A stretch of 64,000 nucleotides of DNA from Mojavia pulchra JT2-VF2. Lineage in GTDB: Bacteria; Cyanobacteriota; Cyanobacteriia; Cyanobacteriales; Nostocaceae. The notes below the pieces were generated by a model, which searched no databases, was not told where the DNA came from, and was given only the letters and a program-made list of their open reading frames with translations. This document shows, one piece after another, positions 1 to 64,000 of the stretch; the first letter of the stretch is position 1, and each line of letters opens with the position of its first letter. The translations under genes were made by a program, and so were the position numbers. The stretch is from the NCBI GenBank assembly GCA_019359325.1, contig JAHHHN010000006.1, positions 1 to 64,000 of the forward strand, written 5' to 3'.

Positions 1-127
1 CTAGGAAAGCACAGGGAAACAATAGTATCCCTGACCAACCTACGAATACGAAGCGATCGCGCTTCAACCAGTCGTCTAGAACGTCAAACCACCCTCTACT
101 GGGGGCGCGTCCAACTGCGATGGTCAT
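1..127 (-). CDS. psbD: Photosystem II D2 protein, 5' end only (cut by window edge)
   Basis: The minus strand opens with ATG at 127-125 and reads [20 protein letters not shown], followed by the start of the first membrane helix ([16 protein letters not shown]). This is the N-terminus of the D2 reaction-centre protein, which binds the pigments and quinone of photosystem II in the thylakoid. About 42 of roughly 350 residues lie in the window. A Shine-Dalgarno GAGGA sits at 142-138, ten bases before the start. The gene diverges from ycf4, so its promoter must lie in 128-688. The plus-strand open frame over the same bases is a shadow. Identity is very secure because D2 is extremely conserved. Confidence 0.96.
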
Positions 128-688
128 CGAACTAAAATCCTCTTTTTTACTAAAATTGCAACAATTTTGAGGAATTAACGTTTTTTTTGACAATCCCAGT
201 AGCTTTGAAGCATCTGAGATTCTGAGAAATTACTACCTATTTAGCCAGAATTTCTCAGGGTTATGCCATTACCCGTACCATTGGCTAGTAATCTAGTTTG
301 TGGTAACTTAATGATTCTTAACTTATCACATCAGTTCGGTTTTTTGCCCGATTTAAACTAGTGAATCAGGTATTTAACACGAGGCCATTAAATACTATGA
401 ATATCAGAATTTTTACAATCTGACACAACTTTTCTCAGAAATCTAAACAATTGGGGCTGGGGATTAGGGACTGGGGACTGGGGACAAGAGGAGGGGGAGC
501 AGGGGAGACAAGGGAACAAGGGGAAAGAACTATGAATAACTCTTGCTCCTTGTCCTCTTCACCCAATGTCCAATGCCCAATGCCCAATGCCCAATGCCCA
601 ATACTCCATTCCCCAAAATGAACTTGCAAGACGTCCTGCTCAAATGGCAGACTTTAAAAGGGAATATCTCATGGGCCAAGGTAGTTCA
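128..688. promoter_or_regulatory. Divergent intergenic region between psbD and ycf4
   Basis: This 560-bp region separates the psbD start (minus) from the ycf4 start (plus) and must hold both promoters. The half nearest psbD is AT-rich. The ycf4 side carries a G-rich stretch with repeated GGGGACT units around 451-515 and heptamer repeats at 563-602. I could not place a -35/-10 pair with confidence. Confidence 0.6.
563..603. repeat. Tandem heptamer repeat CCAATGC (Nostoc-type short repeat)
   Basis: One CCAATGT unit, four CCAATGC units and a partial unit lie in direct tandem. Such short tandem repeats are characteristic of intergenic DNA in Nostoc and Anabaena. An in-frame ATG inside the repeat (566) artificially lengthens the ycf4 reading frame. 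Confidence 0.9.
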
Positions 689-1282
689 ATGACGGCATCA
701 ACAGTTAACACAGGCAACTCACCTAACGGTGATAGATCCGCTTCACAGGTCTTACATCAAAACGTTCTGGGTTCTCGCCGGTTCAGCAACTACTGGTGGG
801 CATCAGTCGTTACCTTGGGGGCTACAGGCTTTTTATTAGCAGGGATATCTAGTTACCTAAAAGTTAATTTACTCATAGTTACAGATCCTACACAACTGGT
901 CTTCGTCCCTCAAGGATTAGTTATGGGCTTATACGGTCTTGCTGGCTTGCTTTTAGCTCTATACCTGTGGTTAGTAATCTTATGGGATGTAGGAGGTGGC
1001 TATAACGAATTTAATCAAGAAACCGACACAATCAAAATTTTTCGCAAAGGCTTTCCTGGCAAAAATCGTCGGATTGAGATTGATGCCCAGATAAAAGACG
1101 TTCAATCTGTGCAAATATCACTCAAAGAAGGCCTCAACCCTCGTCGCGCGCTCTACCTACGCATTAAGGGCCGACGTGACCTTCTTTTAACAAGAGTAGG
1201 ACAACCTTTATCCTTAACAGAGTTGGAAACCCAAGGTGCAGAGTTAGCCCGCTTTTTAGGAGTACCTCTTGAAGGATTGTAA
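689..1282 (+). CDS. ycf4: Photosystem I assembly protein Ycf4
   Basis: Ycf4 is a thylakoid membrane factor that helps assemble photosystem I. From ATG 689 the protein has 197 residues, close to the usual 180-190. After about 25 variable residues come NYWWASVV and two hydrophobic segments, one around residues 35-60 (ending at LKVNLLIVTD) and one around 72-95. A soluble domain follows with the family pattern GYNEFN, IFRKGFPGKNRRI and LYLRIKGRRDLLLTR. The frame extends upstream to 566, but that part translates heptamer repeats, so the internal ATG is preferred. The next gene starts after a hairpin, which suggests a single-gene transcript. Confidence 0.95.
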   Translation: MTASTVNTGNSPNGDRSASQVLHQNVLGSRRFSNYWWASVVTLGATGFLLAGISSYLKVNLLIVTDPTQLVFVPQGLVMGLYGLAGLLLALYLWLVILWDVGGGYNEFNQETDTIKIFRKGFPGKNRRIEIDAQIKDVQSVQISLKEGLNPRRALYLRIKGRRDLLLTRVGQPLSLTELETQGAELARFLGVPLEGL

Positions 1283-1307
1283 AGAATTTTAAAATTTACA
1301 AAAAGTT

Positions 1308-1359
1308 AAGTCGGTTACTAGCGGGAGTAGCATCGCCTTACCAAGCTAGTAAACGACTT
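1308..1359. terminator. Long hairpin downstream of ycf4
   Basis: The arms 1308-1322 and 1345-1359 pair over 15 positions with one mismatch, around a 22-base loop. There is no clear U-tract, so it could be a terminator or an RNA-stabilising structure. It lies between ycf4 and the cyclophilin gene. Confidence 0.55.
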
Positions 1360-1453
1360 ACGGAAAATTTTGTAATCAGTAAATTCAAAATCTCATCCAA
1401 AATTTAAAACGGCACGAAACGATAAGATACTCTGGTTGAATCAGTAATTGGCA

Positions 1454-2245
1454 ATGCGGTTAAAACTTCCACAATTTTTGGTTGCTCTTTTGATTGTTGG
1501 TATGTTGATGTTGGGAGGATGTTCAACACAGCAAGATGGTTCTACAGCCTCTGCTCCAACCTCAACAGCTACCTCAACAGCAACTGAAACGAGCAATCAA
1601 AAAACCACTGAAGCAACGTCTGTATCACAAACTACTAGCGAGAGTATTCCAGGAATGAACGATTTACCACGGCTCGAAGGTAAGGCTACTGTGGTGATGA
1701 CGGTTAAAGGCTCGCCGATTACTATCGAAGTAGACGGCACTAATGCCCCAATTACAGCTGGCAACTTTGTAGATTTGGTTCAAAAGGGTGTGTATGATGG
1801 GTTGGTCTTCCATCGAGTTGTACGCGACCCCCAACCATTTGTAGTTCAAGGGGGCGATCCCCAAAGTAAAGACCCAAAAGTTCCAGCAAACAGGCTGGGG
1901 ACAGGTGGTTATATTGACCCAAAAACTGGGAATGAGCGTTATATACCTTTAGAAATAAAACCAAAAGGGTCAGATCAACCGATTTACGGGAAGACTATTA
2001 CTCAGCCACCTGTGTTGACTCATAAACTCGGTGCTGTAGCAATGGCCCGATCACAAATGCCGGATTCAGCTTCCTCTCAGTTTTACTTTGCTCTAGCAGA
2101 TTTGGGTTTCCTTGATGGAAACTATGCTGTATTTGGCAATGTCACTGAAGGCTTCGATGTAGTAAATAAAATTCAGCAAGGCGATCGCATTGACTCTGCT
2201 AAAGTCACCAAAGGTGCAGAAAATCTGAAAACCCCCGGTCAATAG
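1454..2245 (+). CDS. Cyclophilin-type peptidyl-prolyl cis-trans isomerase, lipoprotein
   Basis: The enzyme catalyses cis-trans isomerisation of prolyl bonds, probably in the periplasm or thylakoid lumen. The first 23 residues form a lipoprotein signal with lipobox LGGC (Cys23), so the protein is likely lipid-anchored. A Ser/Thr-rich linker (about 24-70) precedes the cyclophilin domain (about 75-262). Visible motifs include [15 protein letters not shown] with the catalytic-loop Arg, [25 protein letters not shown] and YAVFGNV. The ATG at 1454 is preferred to the TTG two codons upstream. The domain contains the acidic/basic insert common in cyanobacterial members. Confidence 0.93.
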
Positions 2246-2260
2246 TCACAGATGAGGTAA

Positions 2261-2286
2261 TGGGTAATAGTTTTTTCTATTACCCA
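2261..2286. terminator. Perfect hairpin overlapping the annotated KAS start codon
   Basis: Ten-base arms 2261-2270 and 2277-2286 pair perfectly around six T residues. The last paired base is the A of the ATG at 2286. It may terminate the cyclophilin transcript. If the ATG is the real start, the hairpin would instead occlude it. Confidence 0.6.
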
Positions 2287-3497
2287 TGACCAATTTAAAA
2301 TGTCAAATTCCAAATCCAAAGTTGATTAAGGTTGTTGTTACTGGTATCGGTCTAGTTTCTGCTATAGGAGAAAGCTTAGAGAATAGCTGGCAACAGTTGA
2401 TAGCAGGTAAATCTGGAATTAAATTACATCAACCATTTCCAGAATCGAAACCATTTCCTTTAGGATTGATTGCTCAACAACCGACAGAATTGAAAATTCT
2501 CAATGAACTGGTTGTTACTGCTGCATTAAAAGATTCGGGGTTAGTATCACCTTTGTCTGAATGTGCCGTAGTTATAGGCTCAAGCCGTAGTTATCAAGCA
2601 TCCTGGGAAATGCTGGCGCGGCAAATGTACACAGAAGTAGCGGGACTTTTGCAGTCTTACTCTTTTGGGCAAAGTGTCTATTTAGAGAATTGGTTAGACA
2701 TCTTGCCTCATATGAACGCGATCGCAACTGCTAGACAAATCGGTGCATCTGGGATCGTTTTAGCACCAATGGCAGCTTGTGCTACTGGAATTTTGGCGAT
2801 CGCCCAAGCTACTGAGCTTGTGAAAACTGGACAATGTAAAAGAGCGATCGCAGGGGCTGTAGAAGCACCAATTACACCCTTAACTTTGGCAGGTTTTGAG
2901 CAGATGGGCGCTTTGGCAAAAACTGGCGCTTATCCCTTTGATTTGTACCGAGAAGGATTGGTTTTAGGAGAAGGTGGTGCAGTGTTTATCCTAGAATCAG
3001 CAGAATTGGCAAAGGAACGACAAGCAAAAATATATGGTGAAATTCTCGGTTTTGGTTTGCTTAACGACGCATATCATCCAAATGCTCCAGAACCTCAAGG
3101 TAAAAGTGCGATCGCGTCTATTAAGCAATGCTTAGAGCGTAGTTGTTTGACACCAGCAGAAATTGATTATATTCATGCTCATGGTACAGCGACACGGCTA
3201 AATGACAGTATTGAGAGCATGGTAATCAAGAGTTTATTTCCCCAAACAGTAGCAGTTAGTTCGGCTAAAGGAGCTACAGGCCACACTTTAGGAGCATCAG
3301 GAGCTTTAGGTGTAGCTTTTTCACTGTTGGCTTTGCAAAATAAAATTTTGCCGCCATGTGTAGGATTAAATCAGCCAGAGTTTGATTTAAATCTAGTGAC
3401 TCAAGCGCATCAACAAGAAATTCAGTACGCGCTTTGCTTCAGTTTTGGCTTTGGTGGACAGAATGCAGTAGTAGCCTTGGGTAATAAGCCTGATTAA
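2286..3497 (+). CDS. Beta-ketoacyl-ACP synthase (FabF/KAS II-like)
   Basis: This is a thiolase-fold condensing enzyme that elongates acyl chains on acyl carrier protein. The Cys-His-His triad is visible as MAACATG (Cys), HAHGTATRLND (His) and SAKGATGHTLGASGA (His). The C-terminal FSFGFGGQNAVV is also typical. At 403 residues it is of normal length. The start is uncertain. The ATG at 2286 adds 12 residues that look like translated intergenic repeat, whereas family members usually begin just before VVVTGIG, which fits the in-frame TTG at 2322. It could serve primary fatty acid synthesis or a specialised lipid, such as the heterocyst glycolipid pathway. No PKS genes lie beside it, so I do not assign a symbol. 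Confidence 0.88.
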   Translation: MTNLKCQIPNPKLIKVVVTGIGLVSAIGESLENSWQQLIAGKSGIKLHQPFPESKPFPLGLIAQQPTELKILNELVVTAALKDSGLVSPLSECAVVIGSSRSYQASWEMLARQMYTEVAGLLQSYSFGQSVYLENWLDILPHMNAIATARQIGASGIVLAPMAACATGILAIAQATELVKTGQCKRAIAGAVEAPITPLTLAGFEQMGALAKTGAYPFDLYREGLVLGEGGAVFILESAELAKERQAKIYGEILGFGLLNDAYHPNAPEPQGKSAIASIKQCLERSCLTPAEIDYIHAHGTATRLNDSIESMVIKSLFPQTVAVSSAKGATGHTLGASGALGVAFSLLALQNKILPPCVGLNQPEFDLNLVTQAHQQEIQYALCFSFGFGGQNAVVALGNKPD

Positions 3498-3823
3498 ACA
3501 AACAATTAAATTCAGATTTGATGCAAAAAGTCAAGTTTTATAATGATTTTTTGAGATTATAAATATCTGCTGTAATCTACGAAACTGTTGAGGCTAATGA
3601 AAACATCTATACCTGGTTACTGGGAACAATATCAGTACATTTTCGACTGATATTACAGGGTGTCGACTATCTCCAGGTAATACGATATTTTAGTTTCCCA
3701 GAATGATGCAGTACTTTTACTACAGCACATTGATTACCCTAAGTGATTGTTATCACAATTTTGGTTCATCAATAACTAAGGTACTTCTAATAGTTAGGTA
3801 ACTAGTCAAAAGGGCATTTAGGC
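3498..3823. other. Intergenic region with a weak hairpin
   Basis: There is no coding potential in this 326-bp stretch. The arms 3630-3637 and 3647-3654 (ATATCAGT/ACTGATAT) form a small AT-rich hairpin. The promoter of the DUF928 gene is probably here but could not be placed. Confidence 0.5.
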
Positions 3824-4678
3824 ATGAAATGGATAAAGCAGTCTCTATGTTTCGTAGCCTTTTCTATACCATTATCAGTGGAACTTGCTACGATCGCTGG
3901 ACTACCAATGCGGGCACAAGCCCAGGTTGACCCAGCATCACTAAGCCAACCACAACAGAGTTGGCTGATCAGCCAGGGATTTAAACCACCAAAGCGGGGG
4001 GAAACGCCAGCCAGCGCAGGTGGGGCCAGCCGCCAATTTACACCTCCAAAGCGGGGATTACCACCAGCCAGCGCCGGTGGTGCAACCCGTGGCTCCTCCT
4101 CTTGTGTCCAAAAGAATCAGTTATTAACTCCTTTAATGCCAAAAGAAAAGTTAGGGCTAACCTTTTCGGAGCGCCCCACATTTTTTTGGTATGTGCCTCA
4201 AACTACAGTTAAAACAGCTCAGTTTGTAATCATGGCTGAGTCCAATAAGAATGATGTAAATGATGATGTAATTTATGAAACGACTTTAACCCTTCCCACT
4301 AAACCTGGGATCATGAAAATCAGTCTTCCTGCCAGTGCGCCTCCTTTAAAAATCGGCAAACGCTACCACTGGTATATGACATTAATTTGTGATGAGCAAA
4401 ATCCCAGCAGAAATCCTAATATAGAAGGGTGGGTTGAACGCACACAACCAGAAGCAACGCTATCGAAAGCATTAGCACAAGCAGACTTGCGGAAACGTCT
4501 AGCCTTATACGCAGAATCAGGTGTTTGGCATGAAGCACTCAGTAGTTATATTGAGTTACGTTGTTCTGAACCGAATAGTTTGTCACTCAAAGCTGACTGG
4601 ACAAGATTCTTACAGTCAGTTGGCTTAAGTCAGTTCGCAGGCGAACCAATACTTGACTGTTGCACAAGCAGTAAATGA
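3824..4678 (+). CDS. DUF928 domain exported protein
   Basis: The function of DUF928 is unknown; the family is largely cyanobacterial. The protein begins with a signal peptide (about residues 1-33, ending AQAQ), so it is exported. Residues about 54-89 contain two copies of an 18-residue PPKRG...PASAGGA(S/T)R unit. The DUF928 core follows (about 95-240), with LTPLMP, LGLTFSERPTFFWYVPQ, TLTLPTKPGI and GKRYHWYMTLICDEQNP. The C-terminal helices are typical. In cyanobacteria such proteins often lie near CHASE2/cyclase, TPR and CHAT genes, as here. The 284-residue length is ordinary. Confidence 0.88.
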   Translation: MKWIKQSLCFVAFSIPLSVELATIAGLPMRAQAQVDPASLSQPQQSWLISQGFKPPKRGETPASAGGASRQFTPPKRGLPPASAGGATRGSSSCVQKNQLLTPLMPKEKLGLTFSERPTFFWYVPQTTVKTAQFVIMAESNKNDVNDDVIYETTLTLPTKPGIMKISLPASAPPLKIGKRYHWYMTLICDEQNPSRNPNIEGWVERTQPEATLSKALAQADLRKRLALYAESGVWHEALSSYIELRCSEPNSLSLKADWTRFLQSVGLSQFAGEPILDCCTSSK

Positions 4679-5269
4679 TTATTAACACAGTGCTAAAGAG
4701 CCAGCACTCATAGCGTAGGCGCAGGCTAGCGGCTTGTCGCTAAACAATCGCAACTTCAAGACATTAGCACCGTGGTGAGCCAGCGCTGTGGAGAAAACTG
4801 CCTTGCGCGGGTTCTCCGCGTTTTTGCATCAGGGAGGTTATCCCGATTTAGGCAAGTAAAAGAGTTAATACCGCAATTTGCACTGAGTGTAATACATCTA
4901 TAAATTCAGGAATCATAGATGCACGCTGATAAACACAAATAAATCTTGAAAATGACTGTCCATTAAGCCACCTCATGCGGAGATTTACTGCATTTCTACA
5001 AGAAGTGTGTAATAAGCTTTGCAAAGGAAGAACAAAGAAAATAAAACAATTACTGGCTCTAGCTTACTTTTGATGCAAAATAGTTTTCAAAAGTATTGGA
5101 CTATTTTTGTTTAAATATTTAAATTGCAATAACATTATTAACTCTCCAAAATTAGGCTGAAAACCTAATCCTGGTTTATAAATAGCATTAAAAGATTCGG
5201 TAGCAACCAATTTCTTAATTCTTCGTTATTGACTAATTACTCAGAACTCGTAACTCAGGACTTAATACT
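4679..5269. other. Intergenic region with degenerate cyanobacterial repeats
   Basis: No gene is visible. Near 4710-4745 is a fragment of the AGCGTAGGCG-type dispersed repeat seen in many cyanobacterial genomes, followed by another GC-rich remnant near 4770-4830. The rest is AT-rich. The CHASE2 cyclase promoter should lie toward the right end. Confidence 0.5.
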
Positions 5270-7534
5270 ATGCGGGCGAAGCTGAAACAGCAAATATGGC
5301 AATGGCGTGGAGTTTTGCTAGCAGTGCCCAATGTGACAGCTCTTGTAATTGCGCTACGGTTTACTGGATTACTACAACTATTGGAGTTGGCAGCGCTAGA
5401 TCAGTTTTTTCTTTTACGTCCACGAGAATCAATTGATGAGCGCATTGTGATAGTTGAGGTCAACGAGCCAGACATTCGCAAGCTGAATCAGTGGCCGATA
5501 TCTGATGGTGTACTTGCCAAAATCTTAGAGAATTTAAAGCAGCAACAACCAAGAGCGATTGGTCTTGACATTTATCGAGACTTACCTGTGAATCCTGGTC
5601 ATCAAGACTTGGTGAAGGTATTTAAGACTACGCCAAACTTGATTGGAGTCCAAAAAGTATCTCATAAATCTGATAGTTTTCCAGTAGAGCCAGCTCCAGA
5701 ACTAAAGCAACGCAATCAAATTGGAGCGAATGATTTACCACTAGACGGAGATGGCAAAATTCGTCGAGGTTTGCTGTACGCAGGTTTGAAGGATGGCAAC
5801 TCCCTCGAAAGCTTCGGGTTGAAATTAGCATTATTGTACTTAAAAGCAGAGGGCATTACTGAAAAACCAGCAGCAACGAATCCGAACTTCTTGCAATTAG
5901 GTAAGGGGATTTTTCCGACTTTTGAAGCTAATGATGGTGGTTACATCGGGGCAGATGCAAGCAGCTACCAAGTGCTATTGAACTACCGAGGCCCAATTAA
6001 TCGGTTCCCAAAATTGTCTATCAATGATGTTTTAGAGAACCGCATCTCACCAGGCTTGATGCAGGGAAAGATAGTTTTAATTGGTTCAACCGCTGAGAGT
6101 TTGAAGGATCTGTTTTGGACACCTTACAGCAGTAATCTGTTCAATGCTCCTGAACGAATGGCTGGTGTAGCAATTCATGCCAATTTGATTAGTCAAATTT
6201 TGAGTTCAGCTTTGGAGGGTCGCCCACAGATTAAGCCTTTACCAGAACCAATAGAGTGGTTGTGGATTTTATTCTGGTCAATTGTGGGTGCTACTTTGTG
6301 TTGGCAACAGCGACATAGTAGTAGTGACAAACGAAAATTGTCTTTAATTGCTAATAGTACAGGCGGTATTTTTGTGGCAGGCGGGTGTTTAGTGGGCACG
6401 AGTTATGTAGCATTTCTTTGTGCTTGGTGGTTTCCTGTAGTGCCACCACTTCTAGCTTTAACAGGATCTGCGATCGCCGTTACCCAGTATATTGCCCGTA
6501 GTGCTGCCGAAATGCGTCGCACCTTTGGTCGCTATGTGACAGATGAAGTGGTTGCCAATCTACTAGAAACTCCTTCAGGTCTGAAACTAGGCGGAGAACG
6601 CAAAAAAGTCACAGTTCTTATGTCTGATTTAAGGGGATTTTCCGCCGTATCAGAAAGATTAGCACCAGAACAAGTGGTAGCAATCCTTAATGTTTATCTG
6701 GGAGCTATGGCAGATGTCATTAATCAGTACAACGGTACGATTAATGAGTTTATTGGCGATGGCATCTTTGTGATGTTTGGTGCGCCTGTGAGCCGTGAAG
6801 ATGATTCTCAAAGAGCGATCGCCTGCGCTATTGCGATGCAGTTGGCAATGAAACCTGTAAATGAGCATAATCAGCAAATGAATTTACCAACTCTCGAAAT
6901 GGGGATTGGTATTCATACAGGCGAGGTTGTAGCCGGAAATGTCGGCTCGCAAAAACGTGCTAAATATTCAGTTGTTGGCAGCCATGTTAACCTAACTGCT
7001 CGCATTGAATCCTATACAGTGGGTGGTCAAATTTTGATTTCTGAGGAAACCTTGAAAGACGCCAACATTGACCTCAGAATCAATGGAGAATTACGGGTAG
7101 AACCTAAGGGTATAAAAGCTCCAATTACTATCTATGATATTGGTGGTATTGGCGGTAATTATAATCTTTTATTGCCTAAAGATGATGATATAATGATGAG
7201 TTTGAGCCAAGAAATACCGCTAGAATATACTATTTTGGAAGGTAAACATGCAGTAGGAACTGTATTTTTGGGTAAACTTGTTTGTTTATCAGAAAATGGA
7301 GGACAATTACAATCAGACCATTCACTCGAACCTTTAACTAATATCAAAATCAAGCTATTAAATGCACCAGAAATTACTCCTGGAGATGGCGATCTTTACG
7401 CCAAAGTGATCAAAAAATCTACTGTGGATAAACATCATTTTCTAATTCGTTTTACAGCAGTTCCGCCAAAGGTAACTCAAATACTCGATACATTCCGCCA
7501 GCATGGATGTAATATTGATAGTTTTCAAGGTTGA
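5270..7534 (+). CDS. CHASE2 domain class III adenylate/guanylate cyclase
   Basis: This is a membrane receptor cyclase that makes a cyclic nucleotide in response to an extracytoplasmic signal. An N-terminal hydrophobic segment (about 15-40) and a CHASE2 sensor (about 40-320, with IVIVEVNEPDI, RAIGLDIYRDLP, GKIVLIG) are followed by three membrane segments (about 328-406). The class III cyclase domain (about 420-620) has metal Asp in MSDLRGFS (Asp453) and FIGDGIF (Asp497). It also has the transition-state Asn574/Arg578 pair in VNLTARIES. Ser571 occupies the position often held by the purine-selecting Asp or Thr, so substrate choice is unclear. About 130 further residues after the cyclase domain are unassigned. 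Adenylate cyclase is the more likely activity in Nostoc. Confidence 0.9.
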   Translation: MRAKLKQQIWQWRGVLLAVPNVTALVIALRFTGLLQLLELAALDQFFLLRPRESIDERIVIVEVNEPDIRKLNQWPISDGVLAKILENLKQQQPRAIGLDIYRDLPVNPGHQDLVKVFKTTPNLIGVQKVSHKSDSFPVEPAPELKQRNQIGANDLPLDGDGKIRRGLLYAGLKDGNSLESFGLKLALLYLKAEGITEKPAATNPNFLQLGKGIFPTFEANDGGYIGADASSYQVLLNYRGPINRFPKLSINDVLENRISPGLMQGKIVLIGSTAESLKDLFWTPYSSNLFNAPERMAGVAIHANLISQILSSALEGRPQIKPLPEPIEWLWILFWSIVGATLCWQQRHSSSDKRKLSLIANSTGGIFVAGGCLVGTSYVAFLCAWWFPVVPPLLALTGSAIAVTQYIARSAAEMRRTFGRYVTDEVVANLLETPSGLKLGGERKKVTVLMSDLRGFSAVSERLAPEQVVAILNVYLGAMADVINQYNGTINEFIGDGIFVMFGAPVSREDDSQRAIACAIAMQLAMKPVNEHNQQMNLPTLEMGIGIHTGEVVAGNVGSQKRAKYSVVGSHVNLTARIESYTVGGQILISEETLKDANIDLRINGELRVEPKGIKAPITIYDIGGIGGNYNLLLPKDDDIMMSLSQEIPLEYTILEGKHAVGTVFLGKLVCLSENGGQLQSDHSLEPLTNIKIKLLNAPEITPGDGDLYAKVIKKSTVDKHHFLIRFTAVPPKVTQILDTFRQHGCNIDSFQG

Positions 7535-7834
7535 AATTTTTTTAGGAAAAACTGTATAGCTTTATATAATCTAGGGCAAATGCATCTAAATTACTCTTGA
7601 CTACAACCAGGATTAATAATCAACGCTTATAATTAGTATTTCTCACTTGGTTTAATTTCCAAAACTCAAAGCGAGTGTCTAAACCTTGAGTAATAAACAT
7701 CGATTAATGAGAGTACTTTAGATTATTTTGAGAATATACTGTTCTTGTTGACATGATGCGGTTGTCCTGGTGAAAGGTGCAACCTGTGAACGTTAGCCCT
7801 ACTTTAACTGCAAATCTTTTTGGATTATATAATT
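7535..7834. other. Intergenic region without recognisable features
   Basis: This 300-bp AT-rich stretch lies between the cyclase and the TPR gene. I see no gene and no strong hairpin in it. Confidence 0.5.
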
Positions 7835-8497
7835 ATGAAATTTGCTTTCTCTAAATATTCTTTATTAGCTTATGGATCATCTATTTTGCTACTAGGTTTT
7901 TTGCTATCATTAGTTGCACAAATACCAGCTTCTAATGCCTCTACTGAGTGCCAAACTCCTATGCCACAACGCCTTAATACAATAGACGACTTCATAAGCA
8001 TGGGACACTTTCAAGAAGACTGCCAAAAAGACTCACTTGCTGCTGTTTCTTCTTTCACGCAGGCAATTCGGCTAAATTCTAAAGCTGAGAAACCCTATTA
8101 TAATCGTGCCAATGCTTACTATGCACTTGGGAATTATCAAGCAGCAGTGGCAGACTATACTGAAGTAATTAGGCAAAATACAGGTAAGTTTGGTTATAGT
8201 AGTGCTGCATACTGGAACAGGGCTAGGGCTTATCAACAGTTAGGCGAAAAACAGAAAGCGATTTCAGATTTAACTCAATTAATTGGTGGTAGTAGTCTCA
8301 ATGCTGACGAGTACTTATTAAGAGGTAATCTTTACAAGGATTTAGGGAATAAAGAAAGTGCGACGGCAGATTACAAAGCAGCAGAAAAACTTTTACAGCA
8401 ATATTTAAATGGAAATTTCGGAACTGGCATGATGGATGCTAGATATCAAGAGATGTTAGAGAAAGTCAGAAATGAATTATCTCAACTAACTTCTTAA
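7835..8497 (+). CDS. Exported tetratricopeptide repeat protein
   Basis: The first 32 residues or so are a signal peptide or membrane anchor (basic start, long hydrophobic core), so the protein acts outside the cytoplasm. Residues about 60-200 contain three or four TPR units, for example PYYNRANAYYALGNYQAAVADY, AYWNRARAYQQLGEKQKAISDL and YLLRGNLYKDLGNKESATADY. TPRs form protein-binding scaffolds; no enzymatic domain is present. The ATG at 7835 is chosen over the in-frame TTG at 7820. The gene precedes a CHAT remnant and a TPR-CHAT gene and may act with them, which is inference. Confidence 0.82.
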   Translation: MKFAFSKYSLLAYGSSILLLGFLLSLVAQIPASNASTECQTPMPQRLNTIDDFISMGHFQEDCQKDSLAAVSSFTQAIRLNSKAEKPYYNRANAYYALGNYQAAVADYTEVIRQNTGKFGYSSAAYWNRARAYQQLGEKQKAISDLTQLIGGSSLNADEYLLRGNLYKDLGNKESATADYKAAEKLLQQYLNGNFGTGMMDARYQEMLEKVRNELSQLTS

Positions 8498-8660
8498 CTA
8501 AAATAGGCTATCGGGTGTGTGGTCAGGGCAAAGGAGTATGTCAATAAAAGAAGTCTATTTTCAATAGACCTGTCCGAAATAATGTATTAAATCCTGCTGG
8601 CTGCTAAAGATTAAGGCATAGATGCTCTGCGGCTTGCCCTAGGCAAGCACAAAGTATGGC

Positions 8661-8911
8661 ATCAAAAAAGAAGGATTGGTTGGTTTGACAAGAGGGTTTA
8701 TGTATGCAGGTAGCCCCAGAGCGATACTAAGTTTGTGGAGTGTGGATGATGAGGCTACTTCGGAACTGATGAAGAAGTTTTATAGCTTTATGTTGCAAGA
8801 TGCTTTAAACCAGCAGCGGCGCTGCGAGCAAACTCGAAATGTGGTGCAAACCCAACTATCAATCACCCTATTTCTGGGCTGCTTTCACTCTTCAAGGCGA
8901 GTCTAAGCAAG
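8661..8911 (+). pseudogene. Degraded 3' fragment of a CHAT-domain gene
   Basis: Translation gives [20 protein letters not shown] and then [14 protein letters not shown], closely matching residues near the C-terminus of the intact TPR-CHAT protein encoded at 9110-12685. Against that gene, one base is missing near 8815 and four near 8830. The end ([12 protein letters not shown]-like) is therefore read in another frame. Only about 80 codons remain and the catalytic His/Cys part is absent. It is a relic of a second CHAT gene or of a partial duplication of the downstream gene. Confidence 0.85.
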
Positions 8912-9109
8912 GTGGTCTAGAATTGGACAATATGTATAATTAGCTGCTTGCAAAAGTCAATTTTTTGAAACAACCACAGATAAACACCGATAAATATATA
9001 AGTGTATCTGTCATTCCAAATAATAAGTTAGGATTTTTGCAAAATGTATAGGAAACGCGATTTTTCGCTCAAAAATATAGTTATAACGAAAACAAGGAAG
9101 TGCGACTTG

Positions 9110-12100
9110 ATGCAAAAGCAACTGCTATCAACTTTTAGCCATCGTAGTCTTGCTCTCTTTGTCAGCATGATTTTGTTGTCGTCTGTTGGGATGACGGCTA
9201 GGGCAATAAGTGTAGAAATAGCCCAAAAACCAACGACTGCTCCGCAAAATCTCAGCCCTAGTCAACAAAAAGCATACGCACAGGCAAAGCAACTAATACA
9301 AGAAGGAGACAAACTCTTAGAGGAACGAACGGCCACATCTCAAAAGCAGGCTCTTGCTAAATATTTGGAAGCATTGAAAATTTGGCGCGAAATAGGTAAT
9401 CGCTTTGAAGAAGCTTCTGCACTTTCTGGTATCGGCACTCTCTACTTTCTCCAAAGCGACAACCAAAAAGCACTCGAATATTATAATCAGGCATTAGTCA
9501 TTAGACGCGAACTCAAAGACCGATTTCGGGAAGCTCTCATGCTTCAGTCTATTGCTGAGGCATACTCTAATTTAAGAGACGCCCAAAAAGCGTTGGAATA
9601 TTACAACCAAGCTCTGCCAATATTGCGTACTGAGAAACAACCTTATTTTGAGGCTGCTACGCTTGTCGGTATTGGTAGAGTATATTTTAATATCGGCGAA
9701 ACTAAAAAAGCGTTGGACTATTACAATCAAGCCTTGGTAATTCAACGTGCGACTAATAATCTTGGTGGACAAGTTGACGTTCTTCAGATAATTGGTAGAG
9801 TCTATACTCAATACGGTGAGCCTCAAAAAGCATTAGAGGCATTCAATCAAGCGCTAGAAATTCACCGTCAACAAAAGAATCTAGTCGGACAAAGCGAAAT
9901 CCTCACTGCCATTGGCACTCTCTACTTTTCATTAGGCAACAATCAAAACGCAAGAGAATACTTCAAGCAAGCCTTAGAAATACAGCAACGATTACCACAG
10001 CCTGATTTAAGCAGCCAAGCGGTAACGTTTATGAGTTTAGGGCTTACCTACTTGGCTGTAGACGATTATCAAAAGGCACTGGATTATTTAAACCAATCGC
10101 GATCGCTCATGCAAAAGTTAGGAAACCGCTATGCAGAAGCCGATATCCTCACACAAATCAGCTTAGTCTACGATAGATTGGGGCAAAAGCAGCAAGCCCT
10201 CGACTCATTAAACGAAGCATTAACACTACAGCGTACTCATAAAGACCCCTCCAGAGAAGCCTTCACACTGAACAGTATCGCTGCTATTTATGCTTCATTC
10301 GGAGATTATCAAAAAGCGCTTGATTTTTACAACCAAGCGCTTACTCTCCAGCGTCAAGTGCGCGATCTTTTGGGAGAAGCGGGTACATTGAGCTATATTG
10401 CTAAACTCTATCAATCCTTGGGTGATTATAAATTAAGTATTGAAACTTCCAAGCAAGCGCTGGAGAAATTTCGTACTATAGGCGATCGCAGCAAGGTTGC
10501 CCAAACCCTTGATGAAATTGGTGGCGTTTATCGAGCAGCAGAAGAGCTGCAACAAGCATTAGACTACTATAATCAAGCACTGCAACTGTGGCGTGAACAG
10601 GGGGCAGTATTTCAAGAATTCGCTACACTCACAGGCATGATTAGGGTTTATGAATCATTAAAAGATTACCCCAAGGCGCTGGAGACTGCTAATCAAGCAC
10701 TTTCATTATCACGGAAACAACAAAGCAGCTTTAGTGAAGCTTCTGCCCTCGGTTACTTAGGCAGAGTCTACTTAGCTTCGGGTGATTACCAAAAATCTCT
10801 CGATTTCTCTACTCAAGCAGCCTCTAAGTTTCAGAAGTTGAATATTCCTATTGCTGAAGCCAACACTCTGCGTAATATAGGCAAAGTCTACAATTCATTG
10901 AAGCAGCCCCAGCAAGCAATTGAGACTTATAATCAGGAATTAAAGCTGCTGCGGCAGTTGGGCGATCGCACCGGCGAAGCGGAAACAGTATATAACATGG
11001 CAATAACTGAACGCGATCGCAATAACCTTGAGGCTGCCCGTACTCAAATAGAAACAGCAATCAAAATCGTTGAAGATATCCGCACCAGAGTCACTAGCCA
11101 AGACTTGCGAACTTCGTACTTTGCCTCAGTCCAGAAGTATTACGAATTCTACATCGACTTATTGATGAGGCTGCACAAACAGCAACCATCCAAAGGATAC
11201 GACGCCCTAGCGCTGCAAGCCAGCGAACGCGCCCGCGCCCGTAGCCTGTTAGATTTGCTCTCTGAAGCTAATGCAGATATTCGCCAAGGCATAGATCCAA
11301 AGTTGCTCACAGCAGAAAAAAGCTTACAGCAACAACTTGATGCCCTAGAAAAACGCCGACTCAAACTTTTAAGTGGCGAACACAACAAAGCACAGGCCCA
11401 AGCCATAGAAAAAGAAGTTGAAGCACTACTAGAGCAGTATCGGCAACTCCAGGCAAAAATTAGAGCCACCAGTCCCCGTTATGCAGCGCTGACACAACCG
11501 CAGCCGCTATCACTCAAGCAAATTCAGTCTTCAGTACTCGATGACAACACCCTGCTATTAGAGTATTCTCTAGGAGAAGAACGCAGCTACCTGTGGGCAA
11601 TCACCAAAAACAGCATCAGCAGCTACGAACTGCCTAAACGTGCAGAAATTGAAGCCGCAGTACAACAATTCCGTAAAGTCTTAGTCTCACCGATTTCCAA
11701 GACCAAACCATCCACAGCCGCCAATACGCTATCACAACTGATACTCGCACCAGTAGCCCAACAATTAAGACAGCGCCGCTTAGTCATCGTTGGCGATGGG
11801 GCATTGCAGTATGTGCCATTTGCCGCTCTCAACACACCACAGCCACAAGCTAGTAGCAGCTATCAGCCATTAGCAATCAATCACGAAATCATCACTTTGC
11901 CTTCAGCTTCGACGTTAGCCGTTCTCCGCCAAGAACTAGCAGGGCGCAAAACAGCACCCAAGGCACTAGCTGTCATTGCCGACCCCATTTTTTCGCAGAA
12001 CGATGAACGGGTGAAAAGACGACCAACAAATCAACAAAATACCCAAATCGCTCAAAATCTAGAACAACAACAACTAGCGCGTTCAGCTAGAGAAGCAGAC

Positions 12101-12685
12101 ATTACCTTTGAGCGTTTACCATTTACCCGCCAAGAAGCTGAAACAATTCTCTCTTTAGTGCCAGCAAAAGAGCGCAAACAAGCCTTTGACTTTGCTGCCA
12201 ATCGTGATATTGCTACCAATGTGGAGTTGAGCCAATATCGAATAGTACATTTTGCCACCCACGGCATCCTCAATAGTAAGCATCCAGAACTATCAGGGGT
12301 GGTGCTATCGTTATTTGATGAAACTGGTAAGGCACAAAATGGTTTTTTGCGTCTACATGATGTTTTCAACCTCAAACTACCAGCAGAACTAGTAGTACTA
12401 AGTGCATGTGAGACTGGGTTGGGGGAGGAAGTCAAAGGAGAAGGATTGATTGGCTTAACTAGAGGGTTTATGTATGCGGGTAGCCCCAGAGTGCTGGTGA
12501 GTTTGTGGAGTGTAGATGATGAAGCTACCTCTGAACTGATGAAGCAATTTTACAGCAAAATGTTGCAAGGCGGCTTAAAGCCTGCGGCGGCACTGCGGGC
12601 GGCACAACTCGAAATGTGGCGCAATCCCAACTATCAATCACCCTATTTCTGGGCTGCTTTCACTCTCCAAGGTGACTGGAAATGA
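9110..12685 (+). CDS. Exported TPR-CHAT protein (caspase-like clan CD protease fold)
   Basis: CHAT domains are caspase/separase-like cysteine proteases. A signal peptide (about 1-33) suggests export. About sixteen TPR units with 40-residue period (about 40-640, repeated KALEYYNQAL and GDYQKAL motifs) form a superhelical sensor or scaffold. A helical linker follows, then the CHAT domain (about 830-1190). The putative catalytic His1051 lies in FATHG and Cys1100 in SACETG. ATG 9110 is chosen because AAGGAAG lies about ten bases upstream; the frame extends to 9044 without a ribosome-binding site. Such TPR-CHAT proteins are abundant in filamentous cyanobacteria and mostly uncharacterised. Proteolytic activity is inferred from the conserved dyad. 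Confidence 0.9.
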   Translation: MQKQLLSTFSHRSLALFVSMILLSSVGMTARAISVEIAQKPTTAPQNLSPSQQKAYAQAKQLIQEGDKLLEERTATSQKQALAKYLEALKIWREIGNRFEEASALSGIGTLYFLQSDNQKALEYYNQALVIRRELKDRFREALMLQSIAEAYSNLRDAQKALEYYNQALPILRTEKQPYFEAATLVGIGRVYFNIGETKKALDYYNQALVIQRATNNLGGQVDVLQIIGRVYTQYGEPQKALEAFNQALEIHRQQKNLVGQSEILTAIGTLYFSLGNNQNAREYFKQALEIQQRLPQPDLSSQAVTFMSLGLTYLAVDDYQKALDYLNQSRSLMQKLGNRYAEADILTQISLVYDRLGQKQQALDSLNEALTLQRTHKDPSREAFTLNSIAAIYASFGDYQKALDFYNQALTLQRQVRDLLGEAGTLSYIAKLYQSLGDYKLSIETSKQALEKFRTIGDRSKVAQTLDEIGGVYRAAEELQQALDYYNQALQLWREQGAVFQEFATLTGMIRVYESLKDYPKALETANQALSLSRKQQSSFSEASALGYLGRVYLASGDYQKSLDFSTQAASKFQKLNIPIAEANTLRNIGKVYNSLKQPQQAIETYNQELKLLRQLGDRTGEAETVYNMAITERDRNNLEAARTQIETAIKIVEDIRTRVTSQDLRTSYFASVQKYYEFYIDLLMRLHKQQPSKGYDALALQASERARARSLLDLLSEANADIRQGIDPKLLTAEKSLQQQLDALEKRRLKLLSGEHNKAQAQAIEKEVEALLEQYRQLQAKIRATSPRYAALTQPQPLSLKQIQSSVLDDNTLLLEYSLGEERSYLWAITKNSISSYELPKRAEIEAAVQQFRKVLVSPISKTKPSTAANTLSQLILAPVAQQLRQRRLVIVGDGALQYVPFAALNTPQPQASSSYQPLAINHEIITLPSASTLAVLRQELAGRKTAPKALAVIADPIFSQNDERVKRRPTNQQNTQIAQNLEQQQLARSAREADITFERLPFTRQEAETILSLVPAKERKQAFDFAANRDIATNVELSQYRIVHFATHGILNSKHPELSGVVLSLFDETGKAQNGFLRLHDVFNLKLPAELVVLSACETGLGEEVKGEGLIGLTRGFMYAGSPRVLVSLWSVDDEATSELMKQFYSKMLQGGLKPAAALRAAQLEMWRNPNYQSPYFWAAFTLQGDWK

Positions 12686-12703
12686 GATAAGTAATTGGGT
12701 GCA

Positions 12704-12741
12704 GGGAGTTTTGTGATTTATCAAATACTCCCTTCCTTTTT
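12704..12741 (+). terminator. Rho-independent-like terminator after the TPR-CHAT gene
   Basis: GGGAGT (12704-12709) pairs with ACTCCC (12727-12732), with weaker pairing inside, and is followed by a T-rich tail to 12741. It separates the convergent TPR-CHAT and porin genes. Confidence 0.65.
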
Positions 12742-12763
12742 GATCTACCTATCAAAGCGATCG

Positions 12764-14686
12764 CTAGAAGCTAAACGTCGTTCTCAACCCACCAATTACA
12801 ATATCTTGGTTATCTGCATCCTGGTTGGGTGCTGTAATCCAAGTTAGAGAGGGTGTGATTGAAATCTTTTCTGAAACTCTATGTGCATAGTAAGCTTCGA
12901 TATGCAGCGATGTATCATTTTTAAACGGTGCATAGGGGATATTACTTCTTACACCTGTAAGGGTAGGCTCCATACCTACAATTAATCCTCCGTGATTCCC
13001 TTTTCTAAACAGATCGGGAAAAGCAGCTTGAATCGAGTAAGTCCAAATATCGGCATCTCCTGTGCCCAACAGTCTAGCTTTGATGAGGTTAGCCCAACCG
13101 CCAATCGCCACTTTGGGGCTAAGGGCGAAGTAACCGCCAAGCGAATAAGCATTAGTAGTTACAGCAGATGCGTTATCAAACAGAACACCAGCATCATCAA
13201 AGCGATTTGCTAAGGCAGTACCGACAAAGCCATTTCCTCTAAAACCTTGGCCATTATTAAAGCCAAAGTTACCAGGGTAAAAGTAACCGTGCTGATATAC
13301 AAATTGCAAGAATAACCCAGGATTGGGATTATAGTTTATCTGTGCGGAAGCTACGTATTCTCCGTTGAACAATCCTCCAAAACTTGAGTTGTCCCCGAAG
13401 GTTGCCAAGTAGCTCAAATTTATTACTGTCGAGTCTAGAACTTTATAGTTGAGTCCAACCCCCGAACCCGCCCCTATGAGAAAAATCGGTGGTGCTTCAG
13501 CAAAGCTACCTACAGGGCCAACACCACTTACATAGTAAGGAGCAAATCTAGGAAGCGAAATTGGACTAAAACGATATCGGTTACCAGCGACAAGATTGAC
13601 GGTTAAATTATCACTTAAGGGAAATTGATAATCTAAAGTGATGATTCGGAAGTTATTGCCGAGATCGCCCGCACTGGAAGCATTGCTTGCACCTTCCCTT
13701 GTCCCACCAACATTTCTGCCATTATTATTGGGTGCTGTCTCAGCGAAAGTAGTGTTTGTAGTGCCTATACCTGTTACTAACAAATCCCGACCAGTAAAGC
13801 TAGTCAAAAATCCGAGAAAAGTGAGATATTGAATATTCGCTTGGGCATTCTCGTCTCCTGAAAAATAGGCATTAGTCTGCACTATGGTATTACCAAAAAG
13901 TTTGGTAGTAAGCGAGAATTGATTTGCTTCCAACTCGCTAGTGCGTGCTTCTAGGGCGTCCACACGACCGCGCAAGGTTGCCAGTTCTGTAGAAAACTCT
14001 TCTTGTAAGCGCCTTAAGGATGTGAGATCTTCTTTTGTAACTAGGTCAGTAATAGCTGTAGCGATCAGTTCATTTATCCGATCTAAACAAGCATTCAACC
14101 CAGCGGCAAATTCATAACGAGTCAAAGCACGATTGCCACGGAATGTGCCATTGGGATAACCTGCAATACAGCCATAGCGCTCAACCAGAGATTGCAAAGC
14201 TTGAAATGCCCAGTCTGTCGGCTGTACGTCAGAAAACTGAGCAACACTATTAATTTGCCCTAAACTTTCGTCAGTGCTGGTGTTCTCTTCGTCAAAGTCT
14301 GAGTTTGGCTTGACGACATTATCGGAATACGAGTTAACAGGAGCAGAACTATTTGGCGACCACTCCACTTGACTGGTGTCTGCTAGATTTAGAGTCGATG
14401 GAGTATGGGAAGGTTTTTGAGTAGATTGGTTAAAAAAATTAACAGAAGTCGGGAGCGTTTTTGTAGTTAGCGGATTTATATCAGGAATTTTAGGTTTTAT
14501 GAGGCTTGAGTCGGTAACAATTTGCAGTTCTTGACTGAGAAATTTTGGAGATGAATTTGCTTGAGGTACGGTTGAACTATCTGTGATTGTTGCCTGAGAG
14601 GGACTAACATTGATAATTAACGATGAAGTAGCGATCGCAGCGACTTTCACAATTGGAGTAGTCAATAATTTTTTTAATTCAAACAT
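12764..14686 (-). CDS. SLH-domain OprB-type porin (cyanobacterial outer membrane porin)
   Basis: This is an outer-membrane beta-barrel of the cyanobacterial iron-uptake/OprB porin family. A signal peptide (about 1-33, ending SPSQA) and a low-complexity linker lead to one SLH domain (about 140-205, FSDVQPTDWAFQALQSL and GYPNGTFRGNRALTRYEFAAGL) that binds the cell wall. A coiled coil follows (about 215-255, LRGRVDALEARTSELE), then the barrel to the C-terminal aromatic residue (TTFSF). From ATG 14686 it has 640 residues; seven codons upstream are open but the GGGAGA site lies right before this ATG. It follows the multicopper oxidase on the same strand with a long hairpin between, so it is probably a separate transcript or attenuated readthrough. 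Confidence 0.9.
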   Translation of the reverse strand: MFELKKLLTTPIVKVAAIATSSLIINVSPSQATITDSSTVPQANSSPKFLSQELQIVTDSSLIKPKIPDINPLTTKTLPTSVNFFNQSTQKPSHTPSTLNLADTSQVEWSPNSSAPVNSYSDNVVKPNSDFDEENTSTDESLGQINSVAQFSDVQPTDWAFQALQSLVERYGCIAGYPNGTFRGNRALTRYEFAAGLNACLDRINELIATAITDLVTKEDLTSLRRLQEEFSTELATLRGRVDALEARTSELEANQFSLTTKLFGNTIVQTNAYFSGDENAQANIQYLTFLGFLTSFTGRDLLVTGIGTTNTTFAETAPNNNGRNVGGTREGASNASSAGDLGNNFRIITLDYQFPLSDNLTVNLVAGNRYRFSPISLPRFAPYYVSGVGPVGSFAEAPPIFLIGAGSGVGLNYKVLDSTVINLSYLATFGDNSSFGGLFNGEYVASAQINYNPNPGLFLQFVYQHGYFYPGNFGFNNGQGFRGNGFVGTALANRFDDAGVLFDNASAVTTNAYSLGGYFALSPKVAIGGWANLIKARLLGTGDADIWTYSIQAAFPDLFRKGNHGGLIVGMEPTLTGVRSNIPYAPFKNDTSLHIEAYYAHRVSEKISITPSLTWITAPNQDADNQDIVIGGLRTTFSF

Positions 14687-14806
14687 TTTCTTTCTCCCAC
14701 GCCACACATTAAACGCACTGTAATCCGAAAACCAACTTTATACTGTAAACCTTTAGGCTGGCAGCAGTACATAAGTATAATTATTTGCTTTTATTTCTAA
14801 AGAACT

Positions 14807-14882
14807 ACTAAAGGGGTTCGGAAATCACTGGCTTAATAACTTTCAAAAAGTTATCCTTATGCCAAATGCCGAACCCCTTAGT
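14807..14882 (-). terminator. Long hairpin between the multicopper oxidase and porin genes
   Basis: The arms 14807-14821 and 14869-14882 (ACTA(A)AGGGGTTCGG and complement) pair almost perfectly. Inside, TAACTTT/AAGTTA pairing (about 14836-14853) continues the structure. Placed 20 bases after the oxidase stop, it looks like a terminator or processing site. Confidence 0.65.
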
Positions 14883-14901
14883 GATTAATTATGTACTAGA
14901 A

Positions 14902-17900
14902 CTACGCTAGACTCAAATTAACTCGCACAATTACATCATTGTGATCTTTATCACCACCACCAGCTAGATCCTCAAAGCCAAAGATGTTATTGCCTAACAT
15001 CCGAATGTGATCTACCTTGTCTGAGTTAGCTCCCAAGAATGGAAAGTAAACAGACGGATCGTTATTGGAATTACTGTCTAGTATGGCATCCGGTCTGCCA
15101 TCAACAATTAGAAATGGCACGAAGATACCACCAGGTGTAAAACTTCCATTGTAAGTCGCCGTACCTTGGTTATTTACTGCTAAGTCAATACCCGCAACAC
15201 GACCACGAACAGCTGCTTGAGTATAACCAGCCTGCCCTGGGAGGATATCTGCTTGCCCATCGTTATTCGTGTCAATGCCACCGTCTTCATCAACTGTTTG
15301 ATAAAAGCCGACAAAGTTATTAAAGACCGCTTCCCTGTTGACAACAAACTCAGCTTTTACAAGTTGTGTAACGCCTCGAAAATCCAGCTGTTCTCCGTGT
15401 GGCTTGCCTTGCAAACTTGTACCTAAAGTTAAAGAATCATTTGTGGATTGAATTTTTACCACCAGATCCTTAAATTCGGTACTGTTATTGCTACCATCCT
15501 TCCAAGCAAGGGAGAAACTATCATCACCCAAGTCTGCAATTTTAACTGTGGAAACGTCAGCAAATAGTACCTCTGTTGTGGAGGTGACTCCAGATATCAC
15601 CGCAGCACTGGAGCTATTGCGTACCAAGTAGAACCGCAAGTAATCACCGGAGTTAAATTCCAGCAGACGTGTGAGATTCTCGCTACTAAAGCCATTAGGA
15701 GAATTAGCGATCGCAGACAAAATCTCCTTGCTTCTTGCTAAAGCTGCTTGAGTATAACCTGATGTACCAGGAGCAATACCGTTGATTGTACCTTGAGCAT
15801 CGTCAACAACAAAAACTCCTAGTTCATTCACCAAATTAGAACTACGTCCATTGAGAGTTATTTTGAGCTTGGCCTTAATGGAGTTACTTGAGATGGTAAA
15901 TACATCATTGTCAGCGTTCTTTTTCAGCTTAGGCATTGCTGAACCTGTAGCAAGTGCAAACGACTCTGGTTTATTTTCATCTCCTAAATGAATTATCCCA
16001 TACTCACCATTCTGTTTGCGCGTAAACAGAACAGGTTCACCCTTGGGTAAATCGAGCAAATCGGCAAAACTGCCAACAATCTCTTGAGTGTTGCCAGTAG
16101 GAGTTAATGATACTTCTAGGCGAACTTCCTCAGCTGTATCAGTACCACTTTCATGAGTTCCTTCATCATGACTATGCCCTCCTCCCAGATAAGTAAACAC
16201 CTGAATTTGCTCTTTACCAGCAGGTACAGAACCTTTGGCAATAGTAGTAATGTTGGCGTTATTGGTTTGGGTAGTAAAACCATTTGGTTCGTCTGGTCTT
16301 TGGAGGATATAACCAGATGTTACATCTACCTCTCCTGTATAGCTAGTACCATAGGGCTGGAATTCTTTAGATAGCAGCGCTGTATCATGTGCTGTGTCTT
16401 TGCCAACTAAAGTACCTTTTTCATTAATTAATTTGCCATCGTAGAGTTCTACTAATCCGCGTCCACCAATGCCTTGAGCAACTATGATGTCGTCATAGTT
16501 GTCTCCATTGACATCGCCAAGTGCTAGGTTAATCTTGCCCTTGAAGACTTCATGGTGGAATGGGTTAATACGCACTTTCAGCTGGTAATCTTTACCACTG
16601 TAGATCTCAATGATTGGTGCAACTCCACCGCCTAAACCAGCAACTATATCTGCAAAGCCATCGCCATCAATGTCACCAGATGCGACTGAGGCAACTTGAT
16701 CGGTTGTCGCAGCAATATCTTGAAAAGGATTGAACTCTTTAATCAGTAAGTCTTTGTCATTACCATTGAGATTGGTTTGGGGCTTGGTTTGTAAAGTGCC
16801 GTTTAGAGAAAGTGTTCCGACGTAGGGGGCTAGATTAGGCTCTGTTTGGGGATTAGTAAAGCGTCCTTTTTCGATAAAGGAGAGTTCGCCAGTAGCATCT
16901 TGGAATTTACCATCCCCACCTGTAATTTTGATACTACCTTTGTTGTCTACTGTGAAGTCTGGATTAATTTTACCTTGGGCGCTTTCTGTACCAAACAGCT
17001 TTCCACCGTTATTTCCTTTGAATTCAAAGGTTTTTGTTTGCAAAGTTGGGTCTGTTTCACCTAATACTTTTGGGTCTGAATTGGCAGTGAATTCACCTGT
17101 AGACGGATTCCTCTTCAAGTAGGTTGACCCTTCCAGATCAGTCAATTGATAAGATGCTTGAGTATCTTTCCCAAAAACATCTGCCCGAGCTAAATCAGGT
17201 TTTAATTCCGCGCCACCGTTACCTAATTCATATTCGGCATTAATGTGTAATTTGCCTTCCTGAGCTTCAATTAGTCTCTTGCCATCAAATACCTTAATAG
17301 TGAACTTATCAGTAGACTTCTCTAAGGAACTCTGTATTGTGATGACATCAGTAACGTTATCAGTTACATTCTTATTCTCTTCATCTTTGCGCCCTTTGTA
17401 ACCAACATCAGCAATTGCGACGTCTATCCCTTTCTTGAAGGATTTACCATAAGGCGTCAGATTAATACTTTGATTGTTGGCTGCGAACAAATTATTCGCT
17501 CTAAATAAGTCTATTTGTCCACCATCATTTGAACCTAGACCTAACCAAATGTTTTTTGTATTAAGGATAGGCCTAACAACCATCATCATTCCTGCATCTT
17601 CATGGAAGAGAATGTGACAGTGGTTCACATAGCTGCCAGGAAAGTCCTCAAACTTCATGAGGATTTTGACTTCTGACGCTTTACCTTTAGCAGGGTCATC
17701 AGTTTGAATATTGAATGGTGTACCGTAGGGGTTTTCTGGTGTAGCAGTGCCATCAATATAGGCAGGTGGTAGCGCGATCGTGTCACTTAAAACCCTAGCA
17801 AGGTAGGTGCCATCTATATCATCAACCGAAATACCATTAATTGATAAGACAGTAAAATCATTCTGGTGAATGTGAAATGGATGCCATTCTGACAAAGGAA

Positions 17901-19659
17901 TATTTGCATCTGGCGGCAAATTCGGATTTGGCAATCCAGATCTATTAACAATATTCCAGATCTCTGTCGTGCCCAGCATGGGCATAGCTAGCGGAGTCAT
18001 ACCCCCACCAGGCTCTGTGGAAAAATACCTACCATTAATGGTATAAGTTCCCTCAAAGCTTTCTACTTCCGTGTCTCTGGGAAAATTACCTTCGAGTAGC
18101 GCACCACCTATATTTGCGTCCCAAATATAAGTTCTTTCTCGATCAAACTCTCCTGCTTGCGCTTTGTTTACAAGGTCATTAATCTTTTGACTCTGCTCAA
18201 CTAGTGTGTTGTAAGGTTCAGGAAAAGCCCCTTGAGGAATTGGATCTCCAGCGACTTCAACTGTTGCTAAAACTTGAGATCCCCAAATTAAGTGGCCATC
18301 TTGAAATCCCCGGTCTTTAGTTAACGTTGGAGCGTTCTCACCCAAAAGCTCTTCTGTACCATTGGAAAGGAAATAATATTTACCTGGTTTATCAAACCAA
18401 TGTTGTACCGCTAAACGAGAGCCAGGATTCAGGACTGGAAGCTCTGTTACTTGTCTTCTAACATTAGTAACTACACCAGCAGCATCACCATCAATAGCCA
18501 CCAAGCTAACTGTTTGGGGAACCAACTTCGTCCCATCGTCGTATAGCAGTTGAATTACATGGAAAGTATTCGTACTCATGTTGGCGAATGAAAACAAGTC
18601 CCATTCACCAGTTTTCAGGTCTATAGTTGGGTTGTATTGTCCATTGACAGTATGAATAACGTTTTCTACAGGTGTGATTAAACCACCACTACCGTATTCG
18701 GGGCTAAAAGTTGCCGGATCTCCTGTGGGTTTGTCTGATTTGTATAATCCAGGCTTGGCGTTAAACCCTGCAAAAGGAGCATCAGAAAGTTCATAAACTT
18801 TCTGACCATTTTCCTCCGCCAGTACTTGCACAGGGGTACCCGCAGGAACTTTGAGATTTGGATCTGGGCTTGTATTTAGAGGGTCGTTCGGACTTGGAGA
18901 TCTAAGTACTTGCTGGATTCCAAAACTATTAATAGCCATATTGAAATATGGCCTCGTTGTGGGATTATATTTATCCAGATCTGGGAGGTTATAAGGAGGG
19001 TTAACAGCTAAAAGTCCACCCAGCCCTGAATTAACTTGCTCATTGGTTCTTCCGTGCAGGTGGGGATGGTACCAGTCAAGTCCGATAAAGTGATTGTCTG
19101 GAATTTCTACACTTATATCCCTAGTTTCGCCTGGTTTAACGCCAACAAGAACATTATCACCATCTCCTAAAGGTGAGACATGCAGCCCATGGGTATGTAA
19201 GTTACTTGTCTGAGTTAAATCATTCTCAAGTTTAATTTTGAGCGTGTCTCCAGGCTCTGTAATCAGCATTGGCCCTGGAATTAGACCGTTATATCCTCGG
19301 AGAATCTCATAGGGTGTTTTTTCGTTATTCAGCCAGGGAATTATCCCATCTCCTGATTTGACAATCCCAAATCCATCAATCTGAGTCTGGAGCAAGTCCG
19401 ACATTTTCAGGGTGACGTTCAGTTCTTTATCTGGCCCCCAACTCGAATAATAACTACCAGTTGCACCCTGTTCATTAAATTGACCATTTTTATAGTTTTG
19501 ATGATCCTTTTGCCAATCTATAAAAGGGTCTTTAAAAACAACTTTCTGGTCAGGATGAGGTAATACTTTTAAATAACCCGCCGCATCAAATCCTTGGCTC
19601 CAACTATCAAAATTACTTTTACCAATGACATATGCATTCTGTAATGTGGGATTAGCCAT
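14902..19659 (-). CDS. Giant multicopper oxidase with FG-GAP and DUF4114-like C-terminal domains
   Basis: The first 700 residues are a multicopper oxidase. Copper ligands are visible in LHTHGLH (155-157), WYHPHLHG (196-203), WHPFHIHQ (592-599) and VNHCHILFHEDAGMM (678-692), covering type 1 Cys, His and Met and the trinuclear site. Next come FG-GAP/VCBS calcium-loop repeats (about 985-1080, SGDIDGDGFADIV and LGDVNGDNYDDIIV). Two DUF4114-like regions lie near 1270-1400 and 1435-1585, the last ending with DHNDVIVRVNLSL. There is no classical signal peptide, so secretion may use a type I route, as for other cyanobacterial exoproteins (inference). ATG 19659 follows AAGGAG at good distance; an in-frame GTG at 19680 would include that site. 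Possible roles are extracellular oxidation of metals or phenols. Confidence 0.9.
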   Translation of the reverse strand: MANPTLQNAYVIGKSNFDSWSQGFDAAGYLKVLPHPDQKVVFKDPFIDWQKDHQNYKNGQFNEQGATGSYYSSWGPDKELNVTLKMSDLLQTQIDGFGIVKSGDGIIPWLNNEKTPYEILRGYNGLIPGPMLITEPGDTLKIKLENDLTQTSNLHTHGLHVSPLGDGDNVLVGVKPGETRDISVEIPDNHFIGLDWYHPHLHGRTNEQVNSGLGGLLAVNPPYNLPDLDKYNPTTRPYFNMAINSFGIQQVLRSPSPNDPLNTSPDPNLKVPAGTPVQVLAEENGQKVYELSDAPFAGFNAKPGLYKSDKPTGDPATFSPEYGSGGLITPVENVIHTVNGQYNPTIDLKTGEWDLFSFANMSTNTFHVIQLLYDDGTKLVPQTVSLVAIDGDAAGVVTNVRRQVTELPVLNPGSRLAVQHWFDKPGKYYFLSNGTEELLGENAPTLTKDRGFQDGHLIWGSQVLATVEVAGDPIPQGAFPEPYNTLVEQSQKINDLVNKAQAGEFDRERTYIWDANIGGALLEGNFPRDTEVESFEGTYTINGRYFSTEPGGGMTPLAMPMLGTTEIWNIVNRSGLPNPNLPPDANIPLSEWHPFHIHQNDFTVLSINGISVDDIDGTYLARVLSDTIALPPAYIDGTATPENPYGTPFNIQTDDPAKGKASEVKILMKFEDFPGSYVNHCHILFHEDAGMMMVVRPILNTKNIWLGLGSNDGGQIDLFRANNLFAANNQSINLTPYGKSFKKGIDVAIADVGYKGRKDEENKNVTDNVTDVITIQSSLEKSTDKFTIKVFDGKRLIEAQEGKLHINAEYELGNGGAELKPDLARADVFGKDTQASYQLTDLEGSTYLKRNPSTGEFTANSDPKVLGETDPTLQTKTFEFKGNNGGKLFGTESAQGKINPDFTVDNKGSIKITGGDGKFQDATGELSFIEKGRFTNPQTEPNLAPYVGTLSLNGTLQTKPQTNLNGNDKDLLIKEFNPFQDIAATTDQVASVASGDIDGDGFADIVAGLGGGVAPIIEIYSGKDYQLKVRINPFHHEVFKGKINLALGDVNGDNYDDIIVAQGIGGRGLVELYDGKLINEKGTLVGKDTAHDTALLSKEFQPYGTSYTGEVDVTSGYILQRPDEPNGFTTQTNNANITTIAKGSVPAGKEQIQVFTYLGGGHSHDEGTHESGTDTAEEVRLEVSLTPTGNTQEIVGSFADLLDLPKGEPVLFTRKQNGEYGIIHLGDENKPESFALATGSAMPKLKKNADNDVFTISSNSIKAKLKITLNGRSSNLVNELGVFVVDDAQGTINGIAPGTSGYTQAALARSKEILSAIANSPNGFSSENLTRLLEFNSGDYLRFYLVRNSSSAAVISGVTSTTEVLFADVSTVKIADLGDDSFSLAWKDGSNNSTEFKDLVVKIQSTNDSLTLGTSLQGKPHGEQLDFRGVTQLVKAEFVVNREAVFNNFVGFYQTVDEDGGIDTNNDGQADILPGQAGYTQAAVRGRVAGIDLAVNNQGTATYNGSFTPGGIFVPFLIVDGRPDAILDSNSNNDPSVYFPFLGANSDKVDHIRMLGNNIFGFEDLAGGGDKDHNDVIVRVNLSLA

Positions 19660-20224
19660 TATGGAACTGTCTCCTTTCACAACTATTAATAGGAAATTGG
19701 GGCAACATTACTTAGGGTAGTGTTGTCCTCATATCAACAGCATTTTTTGCTATTAAATCAAAAGTTTCTCATTACTTTCATAGGGTATAAGAAAGCTGAG
19801 AAAAACATATATTAATTTATCATTCCTTTAATTCAATAGCTATATTTTAGCGTGTCACTTATTCACTCAATAGATTTTTAATACTCCCTTAAATAAACTT
19901 TGCCAATCCTTCATTAAAAAGTTTAAAGTTTAATTTGTTTTTTATGATTAGCAGAGCAAGCTAGTAAGGCAAAATGTGGAAATTACTTAAATAATCCACA
20001 TTTGGACAATTATTTGCTTAAAAACCTTTTTATCAAATCATTTATGCTTAATAACTTTGAAAAAAGAATAATTTTAGTAGCGTGTCTACCCAAATTGTTG
20101 GGTTGGCTGTAGATGAAAGCTATACTAACCAACAGTTTCTAACTTTGAACAAATATTTTGAGTTGGCGTGCTAGTAGTGGTTAATCTCATTAGTTTTGAT
20201 GGGTTAATGTACCATCGCAACCCT

Positions 20225-20252
20225 GTAGAGAAGTTGCAGGCAACGTCTCTAC
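20225..20252. repeat. Dispersed palindromic repeat (GTAGAGA...TCTCTAC type)
   Basis: Arms GTAGAGAAGTTGC and GCAACGTCTCTAC pair with one mismatch around two bases. The GTAGAGACGTTGC family of palindromes is common between genes in cyanobacteria. It would form a stable hairpin but has no U-tract. Confidence 0.7.
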
Positions 20253-21509
20253 ATACTCAAATACTCCTGCTCGGTTGATTTACCTTACAGGAAGCCGTAC
20301 AAAATGCGTCTACGTCTCTCAATCTTCCCCTAAAACTAAATAGATAAAAGTATTTTAAAATCAGGTTAAAATCAAGTTCTTACATTTTTTCTGATAAAAG
20401 TGACAAAAGCGAGATTATCTTACATTCTGCATAAGCAAATATACTTTAAAATAATGCTCTAAGCAAGTTTTTCCGTCAAGTCAAAAATATATTTTGAAAA
20501 CACTTTCAAAATCAATGATAGCAAAGGTTAAACACTTTGCTCGCCCATATAAAAAATAATAGTTAATTTAATAGCAATTGACAAACTTATTAATTGAAAG
20601 TAGTGTCAATTAGCCTAACTTTGGCAGTAACTTGACATACGTAGACATCTAAAACCTTGTCGAATCAGACATTGCTTTTGCATGATATTAACTTGACAGA
20701 TTTCAGAGATTATATTGCCCAGTTATTAAAACAAACTAACACTTTAAGTGCCACCTGCAGAAGATAAGAGCATTTAGCATTCAGCTTTATTTGCTTTAAT
20801 GTCTCAACTTCCTCAATCAAACGAGTGTGCAGTAAGTAGTATGATTTATGTGTAAATATCTTCATTGCCATTTGGCATCTGAATAATATTTCTAACTACG
20901 AGCTTATTTGTTAAGTTTTTAGGCTTCAAGCAAAGTTATTTAGCCACAAATCTTTATATTGATGAACTTACTGGAATGCTGCTGTTGCATTGCAGGCACA
21001 CGTAGCATAAAGTTAACAAATTTTTAACTTTTGTTATCGATAAAATTAAGTTGTTTCTTTTTTAGCTCTTTAATTACTGAATATTGTTGAGTTTTATACT
21101 CATAGCATATTTATTTTTTAAAGTAAAGTATAAATTGAATGGACTTTAGCTAAATATATGATACAAATTATAAAATTCTTTTACTAGTATTCAAAATAAC
21201 TAAGTAAAGCATTCAAGGTGAATTGGCTGTAAATTACTCAAAGGCTTTAATAAAAGAAGGGTGCTGCTTTTACATATCGTTTGATATTGTGCATAATTTG
21301 AGAATCTTGCCCTTTAAGTTCGCTATTTGATTTGAGCAATATACTTCCATTCTCGCTTCATCTGGAGAAATTTTTTCTCAAAAATGTTTATACTCTGCTG
21401 TCAGAGCTTTTCCCAAATCAAGCTAGTTTTTGCAACACAGCCAGAATTGCACCAACTCAGCATTTTTGCTCAGAAAGATAAAGTGATTTTTAATACCATT
21501 AAATAAAAA

Positions 21510-21533
21510 TATGCAGGTTTTACAACCTGCATA
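21510..21533 (-). terminator. Perfect hairpin, terminator-like on the minus strand
   Basis: TATGCAGGTT (21510-21519) and AACCTGCATA (21524-21533) pair perfectly. On the minus strand the stem is followed by a T-rich tail (TTTTTATTT). It would end an antisense transcript starting somewhere in 21540-22200, where no protein gene is seen. Confidence 0.5.
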
Positions 21534-22213
21534 AATTATAAATATCAGTATAATCACTAGATTATTTTTTAGTGGTTGTTAGGTAGCATAGTATACAATA
21601 CCAAGTCTATACATTATTCACTATCAGGGAAATGTATGCGAATAAGCTCAAATTCTAATAATAACTTGGTTTATTACTGTGTTGCATAGTCTATATGCAT
21701 ATAACTAGGATATTGTAGAAGGTTGATTTATAAAGTAAATCTTAAGTCTGTAAATTGATTGAATAGAGTGTAATCCACTAGTTAAGGCAGCGAACCATAC
21801 TGTTTGACCTGGCAGAATACAAATGATTTATTATGCTTGGACGTGTCCGATTAATTTTACGGAAATTTAATTTTTAATTTATAAATGGCTTCTAAAGCAA
21901 GAACTGCATATCCTTACATATCCTTATGTAAAAAGTTATTAAATTAACGACTATGGGAAAATAGAATCATGCCAATATTTGCTAAGAGACATACATGCTC
22001 AAAAATTGCAAACACACTTTTCCGGGTTTATGCTGAATACTGGCTGGATGCTGATTACAGCTGACTTGCAAATATAATTGAGAATTCAATAGTCAGAATA
22101 TTGGTTAGCATCTGCTACACCCGGACTTTTGACTAGTGAATCAGAAATTTTCATGCTTGGCAGTGTATACAGTTCATGTGTGACTACTTAGAAGATTAGG
22201 GAAAAGTCAGGCA

Positions 22214-22561
22214 ATGAAATACGAAAATGCGGTTTTGGATGACAAAGAACTTCAAGAAAATCTAAAACGAATTAATCCTAAGTTTGGTGATTTTGTAACT
22301 CGGGTAGCAGGTGAAGCTTGGGGGTTGCCGTTAATTGACCAAAAAACTAAGGCTCTTATAACGATCGCTGTTGATGTAGTCAATCAGGATCACGTAGGCC
22401 CGGGTAATCCTTTTGGAGCTCATGTTAATATGGCTCTTCAGCAAGGGGCGACTCGTGAGGAAATTGAAGAGCTGCTATTGTTCTTGTGTGTTTATGCAGG
22501 TTTCAATAAGGTGGCTGGCTGTTTTGGCGCTCTCAGTGAAGTATTGAATACATCTTCATAA
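22214..22561 (+). CDS. Carboxymuconolactone decarboxylase (CMD/AhpD-like) family protein
   Basis: This is a 115-residue single-domain protein of the CMD fold. It has the family pattern DQKTKALITIAVDVV, GAHVNMALQQGATREEIEELL and YAGFNKVAG. It lacks the CxxC pair of AhpD peroxidases (the sequence is LFLCVYAGF), so a thiol peroxidase role is not supported. Its closest visible relative is the N-terminal domain of the fusion protein encoded at 24694. In Synechocystis a CMD gene (slr1853, from memory) heads the icfG cluster, and this gene holds the same relative place. The exact substrate is unknown. Confidence 0.88.
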   Translation: MKYENAVLDDKELQENLKRINPKFGDFVTRVAGEAWGLPLIDQKTKALITIAVDVVNQDHVGPGNPFGAHVNMALQQGATREEIEELLLFLCVYAGFNKVAGCFGALSEVLNTSS

Positions 22562-23135
22562 AATATTTTTTATATTTTCCGAAATCAGCAAATACCGAGG
22601 TGTATTGCAAGATAGTGACTGAGAGAGAAATATGCAGAGATCGAGAAGACATTATTAGCTTGATATCACCCTTATAAAAAATCGTAATTCCTTGATTCAT
22701 GAAAGGAAAGACGATAGTGCAAATGAGGAATCTGCAAAGGTTTCAAAAGTTTAAGGGTCTAGCAAATATAGTGCCTTCATTAGGATAATGCCAAAAAAAA
22801 CCAGATCAAACGTTTGTAAATTTGAGGATCATAGGAAATAGTGTTTCTTTAGATCCATCTAAGGTAGCGATCGCCACTAGTCGGTCTCTACCCAAAAACA
22901 GAAGAATCTCTTGATATTGATCAGTGGTGATAGTTGTAGCTAAATACTAGCCACTTCCATCAAGAATTTGATGTTTTTCAGGTAAATAATCTTTTCTGAA
23001 GCTTCTACGTTATGTAGCGGTTGGAATCAAAAACCTTAGTTTTAGCTAAAAGTTAAGCTTGTATTTACCCAAAATGACATAACTAGAGTGTTACATCAAG
23101 GGAGATTAATATAGTGTGGGCAAAGGACAGCAAGC
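22562..23135. other. Intergenic region without recognisable features
   Basis: This 574-bp stretch lies between the CMD gene and the EthD gene. No supported gene is seen; the longest starts give peptides of about 30 residues. A promoter for the EthD operon may lie here. The length suggests the CMD gene is not simply co-transcribed with the genes that follow. Confidence 0.5.
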
Positions 23136-24692
23136 ATGGTTTCAACAATAAATAAGGCAACAAAGGTTGATTATTCAGCACGGGATCATAAAGGCAAAGT
23201 AGCCTTCTACGTCCTCTTGTGGAAACGCCAAGGAATCTCCTTAGAACTTTTTGACGACTATTGGAGAGATGTACATGGCCCAGTCTGTGCCAGACTACCT
23301 GGTCAGTATCAATACTGGCAGTTTCATGTGGCGCATAACGAAGGGGGTCTGTGGCCGGAAATCGCAGGTTTAGATTATAAATGGGACACAGAAGATAACT
23401 TTGATGGCATTGCAGAATTAACCTTCGAGAGTGAAGCAGACCGCGAAACATGGTTCAAAGCGTCAGCTATTTTGATGGATGACGAACACAATTTGTTCCG
23501 CAAAGCGATAGGCTACAACACCAGTCCGGGTAATTCCATCACCTATGTAGACCGGATTCCCACAGGCGACCCCAACGGTGAAGTTGGAGCCATCAAATTC
23601 CATGTGCTGGTCAAAAAAGCTGATGGCGTTAGTGATGAAGCTTTTCGTCGTTATTTAACTGAGACTTTTGCTCCGGTTTTCAGCAGCAGTGATTCGCTAC
23701 TCAAATTGCGTTTGCATCTATTTGAAGAAGTAGACAATTCTCGTCCAGATGCAGCCGGAGTCAGCCACTACGAGCCACCAGCCAAGCAATATCATGCGGC
23801 TTATGAAATTGCTTTTGCAAATCATCTAGAAAGAGAGAAGTTTTTTGCTTCTTCTGAGTATGCGATCGCTACTAAAGATGCCGCAAAATACATCAAACAA
23901 ATCCAACCCTTTCCCGAAAGAAACGCTTACACCTTTGTATACAACTCTCAGATGACCTTAGCTGGTCAACGGAGTTCCTCAGTAGCAGGACTGATCACAG
24001 AAATTGGCGCAGTTAATCAGATTAAGGAGGATATAGAATCTCTCATGCTCAATTACAATCTCTTCGCCCCACAAACCAATGGCCATGCTTCTGCTCAAAC
24101 AACTCAAAGCAAGCCAACATCAACGAAAAAACGCACCAATTATTACGAAGGTTTGTCAGCTGACTATTCACGTCCAGGGCTAGTTAGCTCCTATGTGGCG
24201 AAGAAACTGATCGAGGATGCTGAAAAAATTATCACCCTCAAAGAACCAAAGTTGCCGGAAATTGGCCCTAACTACACTCTCGAACAAATTGAAAGAGAAA
24301 ACAGAGAGTGGTGGCCTACTCATTGTGAAGCATTGAGACAAGGACGAGGCGATATCTTGACAGGAGAATATCGTGACGATCTAGTTTATTTGTGCCAGGA
24401 TGGCCCCTACCGCGGCTTAGAACAACAAAAAGAAAGAGAAAAGCACTGGTGGGCATTGATTGCTCAACCAGGAGTCACTATGTGCTGGCCCATCGTCATG
24501 TTTTATGGTGAACATACTTACTTCGAGTGGAAGTGTGTGGATGATGAAACAAACGAAACTCTAGCCAAAGGTAATGTCACATGGGTGCGCCGTGGACACC
24601 GAGGTGCCTGCTATCTGAAAACAGAGCAGCTTACCTTCTACCGTGATGTTTATGCTCCTAACGAACTACTGACATTGATCACCACAGCCTGA
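23136..24692 (+). CDS. Tandem EthD-domain protein with C-terminal SnoaL-like domain
   Basis: Two EthD-type ferredoxin-like domains span about residues 20-130 (VAFYVLLWKRQGISLELFDDYW, DVHGPV) and 150-265 (IKFHVLVKKADGVSDEAFRRY). EthD proteins are dimeric alpha/beta-barrel proteins associated with oxidation or polyketide-type chemistry. A Ser/Thr/Gln-rich linker (about 305-345) leads to a SnoaL/NTF2-like cone (about 385-512). The product of 518 residues is unusual; I know of no defined function. The stop overlaps closely with the next ATG (TGAGATG), so the two genes are translationally coupled. The 487 bp at 23267-23753 are identical to part of that next gene. Confidence 0.82.
   Translation: MVSTINKATKVDYSARDHKGKVAFYVLLWKRQGISLELFDDYWRDVHGPVCARLPGQYQYWQFHVAHNEGGLWPEIAGLDYKWDTEDNFDGIAELTFESEADRETWFKASAILMDDEHNLFRKAIGYNTSPGNSITYVDRIPTGDPNGEVGAIKFHVLVKKADGVSDEAFRRYLTETFAPVFSSSDSLLKLRLHLFEEVDNSRPDAAGVSHYEPPAKQYHAAYEIAFANHLEREKFFASSEYAIATKDAAKYIKQIQPFPERNAYTFVYNSQMTLAGQRSSSVAGLITEIGAVNQIKEDIESLMLNYNLFAPQTNGHASAQTTQSKPTSTKKRTNYYEGLSADYSRPGLVSSYVAKKLIEDAEKIITLKEPKLPEIGPNYTLEQIERENREWWPTHCEALRQGRGDILTGEYRDDLVYLCQDGPYRGLEQQKEREKHWWALIAQPGVTMCWPIVMFYGEHTYFEWKCVDDETNETLAKGNVTWVRRGHRGACYLKTEQLTFYRDVYAPNELLTLITTA
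23267..23753 (+). repeat. Copy 1 of a 487-bp identical direct repeat
   Basis: By eye this block matches 25203-25689 base for base (offset 1936), while flanking sequence differs. It encodes most of both EthD domains. A further near-identical stretch follows at about 23791-23910, matching about 25727-25846. Such a sharp-edged identity suggests recent gene conversion or duplication. Confidence 0.9.
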
Positions 24693-24693
24693 G

Positions 24694-27600
24694 ATGACAC
24701 AGGAGATAGCACATAAAAATGCCGTCCTAGATGATCAAGAACTGCAAAAGAATTTAAAACAAATCAATCCCAAATTTGGTGACTTTGTAATTCGGGTAGC
24801 AGGTGAAGCTTGGGGTTTGCCGCTGATTGATCAAAAAACTAAGGCTTTGATTACCATTGCCATAGATGTAGTCAATCAAGACCATAGAGGTTCAGGCAAC
24901 CCTTTCGCCGCCCATGTAAAGATGGCTCTCAAACAGGGAGCCACCCGCGATGAAATTGAAGAGCTGCTGCTGTTCCTATGCGTTTATGCGGGTTTTAATA
25001 AGGTCGCGGCTTGCTTCGGTACCCTGAATCAGATTTTTGACGATTTCAATTGCACGCCAAGGACAGCAGCAATGATTTCAGCAATTCCAGATTCAAAACA
25101 AGTTGATTATTCCGCACGGGATCGTAAAGGCAAAGTAGCCTTCTACGTCCTCTTGTGGAAACGAGAGGGTATTTCCCTAGAGCTTTTTGATAGTTATTGG
25201 AAAGATGTACATGGCCCAGTCTGTGCCAGACTACCTGGTCAGTATCAATACTGGCAGTTTCATGTGGCGCATAACGAAGGGGGTCTGTGGCCGGAAATCG
25301 CAGGTTTAGATTATAAATGGGACACAGAAGATAACTTTGATGGCATTGCAGAATTAACCTTCGAGAGTGAAGCAGACCGCGAAACATGGTTCAAAGCGTC
25401 AGCTATTTTGATGGATGACGAACACAATTTGTTCCGCAAAGCGATAGGCTACAACACCAGTCCGGGTAATTCCATCACCTATGTAGACCGGATTCCCACA
25501 GGCGACCCCAACGGTGAAGTTGGAGCCATCAAATTCCATGTGCTGGTCAAAAAAGCTGATGGCGTTAGTGATGAAGCTTTTCGTCGTTATTTAACTGAGA
25601 CTTTTGCTCCGGTTTTCAGCAGCAGTGATTCGCTACTCAAATTGCGTTTGCATCTATTTGAAGAAGTAGACAATTCTCGTCCAGATGCACCAGGAGTTAG
25701 CCACCATGAGCCAGAAGCTAAACATTATCATGCGGCTTATGAAATTGCTTTTGCAAATCATCTAGAAAGAGAGAAGTTTTTTGCTTCTTCTGAGTATGCG
25801 ATCGCTACTAAAGATGCCGCAAAATACATCAAACAAATCCAACCTTTTCCCGAAAGAGCCAGTTATACCTTTGTTTACGATGGCAAACTTACTTTAGCTG
25901 GTCAACGTAGTGCCAAGGTAGCGTCGCTGATTCAAAGTGTAGGAGCCACTAATCAATTAAAACAGGACATAGTATCTCTTATGAACGGACAGATAGCGTC
26001 GCTGATTCAAAATGTAGGAGCCAGCAATCAACACCAAGAGGACGTAGTATCTCTTATGCCTAGCCAGGTAAATGGAAAATCTAGCAGTTTAGGTCATTAT
26101 CTCCAAGGTTTGCAACACGTAGGCATAACTGTCAATGATATGACAAAATCTCTAGAATTTTACGTTGACGTGTTGGGTGGCAAACCAGCAATAGGCGGGG
26201 ATGGATTTATTGGTGATGAGTTGCACAATCTCCTATTCCAAAAAGAGGATTTGGAAGCATGGAAGCAAGGTTTAAATCCCAAAACCATAGGTGTGCCTAA
26301 CATCAGAGACGGTTCCCAAGAAGCGTTGGATGTTAGATTCATTTCCTTTGGTAACACTTGTGTTGAACTCATCCATTTTAGAGATGCTCATTTAGACTAT
26401 AAAGCACCCAATTGTATTGGCAAGATTCCTTCTGGTATTGGTTTTGTCAACGCGCCACACCTTTCTTTTCATGTAAAAGATAATGTGGATCTTGATCAGT
26501 TCGCCAAAATGTTAGAAGATGAATGTCAAAAACGCGGACTGACTAACGTAGTTGCTAACCGAATTATTCATATTGATTCGGAAACTGCCAGAAAAAATTC
26601 TCCCGAAAAATATGCCAAATTAGACTTGATTGGGGATTTTGATGGCTGGTTATTATTTTACTGTAAAGGCCCAAGTGGGGAACAGTTAGAATTCAACCAA
26701 GTTAAAAGGAAAGCTAAAGAAAAATTTAGCTTTGCTCAAAAAGAATATAACCTCAGCAACGGCACAAATTACTGGTTTTACAATAATGTCGCCCCTACAA
26801 ACACCAATAATAATCACCGTTTGTATGGCAGCTTCAGTTCTGCTGTGAATGCTCCAGCAGAAAAAATTTGGCAAGTTTGGTTAGACCAAGCTTACACCGA
26901 GAAATTTAACATTTTAGAACGTTACAGTGATGGGGTTTTACGCGAAGTCAAAATGCCAGGCATGGAGATGAAGCAAAGAATTACTATTGATCAACAAGCG
27001 AATACTGTAACGATTAATGTTGTAGATCACCCCCTATTTACAGGTCGGTTTATCAATTATCTCTATCCACCTCAAGAGCCAAGTACTTTACCGATAGTGA
27101 CTTACACTATTGATTTGCAACCCATCAATGCAACTTCACTAGAGCATAAAGATGCCCAAGGATTTATTGAGGCAGCTAAACCGGAAAATGTGAAACAGGC
27201 GGTGTATCAGCTTAAAGCAGCTGTTGAAAATGGCATAAATACAAATAAGGAGGAAAAATCCGTGACCCAATCAATCACACGTCCTGGTACTAAGTCTGAA
27301 ATTGTCAGACGGATGTTTGAAGCTGGTGAATCGATGAATGTGGACAACTTCGTCAAATTCTACACTGATGATGCCCACTATCAATTTAGTAACTTCCCAG
27401 TTGCCTACGGCCCTCAAGGAATTAAAGAAACCTCTGTTGGCTTCTTGCAAAAAGTTGCTAAAGTTTACCACCACATCACCAACATCTGGGAACAGGGCGA
27501 CACAGTTATCTGTGAAATGGAAGTTACCTATATTCGTCATGATGGTAAAGTTTTCAGACTTCCCTGTTGTGATACTATCGTTTTCAAAGGCGATAAAGTC

Positions 27601-28047
27601 CAAGAGTTAAGAATTTACATGGACATCAGTCCAGTATTCCAAACAGAAGAAGTCAAACCCCAAGCTTCTCTACCTAGCGGTGCTTTGCTAGAAAGAATTG
27701 GCAAAATGTATGAGGCATTGCACGCGGAAAATTGGGATGAATTTATGAGCTTCTTCACACCCAACCTACTCTACAAAGTTGGCGCTAACGAGCCTGTGAT
27801 CGGGCCAGAAGCTTGTCGTGACTTTTTGGTTAATATCTACAAAGTCCTGAAACTCACAACTCATAATGCTCGTGGCACTTGGGAAGTTGGTAATACCGTG
27901 ATTTTGGAAATGGATGCTAACTACGTCAACAAAGTTGACAAACGGTTTATCCAAGTTCCTTGTACTGATATCTATCGCTTTGAAGGCGATCGCATCTATG
28001 AATGGCGGGTATACCCAGATCCTTCTCAGCTGAATCTCAAATTCTAA
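24694..28047 (+). CDS. Seven-domain fusion: CMD, EthD, EthD, VOC, SRPBCC, SnoaL, SnoaL
   Basis: This 1117-residue cytoplasmic protein reads continuously through seven small domains: CMD (about 8-118), EthD (145-255), EthD (276-390), VOC/glyoxalase-like (465-680, starting LQHVGITVNDMTKSLEFY), SRPBCC ligand-binding (705-845, FSSAVNAPAEKIWQVWLD) and two SnoaL/NTF2-like cones (865-985 and 995-1115). All are folds that bind or transform small hydrophobic or aromatic molecules. The chain could be a multi-step enzyme or a channelled pathway; the substrate is unknown. The N-terminal domains are paralogous to the separate CMD and EthD proteins upstream. Internal start signals survive at 25072 and 27262. 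A 25-residue tandem duplication sits before the VOC domain. The arrangement suggests fusion of a former operon. Confidence 0.85.
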   Translation: MTQEIAHKNAVLDDQELQKNLKQINPKFGDFVIRVAGEAWGLPLIDQKTKALITIAIDVVNQDHRGSGNPFAAHVKMALKQGATRDEIEELLLFLCVYAGFNKVAACFGTLNQIFDDFNCTPRTAAMISAIPDSKQVDYSARDRKGKVAFYVLLWKREGISLELFDSYWKDVHGPVCARLPGQYQYWQFHVAHNEGGLWPEIAGLDYKWDTEDNFDGIAELTFESEADRETWFKASAILMDDEHNLFRKAIGYNTSPGNSITYVDRIPTGDPNGEVGAIKFHVLVKKADGVSDEAFRRYLTETFAPVFSSSDSLLKLRLHLFEEVDNSRPDAPGVSHHEPEAKHYHAAYEIAFANHLEREKFFASSEYAIATKDAAKYIKQIQPFPERASYTFVYDGKLTLAGQRSAKVASLIQSVGATNQLKQDIVSLMNGQIASLIQNVGASNQHQEDVVSLMPSQVNGKSSSLGHYLQGLQHVGITVNDMTKSLEFYVDVLGGKPAIGGDGFIGDELHNLLFQKEDLEAWKQGLNPKTIGVPNIRDGSQEALDVRFISFGNTCVELIHFRDAHLDYKAPNCIGKIPSGIGFVNAPHLSFHVKDNVDLDQFAKMLEDECQKRGLTNVVANRIIHIDSETARKNSPEKYAKLDLIGDFDGWLLFYCKGPSGEQLEFNQVKRKAKEKFSFAQKEYNLSNGTNYWFYNNVAPTNTNNNHRLYGSFSSAVNAPAEKIWQVWLDQAYTEKFNILERYSDGVLREVKMPGMEMKQRITIDQQANTVTINVVDHPLFTGRFINYLYPPQEPSTLPIVTYTIDLQPINATSLEHKDAQGFIEAAKPENVKQAVYQLKAAVENGINTNKEEKSVTQSITRPGTKSEIVRRMFEAGESMNVDNFVKFYTDDAHYQFSNFPVAYGPQGIKETSVGFLQKVAKVYHHITNIWEQGDTVICEMEVTYIRHDGKVFRLPCCDTIVFKGDKVQELRIYMDISPVFQTEEVKPQASLPSGALLERIGKMYEALHAENWDEFMSFFTPNLLYKVGANEPVIGPEACRDFLVNIYKVLKLTTHNARGTWEVGNTVILEMDANYVNKVDKRFIQVPCTDIYRFEGDRIYEWRVYPDPSQLNLKF
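25072..25074 (+). promoter_or_regulatory. Likely ancestral start codon at the CMD-EthD junction
   Basis: An in-frame ATG (residue 127 of the fusion) is preceded by CAAGGACAGCAGCA. This closely resembles CAAAGGACAGCAAGC before the real ATG of the neighbouring EthD gene at 23136. The resemblance extends across the start, which suggests this was once the start of a separate EthD gene before the CMD stop codon was lost. It may still be weakly used. Confidence 0.6.
25203..25689 (+). repeat. Copy 2 of a 487-bp identical direct repeat
   Basis: This block is identical by eye to 23267-23753 and lies inside the fusion gene. The sequences just outside both blocks differ at many positions, so identity is confined to this tract. 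Confidence 0.9.
25921..26070 (+). repeat. In-frame 75-bp tandem duplication
   Basis: Two adjoining 75-bp units encode ASLIQSVGATNQLKQDIVSL and ASLIQNVGASNQHQEDVVSL plus short tails. They lie at the border between the second EthD domain and the VOC domain. A similar single unit ends the EthD part of the upstream gene. Confidence 0.85.
27247..27264 (+). promoter_or_regulatory. Internal ribosome-binding site and GTG start inside the fusion gene
   Basis: AAGGAGG (27247-27253), eight bases before an in-frame GTG (27262), is a near-perfect start signal. It would yield a 261-residue tandem SnoaL protein beginning MTQSITRPGTKSEIVRRMFE. It lies exactly at the border between the SRPBCC and SnoaL parts. 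Either the SnoaL pair is also made alone or this is a fossil of a former gene. Confidence 0.7.
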
Positions 28048-28239
28048 AAGCATCTGCTGCAAAAATAGATGGTGAATCTATTCATTTGCGTTTTAGATAG
28101 AGTAAAAATAAATTGAACTGCCAAAATATAAACAGTTCAGCAGAGGCGAGTTTAAATTAGCTGTTTGAGTATCTATAATTTGATAAACTCCCTCTGCCTT
28201 TACTCACAAATTAAAACAAAAAATCAACGGTAACTGATC

Positions 28240-28875
28240 ATGACAAAAGAATTTAAAGGAAAAATTGGTGTACTTATTGAAGAACATTTTGATGCCACAG
28301 AATTTCGTCGCTTCAATGAGTACTTCCCTGAACAGGGCTATGAAGTAGAGTACATTTCTCATCTGTGGGGCAATAAAGAGCTACATTTCGGGTCTAACCC
28401 CGAAAATGACCAAATAGAATATCACGTTACAGTTACCACCGAAGTCAATGACATTGACCCTGCTGACTACAAAGGTATTATTTGCATTGGTGCCTATGCT
28501 ATGGATCGCCTGAGATATCAGGTAAATGTTAAGAAGGGTCAAAAAAATCAAGCTCCAGCAGTTGCCTTTCTTCGGCAAGCTATAAACACAGATAATGTCA
28601 AATTAGGAACAATTTGCCATAGTTTGTGGCTTTTCTGTGCCGATCCAGATTTGATTAAAGGTAAAAAAGTAACTTGTGCCCATAACATCATTTGTGATGT
28701 CGAGAATGCAGGTGCAGACGTTGTTTATGACAACGATGTTACTGCTGATTTAGTTATAGATGGCAATCTGATTACAGGGAAGCATCCTGGAGTGGTAGAC
28801 GAATTCATGGAAACCTTTGTGAAAGAAATTGAGAAAACTAGCTCTCGAAATCAGGAATTGGCTCAAAAAATCTGA
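28240..28875 (+). CDS. DJ-1/PfpI family protein
   Basis: This is a 211-residue glutamine-amidotransferase-like protein of the DJ-1/PfpI superfamily. It has KIGVLIEEHFD at the start, IICIGAYAMDRLRY, and the nucleophile elbow GTICHSLWLFCAD with Cys followed by His. The C-terminal LITGKHPGVVDEFMETFV is also typical. Members include chaperones, glyoxalase III-type enzymes and deglycases; which activity applies here is not shown. In the Synechocystis icfG cluster a gene of this family (slr1854, from memory) follows the CMD gene, matching this position. It probably forms a transcript with the upstream fusion gene, 190 bp away, and ends at a strong palindrome. Confidence 0.88.
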   Translation: MTKEFKGKIGVLIEEHFDATEFRRFNEYFPEQGYEVEYISHLWGNKELHFGSNPENDQIEYHVTVTTEVNDIDPADYKGIICIGAYAMDRLRYQVNVKKGQKNQAPAVAFLRQAINTDNVKLGTICHSLWLFCADPDLIKGKKVTCAHNIICDVENAGADVVYDNDVTADLVIDGNLITGKHPGVVDEFMETFVKEIEKTSSRNQELAQKI

Positions 28876-28906
28876 GGCTTGTATTGCGAAGATTAGTCAT
28901 GCAGAG

Positions 28907-28928
28907 CGGTTGTGTTGCAACACAACCG
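28907..28928. terminator. Perfect 22-bp palindrome between convergent genes
   Basis: CGGTTGTGTTGCAACACAACCG is perfectly self-complementary and lies between the ends of the DJ-1 gene (plus) and the ltrA-like gene (minus). A bidirectional terminator is the simplest reading, although T-tracts are short. Confidence 0.65.
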
Positions 28929-28955
28929 TACTCAAATCTACTCTTGGGAAATAAT

Positions 28956-30125
28956 TTAAGCTTGACTTTTTCCTAATACGTCTAGAACAACTGCTGTCAA
29001 ACAAGCACAAGCAACCAGTGTAATTAAAACTACAGCAGGTACACTGGCACCAGCAATAGTCAGGAACAAAACAAACCCTCCTGCTCCCAGACGATAAGCA
29101 CTCAAAATCCTACCTTTGCGATTTTTCTCCAGAATACAGGTCGTTAAGTTAATCACGCCTAAAACCATTAAGCACAGTGTCACAGCACCACAAAAAAGCC
29201 AGCGGTCTTTTTCTGGTAGTACATTCGTTGCATTTATGGAAATCACATGCTCAACTCCTACTCCTGTTGCCGCCAAACCAATAGCTAGAAGGAGGTGAGA
29301 ATATAGCCAAGTGAGAAATATATTAATTCTACCAGCCTTCATAGTCTCTAGTGGTGATCCATCGACGCTATCGAAGTAAAGCCACCAGAAGCTGAAAGCA
29401 ATGCTCATACCTAACAAAGCGATCGCAGTAGATGACATCACCCATTCCTTTTGAGCTCCACCCCTAACTACAGCGGCAACAGACTCACCTAAAACGATCA
29501 TGGTAAAAAGTCCAAGTCGCTCTGGCATATGGGAAATATCTGGTGTGATCTCAGTAGCTAAATGGCCTGTACCTAAAGGAGTTATAAACTCTAAAATCAA
29601 CCCCAGTACCCAAAGTCCAAACCGCCAAGGAGGAGGTATAAAAAGTGAGAATAACCAACAACCAGCACCCAGGCTAAAACCCCAAACATACCGATTGAGT
29701 AGCGGACGGGCTATTGGAACATGATATTTAGCTATAAGAAATTGAATAATGAGAATACTGCGAGCGCCTACATAAGCAATTGCAAAACCAACAGAAGATG
29801 TACTGAGACCGTGATGTACATTTACTGCTAAAGCAGCAATCATCATCATTTGTATGAGGGTTAACAGGCGATCGCTAAGATCATCAGTATCAAACAATGT
29901 GGCGTAAAAAGTGGCACCTAGCCAACAAGACCAAATTGGTATAAAAAGGGCAATAAAACCAAGGATGCCTGCAACAGAAATATCTTTGCTCAAATTGTGA
30001 GACAATTCAGCGATCGCCACCACAAATGTTAGATCATAAAAAAGCTCTAGCCAGGTAGCACGTCTTTCTTCTCCATGAGCCTCGCCAATACGCAATCTTG
30101 GCGGCTGCCATAATTTTTTGTTCAT
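28956..30125 (-). CDS. Low temperature requirement protein A (LtrA) family membrane protein
   Basis: This is a 389-residue polytopic membrane protein with about ten to twelve hydrophobic segments. The family signature near the N-terminus is clear: RRATWLELFYDLTFVVAIAEL. HMPERLGLFTMIVLGESV in the middle is also diagnostic. LtrA was named in Listeria for growth at low temperature, but its molecular function is not known. It lies on the opposite strand and splits the icfG-like cluster between the DJ-1 and AGE genes, so it may be a later insertion. Its start is the ATG at 30125; no better start is visible. Confidence 0.9.
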   Translation of the reverse strand: MNKKLWQPPRLRIGEAHGEERRATWLELFYDLTFVVAIAELSHNLSKDISVAGILGFIALFIPIWSCWLGATFYATLFDTDDLSDRLLTLIQMMMIAALAVNVHHGLSTSSVGFAIAYVGARSILIIQFLIAKYHVPIARPLLNRYVWGFSLGAGCWLFSLFIPPPWRFGLWVLGLILEFITPLGTGHLATEITPDISHMPERLGLFTMIVLGESVAAVVRGGAQKEWVMSSTAIALLGMSIAFSFWWLYFDSVDGSPLETMKAGRINIFLTWLYSHLLLAIGLAATGVGVEHVISINATNVLPEKDRWLFCGAVTLCLMVLGVINLTTCILEKNRKGRILSAYRLGAGGFVLFLTIAGASVPAVVLITLVACACLTAVVLDVLGKSQA

Positions 30126-30725
30126 TATAACGGTAATATCAACTACTCATGAAACATTATTTTACGAGTTTCGCGCAGTATTAAGGTGTGGATTTTGCAT
30201 AATCCATGTCTCATCTACCCACAAAAAACCTTAGTTCGTTTAAAATATTGTCTGCATAAATTTTCTAAATTCAGATGTATATATATCAAGCTGCTCTTTC
30301 CGAATATAGGAGTTATAGATATCAAGCTAATCTGACTTCAGCACTTTTACGAGACTGACTTGAATTTTTGCTACACAATAATCCCAAAATCAGGTAGAAT
30401 GTCTCATGTCCTTAGGATACCTTCGTCAATACATTTTTGAGAGTTATCCTTGATATTGCTTATTATCAAAACACCTAAAGTGTTCAAAGCGATAGAAACA
30501 GCAATGCCATCGCCCATTATTAAATAAAGTTACGTTGGTTAATTAGTTTCATCCTCCAAGATAGGGGATAGCAGTGCTAGATCTTCACTACTTCAAGCAC
30601 TATTACAAACAGTTACTCCGACGTTGCGATCAGTAATAAACCTGCGAAATTGGACTAAATGGGCTACAAAAGTCGAGATTAAGAATTAGCAACAATACTA
30701 ACCTTTTGTTTTTGTAACAACAAAG
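30126..30725. promoter_or_regulatory. Divergent intergenic region before the AGE-glgX-icfG operon
   Basis: This 600-bp AT-rich region lies between ltrA (minus) and the AGE gene (plus). Both promoters must be here. A small inverted repeat TTGATA...TATCAA is seen near 30450-30470. No consensus promoter was placed. Confidence 0.5.
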
Positions 30726-32552
30726 ATGAACAAGCAAAGCTTCTCTTTCTCAGACACGATCACTGGCTACGTCACCAACTTTGACACTAGTGAGAAATCC
30801 TTTGGCATCAAAACATCAGACGAGCGGGAATATAAAGCATACCTCACGCCGACTGTGTATGCCAGAATCGCTCAAAACCTAGAAGAGCCATACAGAGATT
30901 GCACAGGCGAGATTGAACAACTGCTAACTCCTGGCCAGCACGTATTTGCCTACGGTATTTTTTATCCTCAGGGAGATGGACACAAATTTGAAGTTAAGTC
31001 CTTAGTGTTCCCTAGCGATAGCCCCGGTACGTATCGGCACGAAGAACCAGACTGGTGGGTTAAGCAAATACGCTCCATTGCTGATAGCTACCTGAGGTGG
31101 CAGTTTGGCTATCCTGAAAAAGAGATTAATTACCAGGAATACCGTACTTATTTGCATCTTGCTGGTAGTAAAAAGCGCGACGACTTTTTGCAAGAAACTG
31201 ATACTATTTCTCGTCTCGTCTATGGTTTTGCTTCAGCTTATCTGCTGACAGGCGAAGACCGCTTTCTTGAAGGAGCAGAAAGAGGCACAGAGTACCTGCG
31301 CGAACACATGCGCTTCTACGACCCCGACGAAAACCTCATCTACTGGTATCACGGAATTCAAGTTACCGGACGTCGGGAACAAAAGTTGCTCACCTCTGAG
31401 TTTGGTGATGACTACGATGCTATCCCTGCCTACGAACAGATTTACGCCTTAGCTGGCCCCATTCAGACCTACCGGATTACAGGTGATCCTCGCATCCTTA
31501 AAGATGCGGAAATGACCGTCGATTTGTTCGACAAATTCTACTTGGACAAAGAAGGTGGTGGCTATTTCTCTCATATCGACCCAATCACCCTTGACCCTCG
31601 TGCCGAGTCTTTAGGTCGTAACCGCGCCCGCAAAAACTGGAACTCTGTTGGTGACCATGCTCCTGCTTATCTGATTAATCTGTGGTTGGCAACAGGAGAC
31701 AAAAAATACGCTGACTTCCTAGAATATACATTTGACACGATCGCCAAATACTTCCCCGACTATGATAACAGCCCCTTTGTCCAAGAGAAGTTCTTTGAAG
31801 ACTGGAGCCACGACCAAACATGGGGTTGGCAGCAAAACCGCGCCGTCGTTGGTCATAACCTGAAAATTGCTTGGAACTTGATGCGGATGAATTCCCTCAA
31901 GCCTAAAGATGAGTACGTACAGTTAGCAGAAAAAATTGGCTACTTAATGCCCAAAGTTGGTAGCGACCAACAAAGAGGCGGCTGGTACGACGTAGTAGAA
32001 CGCGTCCTGGGTGAAGGAGAAGAACAGCATCGTTTTGTCTGGCACGATCGCAAAGCTTGGTGGCAGCAAGAGCAGGCTATCCTTGCCTACATGATCCTGC
32101 ACGGTATTCTCAATAAGCCGGAATACGAACGCCAGGCCCGCGAAGCCGCAGCCTTCTATAATGCCTTCTTCCTAGATCATGATGACGGTGCGGTTTACTT
32201 CAATGTCTTAGCGAACGGATTGCCCTACTTGTTGGGTAACGAACGCTTCAAGGGTTCTCACTCCATGAGTGCCTACCACTCAACGGAACTGTGCTATTTG
32301 GCAGCAGTCTACACCAATCTGCTGATTACCAAGCAACCAATGGACTTCTACTTTAAGCCCCAACCAGGTGCGTTCAAGGACAACATCCTGCGGGTACAAC
32401 CAGATATCCTGCCTCCTGGTAGCATCAAGATTGGTGCTTGCTGGGTCGACGAACAACCCTACAACAATTTTGACGCTGATGCTTTGACGGTAAAATTACC
32501 AGACACCAAAGCCCAAGTTAAAGTCAAAGTTCAAATTGTCCCTAACGCGTAG
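30726..32552 (+). CDS. N-acylglucosamine 2-epimerase (AGE) family protein
   Basis: This 608-residue protein carries an (alpha/alpha)6-barrel of the AGE/cellobiose epimerase type (about 110-560), with repeated helices such as AYLLTGEDRFLEGAERGTEYL and NSVGDHAPAYLINLWLATGDKKY. An extra N-terminal domain of about 100 residues precedes it. Sugar epimerase or isomerase activity is inferred from the fold; the substrate is unknown. The match in family and place to Synechocystis slr1855 (from memory) supports membership in the icfG cluster. It is the first gene of a run through 37849. The STAS gene follows 19 bp after its stop. Confidence 0.88.
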   Translation: MNKQSFSFSDTITGYVTNFDTSEKSFGIKTSDEREYKAYLTPTVYARIAQNLEEPYRDCTGEIEQLLTPGQHVFAYGIFYPQGDGHKFEVKSLVFPSDSPGTYRHEEPDWWVKQIRSIADSYLRWQFGYPEKEINYQEYRTYLHLAGSKKRDDFLQETDTISRLVYGFASAYLLTGEDRFLEGAERGTEYLREHMRFYDPDENLIYWYHGIQVTGRREQKLLTSEFGDDYDAIPAYEQIYALAGPIQTYRITGDPRILKDAEMTVDLFDKFYLDKEGGGYFSHIDPITLDPRAESLGRNRARKNWNSVGDHAPAYLINLWLATGDKKYADFLEYTFDTIAKYFPDYDNSPFVQEKFFEDWSHDQTWGWQQNRAVVGHNLKIAWNLMRMNSLKPKDEYVQLAEKIGYLMPKVGSDQQRGGWYDVVERVLGEGEEQHRFVWHDRKAWWQQEQAILAYMILHGILNKPEYERQAREAAAFYNAFFLDHDDGAVYFNVLANGLPYLLGNERFKGSHSMSAYHSTELCYLAAVYTNLLITKQPMDFYFKPQPGAFKDNILRVQPDILPPGSIKIGACWVDEQPYNNFDADALTVKLPDTKAQVKVKVQIVPNA

Positions 32553-32571
32553 TCTGCTTGAAGAAATCACT

Positions 32572-32979
32572 ATGGATATCATTATCAAGACACTACAAGT
32601 AACTGCACTCAGCACTGCCCAAAGTGATACTGCTCCAGCAGTACACGAGCAAGTGACTGTAGTAGAACTAGATGGCGATGTGGATGGCAAAACTGCTCCT
32701 GAAGTTCAAGCTCAAGTTTTACCCTTAGTTCAACCAGGTAGCAAAATCCTGCTAGATTTGACAAACGTGCCTTATATGTCCAGTGCAGGTTTACGGACAT
32801 TGCTATTGCTACATCGGCAGTTTCTTGGTAAAGAAGGACAGCTTGTACTGGTAGGAGTTGCCGAAGAAATTCAAGATACTATGTCTATCACTGGGTTTCT
32901 CAACTTTTTTACTATTTGCGAAACCTTGGATTCAGGCTTAGAATCTCTCAATCTCAAGGTACACGCTTTACCTGCCTAA
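32572..32979 (+). CDS. STAS-domain anti-sigma factor antagonist (first of two)
   Basis: This is a 135-residue STAS protein of the SpoIIAA/RsbV type. The sequence VTVVELDGDVDGKTAPEVQ leads to the phosphorylation site region VPYMSSAGLRTLLLLHRQF, whose Ser would be phosphorylated by an RsbW-like kinase and dephosphorylated by a PP2C phosphatase. Both partners are encoded downstream (37394 and 35849). ATG 32572 is preferred; the open frame begins earlier and would overlap the AGE gene. It corresponds by order to slr1856 of Synechocystis (from memory). Confidence 0.9.
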   Translation: MDIIIKTLQVTALSTAQSDTAPAVHEQVTVVELDGDVDGKTAPEVQAQVLPLVQPGSKILLDLTNVPYMSSAGLRTLLLLHRQFLGKEGQLVLVGVAEEIQDTMSITGFLNFFTICETLDSGLESLNLKVHALPA

Positions 32980-33175
32980 ATAAAAACCAGGGGGAGTAAG
33001 TCAAGGCTTACTTCCCCACCCAGGACAAACGCATCTTAGTTTTTGCAATGCACAATTTATCAAGGTTTCATACTATTTAGCATTTATGTAAACCTGGCTA
33101 GAAAAGTCATCCAGAATTTAGATGCGTTTGCTCAACTCCCTACTCCTGTTGTCTTAGCACTCACTACCGAAGAAA

Positions 33176-35293
33176 ATGGAGCGCATCGACATTCATCCAA
33201 CCCATACCCACGAAGGCTTTAAGCTACGTCGGGGTAGGCCTTTTCCTTTTGGTGCCACGCTAGTGCCAGGAGGGGTTAATTTTTCAATATTTTCCAGTCA
33301 CGCCAAATCCTGTTCTCTGGTGTTGTTTAAAAAGCATCAGCCAGAACCAATGGCAGAAATTCCCTTTCCAGACGAGTTCCGGATTGGGAATGTTTTTTGC
33401 ATGATAGTTTTTGATCTCGATTACGAAGACATCGAATATGGCTATCGCATGGATGGCCCATTCGACCCGAAAGCAGGCCACTGGTTTGACAAGAGCAAAA
33501 TCCTCCTAGACCCTTATGCCAAAGTGATTGGGGGACGAGATGTTTGGGGCGTCACGCCAGACTGGAGTGACATATACCATCATCGTGGTCGTATCGTCTT
33601 TGACGACTTTGACTGGGAATCAGACCGTCCTCTGGAAATTCCCCCAGAAGACTTGATTATCTATGAAATGCATGTCCGCAGCTTTACCCGGCATCCATCC
33701 TCTGGGGTGAAGCATCCTGGAACATTTGCAGCCATTAGAGAAAAAATTCCTTACCTCAAAGAGTTGGGTGTCAACTCCATAGAACTCATGCCTGTGTATG
33801 AGTTTGACGAGTTTGAAAATTCTCGTCCCAATCCTCAGACAGGTGAAATGCTGCTGAACTATTGGGGCTACAGCACTGTTGGTTTTTTCGCACCCAAAGC
33901 GGGGTATGCAGCAACCGGCAAGCTGGGAATGCAAGTGGATGAGTTGAAAGCACTCGTCAAGGAGCTCCATGCCAATGGAATTGAAGTAATTCTAGATGTA
34001 GTCTTTAACCATACTGCTGAAGGAAATGAGTATGGCCCGACGATCTCCTTTCGGGGAATCGACAACAAGACTTACTATATGCTGACTCCCGACGGCTACT
34101 ACTATAACTTCAGTGGCTGCGGCAACACTCTCAATTGCAATAACCCGATTGTTCGCAATATTGTACTTGATTGTCTACGCTACTGGGCATCAGAGTATCA
34201 CATCGACGGCTTCCGCTTTGATTTGGCATCAATTCTAGGTCGTGATCCTTGGGGTGCGCCACTAGCAAATCCGCCATTACTGGAAACCCTAGCCTTTGAC
34301 CCCATTCTTGCTAAATGTAAGTTGATTGCAGAAGCTTGGGATGCAGGCGGTTTGTACCAAGTAGGTTCTTTTCCTGCCTTTGGTCGTTGGGCTGAGTGGA
34401 ATGGTAAGTACCGTGATGGTATTCGGAAATTTCTTAAAGGCGAACCTGGTCGAGTCGGAGATATGGCACAACGGCTCCAAGGTTCTCCCGACCTTTATGC
34501 TTGGGCAGGACGCGCACCTGCTACCTCGATTAATTTTATCACTGCCCATGATGGTTTTACTCTTGCTGACCTGGTTTCGTATAACGGCAAGCATAACGAA
34601 GCCAACGGGGAAAACAACAACGACGGCACCAACGATAACGACAGTTGGAATTGTGGGGCAGAGGGATGGACAGAAGATTCTGGTATTAATGCCTTACGGC
34701 TAAGGCAGATGAAGAATGCGATCGCCATGCTACTCGTTAGCCAAGGCGTACCCATGATACTCATGGGTGATGAAGTCGGCCGCAGTCAGCAAGGCAATAA
34801 CAACACCTACTGCCACGACAACGAACTCAACTGGCTAGATTGGAATTTATTAAAGTCAAATGCTAGTCTATTGCAATTTGCCAAGCACTGCATCGCTTTC
34901 CGCAGAGCGCATCCCGCATTAAGAAACCACTGGCATTTCCAAAATCGAGATTATGTTGGTAGTGGCTATGCTGATATTACCTGGCACGGTACCCAAGCTT
35001 GGAATGCAGACTGGTCTGACTCCAACCGTACCCTTGCCTTTATGCTCTGCGGCAAACATGCTAAGGGAGGCACAGTCAACGATAACTATATCTACGTTGC
35101 TATGAATATGCACTGGGAAGCCCACTGGTTTGAGATTCCCAAGCCACCAGAAGGCTTACAGTGGCATATCTTTGCCAATACAGGCGCTTCCCCAACAGAA
35201 ACCAGCTGGGAACCAGAAAAGGAGCCTTTATTGGAGAATCAGCATGGAATATTGCTGGGCGATCGCTCAGTCGTCATTCTTGTCGGAAAATAA
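33176..35293 (+). CDS. glgX: Glycogen debranching enzyme / isoamylase (GlgX-type)
   Basis: The enzyme hydrolyses alpha-1,6 branches of glycogen. A CBM48-like N-terminal domain (about 15-110, PFGATLVPGGVNFSIFSSHA) is followed by the GH13 barrel. The nucleophile Asp349 lies in DGFRFDLAS, the acid Glu386 in LIAEAWD, and the transition-state Asp459 in TAHDGFT. VIFNHT-type (VVFNHTAEGNEYGP) and MGDEVGRSQQGNNN motifs are also seen. The 705-residue length is normal. Its place between two STAS genes, as in the Synechocystis icfG cluster (slr1857, from memory), links partner-switch signalling with glycogen use. The genome may hold other glgX copies. Confidence 0.93.
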   Translation: MERIDIHPTHTHEGFKLRRGRPFPFGATLVPGGVNFSIFSSHAKSCSLVLFKKHQPEPMAEIPFPDEFRIGNVFCMIVFDLDYEDIEYGYRMDGPFDPKAGHWFDKSKILLDPYAKVIGGRDVWGVTPDWSDIYHHRGRIVFDDFDWESDRPLEIPPEDLIIYEMHVRSFTRHPSSGVKHPGTFAAIREKIPYLKELGVNSIELMPVYEFDEFENSRPNPQTGEMLLNYWGYSTVGFFAPKAGYAATGKLGMQVDELKALVKELHANGIEVILDVVFNHTAEGNEYGPTISFRGIDNKTYYMLTPDGYYYNFSGCGNTLNCNNPIVRNIVLDCLRYWASEYHIDGFRFDLASILGRDPWGAPLANPPLLETLAFDPILAKCKLIAEAWDAGGLYQVGSFPAFGRWAEWNGKYRDGIRKFLKGEPGRVGDMAQRLQGSPDLYAWAGRAPATSINFITAHDGFTLADLVSYNGKHNEANGENNNDGTNDNDSWNCGAEGWTEDSGINALRLRQMKNAIAMLLVSQGVPMILMGDEVGRSQQGNNNTYCHDNELNWLDWNLLKSNASLLQFAKHCIAFRRAHPALRNHWHFQNRDYVGSGYADITWHGTQAWNADWSDSNRTLAFMLCGKHAKGGTVNDNYIYVAMNMHWEAHWFEIPKPPEGLQWHIFANTGASPTETSWEPEKEPLLENQHGILLGDRSVVILVGK

Positions 35294-35392
35294 TTCTTTG
35301 TCCTTTGTTATTTATTGTCAAAAAAGAACAATTAAAAATAAATGACAAAAGACTAATTACAAGCTAAAACTTTATACACGGAGGATCAGACC

Positions 35393-35716
35393 ATGGCTTT
35401 TAGTGCAACTCTAGAAATTGCAGGCGATACCGCTAAAATCACCCTAACTGGAGAACTAGATGCAAGCTCTGCACCTATTTTTAGGGTAGAAGTGGAGAAT
35501 GCCGCTAAAGCAGGAGTTAAGCGTTTAGTATTGTTATTGCAAGACCTAGAATATATCTCTAGTGCCGGTCTGCGAGTACTAATTTTCGCTAAACAAAAGA
35601 TGGGCGCGAATGCTGATATTTACGTAGTCGCTGCTCAAGAAATGGTTGTGGACACATTGGAGAAAACAGGTTTCAGCGAAAGTGTGATTATGGTAGATGA
35701 GTATGACGCTGCCTAG
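35393..35716 (+). CDS. STAS-domain anti-sigma factor antagonist (second of two)
   Basis: This 107-residue protein is a minimal STAS domain. ITLTGELDASSAPIFRVEVE is followed by EYISSAGLRVLIFAKQKMG with the predicted phospho-Ser. A strong GGAGG site (35380-35384) sits eight bases before the ATG. It probably is the substrate of the IcfG-type phosphatase encoded next and of the RsbW-like kinase at 37394. By order it corresponds to slr1859 (from memory). Confidence 0.93.
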   Translation: MAFSATLEIAGDTAKITLTGELDASSAPIFRVEVENAAKAGVKRLVLLLQDLEYISSAGLRVLIFAKQKMGANADIYVVAAQEMVVDTLEKTGFSESVIMVDEYDAA

Positions 35717-35848
35717 TTATTAAGAATTGGGGATGAGGAAGAGGTATCAATTATGAAAAATATCATTCAAGTTTAACTTTTCCTACATCCTTAATTTTTT
35801 TCAAAGAAACTGAGAACGGCTCCGATTAGCTACTGCGATAGAAATTTT

Positions 35849-37327
35849 ATGGATACTCAAAAACCATTAAGGGAAGAACGGTATTACGAAGAACTGGAGT
35901 CGTTACGCCAAGAAGTAGTTGCACTTAGAAATGCAAAAGCTGCTTTTGAGGCCCAAAGAGAACTGCTTGCAAAAGTAGTAGCAATGGCTCGTTCTCCTGA
36001 ACAGGAGGAAGTGCTAAAAATTACTTTGGAAGAAGCATTACATGTCTGCTGCAAACTAACAGGAGCAGAAACAGGTAGTTTATTTTTGCTTAATAGCCAA
36101 GGTGTAGTCACCGATAGTATTTTAACTCAACGAAATACAGAACAAGATACCCGCTCTCGTTTAATTGGTAGCGTTTTAGACAATGGACTAGCAGGTTGGG
36201 TGAATCGTCACCGAAAGATCGGATTGATCGCCGATACTATGAACGATGAACGCTGGTTGCAGTTGCCTAATCAGCCTTACACAGTGCGATCTGCATTAGC
36301 TGTCCCTATTCTCCGAGATGAAGATTTACTAGGCATCCTTACTCTATTGCATTGTGAACCTCATCGCTTTAGCTGGGAAATAGCCAACTTGATGCAAAAA
36401 ACAGCTAATGAGATAGCTTTGGTTCTCGAAAATGCTGAATTATATGGAAAATTAGAGGAATCATACCACTTTCTCGACCAGGCTAAACAAGAGATAGAAG
36501 CTTATTCAAAAGCTCTAGACTACGAGTTGGAAAAGGGTAGGCAAATTCAGAGAGACTTTCTACCAGAGGAACTGCCAAAACTTCCTGATTGGGAGATTGC
36601 AGCTTGCTTCTACCCTGCTCGTCAGGTTGCAGGCGATTTCTATGATTCTTTCATGCTTCCCGGTGGATATGTGGGGCTGGTAATTGCAGATGTGTGCGAC
36701 AAGGGTGTAGGTGCAGCCCTGTTTATGGCTTTGTTCCGCAGTTTAATTCGGATCTTCTCTGGGCAAAGTCATTTGTGTGACTTATCCATTATTGGCGATG
36801 AAGAAGTGTTGGCAGGCTTGAACGAGTTGGATATGGCCAATCATCAAGAGCAGGTCAACGCCTTAAAAGCAGTAGGATTGATCAATAACTATATTGCTCA
36901 ACAACATGCACAGATGAGCATGTTCGCTACCCTTTTCTTCGGTATACTAGACCCTAATAGTGGTATTATAGATTACGTCAATGGTGGGCATGAACCGCTA
37001 TTTGTGATCGGCCCAGAAGGTGTAAAAGCTACTCTCAAGCCTACAGGGCCAGCGGTAGGGATGATGGCTAATATGAAATTTAAGGTTAAGCAGGTGCAAC
37101 TTGCTCCAGGCGACATTTTGCTTGGCTATACAGACGGTGTAACAGAAGCCCGCGACCCTAATCGCAAGTTATTTAGCAGTGAGCGATTATTGTCTCTATT
37201 TGAACCGCCACCAGCTTCAGCCAGTCAACTTTTAGAGTGGATCAAGACTAACTTGTTTGCCTATATGGATAACGCTCCTCAGTTCGATGATATTACTATG
37301 CTGGCCGTGCAGCGAGAGAAACTTTAG
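35849..37327 (+). CDS. icfG: IcfG-type PP2C phosphatase (GAF-SpoIIE/RsbU)
   Basis: This is a serine phosphatase that would reactivate phosphorylated STAS proteins. An N-terminal coiled region (about 8-50) leads to a GAF sensor (about 55-195), a coiled coil (about 198-240) and the PP2C/SpoIIE catalytic domain (about 245-490). Metal-binding motifs are QVAGDFYDSF (Asp263), IADVCDKGVGAALFM, LGYTDGVTEARD and QFDDITMLAV. In Synechocystis, IcfG coordinates inorganic carbon and glucose metabolism. The 492-residue product is shorter than I recall for that protein, so its sensory part may differ. It is surrounded by the expected STAS, glgX and RsbW genes. Confidence 0.9.
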   Translation: MDTQKPLREERYYEELESLRQEVVALRNAKAAFEAQRELLAKVVAMARSPEQEEVLKITLEEALHVCCKLTGAETGSLFLLNSQGVVTDSILTQRNTEQDTRSRLIGSVLDNGLAGWVNRHRKIGLIADTMNDERWLQLPNQPYTVRSALAVPILRDEDLLGILTLLHCEPHRFSWEIANLMQKTANEIALVLENAELYGKLEESYHFLDQAKQEIEAYSKALDYELEKGRQIQRDFLPEELPKLPDWEIAACFYPARQVAGDFYDSFMLPGGYVGLVIADVCDKGVGAALFMALFRSLIRIFSGQSHLCDLSIIGDEEVLAGLNELDMANHQEQVNALKAVGLINNYIAQQHAQMSMFATLFFGILDPNSGIIDYVNGGHEPLFVIGPEGVKATLKPTGPAVGMMANMKFKVKQVQLAPGDILLGYTDGVTEARDPNRKLFSSERLLSLFEPPPASASQLLEWIKTNLFAYMDNAPQFDDITMLAVQREKL

Positions 37328-37393
37328 TAAGAATTCACCACTCTTCACTACACTTTTTAGACAAATTTATTACTGGTATCGGTGAGATAGTTT

Positions 37394-37849
37394 ATGGAAC
37401 CTTTAACGGTCTCTGGTACACTTGACTCTTTGAGCGAGATCGCAACTTATGTCATGGAAGCAGCGAAGGCTGCTGGTTTGGACAAAAAAACTTCTTACAA
37501 ACTTCGGCTGGCAGTAGATGAAATCGCAACCAACATTATTGTACATGGTTATGAAGAAGCTGGCCGCGAGGGTTTAGTGGTCTGCCAAGCAATACTTGCA
37601 GATGAATCATTAACGATTACTCTTGAAGACACAGGTGAACAATACGACCCTACAAAACAAGCCCTGCCAAATGATATGGACTTGCCTATGGAGCAACGCC
37701 AGATTGGGGGACTAGGTGTTTACCTGACTATTCAAGGTGTTGACAAGTTTATCTACGAAAGAATAGGAGAACGTAATCGTAATATATTTGTAGTCAATCG
37801 GAATCATCCTGCGACTAGTGGAACAGTGCACAGTTCCACTTCTAAATAA
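37394..37849 (+). CDS. RsbW/SpoIIAB-type anti-sigma factor serine kinase
   Basis: This 151-residue protein has a GHKL ATPase domain. The N box is LRLAVDEIATNIIVHGY, the G1 box LEDTGEQYDP and the G2 box GGLGVYLT. RsbW-type proteins bind a sigma factor or other target and phosphorylate STAS antagonists. It closes the operon, 66 bp after icfG, and fits slr1861 in the Synechocystis cluster (from memory). The output sigma factor is not encoded in the window. Confidence 0.92.
   Translation: MEPLTVSGTLDSLSEIATYVMEAAKAAGLDKKTSYKLRLAVDEIATNIIVHGYEEAGREGLVVCQAILADESLTITLEDTGEQYDPTKQALPNDMDLPMEQRQIGGLGVYLTIQGVDKFIYERIGERNRNIFVVNRNHPATSGTVHSSTSK
37817..37840 (+). terminator. Hairpin at the 3' end of the icfG operon
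   Basis: AGTGGAAC (37817-37824) and GTTCCACT (37833-37840) form an eight-pair stem inside the last codons of the RsbW gene, followed by AT-rich sequence. It may terminate or stabilise the operon message. Confidence 0.5.
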
Positions 37850-37923
37850 TGCTAATAAAAAATATCCCATCGTTATTTTTGCACTGACCTCTCATCTCTT
37901 GCTGCGATCGCTTGAGAACTCTT

Positions 37924-38316
37924 TTATCTTGCTAAACTCGCGTAAAGCCTTGCCATCCCCTGCGGTTCATGGCTGTACTTTCCGCTGTGCAAAGGGTGAT
38001 ACGTTTCGTTATACAAACAGAGGCTATTGGGATTTTTCATTACAAACTGCATCATCTGTCGATGCGGTTCACCTCGGAAGAACTGTTTGAGATCATGTTC
38101 TGAACGCCAGTAACTAACCATAATTACTTCGTTGGCTGCACAAATAGCAGCTTTCACTTGCACACACCCTTGAGCCTGAGTAGTTGCATTCTTGATCCAC
38201 AGCAGATTTTTCCACATCCAGAAAAATCCTACGCGATCGCGTGCCAAAAAGCCGTTGATAAAGACAACCGCCTCCGGGCGTTCTGGCAAATTAATTTGGT
38301 AAACGGAATAATTCAT
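37924..38316 (-). CDS. ABM-like / DUF4188-type small monooxygenase-fold protein
   Basis: This protein of about 130 residues looks like a dimeric alpha/beta-barrel, with VVFINGFLARDRVGFFWMW, a long middle region and EVIMVSYWRSEHDLKQFFRGE. The C-terminal CLYNETYHP and GKYSHEPQGMARLYASL resemble DUF4188 or antibiotic-biosynthesis-monooxygenase proteins. The start at 38316 is chosen because AAGGGGT lies just upstream; the frame is open for 19 more codons. It diverges from a PadR-type regulator and is probably its main target. Substrate is unknown. Confidence 0.75.
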   Translation of the reverse strand: MNYSVYQINLPERPEAVVFINGFLARDRVGFFWMWKNLLWIKNATTQAQGCVQVKAAICAANEVIMVSYWRSEHDLKQFFRGEPHRQMMQFVMKNPNSLCLYNETYHPLHSGKYSHEPQGMARLYASLAR

Positions 38317-38380
38317 TGCACTTACCCCTTCAGATTCCTTTCTAGTATTGTTTCTTGTCAGCGTTATACTCAATAAGTAG

Positions 38381-38427
38381 ATTATTCATTTAATTGAATA
38401 TGCGATTTAGTTTATACTAAATTTAGT
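38381..38427. promoter_or_regulatory. Candidate PadR operator cluster in the divergent promoter
   Basis: Three overlapping or adjoining symmetric sequences lie between the divergent genes: TATTCATTTAATTGAATA (about 38383-38400), TTTAGTTTATACTAAA (about 38406-38421) and the perfect palindrome ACTAAATTTAGT (38416-38427). PadR repressors bind AT-rich dyads in such positions. The site of binding is inferred. Confidence 0.5.
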
Positions 38428-38448
38428 GAATATGTCAACTCATAGCCC

Positions 38449-38991
38449 ATGTCTCTTACCTATGCCATTCTGTCGGTTTTGATCAGCGCCCCCAGCAGCG
38501 GCTATGATCTTGCCAAGCGATTCAATCCTTCGGTAGAAGGTTCGGTTGGTTTTTTCTGGAGCGCCAGCTTCCAACAGATTTACCGAGAATTGAACCGCTT
38601 AGAAGAAAAGGAATGGCTGCAAGCTGAATCTGTGCAACAAGAGAATCGACCCGACAAACGAATTTATGCAGTGACAGCATTGGGTAAACAACAGCTGTGT
38701 CAGTGGATTGCTGAGCCGGAGGAGATAGCACCAATCAAGGATGATTTGCTCGTGAAACTCTATGCGGGGCATCTGATGTCTGGACAGACGCTGGTGGCAA
38801 AGCTGGAAGCGCATCGTCAGCAACATCAGCAGCGATTAGCGATTTATCAAGAAATTCAGAGCCAGCACTTCCAGAATCCGCAAGCGTTGTCGAAAACCCT
38901 ACAGTTTCAATACATGACGTTGTTGCGCGGAATTCACTACGAAACAGGCTGGTTGGCTTGGTGTGATGAAATCATGCCGTTGCTGAAATAG
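38449..38991 (+). CDS. PadR family transcriptional regulator
   Basis: This 180-residue protein has an N-terminal winged helix (about 1-85). MSLTYAILSVLISAPSSGYD is followed by a recognition region and the wing (DKRIYAVTALGKQQLCQWI). A C-terminal coiled-coil dimerisation domain (Vir-like, about 95-175) follows. PadR proteins usually repress a nearby detoxification or transport gene until a ligand binds. The divergent ABM-like gene is the obvious candidate, with symmetric sequences between them. Confidence 0.9.
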   Translation: MSLTYAILSVLISAPSSGYDLAKRFNPSVEGSVGFFWSASFQQIYRELNRLEEKEWLQAESVQQENRPDKRIYAVTALGKQQLCQWIAEPEEIAPIKDDLLVKLYAGHLMSGQTLVAKLEAHRQQHQQRLAIYQEIQSQHFQNPQALSKTLQFQYMTLLRGIHYETGWLAWCDEIMPLLK

Positions 38992-39156
38992 ACACATCAG
39001 CAATGGCTAGATTGCTGAATTATGTTTCTACTAGAGACACATCAGGCGATCGCAGATAACTAGAAATTAGACGAAAAGCGATCGTCCTGCCTACACCCCT
39101 CCTCGCAGAAATGGATATGATAGAAAAGTCGATAAAACTTAAAAAATATTTATCAA

Positions 39157-40587
39157 ATGCTGATTCACTCCTCTGGCTTGTCCAAGGTCAAAGACTCAGT
39201 AAAAGAAAAAATTTTCTTCGGTCATGAACCCAGTGCCGAGTTAATCGCAATTCTTACCGTCTACTTTGTCCAAGGCATCTTAGGGTTGGCGCGTCTAGCC
39301 GTCAGCTTTTTCCTTAAAGATGAATTACTACTGAGTCCAACACAGGTGTCGGCACTATTGGGAATAGTCGCCTTGCCTTGGATTATCAAGCCAGTGTTTG
39401 GTTTTATCTCCGATGGCTTGCCCATATTTGGCTACCGCAGGCGTCCATACCTGATTTTATCTGGGATATTGGGAACTGTGTCATGGGTGAGCCTCGCAAC
39501 AATGGTTCATACAGCTTGGGCAGCTACCCTAGCGATCGCTCTCGGTTCACTCTCAGTTGCTGTCAGCGATGTCATAGTTGACTCCCTAGTTGTTGAGCGC
39601 GCCAGAGTAGAGTCGCAAGCGGATGCAGGTTCGCTCCAATCTCTTGCTTGGGGTGCTTCCGCAGTTGGAGGTTTAATTACAGCTTATTTTAGCGGCTGGT
39701 TGATAGAGCATTTTTCCACACGCACTGTATTTTGGATTACGGCTTTATTTCCCCTTTTAGTCTCAGCTGTGGCTTGGTTAATTGCCGAGTCACCTGTAAG
39801 CAAACAGACCCAAGATCATCAAAACAACTCTTTAACAATCAAGCATCAACTGGGACAACTGCGTAAAGCCGTTACCCAAAAAGCAATTTGGCTGCCGACA
39901 GCATTTGTCTTTATTTGGCAAGCCACCCCAACTGCTGACTCAGCTTTTTTCTTCTTCACCACCAACGAACTGCACTTTGCACCAGAATTTTTAGGGCGAG
40001 TGCGCCTGGTGACAAATCTTGCTTCTTTAGTTGGAATTTGGATTTTCCAACGTTTCCTGAAAACTGTGCCCTTTCGCGTCATCTTTGGTTGGAGTACTGT
40101 TCTATCAGCAGCTTTAGGGATGACAATGCTGCTATTAGTAACTCACACCAACCGGGCTTTGGGTATAGATGACCATTGGTTTAGTTTGGGTGATAGCCTA
40201 ATCCTCACTGTGATGGGGCAAATTGCTTATATGCCAGTACTGGTGCTAGCAGCGAGACTTTGCCCTGCTGGAGTAGAAGCAACATTATTTGCCTTATTGA
40301 TGTCAGTGTCAAATTTGGCAGGAATGGTTTCCTATGAATTTGGGGCATTAATCATGCATTGGCTAGGAATCACCGAAAATAACTTTGATTCGCTTTGGCT
40401 ATTGGTGATAATTACTAACCTCAGCACACTATTACCACTGCCATTTCTTAGCTGGCTACCAGCAGCGCAAGAACAAACGGAGACATTAGCATTGCAACCA
40501 GCCTCAGCAATTAATGGAGAGCAACCGTTTGTGCCAGATTTGATATCTGAAGTTGATGCTGCAAGAACCCAAGCCAAAAGTATTTAA
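39157..40587 (+). CDS. Folate/biopterin transporter (BT1/FBT) family protein
   Basis: This is a 476-residue inner-membrane carrier with about twelve hydrophobic segments. Early motifs include YFVQGILGLARLAVSFFLKD and PWIIKPVFGFISDGLPIFGY, then YRRRPYLILSGILG. These are hallmarks of the FBT branch of the major facilitator superfamily. A member in Synechocystis, slr0642, transports folate, but it is unproven for this protein. The C-terminal 35 residues are hydrophilic. It stands alone between the PadR gene and the carotenoid oxygenase gene. Confidence 0.9.
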   Translation: MLIHSSGLSKVKDSVKEKIFFGHEPSAELIAILTVYFVQGILGLARLAVSFFLKDELLLSPTQVSALLGIVALPWIIKPVFGFISDGLPIFGYRRRPYLILSGILGTVSWVSLATMVHTAWAATLAIALGSLSVAVSDVIVDSLVVERARVESQADAGSLQSLAWGASAVGGLITAYFSGWLIEHFSTRTVFWITALFPLLVSAVAWLIAESPVSKQTQDHQNNSLTIKHQLGQLRKAVTQKAIWLPTAFVFIWQATPTADSAFFFFTTNELHFAPEFLGRVRLVTNLASLVGIWIFQRFLKTVPFRVIFGWSTVLSAALGMTMLLLVTHTNRALGIDDHWFSLGDSLILTVMGQIAYMPVLVLAARLCPAGVEATLFALLMSVSNLAGMVSYEFGALIMHWLGITENNFDSLWLLVIITNLSTLLPLPFLSWLPAAQEQTETLALQPASAINGEQPFVPDLISEVDAARTQAKSI

Positions 40588-40773
40588 GTAACAAAGAATT
40601 ATTTTGCATCAAGATTTAAAGATGAGGTGTATTCGCCACGCAAATTCTTGATCGGTTGAGGCTGACACGGTGAACTTTAATTTTCTTACTTTCCGCGTCA
40701 ATCTACACGCGTCAATTTCAGTTTGGCAGACTACTTTTACGTCTATGTACAAGATATAAAAGGATACATAACA

Positions 40774-42273
40774 ATGCAGAGTTCAAAAATTCAAGAAAAC
40801 GCAATCTTAGAAAAATCTTACAACCGCGATGATTGGCAGGGTGGATATCAATCTTTATATCAAGAGTTTGACTATTGGATTGACGATGTAGAAGGGCAAA
40901 TTCCTCCAGAACTGCAAGGTACGCTGTTTAGAAATGGCCCCGGTTTGCTGGATGTGAACGGACAGCGCATTCATCACCCCTTTGATGGCGATGGAATGAT
41001 TAGCCGGATCAGCTTTATTAATGGTCGCGCCCATTTCCGCAACCGCTTTGTCCGCACTGAAGGGTATGTAGAAGAACAAAAAGCTGGTAAAATCCTCTAT
41101 CGCGGTGTGTTTGGCACGCAAAAACCTGGTGGTTGGCTAGCTAATCTCTTCGATTTCAAAATCAAAAATATTGCCAACACCAACGTGATTTACTGGGGTG
41201 GTAAACTTTTAGCATTGTGGGAAGCTGCTGAACCCCATCGCCTCAACCCTGGCACCCTAGAAACGTTGGGAAAAGAATATTTTAACGGTGTTTTGTCAGC
41301 AGGCGAAGCTTTTGGCGCTCATCCTCGCCTTGATCCAAGTTGCAACCAAGATAATGGCGCACCTTGCCTGGTCAACTTTTCTATTCAACCGGGACTATCT
41401 ACCAAAATCACGATTTTTGAACTGAACCTAGCAGGTGAAGTTGTCAGAAAGCACGCTCATAGTGTTCCGGGTTTCTGTTTCATCCACGATTTTGTTATTA
41501 CTCCCAATTACTGCATCTTCTTTCAAAATCCTGTCACTTTTAATCCCATACCTTTGGCCTTGGGAATACGTGCAGCCGGGGAATGTATCAAATTTCAGCC
41601 AAATCAACCAACTCGCATTATAGTGATTCCTCGCAACTCCAAGGCTGCAAAAACAGATGTAAAAATTCTGGAGACCCAATCTGGTTTTGTCTTTCACCAC
41701 ATCAATGCTTTTGAAATAGGCAGTGAAATTGTGATTGACTCCATTTGCTATGACTCATTACCAGAAGTCGAACCCGAAAGCGATTTTCGTCAAGTTGATT
41801 TTGAAGCAATTGCGCCTGGGCAACTTTGGCGGTTTAATATTAACCTTAACGATGGGACGGTGCAACGAAAGTTAATTGAAAGTCGTTGCTGTGAGTTTCC
41901 CAGCATACATCCAGATAATGTGGGACGCCCATATCGTTACTTGTATATCGGTGCTGCTCATGCAGAGACTGGTAATGCTCCCTTGCAAGCACTGCTAAAA
42001 ATTGATTTAGACTCTGGAGAAAGACAACTTTGGAGTGCAGCACCCCGTGGTTTCATGGGTGAGCCGATTTTTGTTCCCCGCCCTGGTTCCCAAAAGGAAG
42101 ATGACGGTTGGGTAATTGCTTTGGTTTATGATGCTGTCTATCATCGCTCAGATGTGGTGATTTTGGATGCTAGCGATTTCCGTAAAGGTGTAATTGCTCG
42201 TTTGCATCTCAAGCATCATATTCCCTATGGGCTTCATGGAACCTTTACTTCTAAAGTCTTTGTATCAGATTAA
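40774..42273 (+). CDS. Carotenoid cleavage oxygenase family protein
   Basis: This is a non-haem iron dioxygenase of the RPE65/CCD family, 499 residues from ATG 40774. The start is preceded by AAAGGA; the frame continues upstream only to a TTG. Family motifs are GTLFRNGPG, HPFDGDGMI, AFGAHPRLDP (His183), CFIHDFVITPNY (His238), FVFHHINAFE (His308 or 309) and the final GLHGTF (His488), giving the four iron-binding His. Such enzymes cleave carotenoids or apocarotenoids, for example to retinal. The cleavage site cannot be deduced here. A strong terminator follows. Confidence 0.92.
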   Translation: MQSSKIQENAILEKSYNRDDWQGGYQSLYQEFDYWIDDVEGQIPPELQGTLFRNGPGLLDVNGQRIHHPFDGDGMISRISFINGRAHFRNRFVRTEGYVEEQKAGKILYRGVFGTQKPGGWLANLFDFKIKNIANTNVIYWGGKLLALWEAAEPHRLNPGTLETLGKEYFNGVLSAGEAFGAHPRLDPSCNQDNGAPCLVNFSIQPGLSTKITIFELNLAGEVVRKHAHSVPGFCFIHDFVITPNYCIFFQNPVTFNPIPLALGIRAAGECIKFQPNQPTRIIVIPRNSKAAKTDVKILETQSGFVFHHINAFEIGSEIVIDSICYDSLPEVEPESDFRQVDFEAIAPGQLWRFNINLNDGTVQRKLIESRCCEFPSIHPDNVGRPYRYLYIGAAHAETGNAPLQALLKIDLDSGERQLWSAAPRGFMGEPIFVPRPGSQKEDDGWVIALVYDAVYHRSDVVILDASDFRKGVIARLHLKHHIPYGLHGTFTSKVFVSD

Positions 42274-42298
42274 TTGTTTCAGGGAGCGATCGCTACAA

Positions 42299-42335
42299 AT
42301 GAACACAGACACAAAATATCTGTGTTCATTTTTTA
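42299..42335 (+). terminator. Rho-independent terminator after the carotenoid oxygenase gene
   Basis: AATGAACACAGA (42298-42309) and TCTGTGTTCATT (42319-42330) form a perfect 12-pair stem followed by TTTTTAT. This is a textbook intrinsic terminator. Confidence 0.9.
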
Positions 42336-42357
42336 TGCATAAAATCGAAATAAAATT

Positions 42358-42371
42358 GTAACAAAAACTAC
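42358..42371 (+). promoter_or_regulatory. Candidate NtcA site upstream of glutamate dehydrogenase
   Basis: GTAACAAAAACTAC fits the NtcA consensus GTA-N8-TAC exactly. It lies 89 bp before the gdhA start. Candidate -10 boxes TAAGCT (42402) and TAATAT (42413) are farther away (30 and 41 bp) than the usual 22-23 bp, so activation in the canonical way is uncertain. Confidence 0.5.
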
Positions 42372-42459
42372 AAATTCTCTAACTTTTTTTCCAAGGAAGG
42401 ATAAGCTAGGCATAATATATATCCGGTTCGCAAAGATACCGCGATTAGGAGAAAATTAT

Positions 42460-43749
42460 ATGGTTGCAACACCTCTGCTACCGCTGGAAGCAGCTACTCC
42501 AGCACATATTTGTCCATTTGATCAAGCTTGTAGCTACTTAGAGGCGGCAGCCAAAGAATTAAAATTAGATCAAGGGTTGCTAGAAATCCTCAGTCATCCG
42601 CGCAAAGTAGTTACAGTTTCCATTCCTGTGAAACTGGATAATGGTGAAATACGGGTGTTGGCAGGACATCGGGTGCAGCACTCCGATATCTTAGGCCCAT
42701 ACAAAGGAGGAATTCGTTACCATCCAGCCGTTACACTGCGCGAGGTTTCTGCCTTAGCAATGTTAATGACTTGGAAATGTGCATTATTAGGTATTCCCTA
42801 CGGCGGTGCAAAAGGAGGTATTGCCTTAGATCCCAAACAATACAGCGTTAGGGAACTAGAACGAATTACCCGTCGTTATACCAGCGAGTTGATTAAAGAT
42901 ATCGGCCCGTCTGTAGACATACCTGCACCAGATGTGGGTACTTCTGCCCGTGAAATGGCTTGGATGATGGACACATATTCTGTGAATGTCGGCCATGCTG
43001 TACCAGGGGTAGTGACTGGTAAGCCCCTTTCTGTTGGTGGTTCCCGCGGACGGGAAATGGCAACTGGACGCGGTACGATGATTATTGTCCGTGAGGCATT
43101 GGCAGATCAAGGAAAAACTCTAGCCGGAGTGCGAGTTGTTATTCAGGGATTTGGCAATGTAGGTGGTGCTGCTGCCGAATTATTACACGAAGCAGGAGCA
43201 AAGATTATAGCTGTATCCACCAGTACAGGGGGAATATACTCCGAACAGGGCCTTGATATTGCAGCGCTGAAAGCCTACGCTACTGCCAACCATAAGAGTG
43301 TTGTCGGTTTCCCGCAAGCACTACCAATTAGCAACGCAGATTTATTGACCTTGCCCTGCGATGTCTTGATTCCCTCAGCCTTAGAGAACCAAATCACTAA
43401 GGAAAATGTGAGTCAGGTGCAAGCCAAGATTATTGCAGAAGCCGCTAACGGCCCGGTGACTCTAGAAGCTAACCAAGCCCTAGAAGCGCGGGGTGTGATT
43501 GTGTTACCAGACATCTTGGCCAATGCTGGTGGTGTTGTGGTGAGTTACCTAGAGTGGGTGCAAGGACTTTCCTACCTATTCTGGGATGAAGAACGCGTTA
43601 ACCGCGAAATGGAACATTTGATGGTTCATGCTTACCGCCAAGTGATTCAACATTCCAAGACACGGCAAATTTCTCTACGCCTAGCAGCTTATACGTTAGG
43701 GGTAGGTAGAGTCGCGCAAGCACTTAACGATCGCGGTCTTTATCCCTAA
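42460..43749 (+). CDS. gdhA: Glutamate dehydrogenase (Glu/Leu/Phe/Val dehydrogenase family)
   Basis: The enzyme interconverts glutamate with 2-oxoglutarate and ammonium. The 429-residue product shows the substrate region PYKGGIRYHP, the catalytic-loop YGGAKGGIALDP with its Lys, PAPDVGTSAREM, and a Rossmann dinucleotide site VVIQGFGNVGGAAAELL. The C-terminal EAANGPVT and LPDILANAGGVVVSY are conserved. A good AGGAGAA site precedes the ATG. Length and sequence fit bacterial hexameric GDH; cofactor preference (NADP or NAD) is not settled. It ends in an intrinsic terminator. Confidence 0.9.
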   Translation: MVATPLLPLEAATPAHICPFDQACSYLEAAAKELKLDQGLLEILSHPRKVVTVSIPVKLDNGEIRVLAGHRVQHSDILGPYKGGIRYHPAVTLREVSALAMLMTWKCALLGIPYGGAKGGIALDPKQYSVRELERITRRYTSELIKDIGPSVDIPAPDVGTSAREMAWMMDTYSVNVGHAVPGVVTGKPLSVGGSRGREMATGRGTMIIVREALADQGKTLAGVRVVIQGFGNVGGAAAELLHEAGAKIIAVSTSTGGIYSEQGLDIAALKAYATANHKSVVGFPQALPISNADLLTLPCDVLIPSALENQITKENVSQVQAKIIAEAANGPVTLEANQALEARGVIVLPDILANAGGVVVSYLEWVQGLSYLFWDEERVNREMEHLMVHAYRQVIQHSKTRQISLRLAAYTLGVGRVAQALNDRGLYP

Positions 43750-43771
43750 TTTTTTATACTAATCTAATTAT

Positions 43772-43803
43772 AGAGGCGGATATTTATCTGCCTCTTTTTT
43801 TTG
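43772..43803 (+). terminator. Rho-independent terminator after gdhA
   Basis: AGAGGCGGATA and TATCTGCCTCT pair with one mismatch and are followed by eight or more T. A clear intrinsic terminator. Confidence 0.9.
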
Positions 43804-43804
43804 G

Positions 43805-43951
43805 CGTTCAATTGGAATTTTATTACGTGCTAAACGTGAAGGTTATCCTCTATCTATTAAAACAGCTATTCAAGAAATGCTAAATCACAATATTCGCTTC
43901 AGTCAAACAGTTATTAATTTTGCACTTAAAGAAGCTGGAGAAAGTTCATAA
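43805..43951 (+). pseudogene. Relic of a DUF3368 (PIN-type toxin) gene
   Basis: The frame reads GILLRAKREGYPLSIKTAIQ and then EMLNHNIRFSQTVINFALKE before AGESS and a stop. This is the C-terminal part of DUF3368 PIN-like toxins, usually partnered by a UPF0175 antitoxin. The N-terminal two thirds, including the catalytic Asp residues, are missing and no start precedes it. Confidence 0.65.
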
Positions 43952-44104
43952 CCTAATGGCGCAAAAGCCTTAATTTTGGCTTTAGTCTGCGATCGCCTAG
44001 TATTCCGTACCCTTATGGGGAAACAAGCTACGTATAGCGTAAGTTGACTTGCCCTATTCAATCATTGATGATTACACTAAAGTTCATTAGTTTTTTTCTA
44101 GGGG
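43952..44104. other. Short leader region before the kinase-FGE gene
   Basis: Contains a short AAGCC...GGCTT inverted repeat near 43971-43986 and a HIP1 site. No gene is visible. The AGGGG near 44100-44104 may act as ribosome-binding site for the next gene. Confidence 0.4.
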
Positions 44105-46213
44105 TTGACAGTCATCTTGAATACACTGGCTGGACGCTACGAAATCATTCGGCAATTAGGCGGCGGTGGTTTCGCTGTCACATTTCTGGCTAGGGATAAT
44201 TTGCAACCTAGCAAACCTTTATGTGTAGTTAAGCAACTGCGTCCTAACCAGTCTCATCCCCGCGTTGTAGAATTTTTTGAAAAAGAAGCAGCTATTCTCG
44301 AAAAGCTGGGACAACATCCCCAAATTCCTCAATTACTGGCACATTTTAGCGAAAACGGCATTCTTTACATAGTTCAGGAGTTTATCGAAGGACAAGACCT
44401 GAGTCAAGAAATCATTCCTGGTAGGCGGTTGAATGAGGATTATGCAACCAAGTTGTTGCAAGATGTCTTAGAAGTTTTGTCTTTTATACATAGTAAAGGA
44501 GTAATTCACCGCGACATCAAGCCTCAGAATCTCATGCGAAGACATGAGGATGGTCAAATTTTCTTAATTGATTTTGGGGCGGTGAAAGAACTTGGCTCTT
44601 TGATGGTAAATTCTCAAGGCGAAGTATATTCCAGCGTCGTCATCGGTACTCCTGGTTATATGGCGTCGGAGCAAAAGAATGGTAAACCTTGTTTGGGTAG
44701 TGATGTCTATGCTTTGGGGATGACGATAATTCAAGCTTTGACTGGCGTGTTACCTTTTGATTTGCAAGAAGATCCATTGACTGGTGAAATCATTTGGCGA
44801 AATCAAGCACAAGTTAGCGATCATCTCGCTGATGTGTTAACCAAGATGGTGCGCCGTCACTTTAGTTTACGTTATGCCAAAGCAACAGAGGCATTACACT
44901 CCTTAAAACCACCATTGTCATTACCATCAACAGTTGTTGTTAATACTGCCAAGCAAGTATACCTTCAAGAAGCGACGGCTAGGGCGCAACAAGGTCAAGG
45001 TAATTTTTCTGTCTTTGCATTGAGGATACTCGAATCTAAGCGGATTGAGTTAGGGTTATCTGAGGATGAAGCTAGGGAAATTCAGGAACAAGTTCTCAAA
45101 CCCTATCGAGAGTATCAGCAAAAGTTAGAGGAGTATGAACAGGCGTTGATTGATGCAGTCAAGCAACAATATCCTTTTAATCAAGCGACGCAAAAAGATT
45201 TACAAGACTATCAGCAATATTTAGGATTACGGAATGAGGATATAGCAGCGATAGAAGCACGGGTATTTCCCCAGCAAACACAGCCAAGTCCATCATCTAC
45301 ACCTGTTTCTGTGCCAAAATCACCGTCACCGGTGCAAATTATCACTCAACCTTTTGAGTTTGAGTTCGCCACCCTAACAGTAAAATCGGGATTATTAGGA
45401 ATAGGAAAAAAAACTTATCAAATTAACCGCAGTCGGGGACGTGGTGAGTTTTTTACAGAAAGCTTAGGTAATGGCGTAGCGCTGGATATGGTAGCAATTC
45501 CTGGTGGTAAATTTCTTATGGGTTCCCCAGATGATGAGCCAGGACGATCTGACGCTGAAAGTCCACAGCACATAGTCACGATTCAACCCTTTTTTATGGG
45601 GAAATTTCCTATCACCCAGAGTCAATGGAAAGCCGTTACCGCTTTACCCAAGGTTAATATTGATTTAAATCCCGATCCATCATCTTTTAAAGGCGCTAAT
45701 CGACCTGTTGAATGTGTTTCTTGGGATGATGCAGTTGAGTTTTGTGCCAGACTTTCTAAGAAGATGGGGAAAATCTATCGCTTACCTAGTGAAGCAGAAT
45801 GGGAATATGCTTGTCGTGCGGGAACAACTACGCCGTTTTATTTTGGCGAAACGATTACGACCGATGTAGCAAATTACAACGGAAACTACATATACGCCCT
45901 GAGTCCAAACGGTGAATATCGTCAACAAACAACAGATGTAGGAAAATTTCCTCCCAACCCTTTTGGTTTATTTGATATGTGTGGTAATATATGGGAATTG
46001 TGTCAAGATGAGTGGCACAAAAATTATGATGACGCACCAGCAGACGGCAGCGCTTGGTTAGTTGAGAATAATAAATATCGCCTGCTGCGTGGTGGTGCAT
46101 GGGGGAATAATCCCAGGTATTGCCGCTCGGCGAACCGCTTTAAAAGCGCGCGTGACGATAGGGACAACGGCGTGGGTTTTCGGGTAGTGGTGGCTCCGAG
46201 CAGGCTCTTCTAG
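44105..46213 (+). CDS. Ser/Thr protein kinase with C-terminal FGE-sulfatase domain (probable DGR target)
   Basis: The N-terminal kinase domain (about 10-275) has the Gly loop LGGGGFAVTF, Lys43 in VVKQL, catalytic HRDIKPQNLM (Asp137) and DFGAVKE. A helical region (about 285-395) and a Pro/Ser linker lead to a formylglycine-generating-enzyme-like domain (about 455-702): AIPGGKFLMGSPDDEPGRSD, YRLPSEAEWEYACRAGT and LFDMCGNIWELCQDEW. The last 45 residues (RGGAWGNNPRYCRSANRFKS up to GFRVV) have the form of a variable region of a diversity-generating retroelement. No ATG start exists; TTG 44105 lies directly after AGGGG, so TTG 44117 is an alternative. The FGE fold here is probably a ligand-binding rather than catalytic module. 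Confidence 0.88.
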   Translation: MTVILNTLAGRYEIIRQLGGGGFAVTFLARDNLQPSKPLCVVKQLRPNQSHPRVVEFFEKEAAILEKLGQHPQIPQLLAHFSENGILYIVQEFIEGQDLSQEIIPGRRLNEDYATKLLQDVLEVLSFIHSKGVIHRDIKPQNLMRRHEDGQIFLIDFGAVKELGSLMVNSQGEVYSSVVIGTPGYMASEQKNGKPCLGSDVYALGMTIIQALTGVLPFDLQEDPLTGEIIWRNQAQVSDHLADVLTKMVRRHFSLRYAKATEALHSLKPPLSLPSTVVVNTAKQVYLQEATARAQQGQGNFSVFALRILESKRIELGLSEDEAREIQEQVLKPYREYQQKLEEYEQALIDAVKQQYPFNQATQKDLQDYQQYLGLRNEDIAAIEARVFPQQTQPSPSSTPVSVPKSPSPVQIITQPFEFEFATLTVKSGLLGIGKKTYQINRSRGRGEFFTESLGNGVALDMVAIPGGKFLMGSPDDEPGRSDAESPQHIVTIQPFFMGKFPITQSQWKAVTALPKVNIDLNPDPSSFKGANRPVECVSWDDAVEFCARLSKKMGKIYRLPSEAEWEYACRAGTTTPFYFGETITTDVANYNGNYIYALSPNGEYRQQTTDVGKFPPNPFGLFDMCGNIWELCQDEWHKNYDDAPADGSAWLVENNKYRLLRGGAWGNNPRYCRSANRFKSARDDRDNGVGFRVVVAPSRLF
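46082..46200 (+). other. Putative DGR variable region (VR)
   Basis: The 3' end of the kinase-FGE gene is markedly richer in G and C than the rest and encodes CRSANRFKSARDDRDNGVGF. In Nostoc DGR targets this stretch copies a template repeat in which AAC codons stand at the varied positions. Here the matching codons (TAT, TTT, AGC, GAC, GAT, AAC) are what adenine-specific mutagenesis of AAC/AAT codons gives. The invariant GFRVV end would correspond to the homing site. The template repeat and reverse transcriptase are not in this window. Confidence 0.6.
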
Positions 46214-46265
46214 CTCTTTGCACTCTAGCCCTTTTGCCCTCTGCCCTTCTTATTCTTTACTTACA

Positions 46266-46298
46266 AAGACGCGAAGTACACGTTCGCGTAGCGTCTTG
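46266..46298. repeat. Imperfect palindromic repeat (GACGCGAA...TTCGCGTAGCGTC type)
   Basis: AAGACGCGAA and TTCGCGTAGCGTCTT pair imperfectly. This belongs to a common intergenic repeat type of Nostoc genomes and lies between the kinase and the toxin-antitoxin genes. Confidence 0.55.
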
Positions 46299-46419
46299 TA
46301 GAGAAGGAAGAAAGAAAAGAAGAAAAATTAAGAATGAGTTCACCCATCAAAACTTTTGGGACAGACCACTAGTAGATTTAGAATATGATGTTTTTAGAGC
46401 TAAAAATTAAAAACTAAAA

Positions 46420-46803
46420 ATGACAGCATATGCCCTAAATTTACCTGACCAGTTGAAGCAAGAAATTGAGCAATTAGCTCAGATTCAGGGTATTTCGCTT
46501 GACCAATTTATTTTGTGGGCTGTAACAGAAAAAGTAAGTACCCTGAAAGCATCTTTTCCACAAATTGCTTATCGTCAGGGAGCAAATGGGCAACTTGTAC
46601 CAATCATCAAAGGTACAGGAATTCGAGTGCAAACTGTGGCGATCGCTTCCCAAAAATGGGGTATGAGTCCAAGTCAGATTGCCAATGAGTATGAACTTAC
46701 TGAGACACAGATAAAAGAAGCGCTGAGTTTTTATGCAGTAAATAAGGAGCAGATTGACGCAGCGATCGCTTCTGAGCAATCCTTAGAAATTGCTAATGGT
46801 TAA
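46420..46803 (+). CDS. DUF433 family antitoxin with N-terminal RHH-like segment
   Basis: This 127-residue protein starts with a HicB/CopG-like helix region (LNLPDQLKQEIEQLAQIQGI). A DUF433 domain follows (about 55-115: VPIIKGTGIRVQTVAIASQK, SPSQIANEYELTETQIKEAL). DUF433 proteins are antitoxins for PIN-like DUF5615 toxins. The toxin gene overlaps its 3' end by eight bases, the normal arrangement. It likely represses its own operon. Confidence 0.85.
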   Translation: MTAYALNLPDQLKQEIEQLAQIQGISLDQFILWAVTEKVSTLKASFPQIAYRQGANGQLVPIIKGTGIRVQTVAIASQKWGMSPSQIANEYELTETQIKEALSFYAVNKEQIDAAIASEQSLEIANG

Positions 46804-47152
46804 GCTCAAGCTTCATCTGGATGCAGATACATCTAATAAATCGTTACATTCAGCATTGGTGTCTAAAGGGCATGATGTCACTCGTACTCCAAATGACTGG
46901 ATGCCTTTGGATGCTAGTGATGAAACTCAATTATTACGCGCAACTGCTCAGGGTAGATGTATATTTACATTCAACGTGAGAGACTTTATTGTTCTAGCGC
47001 AACAGTATCCTCAACATGGCGGTATTATCCTTGCTGCTCAGATTAGTTGGTCAGTTTCAGATTTGATTACGGCATTAGATCGCCTTTTATGCGAAGCAGA
47101 AGCAACAGATTGGGTTGGTCAGGTAGATTGGCTCAATAGGTGGCGAAAGTAG
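46796..47152 (+). CDS. DUF5615 PIN-like toxin
   Basis: This 118-residue putative nuclease has a PIN-like fold: KLKLHLDADTSNKSLHSALV near the start with acidic residues, DETQLLRATAQGRCIFTFNV with a conserved Asn, and RDF with Asp. It would cleave RNA when released by the DUF433 antitoxin encoded just before it. ATG 46796 is preferred; a TTG two codons earlier is also open. The pair is a VapBC-like type II toxin-antitoxin module. Confidence 0.85.
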   Translation: MVKLKLHLDADTSNKSLHSALVSKGHDVTRTPNDWMPLDASDETQLLRATAQGRCIFTFNVRDFIVLAQQYPQHGGIILAAQISWSVSDLITALDRLLCEAEATDWVGQVDWLNRWRK

Positions 47153-47251
47153 TTATGACATTTGAACCTGATACTTAGACAACCATCGCTTCCACGCCAA
47201 ACCCGACTACAATAAATACGCAACTCGCGCTTCCTTAAGGAGTATCCAGCA

Positions 47252-47914
47252 GTGCAGCCGGATTTATTAGGTTTGGAAATTAGTAAGGGAGAACTGAGAC
47301 GCTTGACTGGATTTGATCCAGAAGATGTTTTCCGACCTTCAATTATGGCAGACAGCGAGAAGCGATTAGGGTTTTTTATTAATGAACTACTTGTAGCGCT
47401 AGCCCTAACTCCGTTAATTGTTGGCGCTATTTATGCTTTTATTATTCTGCCAGTAATTGGTTCTTCAATTAAATTAGGAATCATTTTACTAATTCTAGTG
47501 CCAATTACTGTAATAGTTGGGCGATCGCTATGGCGGCAAAAAACTTGTCCTAAAGCCTTGACAATTCTCTTAGATGAGGTAGATAAATATCATGCTGTGA
47601 TTAAAGCGATAGATATTAATGACCAACTCGAAACATCTGGTAATTCTCAAAGCAGTATTAACGACAGGGATCAAGTGATTGCCGCCCTACAACTAATTAG
47701 GGAAGATTTAGTTCGCGCTTTAAAAACCGAGCGAGTTTTGCGGGATAATAAAAAGCTGCTTGCTAACAATCAAGAGTTATTTGTGAATAACTTAGCCAAT
47801 CTACAAGCTTTACAAGTTAGTAGTCAGGCAGGCGAATATGCTCAATTTCTCAATCAATCATTGCAAATTGCCCTTGATGTGCAAGCTGAAATCAGAAAAT
47901 TGCGGAAAGTCTGA
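47252..47914 (+). CDS. Cyanobacterial membrane protein of unknown function
   Basis: I do not recognise a named family. The 220-residue product begins at a GTG after AAGGAG. It has two membrane helices (about 47-68 and 73-93), then a cytoplasmic helical domain (about 100-220) with likely coiled coil (DQVIAALQLIREDLVRALKT, LQIALDVQAEIRKLRK). It has no catalytic motif. It lies between the toxin-antitoxin pair and the DUF1537 kinase gene. Confidence 0.7.
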   Translation: MQPDLLGLEISKGELRRLTGFDPEDVFRPSIMADSEKRLGFFINELLVALALTPLIVGAIYAFIILPVIGSSIKLGIILLILVPITVIVGRSLWRQKTCPKALTILLDEVDKYHAVIKAIDINDQLETSGNSQSSINDRDQVIAALQLIREDLVRALKTERVLRDNKKLLANNQELFVNNLANLQALQVSSQAGEYAQFLNQSLQIALDVQAEIRKLRKV

Positions 47915-47970
47915 TTTGAGAAAACTTCCGCTCAAAACTTTCTCAAACCACTGTCGCCCGGTTGATTGAA

Positions 47971-49311
47971 ATGACCAACAAACCGAAAATTATTGTCCTC
48001 GATGATGATCCTACAGGTTCTCAAACAGTCCACAGCTGTTTGCTGCTGATGCACTGGGATGTGGACACTTTACGCATCGGTTTGCAAGACAATTCACCAA
48101 TTTTCTTTGTACTGACAAATACACGATCGCTGCCACCAGAATCAGCAGCATCTATTACCAAAGAAGTTTGCCACAACTTGAAAATTGCTCTAAAAGCTGA
48201 AGGTATTGAAGATTTTTTGGTAGTCAGCCGTTCTGATTCAACTTTACGAGGGCATTATCCCATCGAAACTGATGCGATCGCCCAAGAACTTGGGCCATTT
48301 GATGCTCATTTTCTCGTACCAGCATTTTTTGAAGGTGGACGCATCACCCGTGACAGCGTACATTACTTGATTGTTGATGGTGTACCTACCCCAGTCCATG
48401 AAACTGAGTTTGCCCGTGATTCAGTCTTCGGCTACCATCACAGCTACTTACCCAAGTATGTAGAAGAAAAGACTCAAGGGCGAATCAGTGCTGAGACTGT
48501 AGAAAGATTTTTACTTGCAAACATCCGTGCTGGTAGCTTGGAACGCTTGTTAAAACTCAGTAATAATCAATGTGTTGTAGTTGATGGTGAAACTCAAGCT
48601 GATCTCAACTCCTTTGCAGTAGATGTTCTGACAGCAGCAAGTCAAGGAAAACGCTTTTTATTTCGCAGCGCTGCTAGCATCTTAACGGCTTTGGCAGCCT
48701 TACCTCCCCAACCAATTGCCGCAGAAAACATGGCAGAGTATGTACGTGGAGGTAAACCAGGTGCAGTTATCGTTGGTTCCCATGTGAAAAAGACAACCCA
48801 GCAGTTGGAATCTCTGTTACAAGTAGAGGGAACCTGGGGAATTGAAGTAAATGTAAGCCGATTACTTGATGATCAAGTTGATCAATCTGCTACACTGCTA
48901 ACCGAGATCCTAGAAAGCGCACGGGCGGCACACGACGCTGGCAAAACACCAGTTGTTTATACCAGCCGTCAGGAACTTACTTTCAAGGATGTAAAGACAA
49001 GGTTGGAGTTCGGAACTAAAGTTTCCGGTTTATTAATGGATATTGTGCAGGGTTTACCATCTGATATAGGATTCTTAATCAGCAAAGGTGGCATTACCTC
49101 TAACGATGTCTTAAGTACTGGGCTTTCCTTAACTTCAGCCCGTTTACTCGGTCAAATTTTAGCTGGTTGTTCGATGGTTCTGACACCTTCTGACCATCCC
49201 CAGTTTCCTAATTTGCCAGTTGTGCTGTTTCCAGGTAATGTCGGTAATGCTGATGCCTTGGGGACAATCTATCGAAGATTAACTAAAACAGCGCTAAGTA
49301 AAAAGTCCTAA
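47971..49311 (+). CDS. Four-carbon acid sugar kinase family protein (DUF1537)
   Basis: This 446-residue protein has the N-terminal DUF1537 substrate domain (IIVLDDDPTGSQTVHSCLLL, RSDSTLRGHYP, DAHFLVPAFFEGGR). Its C-terminal nucleotide-binding domain shows GAVIVGSHVKKTTQQL and FLISKGGITSNDVLS. Family members phosphorylate four-carbon acid sugars such as threonate or erythronate. No partner aldolase or dehydrogenase is nearby, so the substrate is unknown. ATG 47971 is chosen over an upstream TTG at 47962. Confidence 0.88.
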   Translation: MTNKPKIIVLDDDPTGSQTVHSCLLLMHWDVDTLRIGLQDNSPIFFVLTNTRSLPPESAASITKEVCHNLKIALKAEGIEDFLVVSRSDSTLRGHYPIETDAIAQELGPFDAHFLVPAFFEGGRITRDSVHYLIVDGVPTPVHETEFARDSVFGYHHSYLPKYVEEKTQGRISAETVERFLLANIRAGSLERLLKLSNNQCVVVDGETQADLNSFAVDVLTAASQGKRFLFRSAASILTALAALPPQPIAAENMAEYVRGGKPGAVIVGSHVKKTTQQLESLLQVEGTWGIEVNVSRLLDDQVDQSATLLTEILESARAAHDAGKTPVVYTSRQELTFKDVKTRLEFGTKVSGLLMDIVQGLPSDIGFLISKGGITSNDVLSTGLSLTSARLLGQILAGCSMVLTPSDHPQFPNLPVVLFPGNVGNADALGTIYRRLTKTALSKKS

Positions 49312-49456
49312 GTTATGAGGAAAGATTTAATCATTAACTGAATCAACTTGTAACTCGAAACTTATTACTTTTTGGAGCGATCATGTTGTTGCACAATGCA
49401 ACTAATTTAATGTTAATAATTGCTCGGAATGTTCCTTGTCTTTTGGTTGGTGCTGC

Positions 49457-50500
49457 ATGACTTCTGAACCTGATACTCCTGATTTAGAGTCTAATTCTGT
49501 TCTCCCAGAGGCAGAGCTAAATTCTGTTCTCCAGTATTTAAAGTCGAATTCTGTCCCTTCAAATTTAGAAAGCCCAGATTCATCTGTAACTTCTGCTGTT
49601 AGTGATGCGTCCTTAGAGTCTAAAACACCTAACTTAGTGGCAACTTCTACTTCTGTTGCTGATGCATCATCAAATTCTACTATCTCTGATTTAGACTCAA
49701 TTTCTGATCTTTCTAATTTAAACTCTCTTGAGTCACCATCATCAGAAAATACGGTAAAACATCATATTCAAGTCCAGTGGAAAACTGAGGAGGGACGCTT
49801 ATTATTAATTTTGCCAACAGAAGCACAAGTACCTGCCTCAGAGTTTAGCTGGTATGAAATTTGGCAACAGATGCGGCAGCGTCTACAAGCAGGCGATCGC
49901 CTCCGGACACCAAATACACCAGTGTATCTAATGGCAAAAGACCGCTTGTTAGATACTAGACAACTACAAGAACTTAGCGAAACTTTAAGCGAAGTCCAAC
50001 TCCAGCTAAAGTGTGTTGCGACTAGTCGTCGTCAAACGGCGATCGCTGCTGTCTCATCTGGTTATTCTGTAGAACAACTACAGCCAGAAACTTCTCTAAT
50101 ATTATCTGAGCCAAAAGCTACCTCCACCCCTTTAGCAGATGCACTTTATCTGGAAATGACGGTACGTTCTGGAGTAGAAATCCGTCATCCTGGCACTGTA
50201 ATTATTTTGGGAGATCTAAATCCAGGTGGTATCGTAGTTGCAGATGGAGATATTTTAGTTTGGGGTCGTCTACGTGGTATCGCTCATGCCGGCGCTGGGG
50301 GCAATCGTGAGTGTCTGATTATGTCCTTGCAAATGGAACCAACCCAATTGCGGATCGCAGATGCTGTCGCTAGGGCACCAGAAAAAACTCCAATACAGCT
50401 TTCTCCTGAAGTAGCGCATATGACGCCGCAAGGCATTCGCATCGCTAGGGCTATTGATTTTTCCCGAAACCAATTAAGTAGGATCAATCAGGGGCCATAA
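49457..50500 (+). CDS. minC: Septum site-determining protein MinC
   Basis: MinC inhibits FtsZ ring formation away from mid-cell and is brought to the membrane by MinD. The 347-residue protein has a long Ser/Asn/Leu-rich N-terminal extension (about 1-100, with repeats such as LESNSV and LNSVLQYLKSNSV). A MinC N domain follows (about 105-215), then the C-terminal beta-helix (about 230-345): GVEIRHPGTVIILGDLNPGG and VVADGDILVWGRLRGIAHAG. ATG 49457 is preferred to a start seven codons upstream. It leads a minC-minD-minE operon. Confidence 0.93.
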   Translation: MTSEPDTPDLESNSVLPEAELNSVLQYLKSNSVPSNLESPDSSVTSAVSDASLESKTPNLVATSTSVADASSNSTISDLDSISDLSNLNSLESPSSENTVKHHIQVQWKTEEGRLLLILPTEAQVPASEFSWYEIWQQMRQRLQAGDRLRTPNTPVYLMAKDRLLDTRQLQELSETLSEVQLQLKCVATSRRQTAIAAVSSGYSVEQLQPETSLILSEPKATSTPLADALYLEMTVRSGVEIRHPGTVIILGDLNPGGIVVADGDILVWGRLRGIAHAGAGGNRECLIMSLQMEPTQLRIADAVARAPEKTPIQLSPEVAHMTPQGIRIARAIDFSRNQLSRINQGP

Positions 50501-50544
50501 ATATTTACTATAAATCCTGAACCCTAATCGAGCGCGTTTCTCTT

Positions 50545-51351
50545 ATGACTCGCATTATTGTTATTACCTCCGGTAAAGGAGGGGTGGGTAAAACCACAGT
50601 TTCCGCAAATTTGGGCATGGCAATAGCTAAAATGGGGCGACAAGTCGCCTTAGTTGATGCGGATTTCGGTCTGAGAAATTTAGATTTGCTACTAGGGCTA
50701 GAAAACCGCATAGTTTATACTGCCGTGGAAGTCCTAGCTAGAGAGTGCCGTTTAGAACAAGCATTAGTTAAAGATAAGCGGCAAACTAATCTCGTACTCT
50801 TACCAGCCGCCCAAAATCGAACCAAAGATGCAGTTAGTCCCGACCAGATGAAATTATTGGTGAATGCACTGGCTCAAAAGTACCAGTATGTCCTCATCGA
50901 TAGCCCCGCAGGTATTGAAATGGGTTTCAAAAATGCGATCGCCCCCGCGAAAGAAGCCCTGATTGTGACCACACCAGAAATTTCTGCGGTTCGTGATGCT
51001 GACCGTATTGTTGGGTTATTAGAAGCACAAGGCATCAAGCGTATTCATCTAATAATTAATCGCATCAGACCCGCAATGGTTCGAGCAAATGATATGATGT
51101 CTGTGCAAGATGTTCAGGAACTTCTCGCAATCCCCCTGATTGGAGTGATCCCCGACGATGAGCGTGTGATTATCTCTACCAATCGTGGCGAACCTCTGGT
51201 GTTATCAGAAACCCCCTCTATAGCTGCCACAGCCTTTGAAAACATTGCTCGGAGATTGGAAGGGGAAACTGTCGAATTTCTTGATATCGACGTACCCAAC
51301 GACAACATTTTCGCCCGTTTGAGAAAGTTGTTGTGGACGAAGATTGTTTAA
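50545..51351 (+). CDS. minD: Septum site-determining protein MinD
   Basis: This is a membrane-associated ATPase of 268 residues that recruits MinC and is driven by MinE. The deviant Walker A motif is VITSGKGGVGKTT near the N-terminus. Switch regions follow (DADFGLRNLDLLLGLENR and LIDSPAGIEMGF). The C-terminal amphipathic targeting helix is NIFARLRKLLWTK. It lies 44 bp after minC and 34 bp before minE. Confidence 0.97.
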   Translation: MTRIIVITSGKGGVGKTTVSANLGMAIAKMGRQVALVDADFGLRNLDLLLGLENRIVYTAVEVLARECRLEQALVKDKRQTNLVLLPAAQNRTKDAVSPDQMKLLVNALAQKYQYVLIDSPAGIEMGFKNAIAPAKEALIVTTPEISAVRDADRIVGLLEAQGIKRIHLIINRIRPAMVRANDMMSVQDVQELLAIPLIGVIPDDERVIISTNRGEPLVLSETPSIAATAFENIARRLEGETVEFLDIDVPNDNIFARLRKLLWTKIV

Positions 51352-51385
51352 CTTCATTTTTCCGTCTCCGCAGACCTAATTTGCA

Positions 51386-51688
51386 ATGATTCTCGAAATA
51401 ATAGAACGACTTTTTATTCGCTCTCCTGACACCAGTCGCACTCAAGTTAAACGTCGCTTGCAATTGGTGATTGCCCATGACCGCGCTGCCTTAGATCCTC
51501 AAAGATTGGAAAAAATGCGACAAGAAATCCTAGAGATAGTCTGTCGCTACGTAGAAGTGGAAACAGAAGGCTTGGAGTTCTCTCTAGAAAGCAACCATCG
51601 GACGACAGCTTTAATTGCTAACTTACCCATTCGTAGAGTCAAAGGAATTGATGAATTAGAAAGCAGCGATACAACATCTTCTTTGTAG
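51386..51688 (+). CDS. minE: Cell division topological specificity factor MinE
   Basis: MinE stimulates MinD ATPase to confine division inhibition. The 100-residue product starts [20 protein letters not shown], with membrane-binding N-terminus and the anti-MinCD region [17 protein letters not shown]. The topological specificity domain follows ([19 protein letters not shown]). Last gene of the min operon. Confidence 0.96.
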
Positions 51689-51711
51689 TTTTTCCTAAGT
51701 ATTGTTCTAGC

Positions 51712-51748
51712 TAATAGCGATTAGCTAAATGCTAATTGCTGGCTATTA
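51712..51748 (+). terminator. Nested hairpin after minE
   Basis: TAATAGC (51712-51718) pairs with GCTATTA (51742-51748), and ATTAGC/GCTAAT pair inside. Probably ends the min operon transcript. Confidence 0.6.
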
Positions 51749-51875
51749 CTTGAGTTCAATGACTTAAAAAAACGGTGAGTAACACTATTTACGCGTTATT
51801 AAATGATTTGGCTATTTGCCATTTCATTTTTAAGTAACGCTTCTTGATTATCAATCAAGTTAAAATAAAAATGTT

Positions 51876-52385
51876 TTAAAATATGGACTTTAAGCCGTAA
51901 TAAGTACAGGCAATACTGCCAACTAAATAGACAACCCAAGTCAAAAAAAAGCCAATTGCTCGTCCATTAGAAGGGCCATAAGTATTAATCAGTCCCCACG
52001 CATGGGCAATACGAGCAACAGTGAGAGTGCTTCCGAGAAGCCACACCAACCATATGTGTACTTGCATCAACTCCAGTGCCAGTACAAACATTAATCCATG
52101 AGGTACATACTCAGCAAAATTGCCATGAGCACGAACCTTTCTTTGCAGTAAGCTATGATCTTTTATAGGCTCAGGAAATAGTTTTTGAGTCATCTTTTCA
52201 ACTTTATTTGCCCAAGCATTAGGATTTGCTAAGGGATTTGGCTGTTGCGCTACATCTGCTTCAGACTCACCATGCCAAACTCTTGTCTTCATCCTTTCAT
52301 CTGCTGCAATATAAGAAAGAGAAAAGGCAATGAAACCGTTAATACCAATAAAAAGAGTTGATACTGGAATACTATTTTCAATCAT
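51876..52385 (-). CDS. MAPEG family membrane protein
   Basis: This 169-residue integral membrane protein has four hydrophobic helices. The MAPEG motif is RKVRAHGNFAEYVPHGLMFV (about 82-101). MAPEG proteins include microsomal glutathione transferases and leukotriene synthases; bacterial functions are mostly unknown. A hydrophilic stretch of about 45 residues between helices 1 and 2 (about 35-80) is longer than I expect for the family. It stands alone on the minus strand. Confidence 0.88.
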   Translation of the reverse strand: MIENSIPVSTLFIGINGFIAFSLSYIAADERMKTRVWHGESEADVAQQPNPLANPNAWANKVEKMTQKLFPEPIKDHSLLQRKVRAHGNFAEYVPHGLMFVLALELMQVHIWLVWLLGSTLTVARIAHAWGLINTYGPSNGRAIGFFLTWVVYLVGSIACTYYGLKSIF

Positions 52386-52581
52386 CTTGATTCCTCATTC
52401 AAAATATCAACCTTTGTCCCAAATCTAAAAAATTTTTTGTCATCATATCAAATAGGGAAATGATGTCTTGTTTCACTTCCACAGAGACATTTCTAAACCT
52501 CTTGTCTGTCGATTTTTTCTCGATGTCTTAATTACGAATTACGAATTAGTATCATACAACTAATCACACATAACTATAAAA

Positions 52582-52617
52582 AAATTCCCGTTGTCAATTG
52601 GGCAACAACGGGAATTT
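52582..52617 (-). terminator. Rho-independent terminator (minus strand)
   Basis: AAATTCCCGTTGT (52582-52594) and ACAACGGGAATTT (52605-52617) form a perfect 13-pair stem. On the minus strand it is followed by seven T. It lies 18 bases after the stop of the gene at 52635-53966. Confidence 0.92.
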
Positions 52618-52634
52618 ATAGACTTGTATGTAAA

Positions 52635-53966
52635 CTATCGAAAAGCCACTTGTGGTTCCGCCCAAACTTCTGAAAGCTTTTCACCAAAAGTAATAGGCTG
52701 ATCCCCATCTGTAGTTGTATTTACAGTCTTGCCATCACTAGCAACTTTTACTAAAGGCCAATTTTCTTCACCTAGTTCACCAGCACGGAACAGCACATGA
52801 TCGGGTTGGGTTTTACTCCAGCCTAACAACACCGCAATTTTTTCATGCTCATCTTCTTCCTGCGCGGGAGCAACAGTATTGGCGTGATTATTTTGCCGAT
52901 CCCAAATGACTGCTCTATCCGTAGCATCCGCTGTATTAAATAATCCTTCAAACTTACGTGCTAGGAAGCGATCGCCTTTTTCCGACCAGCTAACAGGAAC
53001 TAATACTCCAATTTTCCCATTCGTTTCTGCTAGTTGTGGGGATGATGCTTTTGCCTGTAATAATGGATCGCTAACGATAGCAGTTGAAGCCATTACCCGC
53101 AATTTCTTGGTTTGTGTATCTTCTACAAACAGAACGCTGGTAACACGGCTATTGTACATTTCGGGTTTGACTTCTAGTTGCACCCTACTATAAACAATAT
53201 ATTTACCGTCAGGAGAAACCACAGGCACACTACGGTAGTAACGTACTCCACCTCCCTGAGGCCCAATAGCCTCCTGAGTAGCCGTTATCCATTTCCAAGG
53301 AATAGGATGAGGGCTACCTATGGGATCTGCTGGTACGGCTTGGTTTTCCTCAGCTGGTTCAGAGACTTGTATTTCCGTTGTGGATTTTGGTTGCGATGTT
53401 CTCAGAGTTGGCGCAACTTGAGTTGCTGCGAATGATTGAGCAACAGATACCTCTTTTGGTAGAGAATGTTTAGATTCTGCTATAGACTTGATTTTAGAAT
53501 TTTTTATTTTTTGTAATAAACTTAATTTGCTAGCAGAAAACTTTGTAGATGGTGCGAGTTCAACTGCTGCCAATGGATCAGTAGCAGGCACATTACTGCT
53601 TAACGGGGAATTATCTTTTAAAAGATTTGCTGCTTCTGCCGAAGGCTCAATTGTGTCTGCTGGTAATAATTTTGGTTCTGCAACAGCAGTTATTTCTCCT
53701 GACGCAGAATTAGATTCTTCCCTTAAAGAGTTAATTTGATCTACGTTTAATATTTCAGCTAAATCAGGTTCGCTAACAGCAGCCATTTCCATTGTCGCTG
53801 AACCAGATTGTTCAGATTCAGAAGTGCTTTTTAATACTTCTGATTGCGTTGCCGAGGTAGAGTGGCCTGATGCCGCCACTAGAGGTGCGATCAGTATCGC
53901 AACTACAGCATATTTAACAAATGGTTGTACGCGGAACCATCCTGACAGCAAAAGAGGTTTAAGCAT
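52635..53966 (-). CDS. Exported or anchored cyanobacterial protein of unknown function
   Basis: No named family is recognised. The 443-residue product has a hydrophobic segment at about 18-35 (YAVVAILIAPLVAASG), so it is exported or membrane-anchored. A long Ser/Glu/Ala-rich disordered stretch (about 40-225) follows. The C-terminal domain (about 225-440) has TolB/beta-propeller-like features, such as PVVSPDGKYIVYSRVQLEVK and SWSEKGDRFLARKFEGLF. It has its own intrinsic terminator. Homologues seem to be limited to cyanobacteria, from memory. Confidence 0.7.
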   Translation of the reverse strand: MLKPLLLSGWFRVQPFVKYAVVAILIAPLVAASGHSTSATQSEVLKSTSESEQSGSATMEMAAVSEPDLAEILNVDQINSLREESNSASGEITAVAEPKLLPADTIEPSAEAANLLKDNSPLSSNVPATDPLAAVELAPSTKFSASKLSLLQKIKNSKIKSIAESKHSLPKEVSVAQSFAATQVAPTLRTSQPKSTTEIQVSEPAEENQAVPADPIGSPHPIPWKWITATQEAIGPQGGGVRYYRSVPVVSPDGKYIVYSRVQLEVKPEMYNSRVTSVLFVEDTQTKKLRVMASTAIVSDPLLQAKASSPQLAETNGKIGVLVPVSWSEKGDRFLARKFEGLFNTADATDRAVIWDRQNNHANTVAPAQEEDEHEKIAVLLGWSKTQPDHVLFRAGELGEENWPLVKVASDGKTVNTTTDGDQPITFGEKLSEVWAEPQVAFR

Positions 53967-55130
53967 TGGTTGACTCTCTAGAGGGGCGGTTGCTGTGTGA
54001 GGAGCAAGGCCTATGCAGCAATGGGAGAAGCTATGACTATATGTATAACAACAAACTAAAAGCTTTAACGAGATAATTTCTTCAAAGTTAGCACAGCTTT
54101 ACAAAAATTAAGTATCATAATTAACGCTTTTTTTGCGCTTGTGTATTGGTATTAATAAGTAACCTGCTATCATAAGTAATAATGCAGATTAACTAAGTAA
54201 TATTACGCAAACAATAAGCTGATTCGCCATCTAACGCCCAACTATACTTAATAGAGGTAACGCTAAACAAAGCTTCAACCTATCATTTAACTTTTATGGC
54301 GACAGCCAACATTCAAATAACGGAACTGTTGAAACTTGTGCGAGGGAGAGCTAACCCGTAAGCAGCCTTCCGATCACATTAACCTGGAACAACAGCGCAC
54401 ACAAACCAATTATGGAAAATGTGAGGTTTACTTGAAAAACTAGCAAAGCTCACTTACAACATAATTGCTGCTTAAGAACCATTACTAGTATCTACCTACA
54501 AGTATTAATTGCAATTAGTTCTACAATAATTGCGAGAACTCAGCACTATTTTATAGATGTAAAGACATCTAAAAGCAAATTCAATTAAACAAGCAGAAAT
54601 TAAATTTAACAGGTAGACGCATGGTGGTGAAGCAGCCCTGTATTAAGTTAAGCCCGACTTACGCGGCAGTTTTCCCTAGGCCTAGCTCTATCCCGCAGGG
54701 TAAGAGTAACCGAAGGGTTTGTTGTCAAACATCGCCGAATAATTAGGTTCTCTAGCAGCAGAAGCAGTTATTACTAGCTTATCTGCCTGCTAACTGCAAC
54801 TTAATTATAAGTTAGTTTATCAAGGAACCTTTGGCTTCACCAATACGAAACTACTTTAGCACTAAAAAAGCAAATTATTTGAAGATTTAGGATAAAATTA
54901 TCCGCTATTTATTGAGCTGGGATTAACCAACTTCCAAATTACCTTTTCTGGCTAGGGAGATCTGGTCATATATTTGATTATTTGATAGCCTCGTTTACTC
55001 CTGAGAACGTGTGATGATTGAGGACAGAGGGTTAATCAATGGATTACCAGGTACACTACGCACAGCGACATGGAAATTGCTATCGACCTGAGATACTCGA
55101 CGTTGGCTATGTTGTTGACTATTAACTAAT
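53967..55130. other. 1.16-kb gene-free region upstream of fmt
   Basis: No supported gene exists here. The middle (54290-54420) and the part at 54600-54760 are GC-richer than the rest and contain short complementary arms (for example TAAGT/ACTTA near 54637-54654). They may be a non-coding RNA or decayed genes. A 21-codon open frame with ATG lies at 54296. Promoters for the minus-strand gene and fmt must lie at the two ends. Confidence 0.5.
54296..54361 (+). CDS. Possible small ORF (21 codons), very uncertain
   Basis: ATG to TAA encodes MATANIQITELLKLVRGRAN plus a Pro. The next frame stays open over the following 20 codons or so, which could mean a frameshifted relic. No clear ribosome-binding site precedes it. 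It could be a leader peptide, a relic or chance. Confidence 0.2.
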   Translation: MATANIQITELLKLVRGRANP

Positions 55131-56135
55131 ATGAAAATTGTATTTTTTGGTACTCCCCAGTTTGCTGTCCCTACCCTAGAAAAATTGCTAAATCACCCAG
55201 ACTTTGAAGTTTTAGCAGTTGTCACTCAACCAGATAAACGCCGAGAACGAGGGAATAAACTTACACCTTCACCAGTAAAAACCCTTGCGACTTCCTTCAA
55301 TCTCCCAGTATGGCAACCCCAACGGCTAAAAAAACACACTGCAACGTTAACAAACCTCCAACAATCAGAGGCAGATGCGTTTGTCGTTGTTGCCTATGGA
55401 CAGATTTTGTCTCAAAAAATATTGGATATGCCGAAATTGGGCTGCATCAACGTGCATGGCTCGATTTTGCCCAAATATCGGGGTGCAGCTCCTATTCAGT
55501 GGTGTTTATATAATGGCGAGCCGGAAACCGGGATCACAACAATGTTAATGGATGTCGGCATGGATACGGGAGCAATGCTGCTCAAAGCAACTACATCTAT
55601 TGAATTACTAGATAATGCCCAAAATTTAGCCGAGAGGCTAGCTGCAATCGGTGCAGATTTGTTGCTGGAAACCTTGTTAAAGCTGGAACGACAGGAAATT
55701 GAACCAATTCCTCAGGATAACTCGCAAGCGACTTATGCACCTTTAATTCAAAAACAGGATTATGGGTTAGATTGGTCTAAAAGCGCTATTCAGTTACACA
55801 ATCAAATTAGAGGCTTTTATCCCAACTGTACCGCCAGCTTTCGCAACCAAGCGCTGAAAATTACTCTTTCCCTTCCCCTTGGTTCTGCTTACAATCACAA
55901 GCTACCACCAGAATTAGAAAAAATTAATTATAAATTGCCGGATTTGTCAACTGTAGCTGGTAGTCCGGGAGAAGTGGTAAGCATTGCCAAGGGAATTGGC
56001 GCGATTGTCCAAACTGGCGAAGGCGTGTTGCTATTGCGAGAAGTTCAGTTAGCTGGCAAACGTCCCCAGTCGGGATGGGATTTTGTTAACGGCACTCGCT
56101 TAACTGTAGGAGAAGTTTTTGGATCTGGAAGTTAA
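55131..56135 (+). CDS. fmt: Methionyl-tRNA formyltransferase
   Basis: The enzyme formylates initiator Met-tRNA. The 334-residue protein has the N-terminal formyltransferase domain (about 1-205). Motifs include [31 protein letters not shown] and the catalytic [19 protein letters not shown], with Asn and His plus Asp in [10 protein letters not shown]. The C-terminal tRNA-binding OB-like domain (about 215-330) starts [20 protein letters not shown]. Length and motifs are normal. It stands alone, 1.1 kb from its upstream neighbour. Confidence 0.96.
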
Positions 56136-56185
56136 GAGAGAGGGAGATAGGGTTTGTGGCTTCTGACTCCTTGCTGCACACTGCA

Positions 56186-56557
56186 TCACTCTCGACTGTT
56201 TAGTGTTACGTTTTCGTAGAAACGGCAAGTCTTACAAGGGCCACCTGGATTGACTGCACAACGTACAATTTCGGAATGAGCATTGTAACTACAGGTGGCA
56301 TCGCCGATTACCCAACGTCCCTCTACCAGACTTTTCTCAGCTGGTCTTTGAGCAGATTGTACGTAAAGGGCTATATTATGCAAACGGTAGCGCCCCGCTT
56401 TAAGTTGATATCTGTGGCGGCGCTCTAAAACTGCGTAGGTTTTACCTTCAAAATCGAGATAGTTTCCTGGTTGGGGTGTCCAATCAAGTTTCGCTCTACC
56501 GAGGCACTGACGCGGATGCGTCAAAATCACCTCGGTTGGTAAAGAGTCTGGCTCCAT
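56186..56557 (-). CDS. DUF6464 family protein
   Basis: This 123-residue protein is conserved in cyanobacteria and of unknown function. It begins MEPDSLPTEVILTHPRQCLG, followed by a region rich in Arg/Tyr (LERRHRYQLKAGRYRLHNIA). A Cys cluster near the C-terminus (CSYNAHSEIVRCAVNPGGPC followed by KTC) could bind zinc or an iron-sulphur cluster. It converges with fmt. The family name is from memory. Confidence 0.75.
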   Translation of the reverse strand: MEPDSLPTEVILTHPRQCLGRAKLDWTPQPGNYLDFEGKTYAVLERRHRYQLKAGRYRLHNIALYVQSAQRPAEKSLVEGRWVIGDATCSYNAHSEIVRCAVNPGGPCKTCRFYENVTLNSRE

Positions 56558-57475
<918 letters not shown>

Positions 57476-57541
57476 GGAATTCATTTTAATTTCTCATTTG
57501 GCTCGCAATCAAGTGTCTTATTAGCAAGCACCTTTAGCATC

Positions 57542-57566
57542 GTAGGGTGGGTATTTGCCACCCTAC
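57542..57566. repeat. GTAGGGTGG palindromic repeat after psaC
   Basis: GTAGGGTGG (57542-57550) and CCACCCTAC (57558-57566) form a nine-pair stem. This dispersed GTAGGGTGGG element is frequent in cyanobacterial intergenic DNA and may stabilise the psaC message. Confidence 0.75.
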
Positions 57567-57618
57567 AATATCGTTCTTTTACTGTAAAAGCCCGAAACCA
57601 TAAAATAACTACACTTAC

Positions 57619-57642
57619 AAGGAGCAATCAGCTCCTTTTTTC
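57619..57642 (+). terminator. Rho-independent terminator before glmS
   Basis: AAGGAGC (57619-57625) pairs with GCTCCTT (57631-57637), followed by a T-tract. Terminates psaC or readthrough transcripts. Confidence 0.85.
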
Positions 57643-57714
57643 TTTGCTAAAATATCACTTTTATGGTAACAATAAACAGGTTTTAATCATCCTCAACAGG
57701 GAGCGGTGAACTAA

Positions 57715-59592
57715 ATGTGCGGAATCGTTGGATATATCGGCACTCAAGCGGCGACAGAAATTCTACTAGCTGGGCTAGAAAAACTGGAGTATCGTGGGTA
57801 CGATTCTGCTGGAATCGCTACCGTCTGGGAAGGTGATGTGCATTGCGTGCGAGCAAAGGGCAAACTGCATAACTTACGTTCTAAACTTGAACAAATAGAA
57901 ACCCCCTCTCAAATTGGTATTGGTCACACTCGTTGGGCGACTCACGGCAAACCAGAAGAGTATAACGCCCATCCCCACATGGATACAGCGATGCGAATTG
58001 CGGTAGTGCAAAATGGCATTATTGAAAACTACCGTGACTTGCGGGAGGAACTAAAGCAAAAAGGTCATCAGTTTCGTTCGGAAACTGATACAGAAGTCAT
58101 TCCGCACCTCATCGCCGAATTGCTTAAAACTTCTGCATCTTCATTGTTGGAGGCAGTTCAGCAATCTGTGAACCATCTTGAGGGTGCATTTGCGATCGCA
58201 GTGATTTCTGCTGATTACCCAGATGAATTAATTGTCGTTCGGCAGCAAGCACCCTTGGTAATTGGTTTTGGGCAGGGAGAGTTCTTTTGCGCTTCCGATA
58301 CGCCAGCGATCGTTTCTCATACCCGCGCAGTGCTAGCATTAGAGAATGGAGAAATTGCGCGCCTAACACCCTTGGGCGTTGAAGTTTATAATTTTGCTGG
58401 CGATAGGTTGAAAAAACAACCTCGAATGCTTAACTTGAATCCTATGATGGTAGAAAAGCAGGGATTCAAGCACTTCATGCTCAAGGAGATTTATGAGCAA
58501 CCAGGAGTTGTACGTGCTAGTTTAGAAGCTTACTTTAGTAGTGATGGTAATGCCTGCCAAGCTACTCACTCACCAATTAATCTAGGTTTACCTACAGAAT
58601 TCTACGCAGATATAGAACAAATTCAAATCGTTGCCTGTGGTACTAGTTGGCACGCCGCCTTAGTCGGAAAATACTTGCTTGAACAACTAGCAGGAATTTC
58701 TACTCAAGTACACTATGCTTCTGAGTATCGCTATGCGCCATCACCCCTGATACCCAACACATTAATAATTGGTGTCACACAATCAGGTGAAACAGCTGAT
58801 ACTTTAGCAGCTTTAGCGATGGAAAAAGAACGTCGCCAAGGCAAAGAAAATAAATATCAAGCGCGATTACTCGGCATTACCAATCGTCCAGAAAGTAGCC
58901 TTGGCCATATGGTTCCCCATATTATCAATACCTTGGCAGGAATTGAAATTGGGGTAGCAGCAACAAAAACCTTTATTGCCCAATTAATGGCATTTTACGC
59001 TTTAGCCTTAGAATTTGCTGCTCATCGTCAGACAATTTCTCCAGATAAAATCGCGGAAATTATTGAAGGCTTGCGACACGTTCCCAAAGAAATTGAAGCA
59101 AATTTAGAGACTCAAGAAAAATTAACCGAACATTTAGCTCACGAATTTGCCGAAACCCAAGATTTTATCTTTTTGGGAAGGGGAATTAATTTTCCTATAG
59201 CCTTAGAAGGGGCATTAAAATTAAAAGAAATTAGCTATATTCATGCTGAAGGCTATCCAGCCGGGGAAATGAAGCACGGCCCGATCGCCCTATTGGATGC
59301 TAAAGTACCGGTAGTTGCGATCGCAGTTCCTGGTACTGTATATGAAAAGGTAATTTCTAACGCCCAAGAAGCGAAAGCCCGTGATTCTCGGTTAATTGGT
59401 GTTACTCCAGTTAAAGATGGTGAAGCAGCAGAAATTTTTAACGATTTGCTCCCCGTTTCATCAGTGGATGAATTACTATCACCCATCCTCACAGTAGTAC
59501 CTTTGCAACTATTGGCTTATCACATCGCCGCCCGTCGTGGTTTGGACGTTGACCAGCCCCGGAACCTTGCCAAATCAGTAACGGTCGAATAG
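57715..59592 (+). CDS. glmS: Glutamine-fructose-6-phosphate aminotransferase (isomerizing)
   Basis: GlmS makes glucosamine-6-phosphate for cell-wall synthesis. The 625-residue product starts MCGIVGYIG, with the N-terminal nucleophile Cys exposed after Met removal. The glutaminase domain (about 1-240) has LEYRGYDSAGIA, GHTRWATHGKP and NAHPH. Two SIS sugar-isomerase domains follow (about 300-450 and 475-610), with ACGTSWHAALVGKYLLE, VTQSGETADTLAAL, EGYPAGEMKHGPIALLD and the C-terminal DQPRNLAKSVTVE. Length and motifs are normal. A glmS ribozyme is not evident upstream. Confidence 0.97.
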   Translation: MCGIVGYIGTQAATEILLAGLEKLEYRGYDSAGIATVWEGDVHCVRAKGKLHNLRSKLEQIETPSQIGIGHTRWATHGKPEEYNAHPHMDTAMRIAVVQNGIIENYRDLREELKQKGHQFRSETDTEVIPHLIAELLKTSASSLLEAVQQSVNHLEGAFAIAVISADYPDELIVVRQQAPLVIGFGQGEFFCASDTPAIVSHTRAVLALENGEIARLTPLGVEVYNFAGDRLKKQPRMLNLNPMMVEKQGFKHFMLKEIYEQPGVVRASLEAYFSSDGNACQATHSPINLGLPTEFYADIEQIQIVACGTSWHAALVGKYLLEQLAGISTQVHYASEYRYAPSPLIPNTLIIGVTQSGETADTLAALAMEKERRQGKENKYQARLLGITNRPESSLGHMVPHIINTLAGIEIGVAATKTFIAQLMAFYALALEFAAHRQTISPDKIAEIIEGLRHVPKEIEANLETQEKLTEHLAHEFAETQDFIFLGRGINFPIALEGALKLKEISYIHAEGYPAGEMKHGPIALLDAKVPVVAIAVPGTVYEKVISNAQEAKARDSRLIGVTPVKDGEAAEIFNDLLPVSSVDELLSPILTVVPLQLLAYHIAARRGLDVDQPRNLAKSVTVE

Positions 59593-59620
59593 TATAAAAT
59601 TATACTTTTGTTTCTATGAT

Positions 59621-59666
59621 AAAATAGCTTCTCAGCAAGTTATATCTTTGCAGGAGCTATTTTTTA
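59621..59666 (+). terminator. Rho-independent terminator after glmS
   Basis: AAAATAGCTTCT and AGGAGCTATTTT pair, with AGCAA/TTTGC-type pairing inside, followed by a run of T. It lies about 30 bases after the glmS stop. Confidence 0.8.
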
Positions 59667-59860
59667 TAAATAAAAAGTATGGCAAATTCTTATATATAAA
59701 AATACATAAGTATATTTAATTTCATAATTAAGGGTGAAATTGTCTGTTAAGAGGTGATCGCGGCAACTTAAATGTATATTTTTACAACGTCTTAATACTA
59801 CAGATAAGCTTGTAAAAATTTGATCCGATAACATCAAAGTTAAGTACATCTACCAGCATT

Positions 59861-61534
59861 ATGAGTGAAATCCACCTACGTCAAATAAAGTCATATCTTC
59901 AAAAAACATTTGATGGTTTGATTGACTTGACAGATTACCAAAACAAATCTGAAACAGACAGAGAGTTAATTTTCTTAACCAGAAGTCTAGCTGCATTTAC
60001 ATTGATGGTATTGGCTGATATTTCTCCTCAAGAAGCATCAAAATCTATAGTTGATGGTGGACAAGATAATGGAATAGATTCCATTTATTTTGATAGAAGA
60101 GAAAAAATTATGTATGTATTACAATCTAAATGGAAACAGGAAAGTAAAGGAAGTATAAAAACCGATGAGGTGATGAAATTCACTAGAGGATTTAAAGACT
60201 TAGTGAATGCTAGATATGATAGGTTTAACTCAAAACTCAATAATAAAACTCAAGATATTGAGGAAGCACTAAATGACGCAGGAACAAGATTTGAAATAAT
60301 TCTTGTCTACTCAGGTCAAACTCCCCTAGCAGATGAGCCTAAAAGAGAATTTGATGATTTGTTAGATGAGATGAACGATTCATCAGATATCGTAAGTATG
60401 AGAGTGCTTAACCAGTCAAATATATACAATATAATATCTCAAGGAGCATCTGGCAATCCTATAAATTTAGATGTTTGCCTTTTCGATTGGGGACAAACTA
60501 AAGAACCTTATCAATCTTATTATGGCCAAGTTTCTGCAAGAGAAGTAGCTGATTGGTGGACTAAACATTCTCCTAAATTGTTCTCTTCAAATATTAGACT
60601 ATTCGTCAAAGATAGTGAAGTCAATGAAGGCATTATAAATACAGTTAAAAAAGAACCAGAAAAGTTCTGGTATTATAATAATGGCATCACAGCTTTGTGT
60701 TCTAGTATTGGGAAAAAACCACTTGGAGGTAGTGGAAGAGATACAGGTATATTTGAATGCAAGGATGTAAAAATAGTCAATGGTGCTCAGACTGTTGGTT
60801 CAATAGCAAGAGCATATCAAAATTCTCCTGAGCAAGTTGAAAAAGCAAGAGTTCACATTCGTTTTATATCTTTGGAAAATTGCCCTGAAGCATTTGCTAC
60901 AGAGATAACTAGATTCAACAATACTCAAAATAGAATTGATCGTCGAGAATTTGTGGCTCTTGATCCTGAACAAGAAAGAATCAAAAATGAACTTCACTTA
61001 GAGGGAATTATTTATACTTATAAGTCAGGTGAATCAATTCCAGATGGACAAAAAGGTTTTGATTTAAATGAAGCTACGATTAGTCGAGCTTGTAAACAGA
61101 ATGAAGTTTCTTTCGCTACACGAGTTAAAGATAAAATCGGTGTTTTATGGGAAGATATTGAGAAACCACCATACAAAACTTTGTTTAATAGATCAGTAAA
61201 TGGTTCTAACCTTTGGAAATTAGTTCAAATATTAAGAGTAGTAGAAAATAAATTATCAGAAGTACAAAAACAACGAGATGGAAGAGAAAAGTTATTTGCT
61301 ACTCATAGTAACCGTCTCATTCTACACCTTGTCTACAAAGCTTTACCAGATAATTTCTTTAATATCTCATCTGATTTAACCCCAGAACAAATTGATGATA
61401 TTCAATCTATGGCCTCAAAGTTCTTGGGAAGTGTTATGAGTGAAAGTAGCAACCTATTTCCAACTTCCTATCCGGCAAATATATTCAGGAATGTCACAAA
61501 ATGCCAAGAGATTGTTGATAAAATTTTACATTGA
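59861..61534 (+). CDS. AIPR family (abortive infection phage resistance) protein
   Basis: This 557-residue protein belongs to the AIPR group known from phage abortive infection systems. A nuclease-like N-terminal region (about 60-95) shows VDGGQDNGIDSIYFDRREKI and VLQSKWK, the D...QxK arrangement of restriction-endonuclease folds. The AIPR core (about 230-400) has FWYYNNGITALC, IVNGAQTVGSIARAY and FNNTQNRID. The gene is AT-rich and contains no HIP1 site, unlike its neighbours, which suggests horizontal transfer. It starts the defence-like cluster at the right end and is transcribed away from glmS's terminator. Confidence 0.88.
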   Translation: MSEIHLRQIKSYLQKTFDGLIDLTDYQNKSETDRELIFLTRSLAAFTLMVLADISPQEASKSIVDGGQDNGIDSIYFDRREKIMYVLQSKWKQESKGSIKTDEVMKFTRGFKDLVNARYDRFNSKLNNKTQDIEEALNDAGTRFEIILVYSGQTPLADEPKREFDDLLDEMNDSSDIVSMRVLNQSNIYNIISQGASGNPINLDVCLFDWGQTKEPYQSYYGQVSAREVADWWTKHSPKLFSSNIRLFVKDSEVNEGIINTVKKEPEKFWYYNNGITALCSSIGKKPLGGSGRDTGIFECKDVKIVNGAQTVGSIARAYQNSPEQVEKARVHIRFISLENCPEAFATEITRFNNTQNRIDRREFVALDPEQERIKNELHLEGIIYTYKSGESIPDGQKGFDLNEATISRACKQNEVSFATRVKDKIGVLWEDIEKPPYKTLFNRSVNGSNLWKLVQILRVVENKLSEVQKQRDGREKLFATHSNRLILHLVYKALPDNFFNISSDLTPEQIDDIQSMASKFLGSVMSESSNLFPTSYPANIFRNVTKCQEIVDKILH

Positions 61535-61569
61535 AGTTAACTTCAGAAGGTGCAAAATTTTTTATACAT

Positions 61570-62112
61570 TTATCTAATATTTACTGCTGTGACGTTGCTA
61601 CGGAATTGCACCATTTCCTCACTTGTATTAAAATGCACTGCTATTTCTGTTAGTGTCATTTGACGCTGAACTGCCCAGAGTAGACCCCGCCGAGGAATTT
61701 GAAGGCATCCACCTAAATAAGTTGCCTCATCTTCATCGCTCTGTCGGCGCAGAGGAAGCCCAGTATTTGGATCAAAGCGGACAATTTTATGTCTTAATAG
61801 CAGGTGTCCAAACTCGTGCATCAGGTTTGATTCACGTCGTGCAGGAGTATGACGCGGATTATTCACAATCCAGAGTGGGCTTTGATTAATAATTCCTGCT
61901 GACCATTGGTCGCTATCGAGCAATACCGCTACTACAGAAGGATCTAAAGTGGAAATCTGCTCAGGTGTCAAAATTATTGCATTCAATTGAGCCGCCAGCA
62001 AATCTGCTGGTAATGGCTCAAATGCCCGTAAATTTAATAAACTACGTTGCTCTGTGGCAATTCCTTCACACCTTTGCCTAAACTCAGTTGGTAATTTCTC
62101 TGTTAGTGTCAT
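61570..62112 (-). CDS. ImmA/IrrE family metallo-endopeptidase
   Basis: This 180-residue putative zinc protease has the motif LMHEFGHLLLRH (about residues 98-109) and downstream acidic residues DEDEATYLGGCLQIPRRGL supplying the third ligand. ImmA-type proteases cleave a partner XRE repressor to derepress mobile or defence genes. The XRE gene lies just upstream on the same strand, eight bases apart, giving a typical ImmR/ImmA pair. Confidence 0.9.
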   Translation of the reverse strand: MTLTEKLPTEFRQRCEGIATEQRSLLNLRAFEPLPADLLAAQLNAIILTPEQISTLDPSVVAVLLDSDQWSAGIINQSPLWIVNNPRHTPARRESNLMHEFGHLLLRHKIVRFDPNTGLPLRRQSDEDEATYLGGCLQIPRRGLLWAVQRQMTLTEIAVHFNTSEEMVQFRSNVTAVNIR

Positions 62113-62120
62113 GATTCTTG

Positions 62121-62513
62121 TTAATCCGGCTGTTGGGTGTCGCTTTGTTGAGAATTATCCCGATACGCTGCTTTCACTAATTCTGCTAGTGCATTGGCAA
62201 CTGCCGGATCGAGTTTTTTCGATGCTCGCAATTGAATTTCTATTGTCTCTAATGTGTTTGAGCCAGAGGAAGCTTCAGATTCTTCTGTTTTCTTAAATAG
62301 TTCAGCAGGTGACACTTGCAGCCAATCGCAAAGTAATAAAAAGGTTTCCATATCAGGCATTTTGCCATTTTCTACCCGTGAAAGTGTAGAGGAACTAATA
62401 TTACCTATTTCTTTGGCTGTGTCTCGCAGCCCTTTCCTCCCCCGCTTCGTCTTCATCATTGCGGCTAATAGATGTGTGTCTAAGTTGTATCCCATGCGTC
62501 TTCGTTGTTTCAC
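62121..62513 (-). CDS. XRE family transcriptional regulator
   Basis: This 130-residue protein has a Cro/C1-type helix-turn-helix (about 15-75): LRDTAKEIGNISSSTLSRVE followed by NGKMPDMETFLLLCDWLQVS. A charged C-terminal helical tail follows. It probably represses its own operon and the divergent nuclease gene, and is cleaved by the ImmA-like protease encoded next. The start may be ATG 62513 or 62495. Two perfect inverted repeats overlap its upstream edge. Confidence 0.9.
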   Translation of the reverse strand: MKQRRRMGYNLDTHLLAAMMKTKRGRKGLRDTAKEIGNISSSTLSRVENGKMPDMETFLLLCDWLQVSPAELFKKTEESEASSGSNTLETIEIQLRASKKLDPAVANALAELVKAAYRDNSQQSDTQQPD

Positions 62514-62529
62514 TTATGAAACGCGTTTC
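62507..62529. promoter_or_regulatory. Candidate operator between the XRE gene and the divergent nuclease gene
   Basis: GTTTCACTTATGAAAC (62507-62522) is a perfect six-base inverted repeat with four-base spacer. It overlaps GAAACGCGTTTC (62518-62529), a perfect 12-bp palindrome. A further GTTTCATTAAAGAGAC half-symmetric sequence lies at 62582-62597. These fit binding sites for the XRE repressor. Confidence 0.6.
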
Positions 62530-62637
62530 TTTATTGTCTCACATTAGCTATAGTTATTAAATGTATCTTTCTAATTACAGTGTTTCATTAAAGAGACAAA
62601 ATACCAAAGCTTGTCTAATATAGACAGGAGGTACTTT

Positions 62638-63777
62638 TTGGATAACAATTTTGATTTTTTGGTTGTGGGTTTGGCAGAGTTTTTCCGTGCAGATAATCAA
62701 TACCAAATTCCTAAATACCCATACCCTGATTTGTTACGGCGTGCCTGCAATACTTTGGCATTGAAGATGACAGCTATTCCTTATCCACGTACTCTAGAAG
62801 GTCTTTTTCATCTTCTAGAAAAACCCTTGCAAACATGGTATCCGTTGGAGATACCAAAGGAGTTTGACTCAGAATATGGCTTAATTTACGATAAAGCGTT
62901 AAGTGAGGAAGCAAGCCAGTATTTCTACGAACAGTTGGTAAAACGAGGGCAACTTCCTGAGTTGGCTTCTGTGAAAGTACAACAAATTGCGCTGGAGAAC
63001 TTTCAGTTTCTGAGGTTGCTGGAAAAACTGCAAGAAGCCAACGAAAATGATGCTAAACACGCCCAACAAGAATATGTTTTACTGCGGCGATTTATAATTG
63101 CGAATCCTTACACTACTTTAGAGAAACTTCGCAACAGGTTTTCTCAAACGCGTTACATAACTATTAATGATGTTGGCGAACTGTACGAAGACTGTAAAGA
63201 AAATGAATCTTATTGGTGCTGCGATCGCTGCGGCCCTTTAATTAAAAAACATGGACATTTACGTGGCATTAAGCCAAGCGTCTGCAACGATCATCGGAAA
63301 AACTTGTCCCATGTCCGGCGCATTTATTGGAAGCGAGGTCTGTGTCGTCTCAAGTTTGGTATTCATTGGCGTGTTTGTTTGCCTGGAATTCCAGAGATAC
63401 GTCTGTTTAGTGCTTTAGAAAAGCTGCATAAACAACAGCCAGAACATCTTTGCGAAGTTCAACTTTGGCCTGGTATTGACCGTTACGACCTGCAACTACG
63501 TTTTGGTGATGGTTCAGTCTGGGCTGTAGATATCAAAGACTACCGAAATCCCTATGATTTGGCTTTGCAACTGAAGCCGATATTTGGGGAAGGCGATTTG
63601 CGCTATGACGAAAGTTTTTATGTTATTCCTAACCATCGTCTGCATCAACGCCAAGATTACATCGACATCTTGCGCGAAGAAGCAACAGGATTGCCAAAAA
63701 GCACCCATCTTTTCAGCGATACAGCTTTTGAAGAAAGAGTCGTCGCTAAGATAATGCACCTGAGTCAAGGGAAATAG
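62638..63777 (+). CDS. Zinc-finger PD-(D/E)XK nuclease-like defence protein
   Basis: The 379-residue product starts at TTG 62638, placed five bases after a perfect AGGAGGT. The open frame reaches 62611 but that part includes the ribosome-binding site. A helical N-terminal half (about 1-190) leads to a Cys cluster (YWCCDRCGPLIKKHGH and a later CNDH) that probably binds zinc. A nuclease-like core (about 285-330) shows CEVQLWPGIDRYDLQL and WAVDIKDYRNP, the D...(D/E)xK signature. It resembles, from memory, the REase found with pPIWI_RE modules, but no PIWI gene is in view. The next gene begins four bases after its stop. Confidence 0.72.
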   Translation: MDNNFDFLVVGLAEFFRADNQYQIPKYPYPDLLRRACNTLALKMTAIPYPRTLEGLFHLLEKPLQTWYPLEIPKEFDSEYGLIYDKALSEEASQYFYEQLVKRGQLPELASVKVQQIALENFQFLRLLEKLQEANENDAKHAQQEYVLLRRFIIANPYTTLEKLRNRFSQTRYITINDVGELYEDCKENESYWCCDRCGPLIKKHGHLRGIKPSVCNDHRKNLSHVRRIYWKRGLCRLKFGIHWRVCLPGIPEIRLFSALEKLHKQQPEHLCEVQLWPGIDRYDLQLRFGDGSVWAVDIKDYRNPYDLALQLKPIFGEGDLRYDESFYVIPNHRLHQRQDYIDILREEATGLPKSTHLFSDTAFEERVVAKIMHLSQGK

Positions 63778-63781
63778 CATT

Positions 63782-64000
63782 ATGAGCCAAATGACATTAT
63801 TTAAGCCACCTGATATTTTTACAGAGCGTGTCAAAGAATTGAAAGATAACTCTGAGCTAGATCGAGAACAAGCCCAATTATTACTTCAGGTAGAACTTGG
63901 CTTTGCATTGATGGAGTGTTTAGGAATTGATGACGAAGCAGTAACAGCAGTTTGGGCAATACTCAGTGGTATGCCTTTGCGACACCCACGTTTACATAAT
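63782..64000 (+). CDS. Unknown protein, 5' part only (cut by window edge)
   Basis: The frame opens with ATG 63782 and stays open to the window end (73 residues: MSQMTLFKPPDIFTERVKEL and on). It is helical and acidic with DREQAQLLLQVELGFALMEC. It is co-transcribed with the nuclease gene four bases upstream, so it probably belongs to the same defence operon. The family is not recognised. Confidence 0.75.
   Translation, partial: MSQMTLFKPPDIFTERVKELKDNSELDREQAQLLLQVELGFALMECLGIDDEAVTAVWAILSGMPLRHPRLHN

Follow-up and report, generated by a model that had tools for sequence, protein, structure and literature searches.

The 64,000-nucleotide stretch of the Mojavia pulchra JT2-VF2 genome analyzed here (the window) carries a reading frame in which seven small-molecule domains are joined in one chain, and this raises the question of whether the joined gene is real, how it arose, and what its product might do.

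Reading frame and domain content of the fused gene

The frame at 24694-28047 on the + strand is open from its ATG through 1117 codons, and base composition alone gives a probability of ∼7e-31 for a stop-free stretch this long at a given position. The domains of the 1117-aa chain follow in the order CMD, EthD, EthD, VOC, SRPBCC, SnoaL, and SnoaL. A stop-free frame with these domains had been described in the initial annotation and was borne out by the ORF, by Pfam, and by profiles built in this study. In the Pfam search, which that annotation had named as a check, the window protein scored above cut-off for CMD (PF02627, 47.1 bits against a curated value of 23), EthD (PF07110, 50.3 against 22), Glyoxalase/VOC (PF00903, 28.1 against 20.6), and SnoaL_2 (PF12680, 96.2 against 27, in two stretches), and below it for SRPBCC/AtaL (PF08982, 17.1 against 27). 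Among 19 family members, AtaL matched 16 (best E-value 1.4e-11) and Polyketide_cyc2 matched 15, both at E ≤ 0.1. EthD was called by Pfam over one stretch only in the 1117-aa protein and over two in its 518-aa paralogue; the EthD profiles built in this study detected both copies in the chain. The features of the fused gene are as follows.

24694..28047, + strand: fused gene CMD-EthD-EthD-VOC-SRPBCC-SnoaL-SnoaL, 1117 aa
24712..25038, + strand: CMD domain, residues 7-115 (Pfam and own profile)
25072..25074, + strand: ATG (Met127) in the CMD-EthD linker, taken as the old start codon of an EthD gene (from the sequence and the linker counts given below)
25117..25476, + strand: EthD domain 1, residues 142-261 (Pfam and own profile)
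25480..25881, + strand: EthD domain 2, residues 263-396 (own profile; no separate Pfam call)
25882..26073, + strand: conserved tail of the EthD pair, here in two tandem copies, then linker (repeat D3; linker comparison)
26083..26766, + strand: VOC domain, residues 464-691 (Pfam)
26818..27231, + strand: SRPBCC domain, residues 709-846 (AtaL below cut-off here)
27262..27264, + strand: GTG (Val857) at the SRPBCC-SnoaL seam, Met in many relatives
27289..27639, + strand: SnoaL domain 1, residues 866-982 (Pfam and own profile)
27688..28023, + strand: SnoaL domain 2, residues 999-1110 (Pfam and own profile)

Separate CMD and EthD-EthD genes lie directly upstream of the fusion and had been overlooked in the initial annotation.

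22214..22561, + strand: separate CMD gene, 115 aa (ORF and Pfam)
23136..24692, + strand: partner gene EthD-EthD-X188, 518 aa, its stop codon ending 1 nt before the ATG of the fused gene
23286..23705, + strand: 420-nt gene conversion tract within the partner gene, matching the fused gene at 25222-25641 without a difference

Gene conversion keeps part of the EthD modules the same in the fused gene and its partner. X188 is a 188-aa orphan domain or protein; in many relatives it accompanies CMD before DJ-1, often together with EthD-EthD, and the window likewise has separate CMD and EthD-EthD-X188 genes; the initial annotation had named a CMD gene alone at that place in the known version. Searches for solved-structure relatives of EthD-EthD and X188 returned chance-level matches or none.

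Recurrence and origin of the joined gene

The initial annotation knew of no protein with this domain order. The order is not unique, as it recurs in 18 genomes; all seven domains are close to full length in 12 of these, and one domain is shortened in the other six (L102 was left out as a duplicate of L034, here and in the Met counts below), and no paper describing it was found in a literature search of titles and abstracts. Its distribution is patchy: it occurs in 15 of the 217 genomes of the family, and 193 of the 217 gave no match at E ≤ 1e-180. Five other genomes align over essentially the full length at 86, 77, 69, 69, and 67% identity with no internal stops, and a stop or frameshift error is therefore very unlikely. 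A joining of separate genes by assembly or sequencing error can be dismissed in practice: the 420-nt identical repeat could mislead short-read assembly, but it excludes the CMD-EthD seam and the seams of the later domains, and the same order is found in independent genomes at 67-86% identity, one of which is recorded as a complete chromosome (L035). Pairwise dN/dS was 0.014-0.319 for each domain (four genome pairs), and every domain is under purifying selection. The fused gene is genuine, is conserved among relatives, and is no sequencing accident. Some of its parts are dispensable in certain lineages, as EthD2 is mostly lost in L037, SRPBCC in L111, and CMD in L104; several fused chains also lack SRPBCC.

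Separate, partly joined, and fully joined versions of the same modules coexist among relatives. Comparative genomics thus supports the view that the long chain is a product of stepwise fusion of neighboring genes from a cyanobacterial small-molecule cluster, in line with the operon fused into one chain that the initial annotation had proposed; split and part-fused relatives and the Met residues left in the seams agree with it. Of 30 CMD-EthD seams, 29 contained a Met (9.5 expected), as did 27 of the 40 seams preceding SnoaL (13.4 expected), in counts that treat related sequences as independent. The Met of the CMD-EthD seam is read as the start site of a once-separate downstream gene. The SRPBCC-SnoaL seam (17/28, 9.0 expected) was kept as weak when set against VOC-SnoaL (10/12, 4.4 expected). 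The count for EthD2-VOC linkers (31/40, 14.7 expected) was set aside because the conserved tail motif itself contains a Met. Against the seam argument, the EthD2-X188 seam, likewise a fusion, showed no excess (15/34, 12.6 expected). In linker comparisons and other analyses, L038, L040, and L060 were left out as duplicates of L033, L035, and L037.

The initial annotation had counted seven single-domain proteins. EthD-EthD and SnoaL-SnoaL exist as ready-made pairs in stand-alone genes, and hence the chain is best seen as about four putative former genes, namely, CMD, EthD-EthD, VOC-SRPBCC, and SnoaL-SnoaL. Met occurred in only 1 of 27 VOC-SRPBCC seams. Seven independent enzymes are ruled out by the stand-alone pairs, by the EthD1-EthD2 linker averaging one residue (n = 82), and by the single Met among 35 SnoaL-SnoaL linkers. 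A repeated linker peptide that would act as a docking signal from domain to domain throughout the chain was also rejected, the motif being the tail conserved in the EthD pair. As many stages of fusion persist in living genomes, the family is well suited to the question of why enzymes become fused.

Genomic setting and possible function

The following genes lie downstream of the fusion.

28240..28875, + strand: DJ-1/PfpI family gene (Pfam)
30726..37849, + strand: icfG operon genes annotated in a row, i.e., GlcNAc 2-epimerase-like, STAS, GlgX, STAS, IcfG (GAF-SpoIIE), and HATPase

This row agrees with the icfG carbon-regulation setting named in the initial annotation and with excerpts of published descriptions (PMC8670252, PMC12329169). 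The set of CMD, EthD-EthD, VOC, X188, and multicopper oxidase genes is seen in cyanobacteria ranging from relatives of Nostoc to marine-type ones with small genomes, and at one marine locus CMD, X188, EthD-EthD, VOC, an outer-membrane efflux gene, multicopper oxidase, GlgX, and IcfG lie within 16 kb. SDR, DUF4432, and HUMPS-family genes neighbor some loci and would suit a substrate derived from sugar no less well than an aromatic one. L090 and L101, which are one stretch, were both counted in one neighborhood analysis. More remote relatives, carried on plasmids of Roseomonas and Phyllobacterium, showed no clear pathway.

Polar residues apparently of active-site type are conserved in several units. 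In VOC, H475, E558, H589, and E666 (34/34, 34/34, 33/34, and 34/34) are likely metal ligands. D950 and D960 of SnoaL are invariant (29/29), as are D1074 and D1092 (19/19), and H74 of CMD and H173 of EthD1 are found in 65/68 and 80/82 sequences, respectively.

The best explanation, to which about an even chance is given, is that the chain is a stepwise-fused multienzyme whose substrate would be a single carbonyl metabolite, cyclic or aromatic. About five functional units would run successive non-redox steps, such as isomerization, cyclization, hydration, or decarboxylation; the VOC unit would work with a metal bound by its four conserved residues, and the ring would sit in SRPBCC and SnoaL-SnoaL and be converted there. 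Fusion would set a fixed stoichiometry of the units, and the fused gene, 1 nt from EthD-EthD-X188, is probably translated together with it. The product may be exported and then oxidized by a multicopper oxidase encoded nearby, with expression possibly under the IcfG partner-switch system. The initial annotation had raised the possibility of a channeled pathway for a stress metabolite or signal. This explanation is supported by the order in 18 genomes, the coexisting fusion stages, the seam Met residues, dN/dS, the conserved polar residues, and the marine locus. Counting against it are the domain losses, the chains without SRPBCC, and the 193 genomes without a match; the separate CMD and EthD-EthD genes stay beside the fusion and so were not replaced by it. 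The absence of a Met excess at EthD2-X188 and the sugar-type neighbors also count against this explanation. It is conceivable, though rather doubtful, that such a multienzyme makes an undescribed cyanobacterial metabolite switched by IcfG together with glycogen debranching, and that the gene-conversion-matched barrel in EthD-EthD-X188 allows mixed barrels, by which the pathway may form one particle.

A protein for binding, scavenging, or detoxification, in which the barrels and cones would bind compounds that are reactive or hydrophobic, with no pathway involved, and perhaps report to the IcfG system, is possible but improbable. SRPBCC and SnoaL-type folds frequently bind ligands without catalysis, the DJ-1 gene adjoins the fused gene, and the top solved-structure matches of the SRPBCC profile were plant binding proteins, among them major latex-like protein and receptors of abscisic acid (weak, best E 0.005); however, VOC and SnoaL keep their residues of active-site type almost without exception. 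It is unlikely that the fusion is neutral, with units of unrelated jobs joined merely because adjacent genes fuse easily, with no shared substrate or channeling. The many differing partial fusions and losses and the separate copies remaining beside the fused gene would suit it, but the modules are neighbors even when unfused in distant cyanobacteria, marine ones included. Cleavage of the chain after translation into separately acting units would accord with variable linkers and with units that are separate genes elsewhere; it is nevertheless highly improbable, as no protease was named among those neighbors that were annotated, and no cleavage-like motif common to the seams was seen by eye.

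Comparison with known systems

The VOC unit of the chain aligns with FosB, one of the VOC superfamily metalloenzymes (with methylmalonyl-CoA epimerase and glyoxalase I), at the first-strand His motif and the last Glu motif. Unlike these enzymes, the unit is a single chain of ∼230 aa, of which only short parts can be aligned with solved structures. The chain has a CMD domain in common with the γ-carboxymuconolactone decarboxylase PcaC and with PcaCD and PcaDC, fusions in which CMD is joined to its pathway neighbor. It differs from them in lacking a lactonase partner and in scoring 38.8, 26.5, and 47.6 bits against cut-offs of 155.7, 430, and 390, respectively; membership in the PcaC equivalog family (TIGR02425) was rejected on the first of these scores.

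In fungal aromatic polyketide clusters, EthD proteins (putative decarboxylases) and multicopper oxidases are placed in one aromatic pathway, according to an excerpt of the published account (PMC4591646). There, by the same excerpt, each is a protein of its own, and a polyketide synthase accompanies them. No polyketide synthase was identified in the annotated cyanobacterial neighborhoods, except a lone ketoacyl synthase gene ∼20 kb upstream, and the parallel may be taken as a lead only.

A close setting is that of the Synechocystis icfG operon, slr1852-slr1862 (PMC8670252, PMC12329169, PMC3564720). The excerpts of its published description used for comparison do not mention a seven-domain chain; they place a CMD gene, slr1853, within the run of locus numbers. 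Similar to the window, genes for GlcNAc 2-epimerase, STAS, GlgX, IcfG, and anti-sigma kinase occur there together. The fusion also points to a pathway for small molecules that is tied to the icfG operon, and once the metabolite is named, the connection of this operon with carbon status would become testable.

The fused gene, its conservation and its distribution

The reading frame at window positions 24694–28047 (+) was found to be open through 1117 codons, as the initial annotation had stated, and of the domains proposed there, CMD, EthD, VOC and the two SnoaL exceeded the Pfam cut-offs, while the second EthD copy and SRPBCC, though weaker in the window protein by itself, were clear at the family level. 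A search of the own genome with the chain (E ≤ 0.001) matched, besides itself, only two genes, both directly upstream: a 115-aa CMD gene (80% identical) and the 518-aa partner gene, whose EthD-EthD part was 88% identical. The PF07110 search of this genome gave two matches, one each in the 518-aa gene and the fused gene. Within the fused gene, a tandem duplication of the conserved EthD-pair tail lies at 25916–26058, and its copies are 85% identical.

Across four genome pairs, all domains had dN/dS values of 0.014–0.319, and most linkers had higher values than the domains; the figures are rough as synonymous sites were near saturation in many comparisons and the linkers are short. Polar residues were conserved in VOC (H475, E558 and E666 in 34/34; H589 in 33/34), SnoaL (D950 and D960 in 29/29; D1074 and D1092 in 19/19), CMD (H74, 65/68) and the first EthD (H173, 80/82), and probably have catalytic roles.

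Searches with the chain hit 46 of 149 relatives (E ≤ 0.001), 69 genomes out of 388 in the order and 25 out of 386 in the phylum (both E ≤ 1e-30) and 24 out of 217 in the family (E ≤ 1e-180). All four counts include the window's own genome, the genome sets overlap, those of order and phylum were sampled, and many of the hits cover just one module. Named genomes were also scanned with a pattern, an approach that reaches close relatives only, and five loci were detected, all cyanobacterial. The domain order was read in 66 sources and 14 further loci, and the full seven-domain order was present in 18 genomes: 15 of the 217 of the family, falling among its 24 with a match at E ≤ 1e-180, and three from another family (loci L061, L062 and L063). 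Eight of the remaining nine strong family matches carried a different domain set, and one ran off its contig. Every domain was near full length in 12 of the 18 genomes, and one was shortened in six, namely EthD2 (L037), SRPBCC (L111), CMD (L104) or the start of CMD (L061, L062, L063). A TAG lies within the match of L104 (source genome G751). Source genome G085 has a listed contamination of 38%, but its locus agrees with the named Mastigocoleus testarum record. Both an EthD-EthD-X188 gene and a separate CMD gene were present at all 18 loci.

Stages of gene fusion

Among the loci compared, the modules also occur as separate genes or in other fused forms:

L050: EthD-EthD, CMD, VOC, SnoaL-SnoaL and SnoaL as five separate genes
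L115: EthD-EthD-VOC, then SnoaL-SnoaL, SnoaL, CMD and X188 as separate genes
L074: VOC-SRPBCC and SnoaL-SnoaL as two genes
L058, L059: EthD-EthD-X188, CMD, then a six-domain chain, as three genes
L065, 34–4056 (-): 1340-aa chain variant with two VOC domains

Of the 30 linkers between CMD and EthD, 29 contained methionine (residue 127 in the window), against 9.5 predicted by Met frequency, and of the 40 that lead from VOC or SRPBCC into SnoaL, 27 did (13.4 expected), the window having a GTG codon at the seam before SnoaL. It occurred in 1/27 VOC-SRPBCC and 1/35 SnoaL-SnoaL linkers, and the EthD2-X188 seam showed no excess (15/34; 12.6 expected). Met in some seams is a trace of former separate genes, and the chain is read as about four of these: CMD, EthD-EthD, VOC-SRPBCC and SnoaL-SnoaL. 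Dimers are the usual active form of EthD and SnoaL proteins; hence, each pair probably forms a dimer within the chain, which would then have about five functional units.

The partner gene and gene conversion

The partner gene ends in an orphan domain:

24126–24686 (+): X188, 188-aa domain; mean column identity 86% over 22 members

The window copy had no Pfam match, and a search for a solved relative found none. X188 stands alone in L041, L054, L079, L095, L096, L097 and other loci, often beside CMD and DJ-1. The stop of the 518-aa gene lies 1 nt ahead of the fused-gene start; by mechanically called starts, this gap is 1 nt in seven of the 18 genomes (the window, L033, L034, L035, L037, L103, L111) and 3–262 nt in the other 11.

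Over 420 nt (23286–23705 and 25222–25641), the EthD modules of the two genes are the same, and they diverge beyond this tract. At third codon positions, the EthD pair had an identity of 0.93 within the window's genome versus 0.62 to the nearest other fusion. In the EthD tree, the window copies joined each other (100/95), as did those of Nostoc sp. 106C (100/94), while in the VOC tree the fusions grouped across genomes. Gene conversion, acting in some lineages, best explains the within-genome likeness. The CMD tree placed most fused CMDs apart from separate ones, with weak support and exceptions. The strong conversion pattern was also observed in L034, L105 and L113, and the EthD copies were kept apart in other lineages, e.g., L035 and L061–L064. 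Conversion may reflect a need for matching barrels in both proteins, or it may be a by-product of tandem repeats.

Genomic setting and proposed function

The icfG setting proposed initially was borne out: downstream lie DJ-1 and LtrA genes and then the icfG operon, with GlcNAc 2-epimerase-like, STAS, GlgX, STAS, IcfG and HATPase genes. Passages of published work on Synechocystis describe slr1852–1862 as a salt-repressed operon (PMC8670252), Slr1861 as an anti-SigC factor within a carbon-status cascade (PMC12329169) and the CMD protein slr1853 as increased under ethanol (PMC3564720). Over 66 loci, selected for a match of the locus or of its relatives to the chain, the neighbours included DJ-1 (39), GlcNAc epimerase (36), GlgX (32), STAS (27), multicopper oxidase (18), SDR (17), OprB (15) and DUF4432 (10), counts that are lowered by locus ends and include several loci from some genomes and one stretch twice (L090 and L101). 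L070 belongs to a genome of the same class whose size, 2.6 Mb, points to a probable marine picocyanobacterium; here, 16 kb hold GlgX, STAS, HATPase, CMD, X188, IcfG, an amylase-type gene, EthD-EthD, an outer-membrane efflux gene, VOC and a multicopper oxidase.

Further genes were observed in or near the clusters. The LtrA gene (28956–30125, -) breaks the window's cluster on the opposite strand and is present in 4/66 loci (window, L034, L036, L078). A multicopper oxidase of 1592 aa, encoded at 14902–19680 (-), contains FG-GAP-like and DUF4114 regions, and its relatives lie near many clusters (18/66 loci). In L044 (10622–12130), a 502-aa protein that combines a Nif11 leader-like domain with two SnoaL domains and an ABM domain adjoins a six-domain chain. 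L100, a plasmid of Nostoc sp. NIES-3756, carries a version with PP2C, anti-sigma, CMD, AtaL-like, aldose 1-epimerase, glucose 1-dehydrogenase, VOC, NHL-repeat and DJ-1 genes.

The best supported reading is that of a fused multienzyme that cooperates with EthD-EthD-X188 to act on a single cyclic or aromatic carbonyl compound and is tied to carbon status. The main rival is that the chain is a binding or detoxification protein. In view of the DUF4432, SDR and HUMPS-family genes that neighbour some loci, the substrate may instead be sugar-derived. As a multienzyme, the chain would catalyze steps on a common substrate; it may be co-translated with its partner and regulated, and its product may be exported and oxidized. 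A literature search of open PubMed Central papers found none describing the architecture. The individual domains are known, as is operon fusion in general; the architecture, its fusion stages and the gene conversion appear to be undescribed so far.
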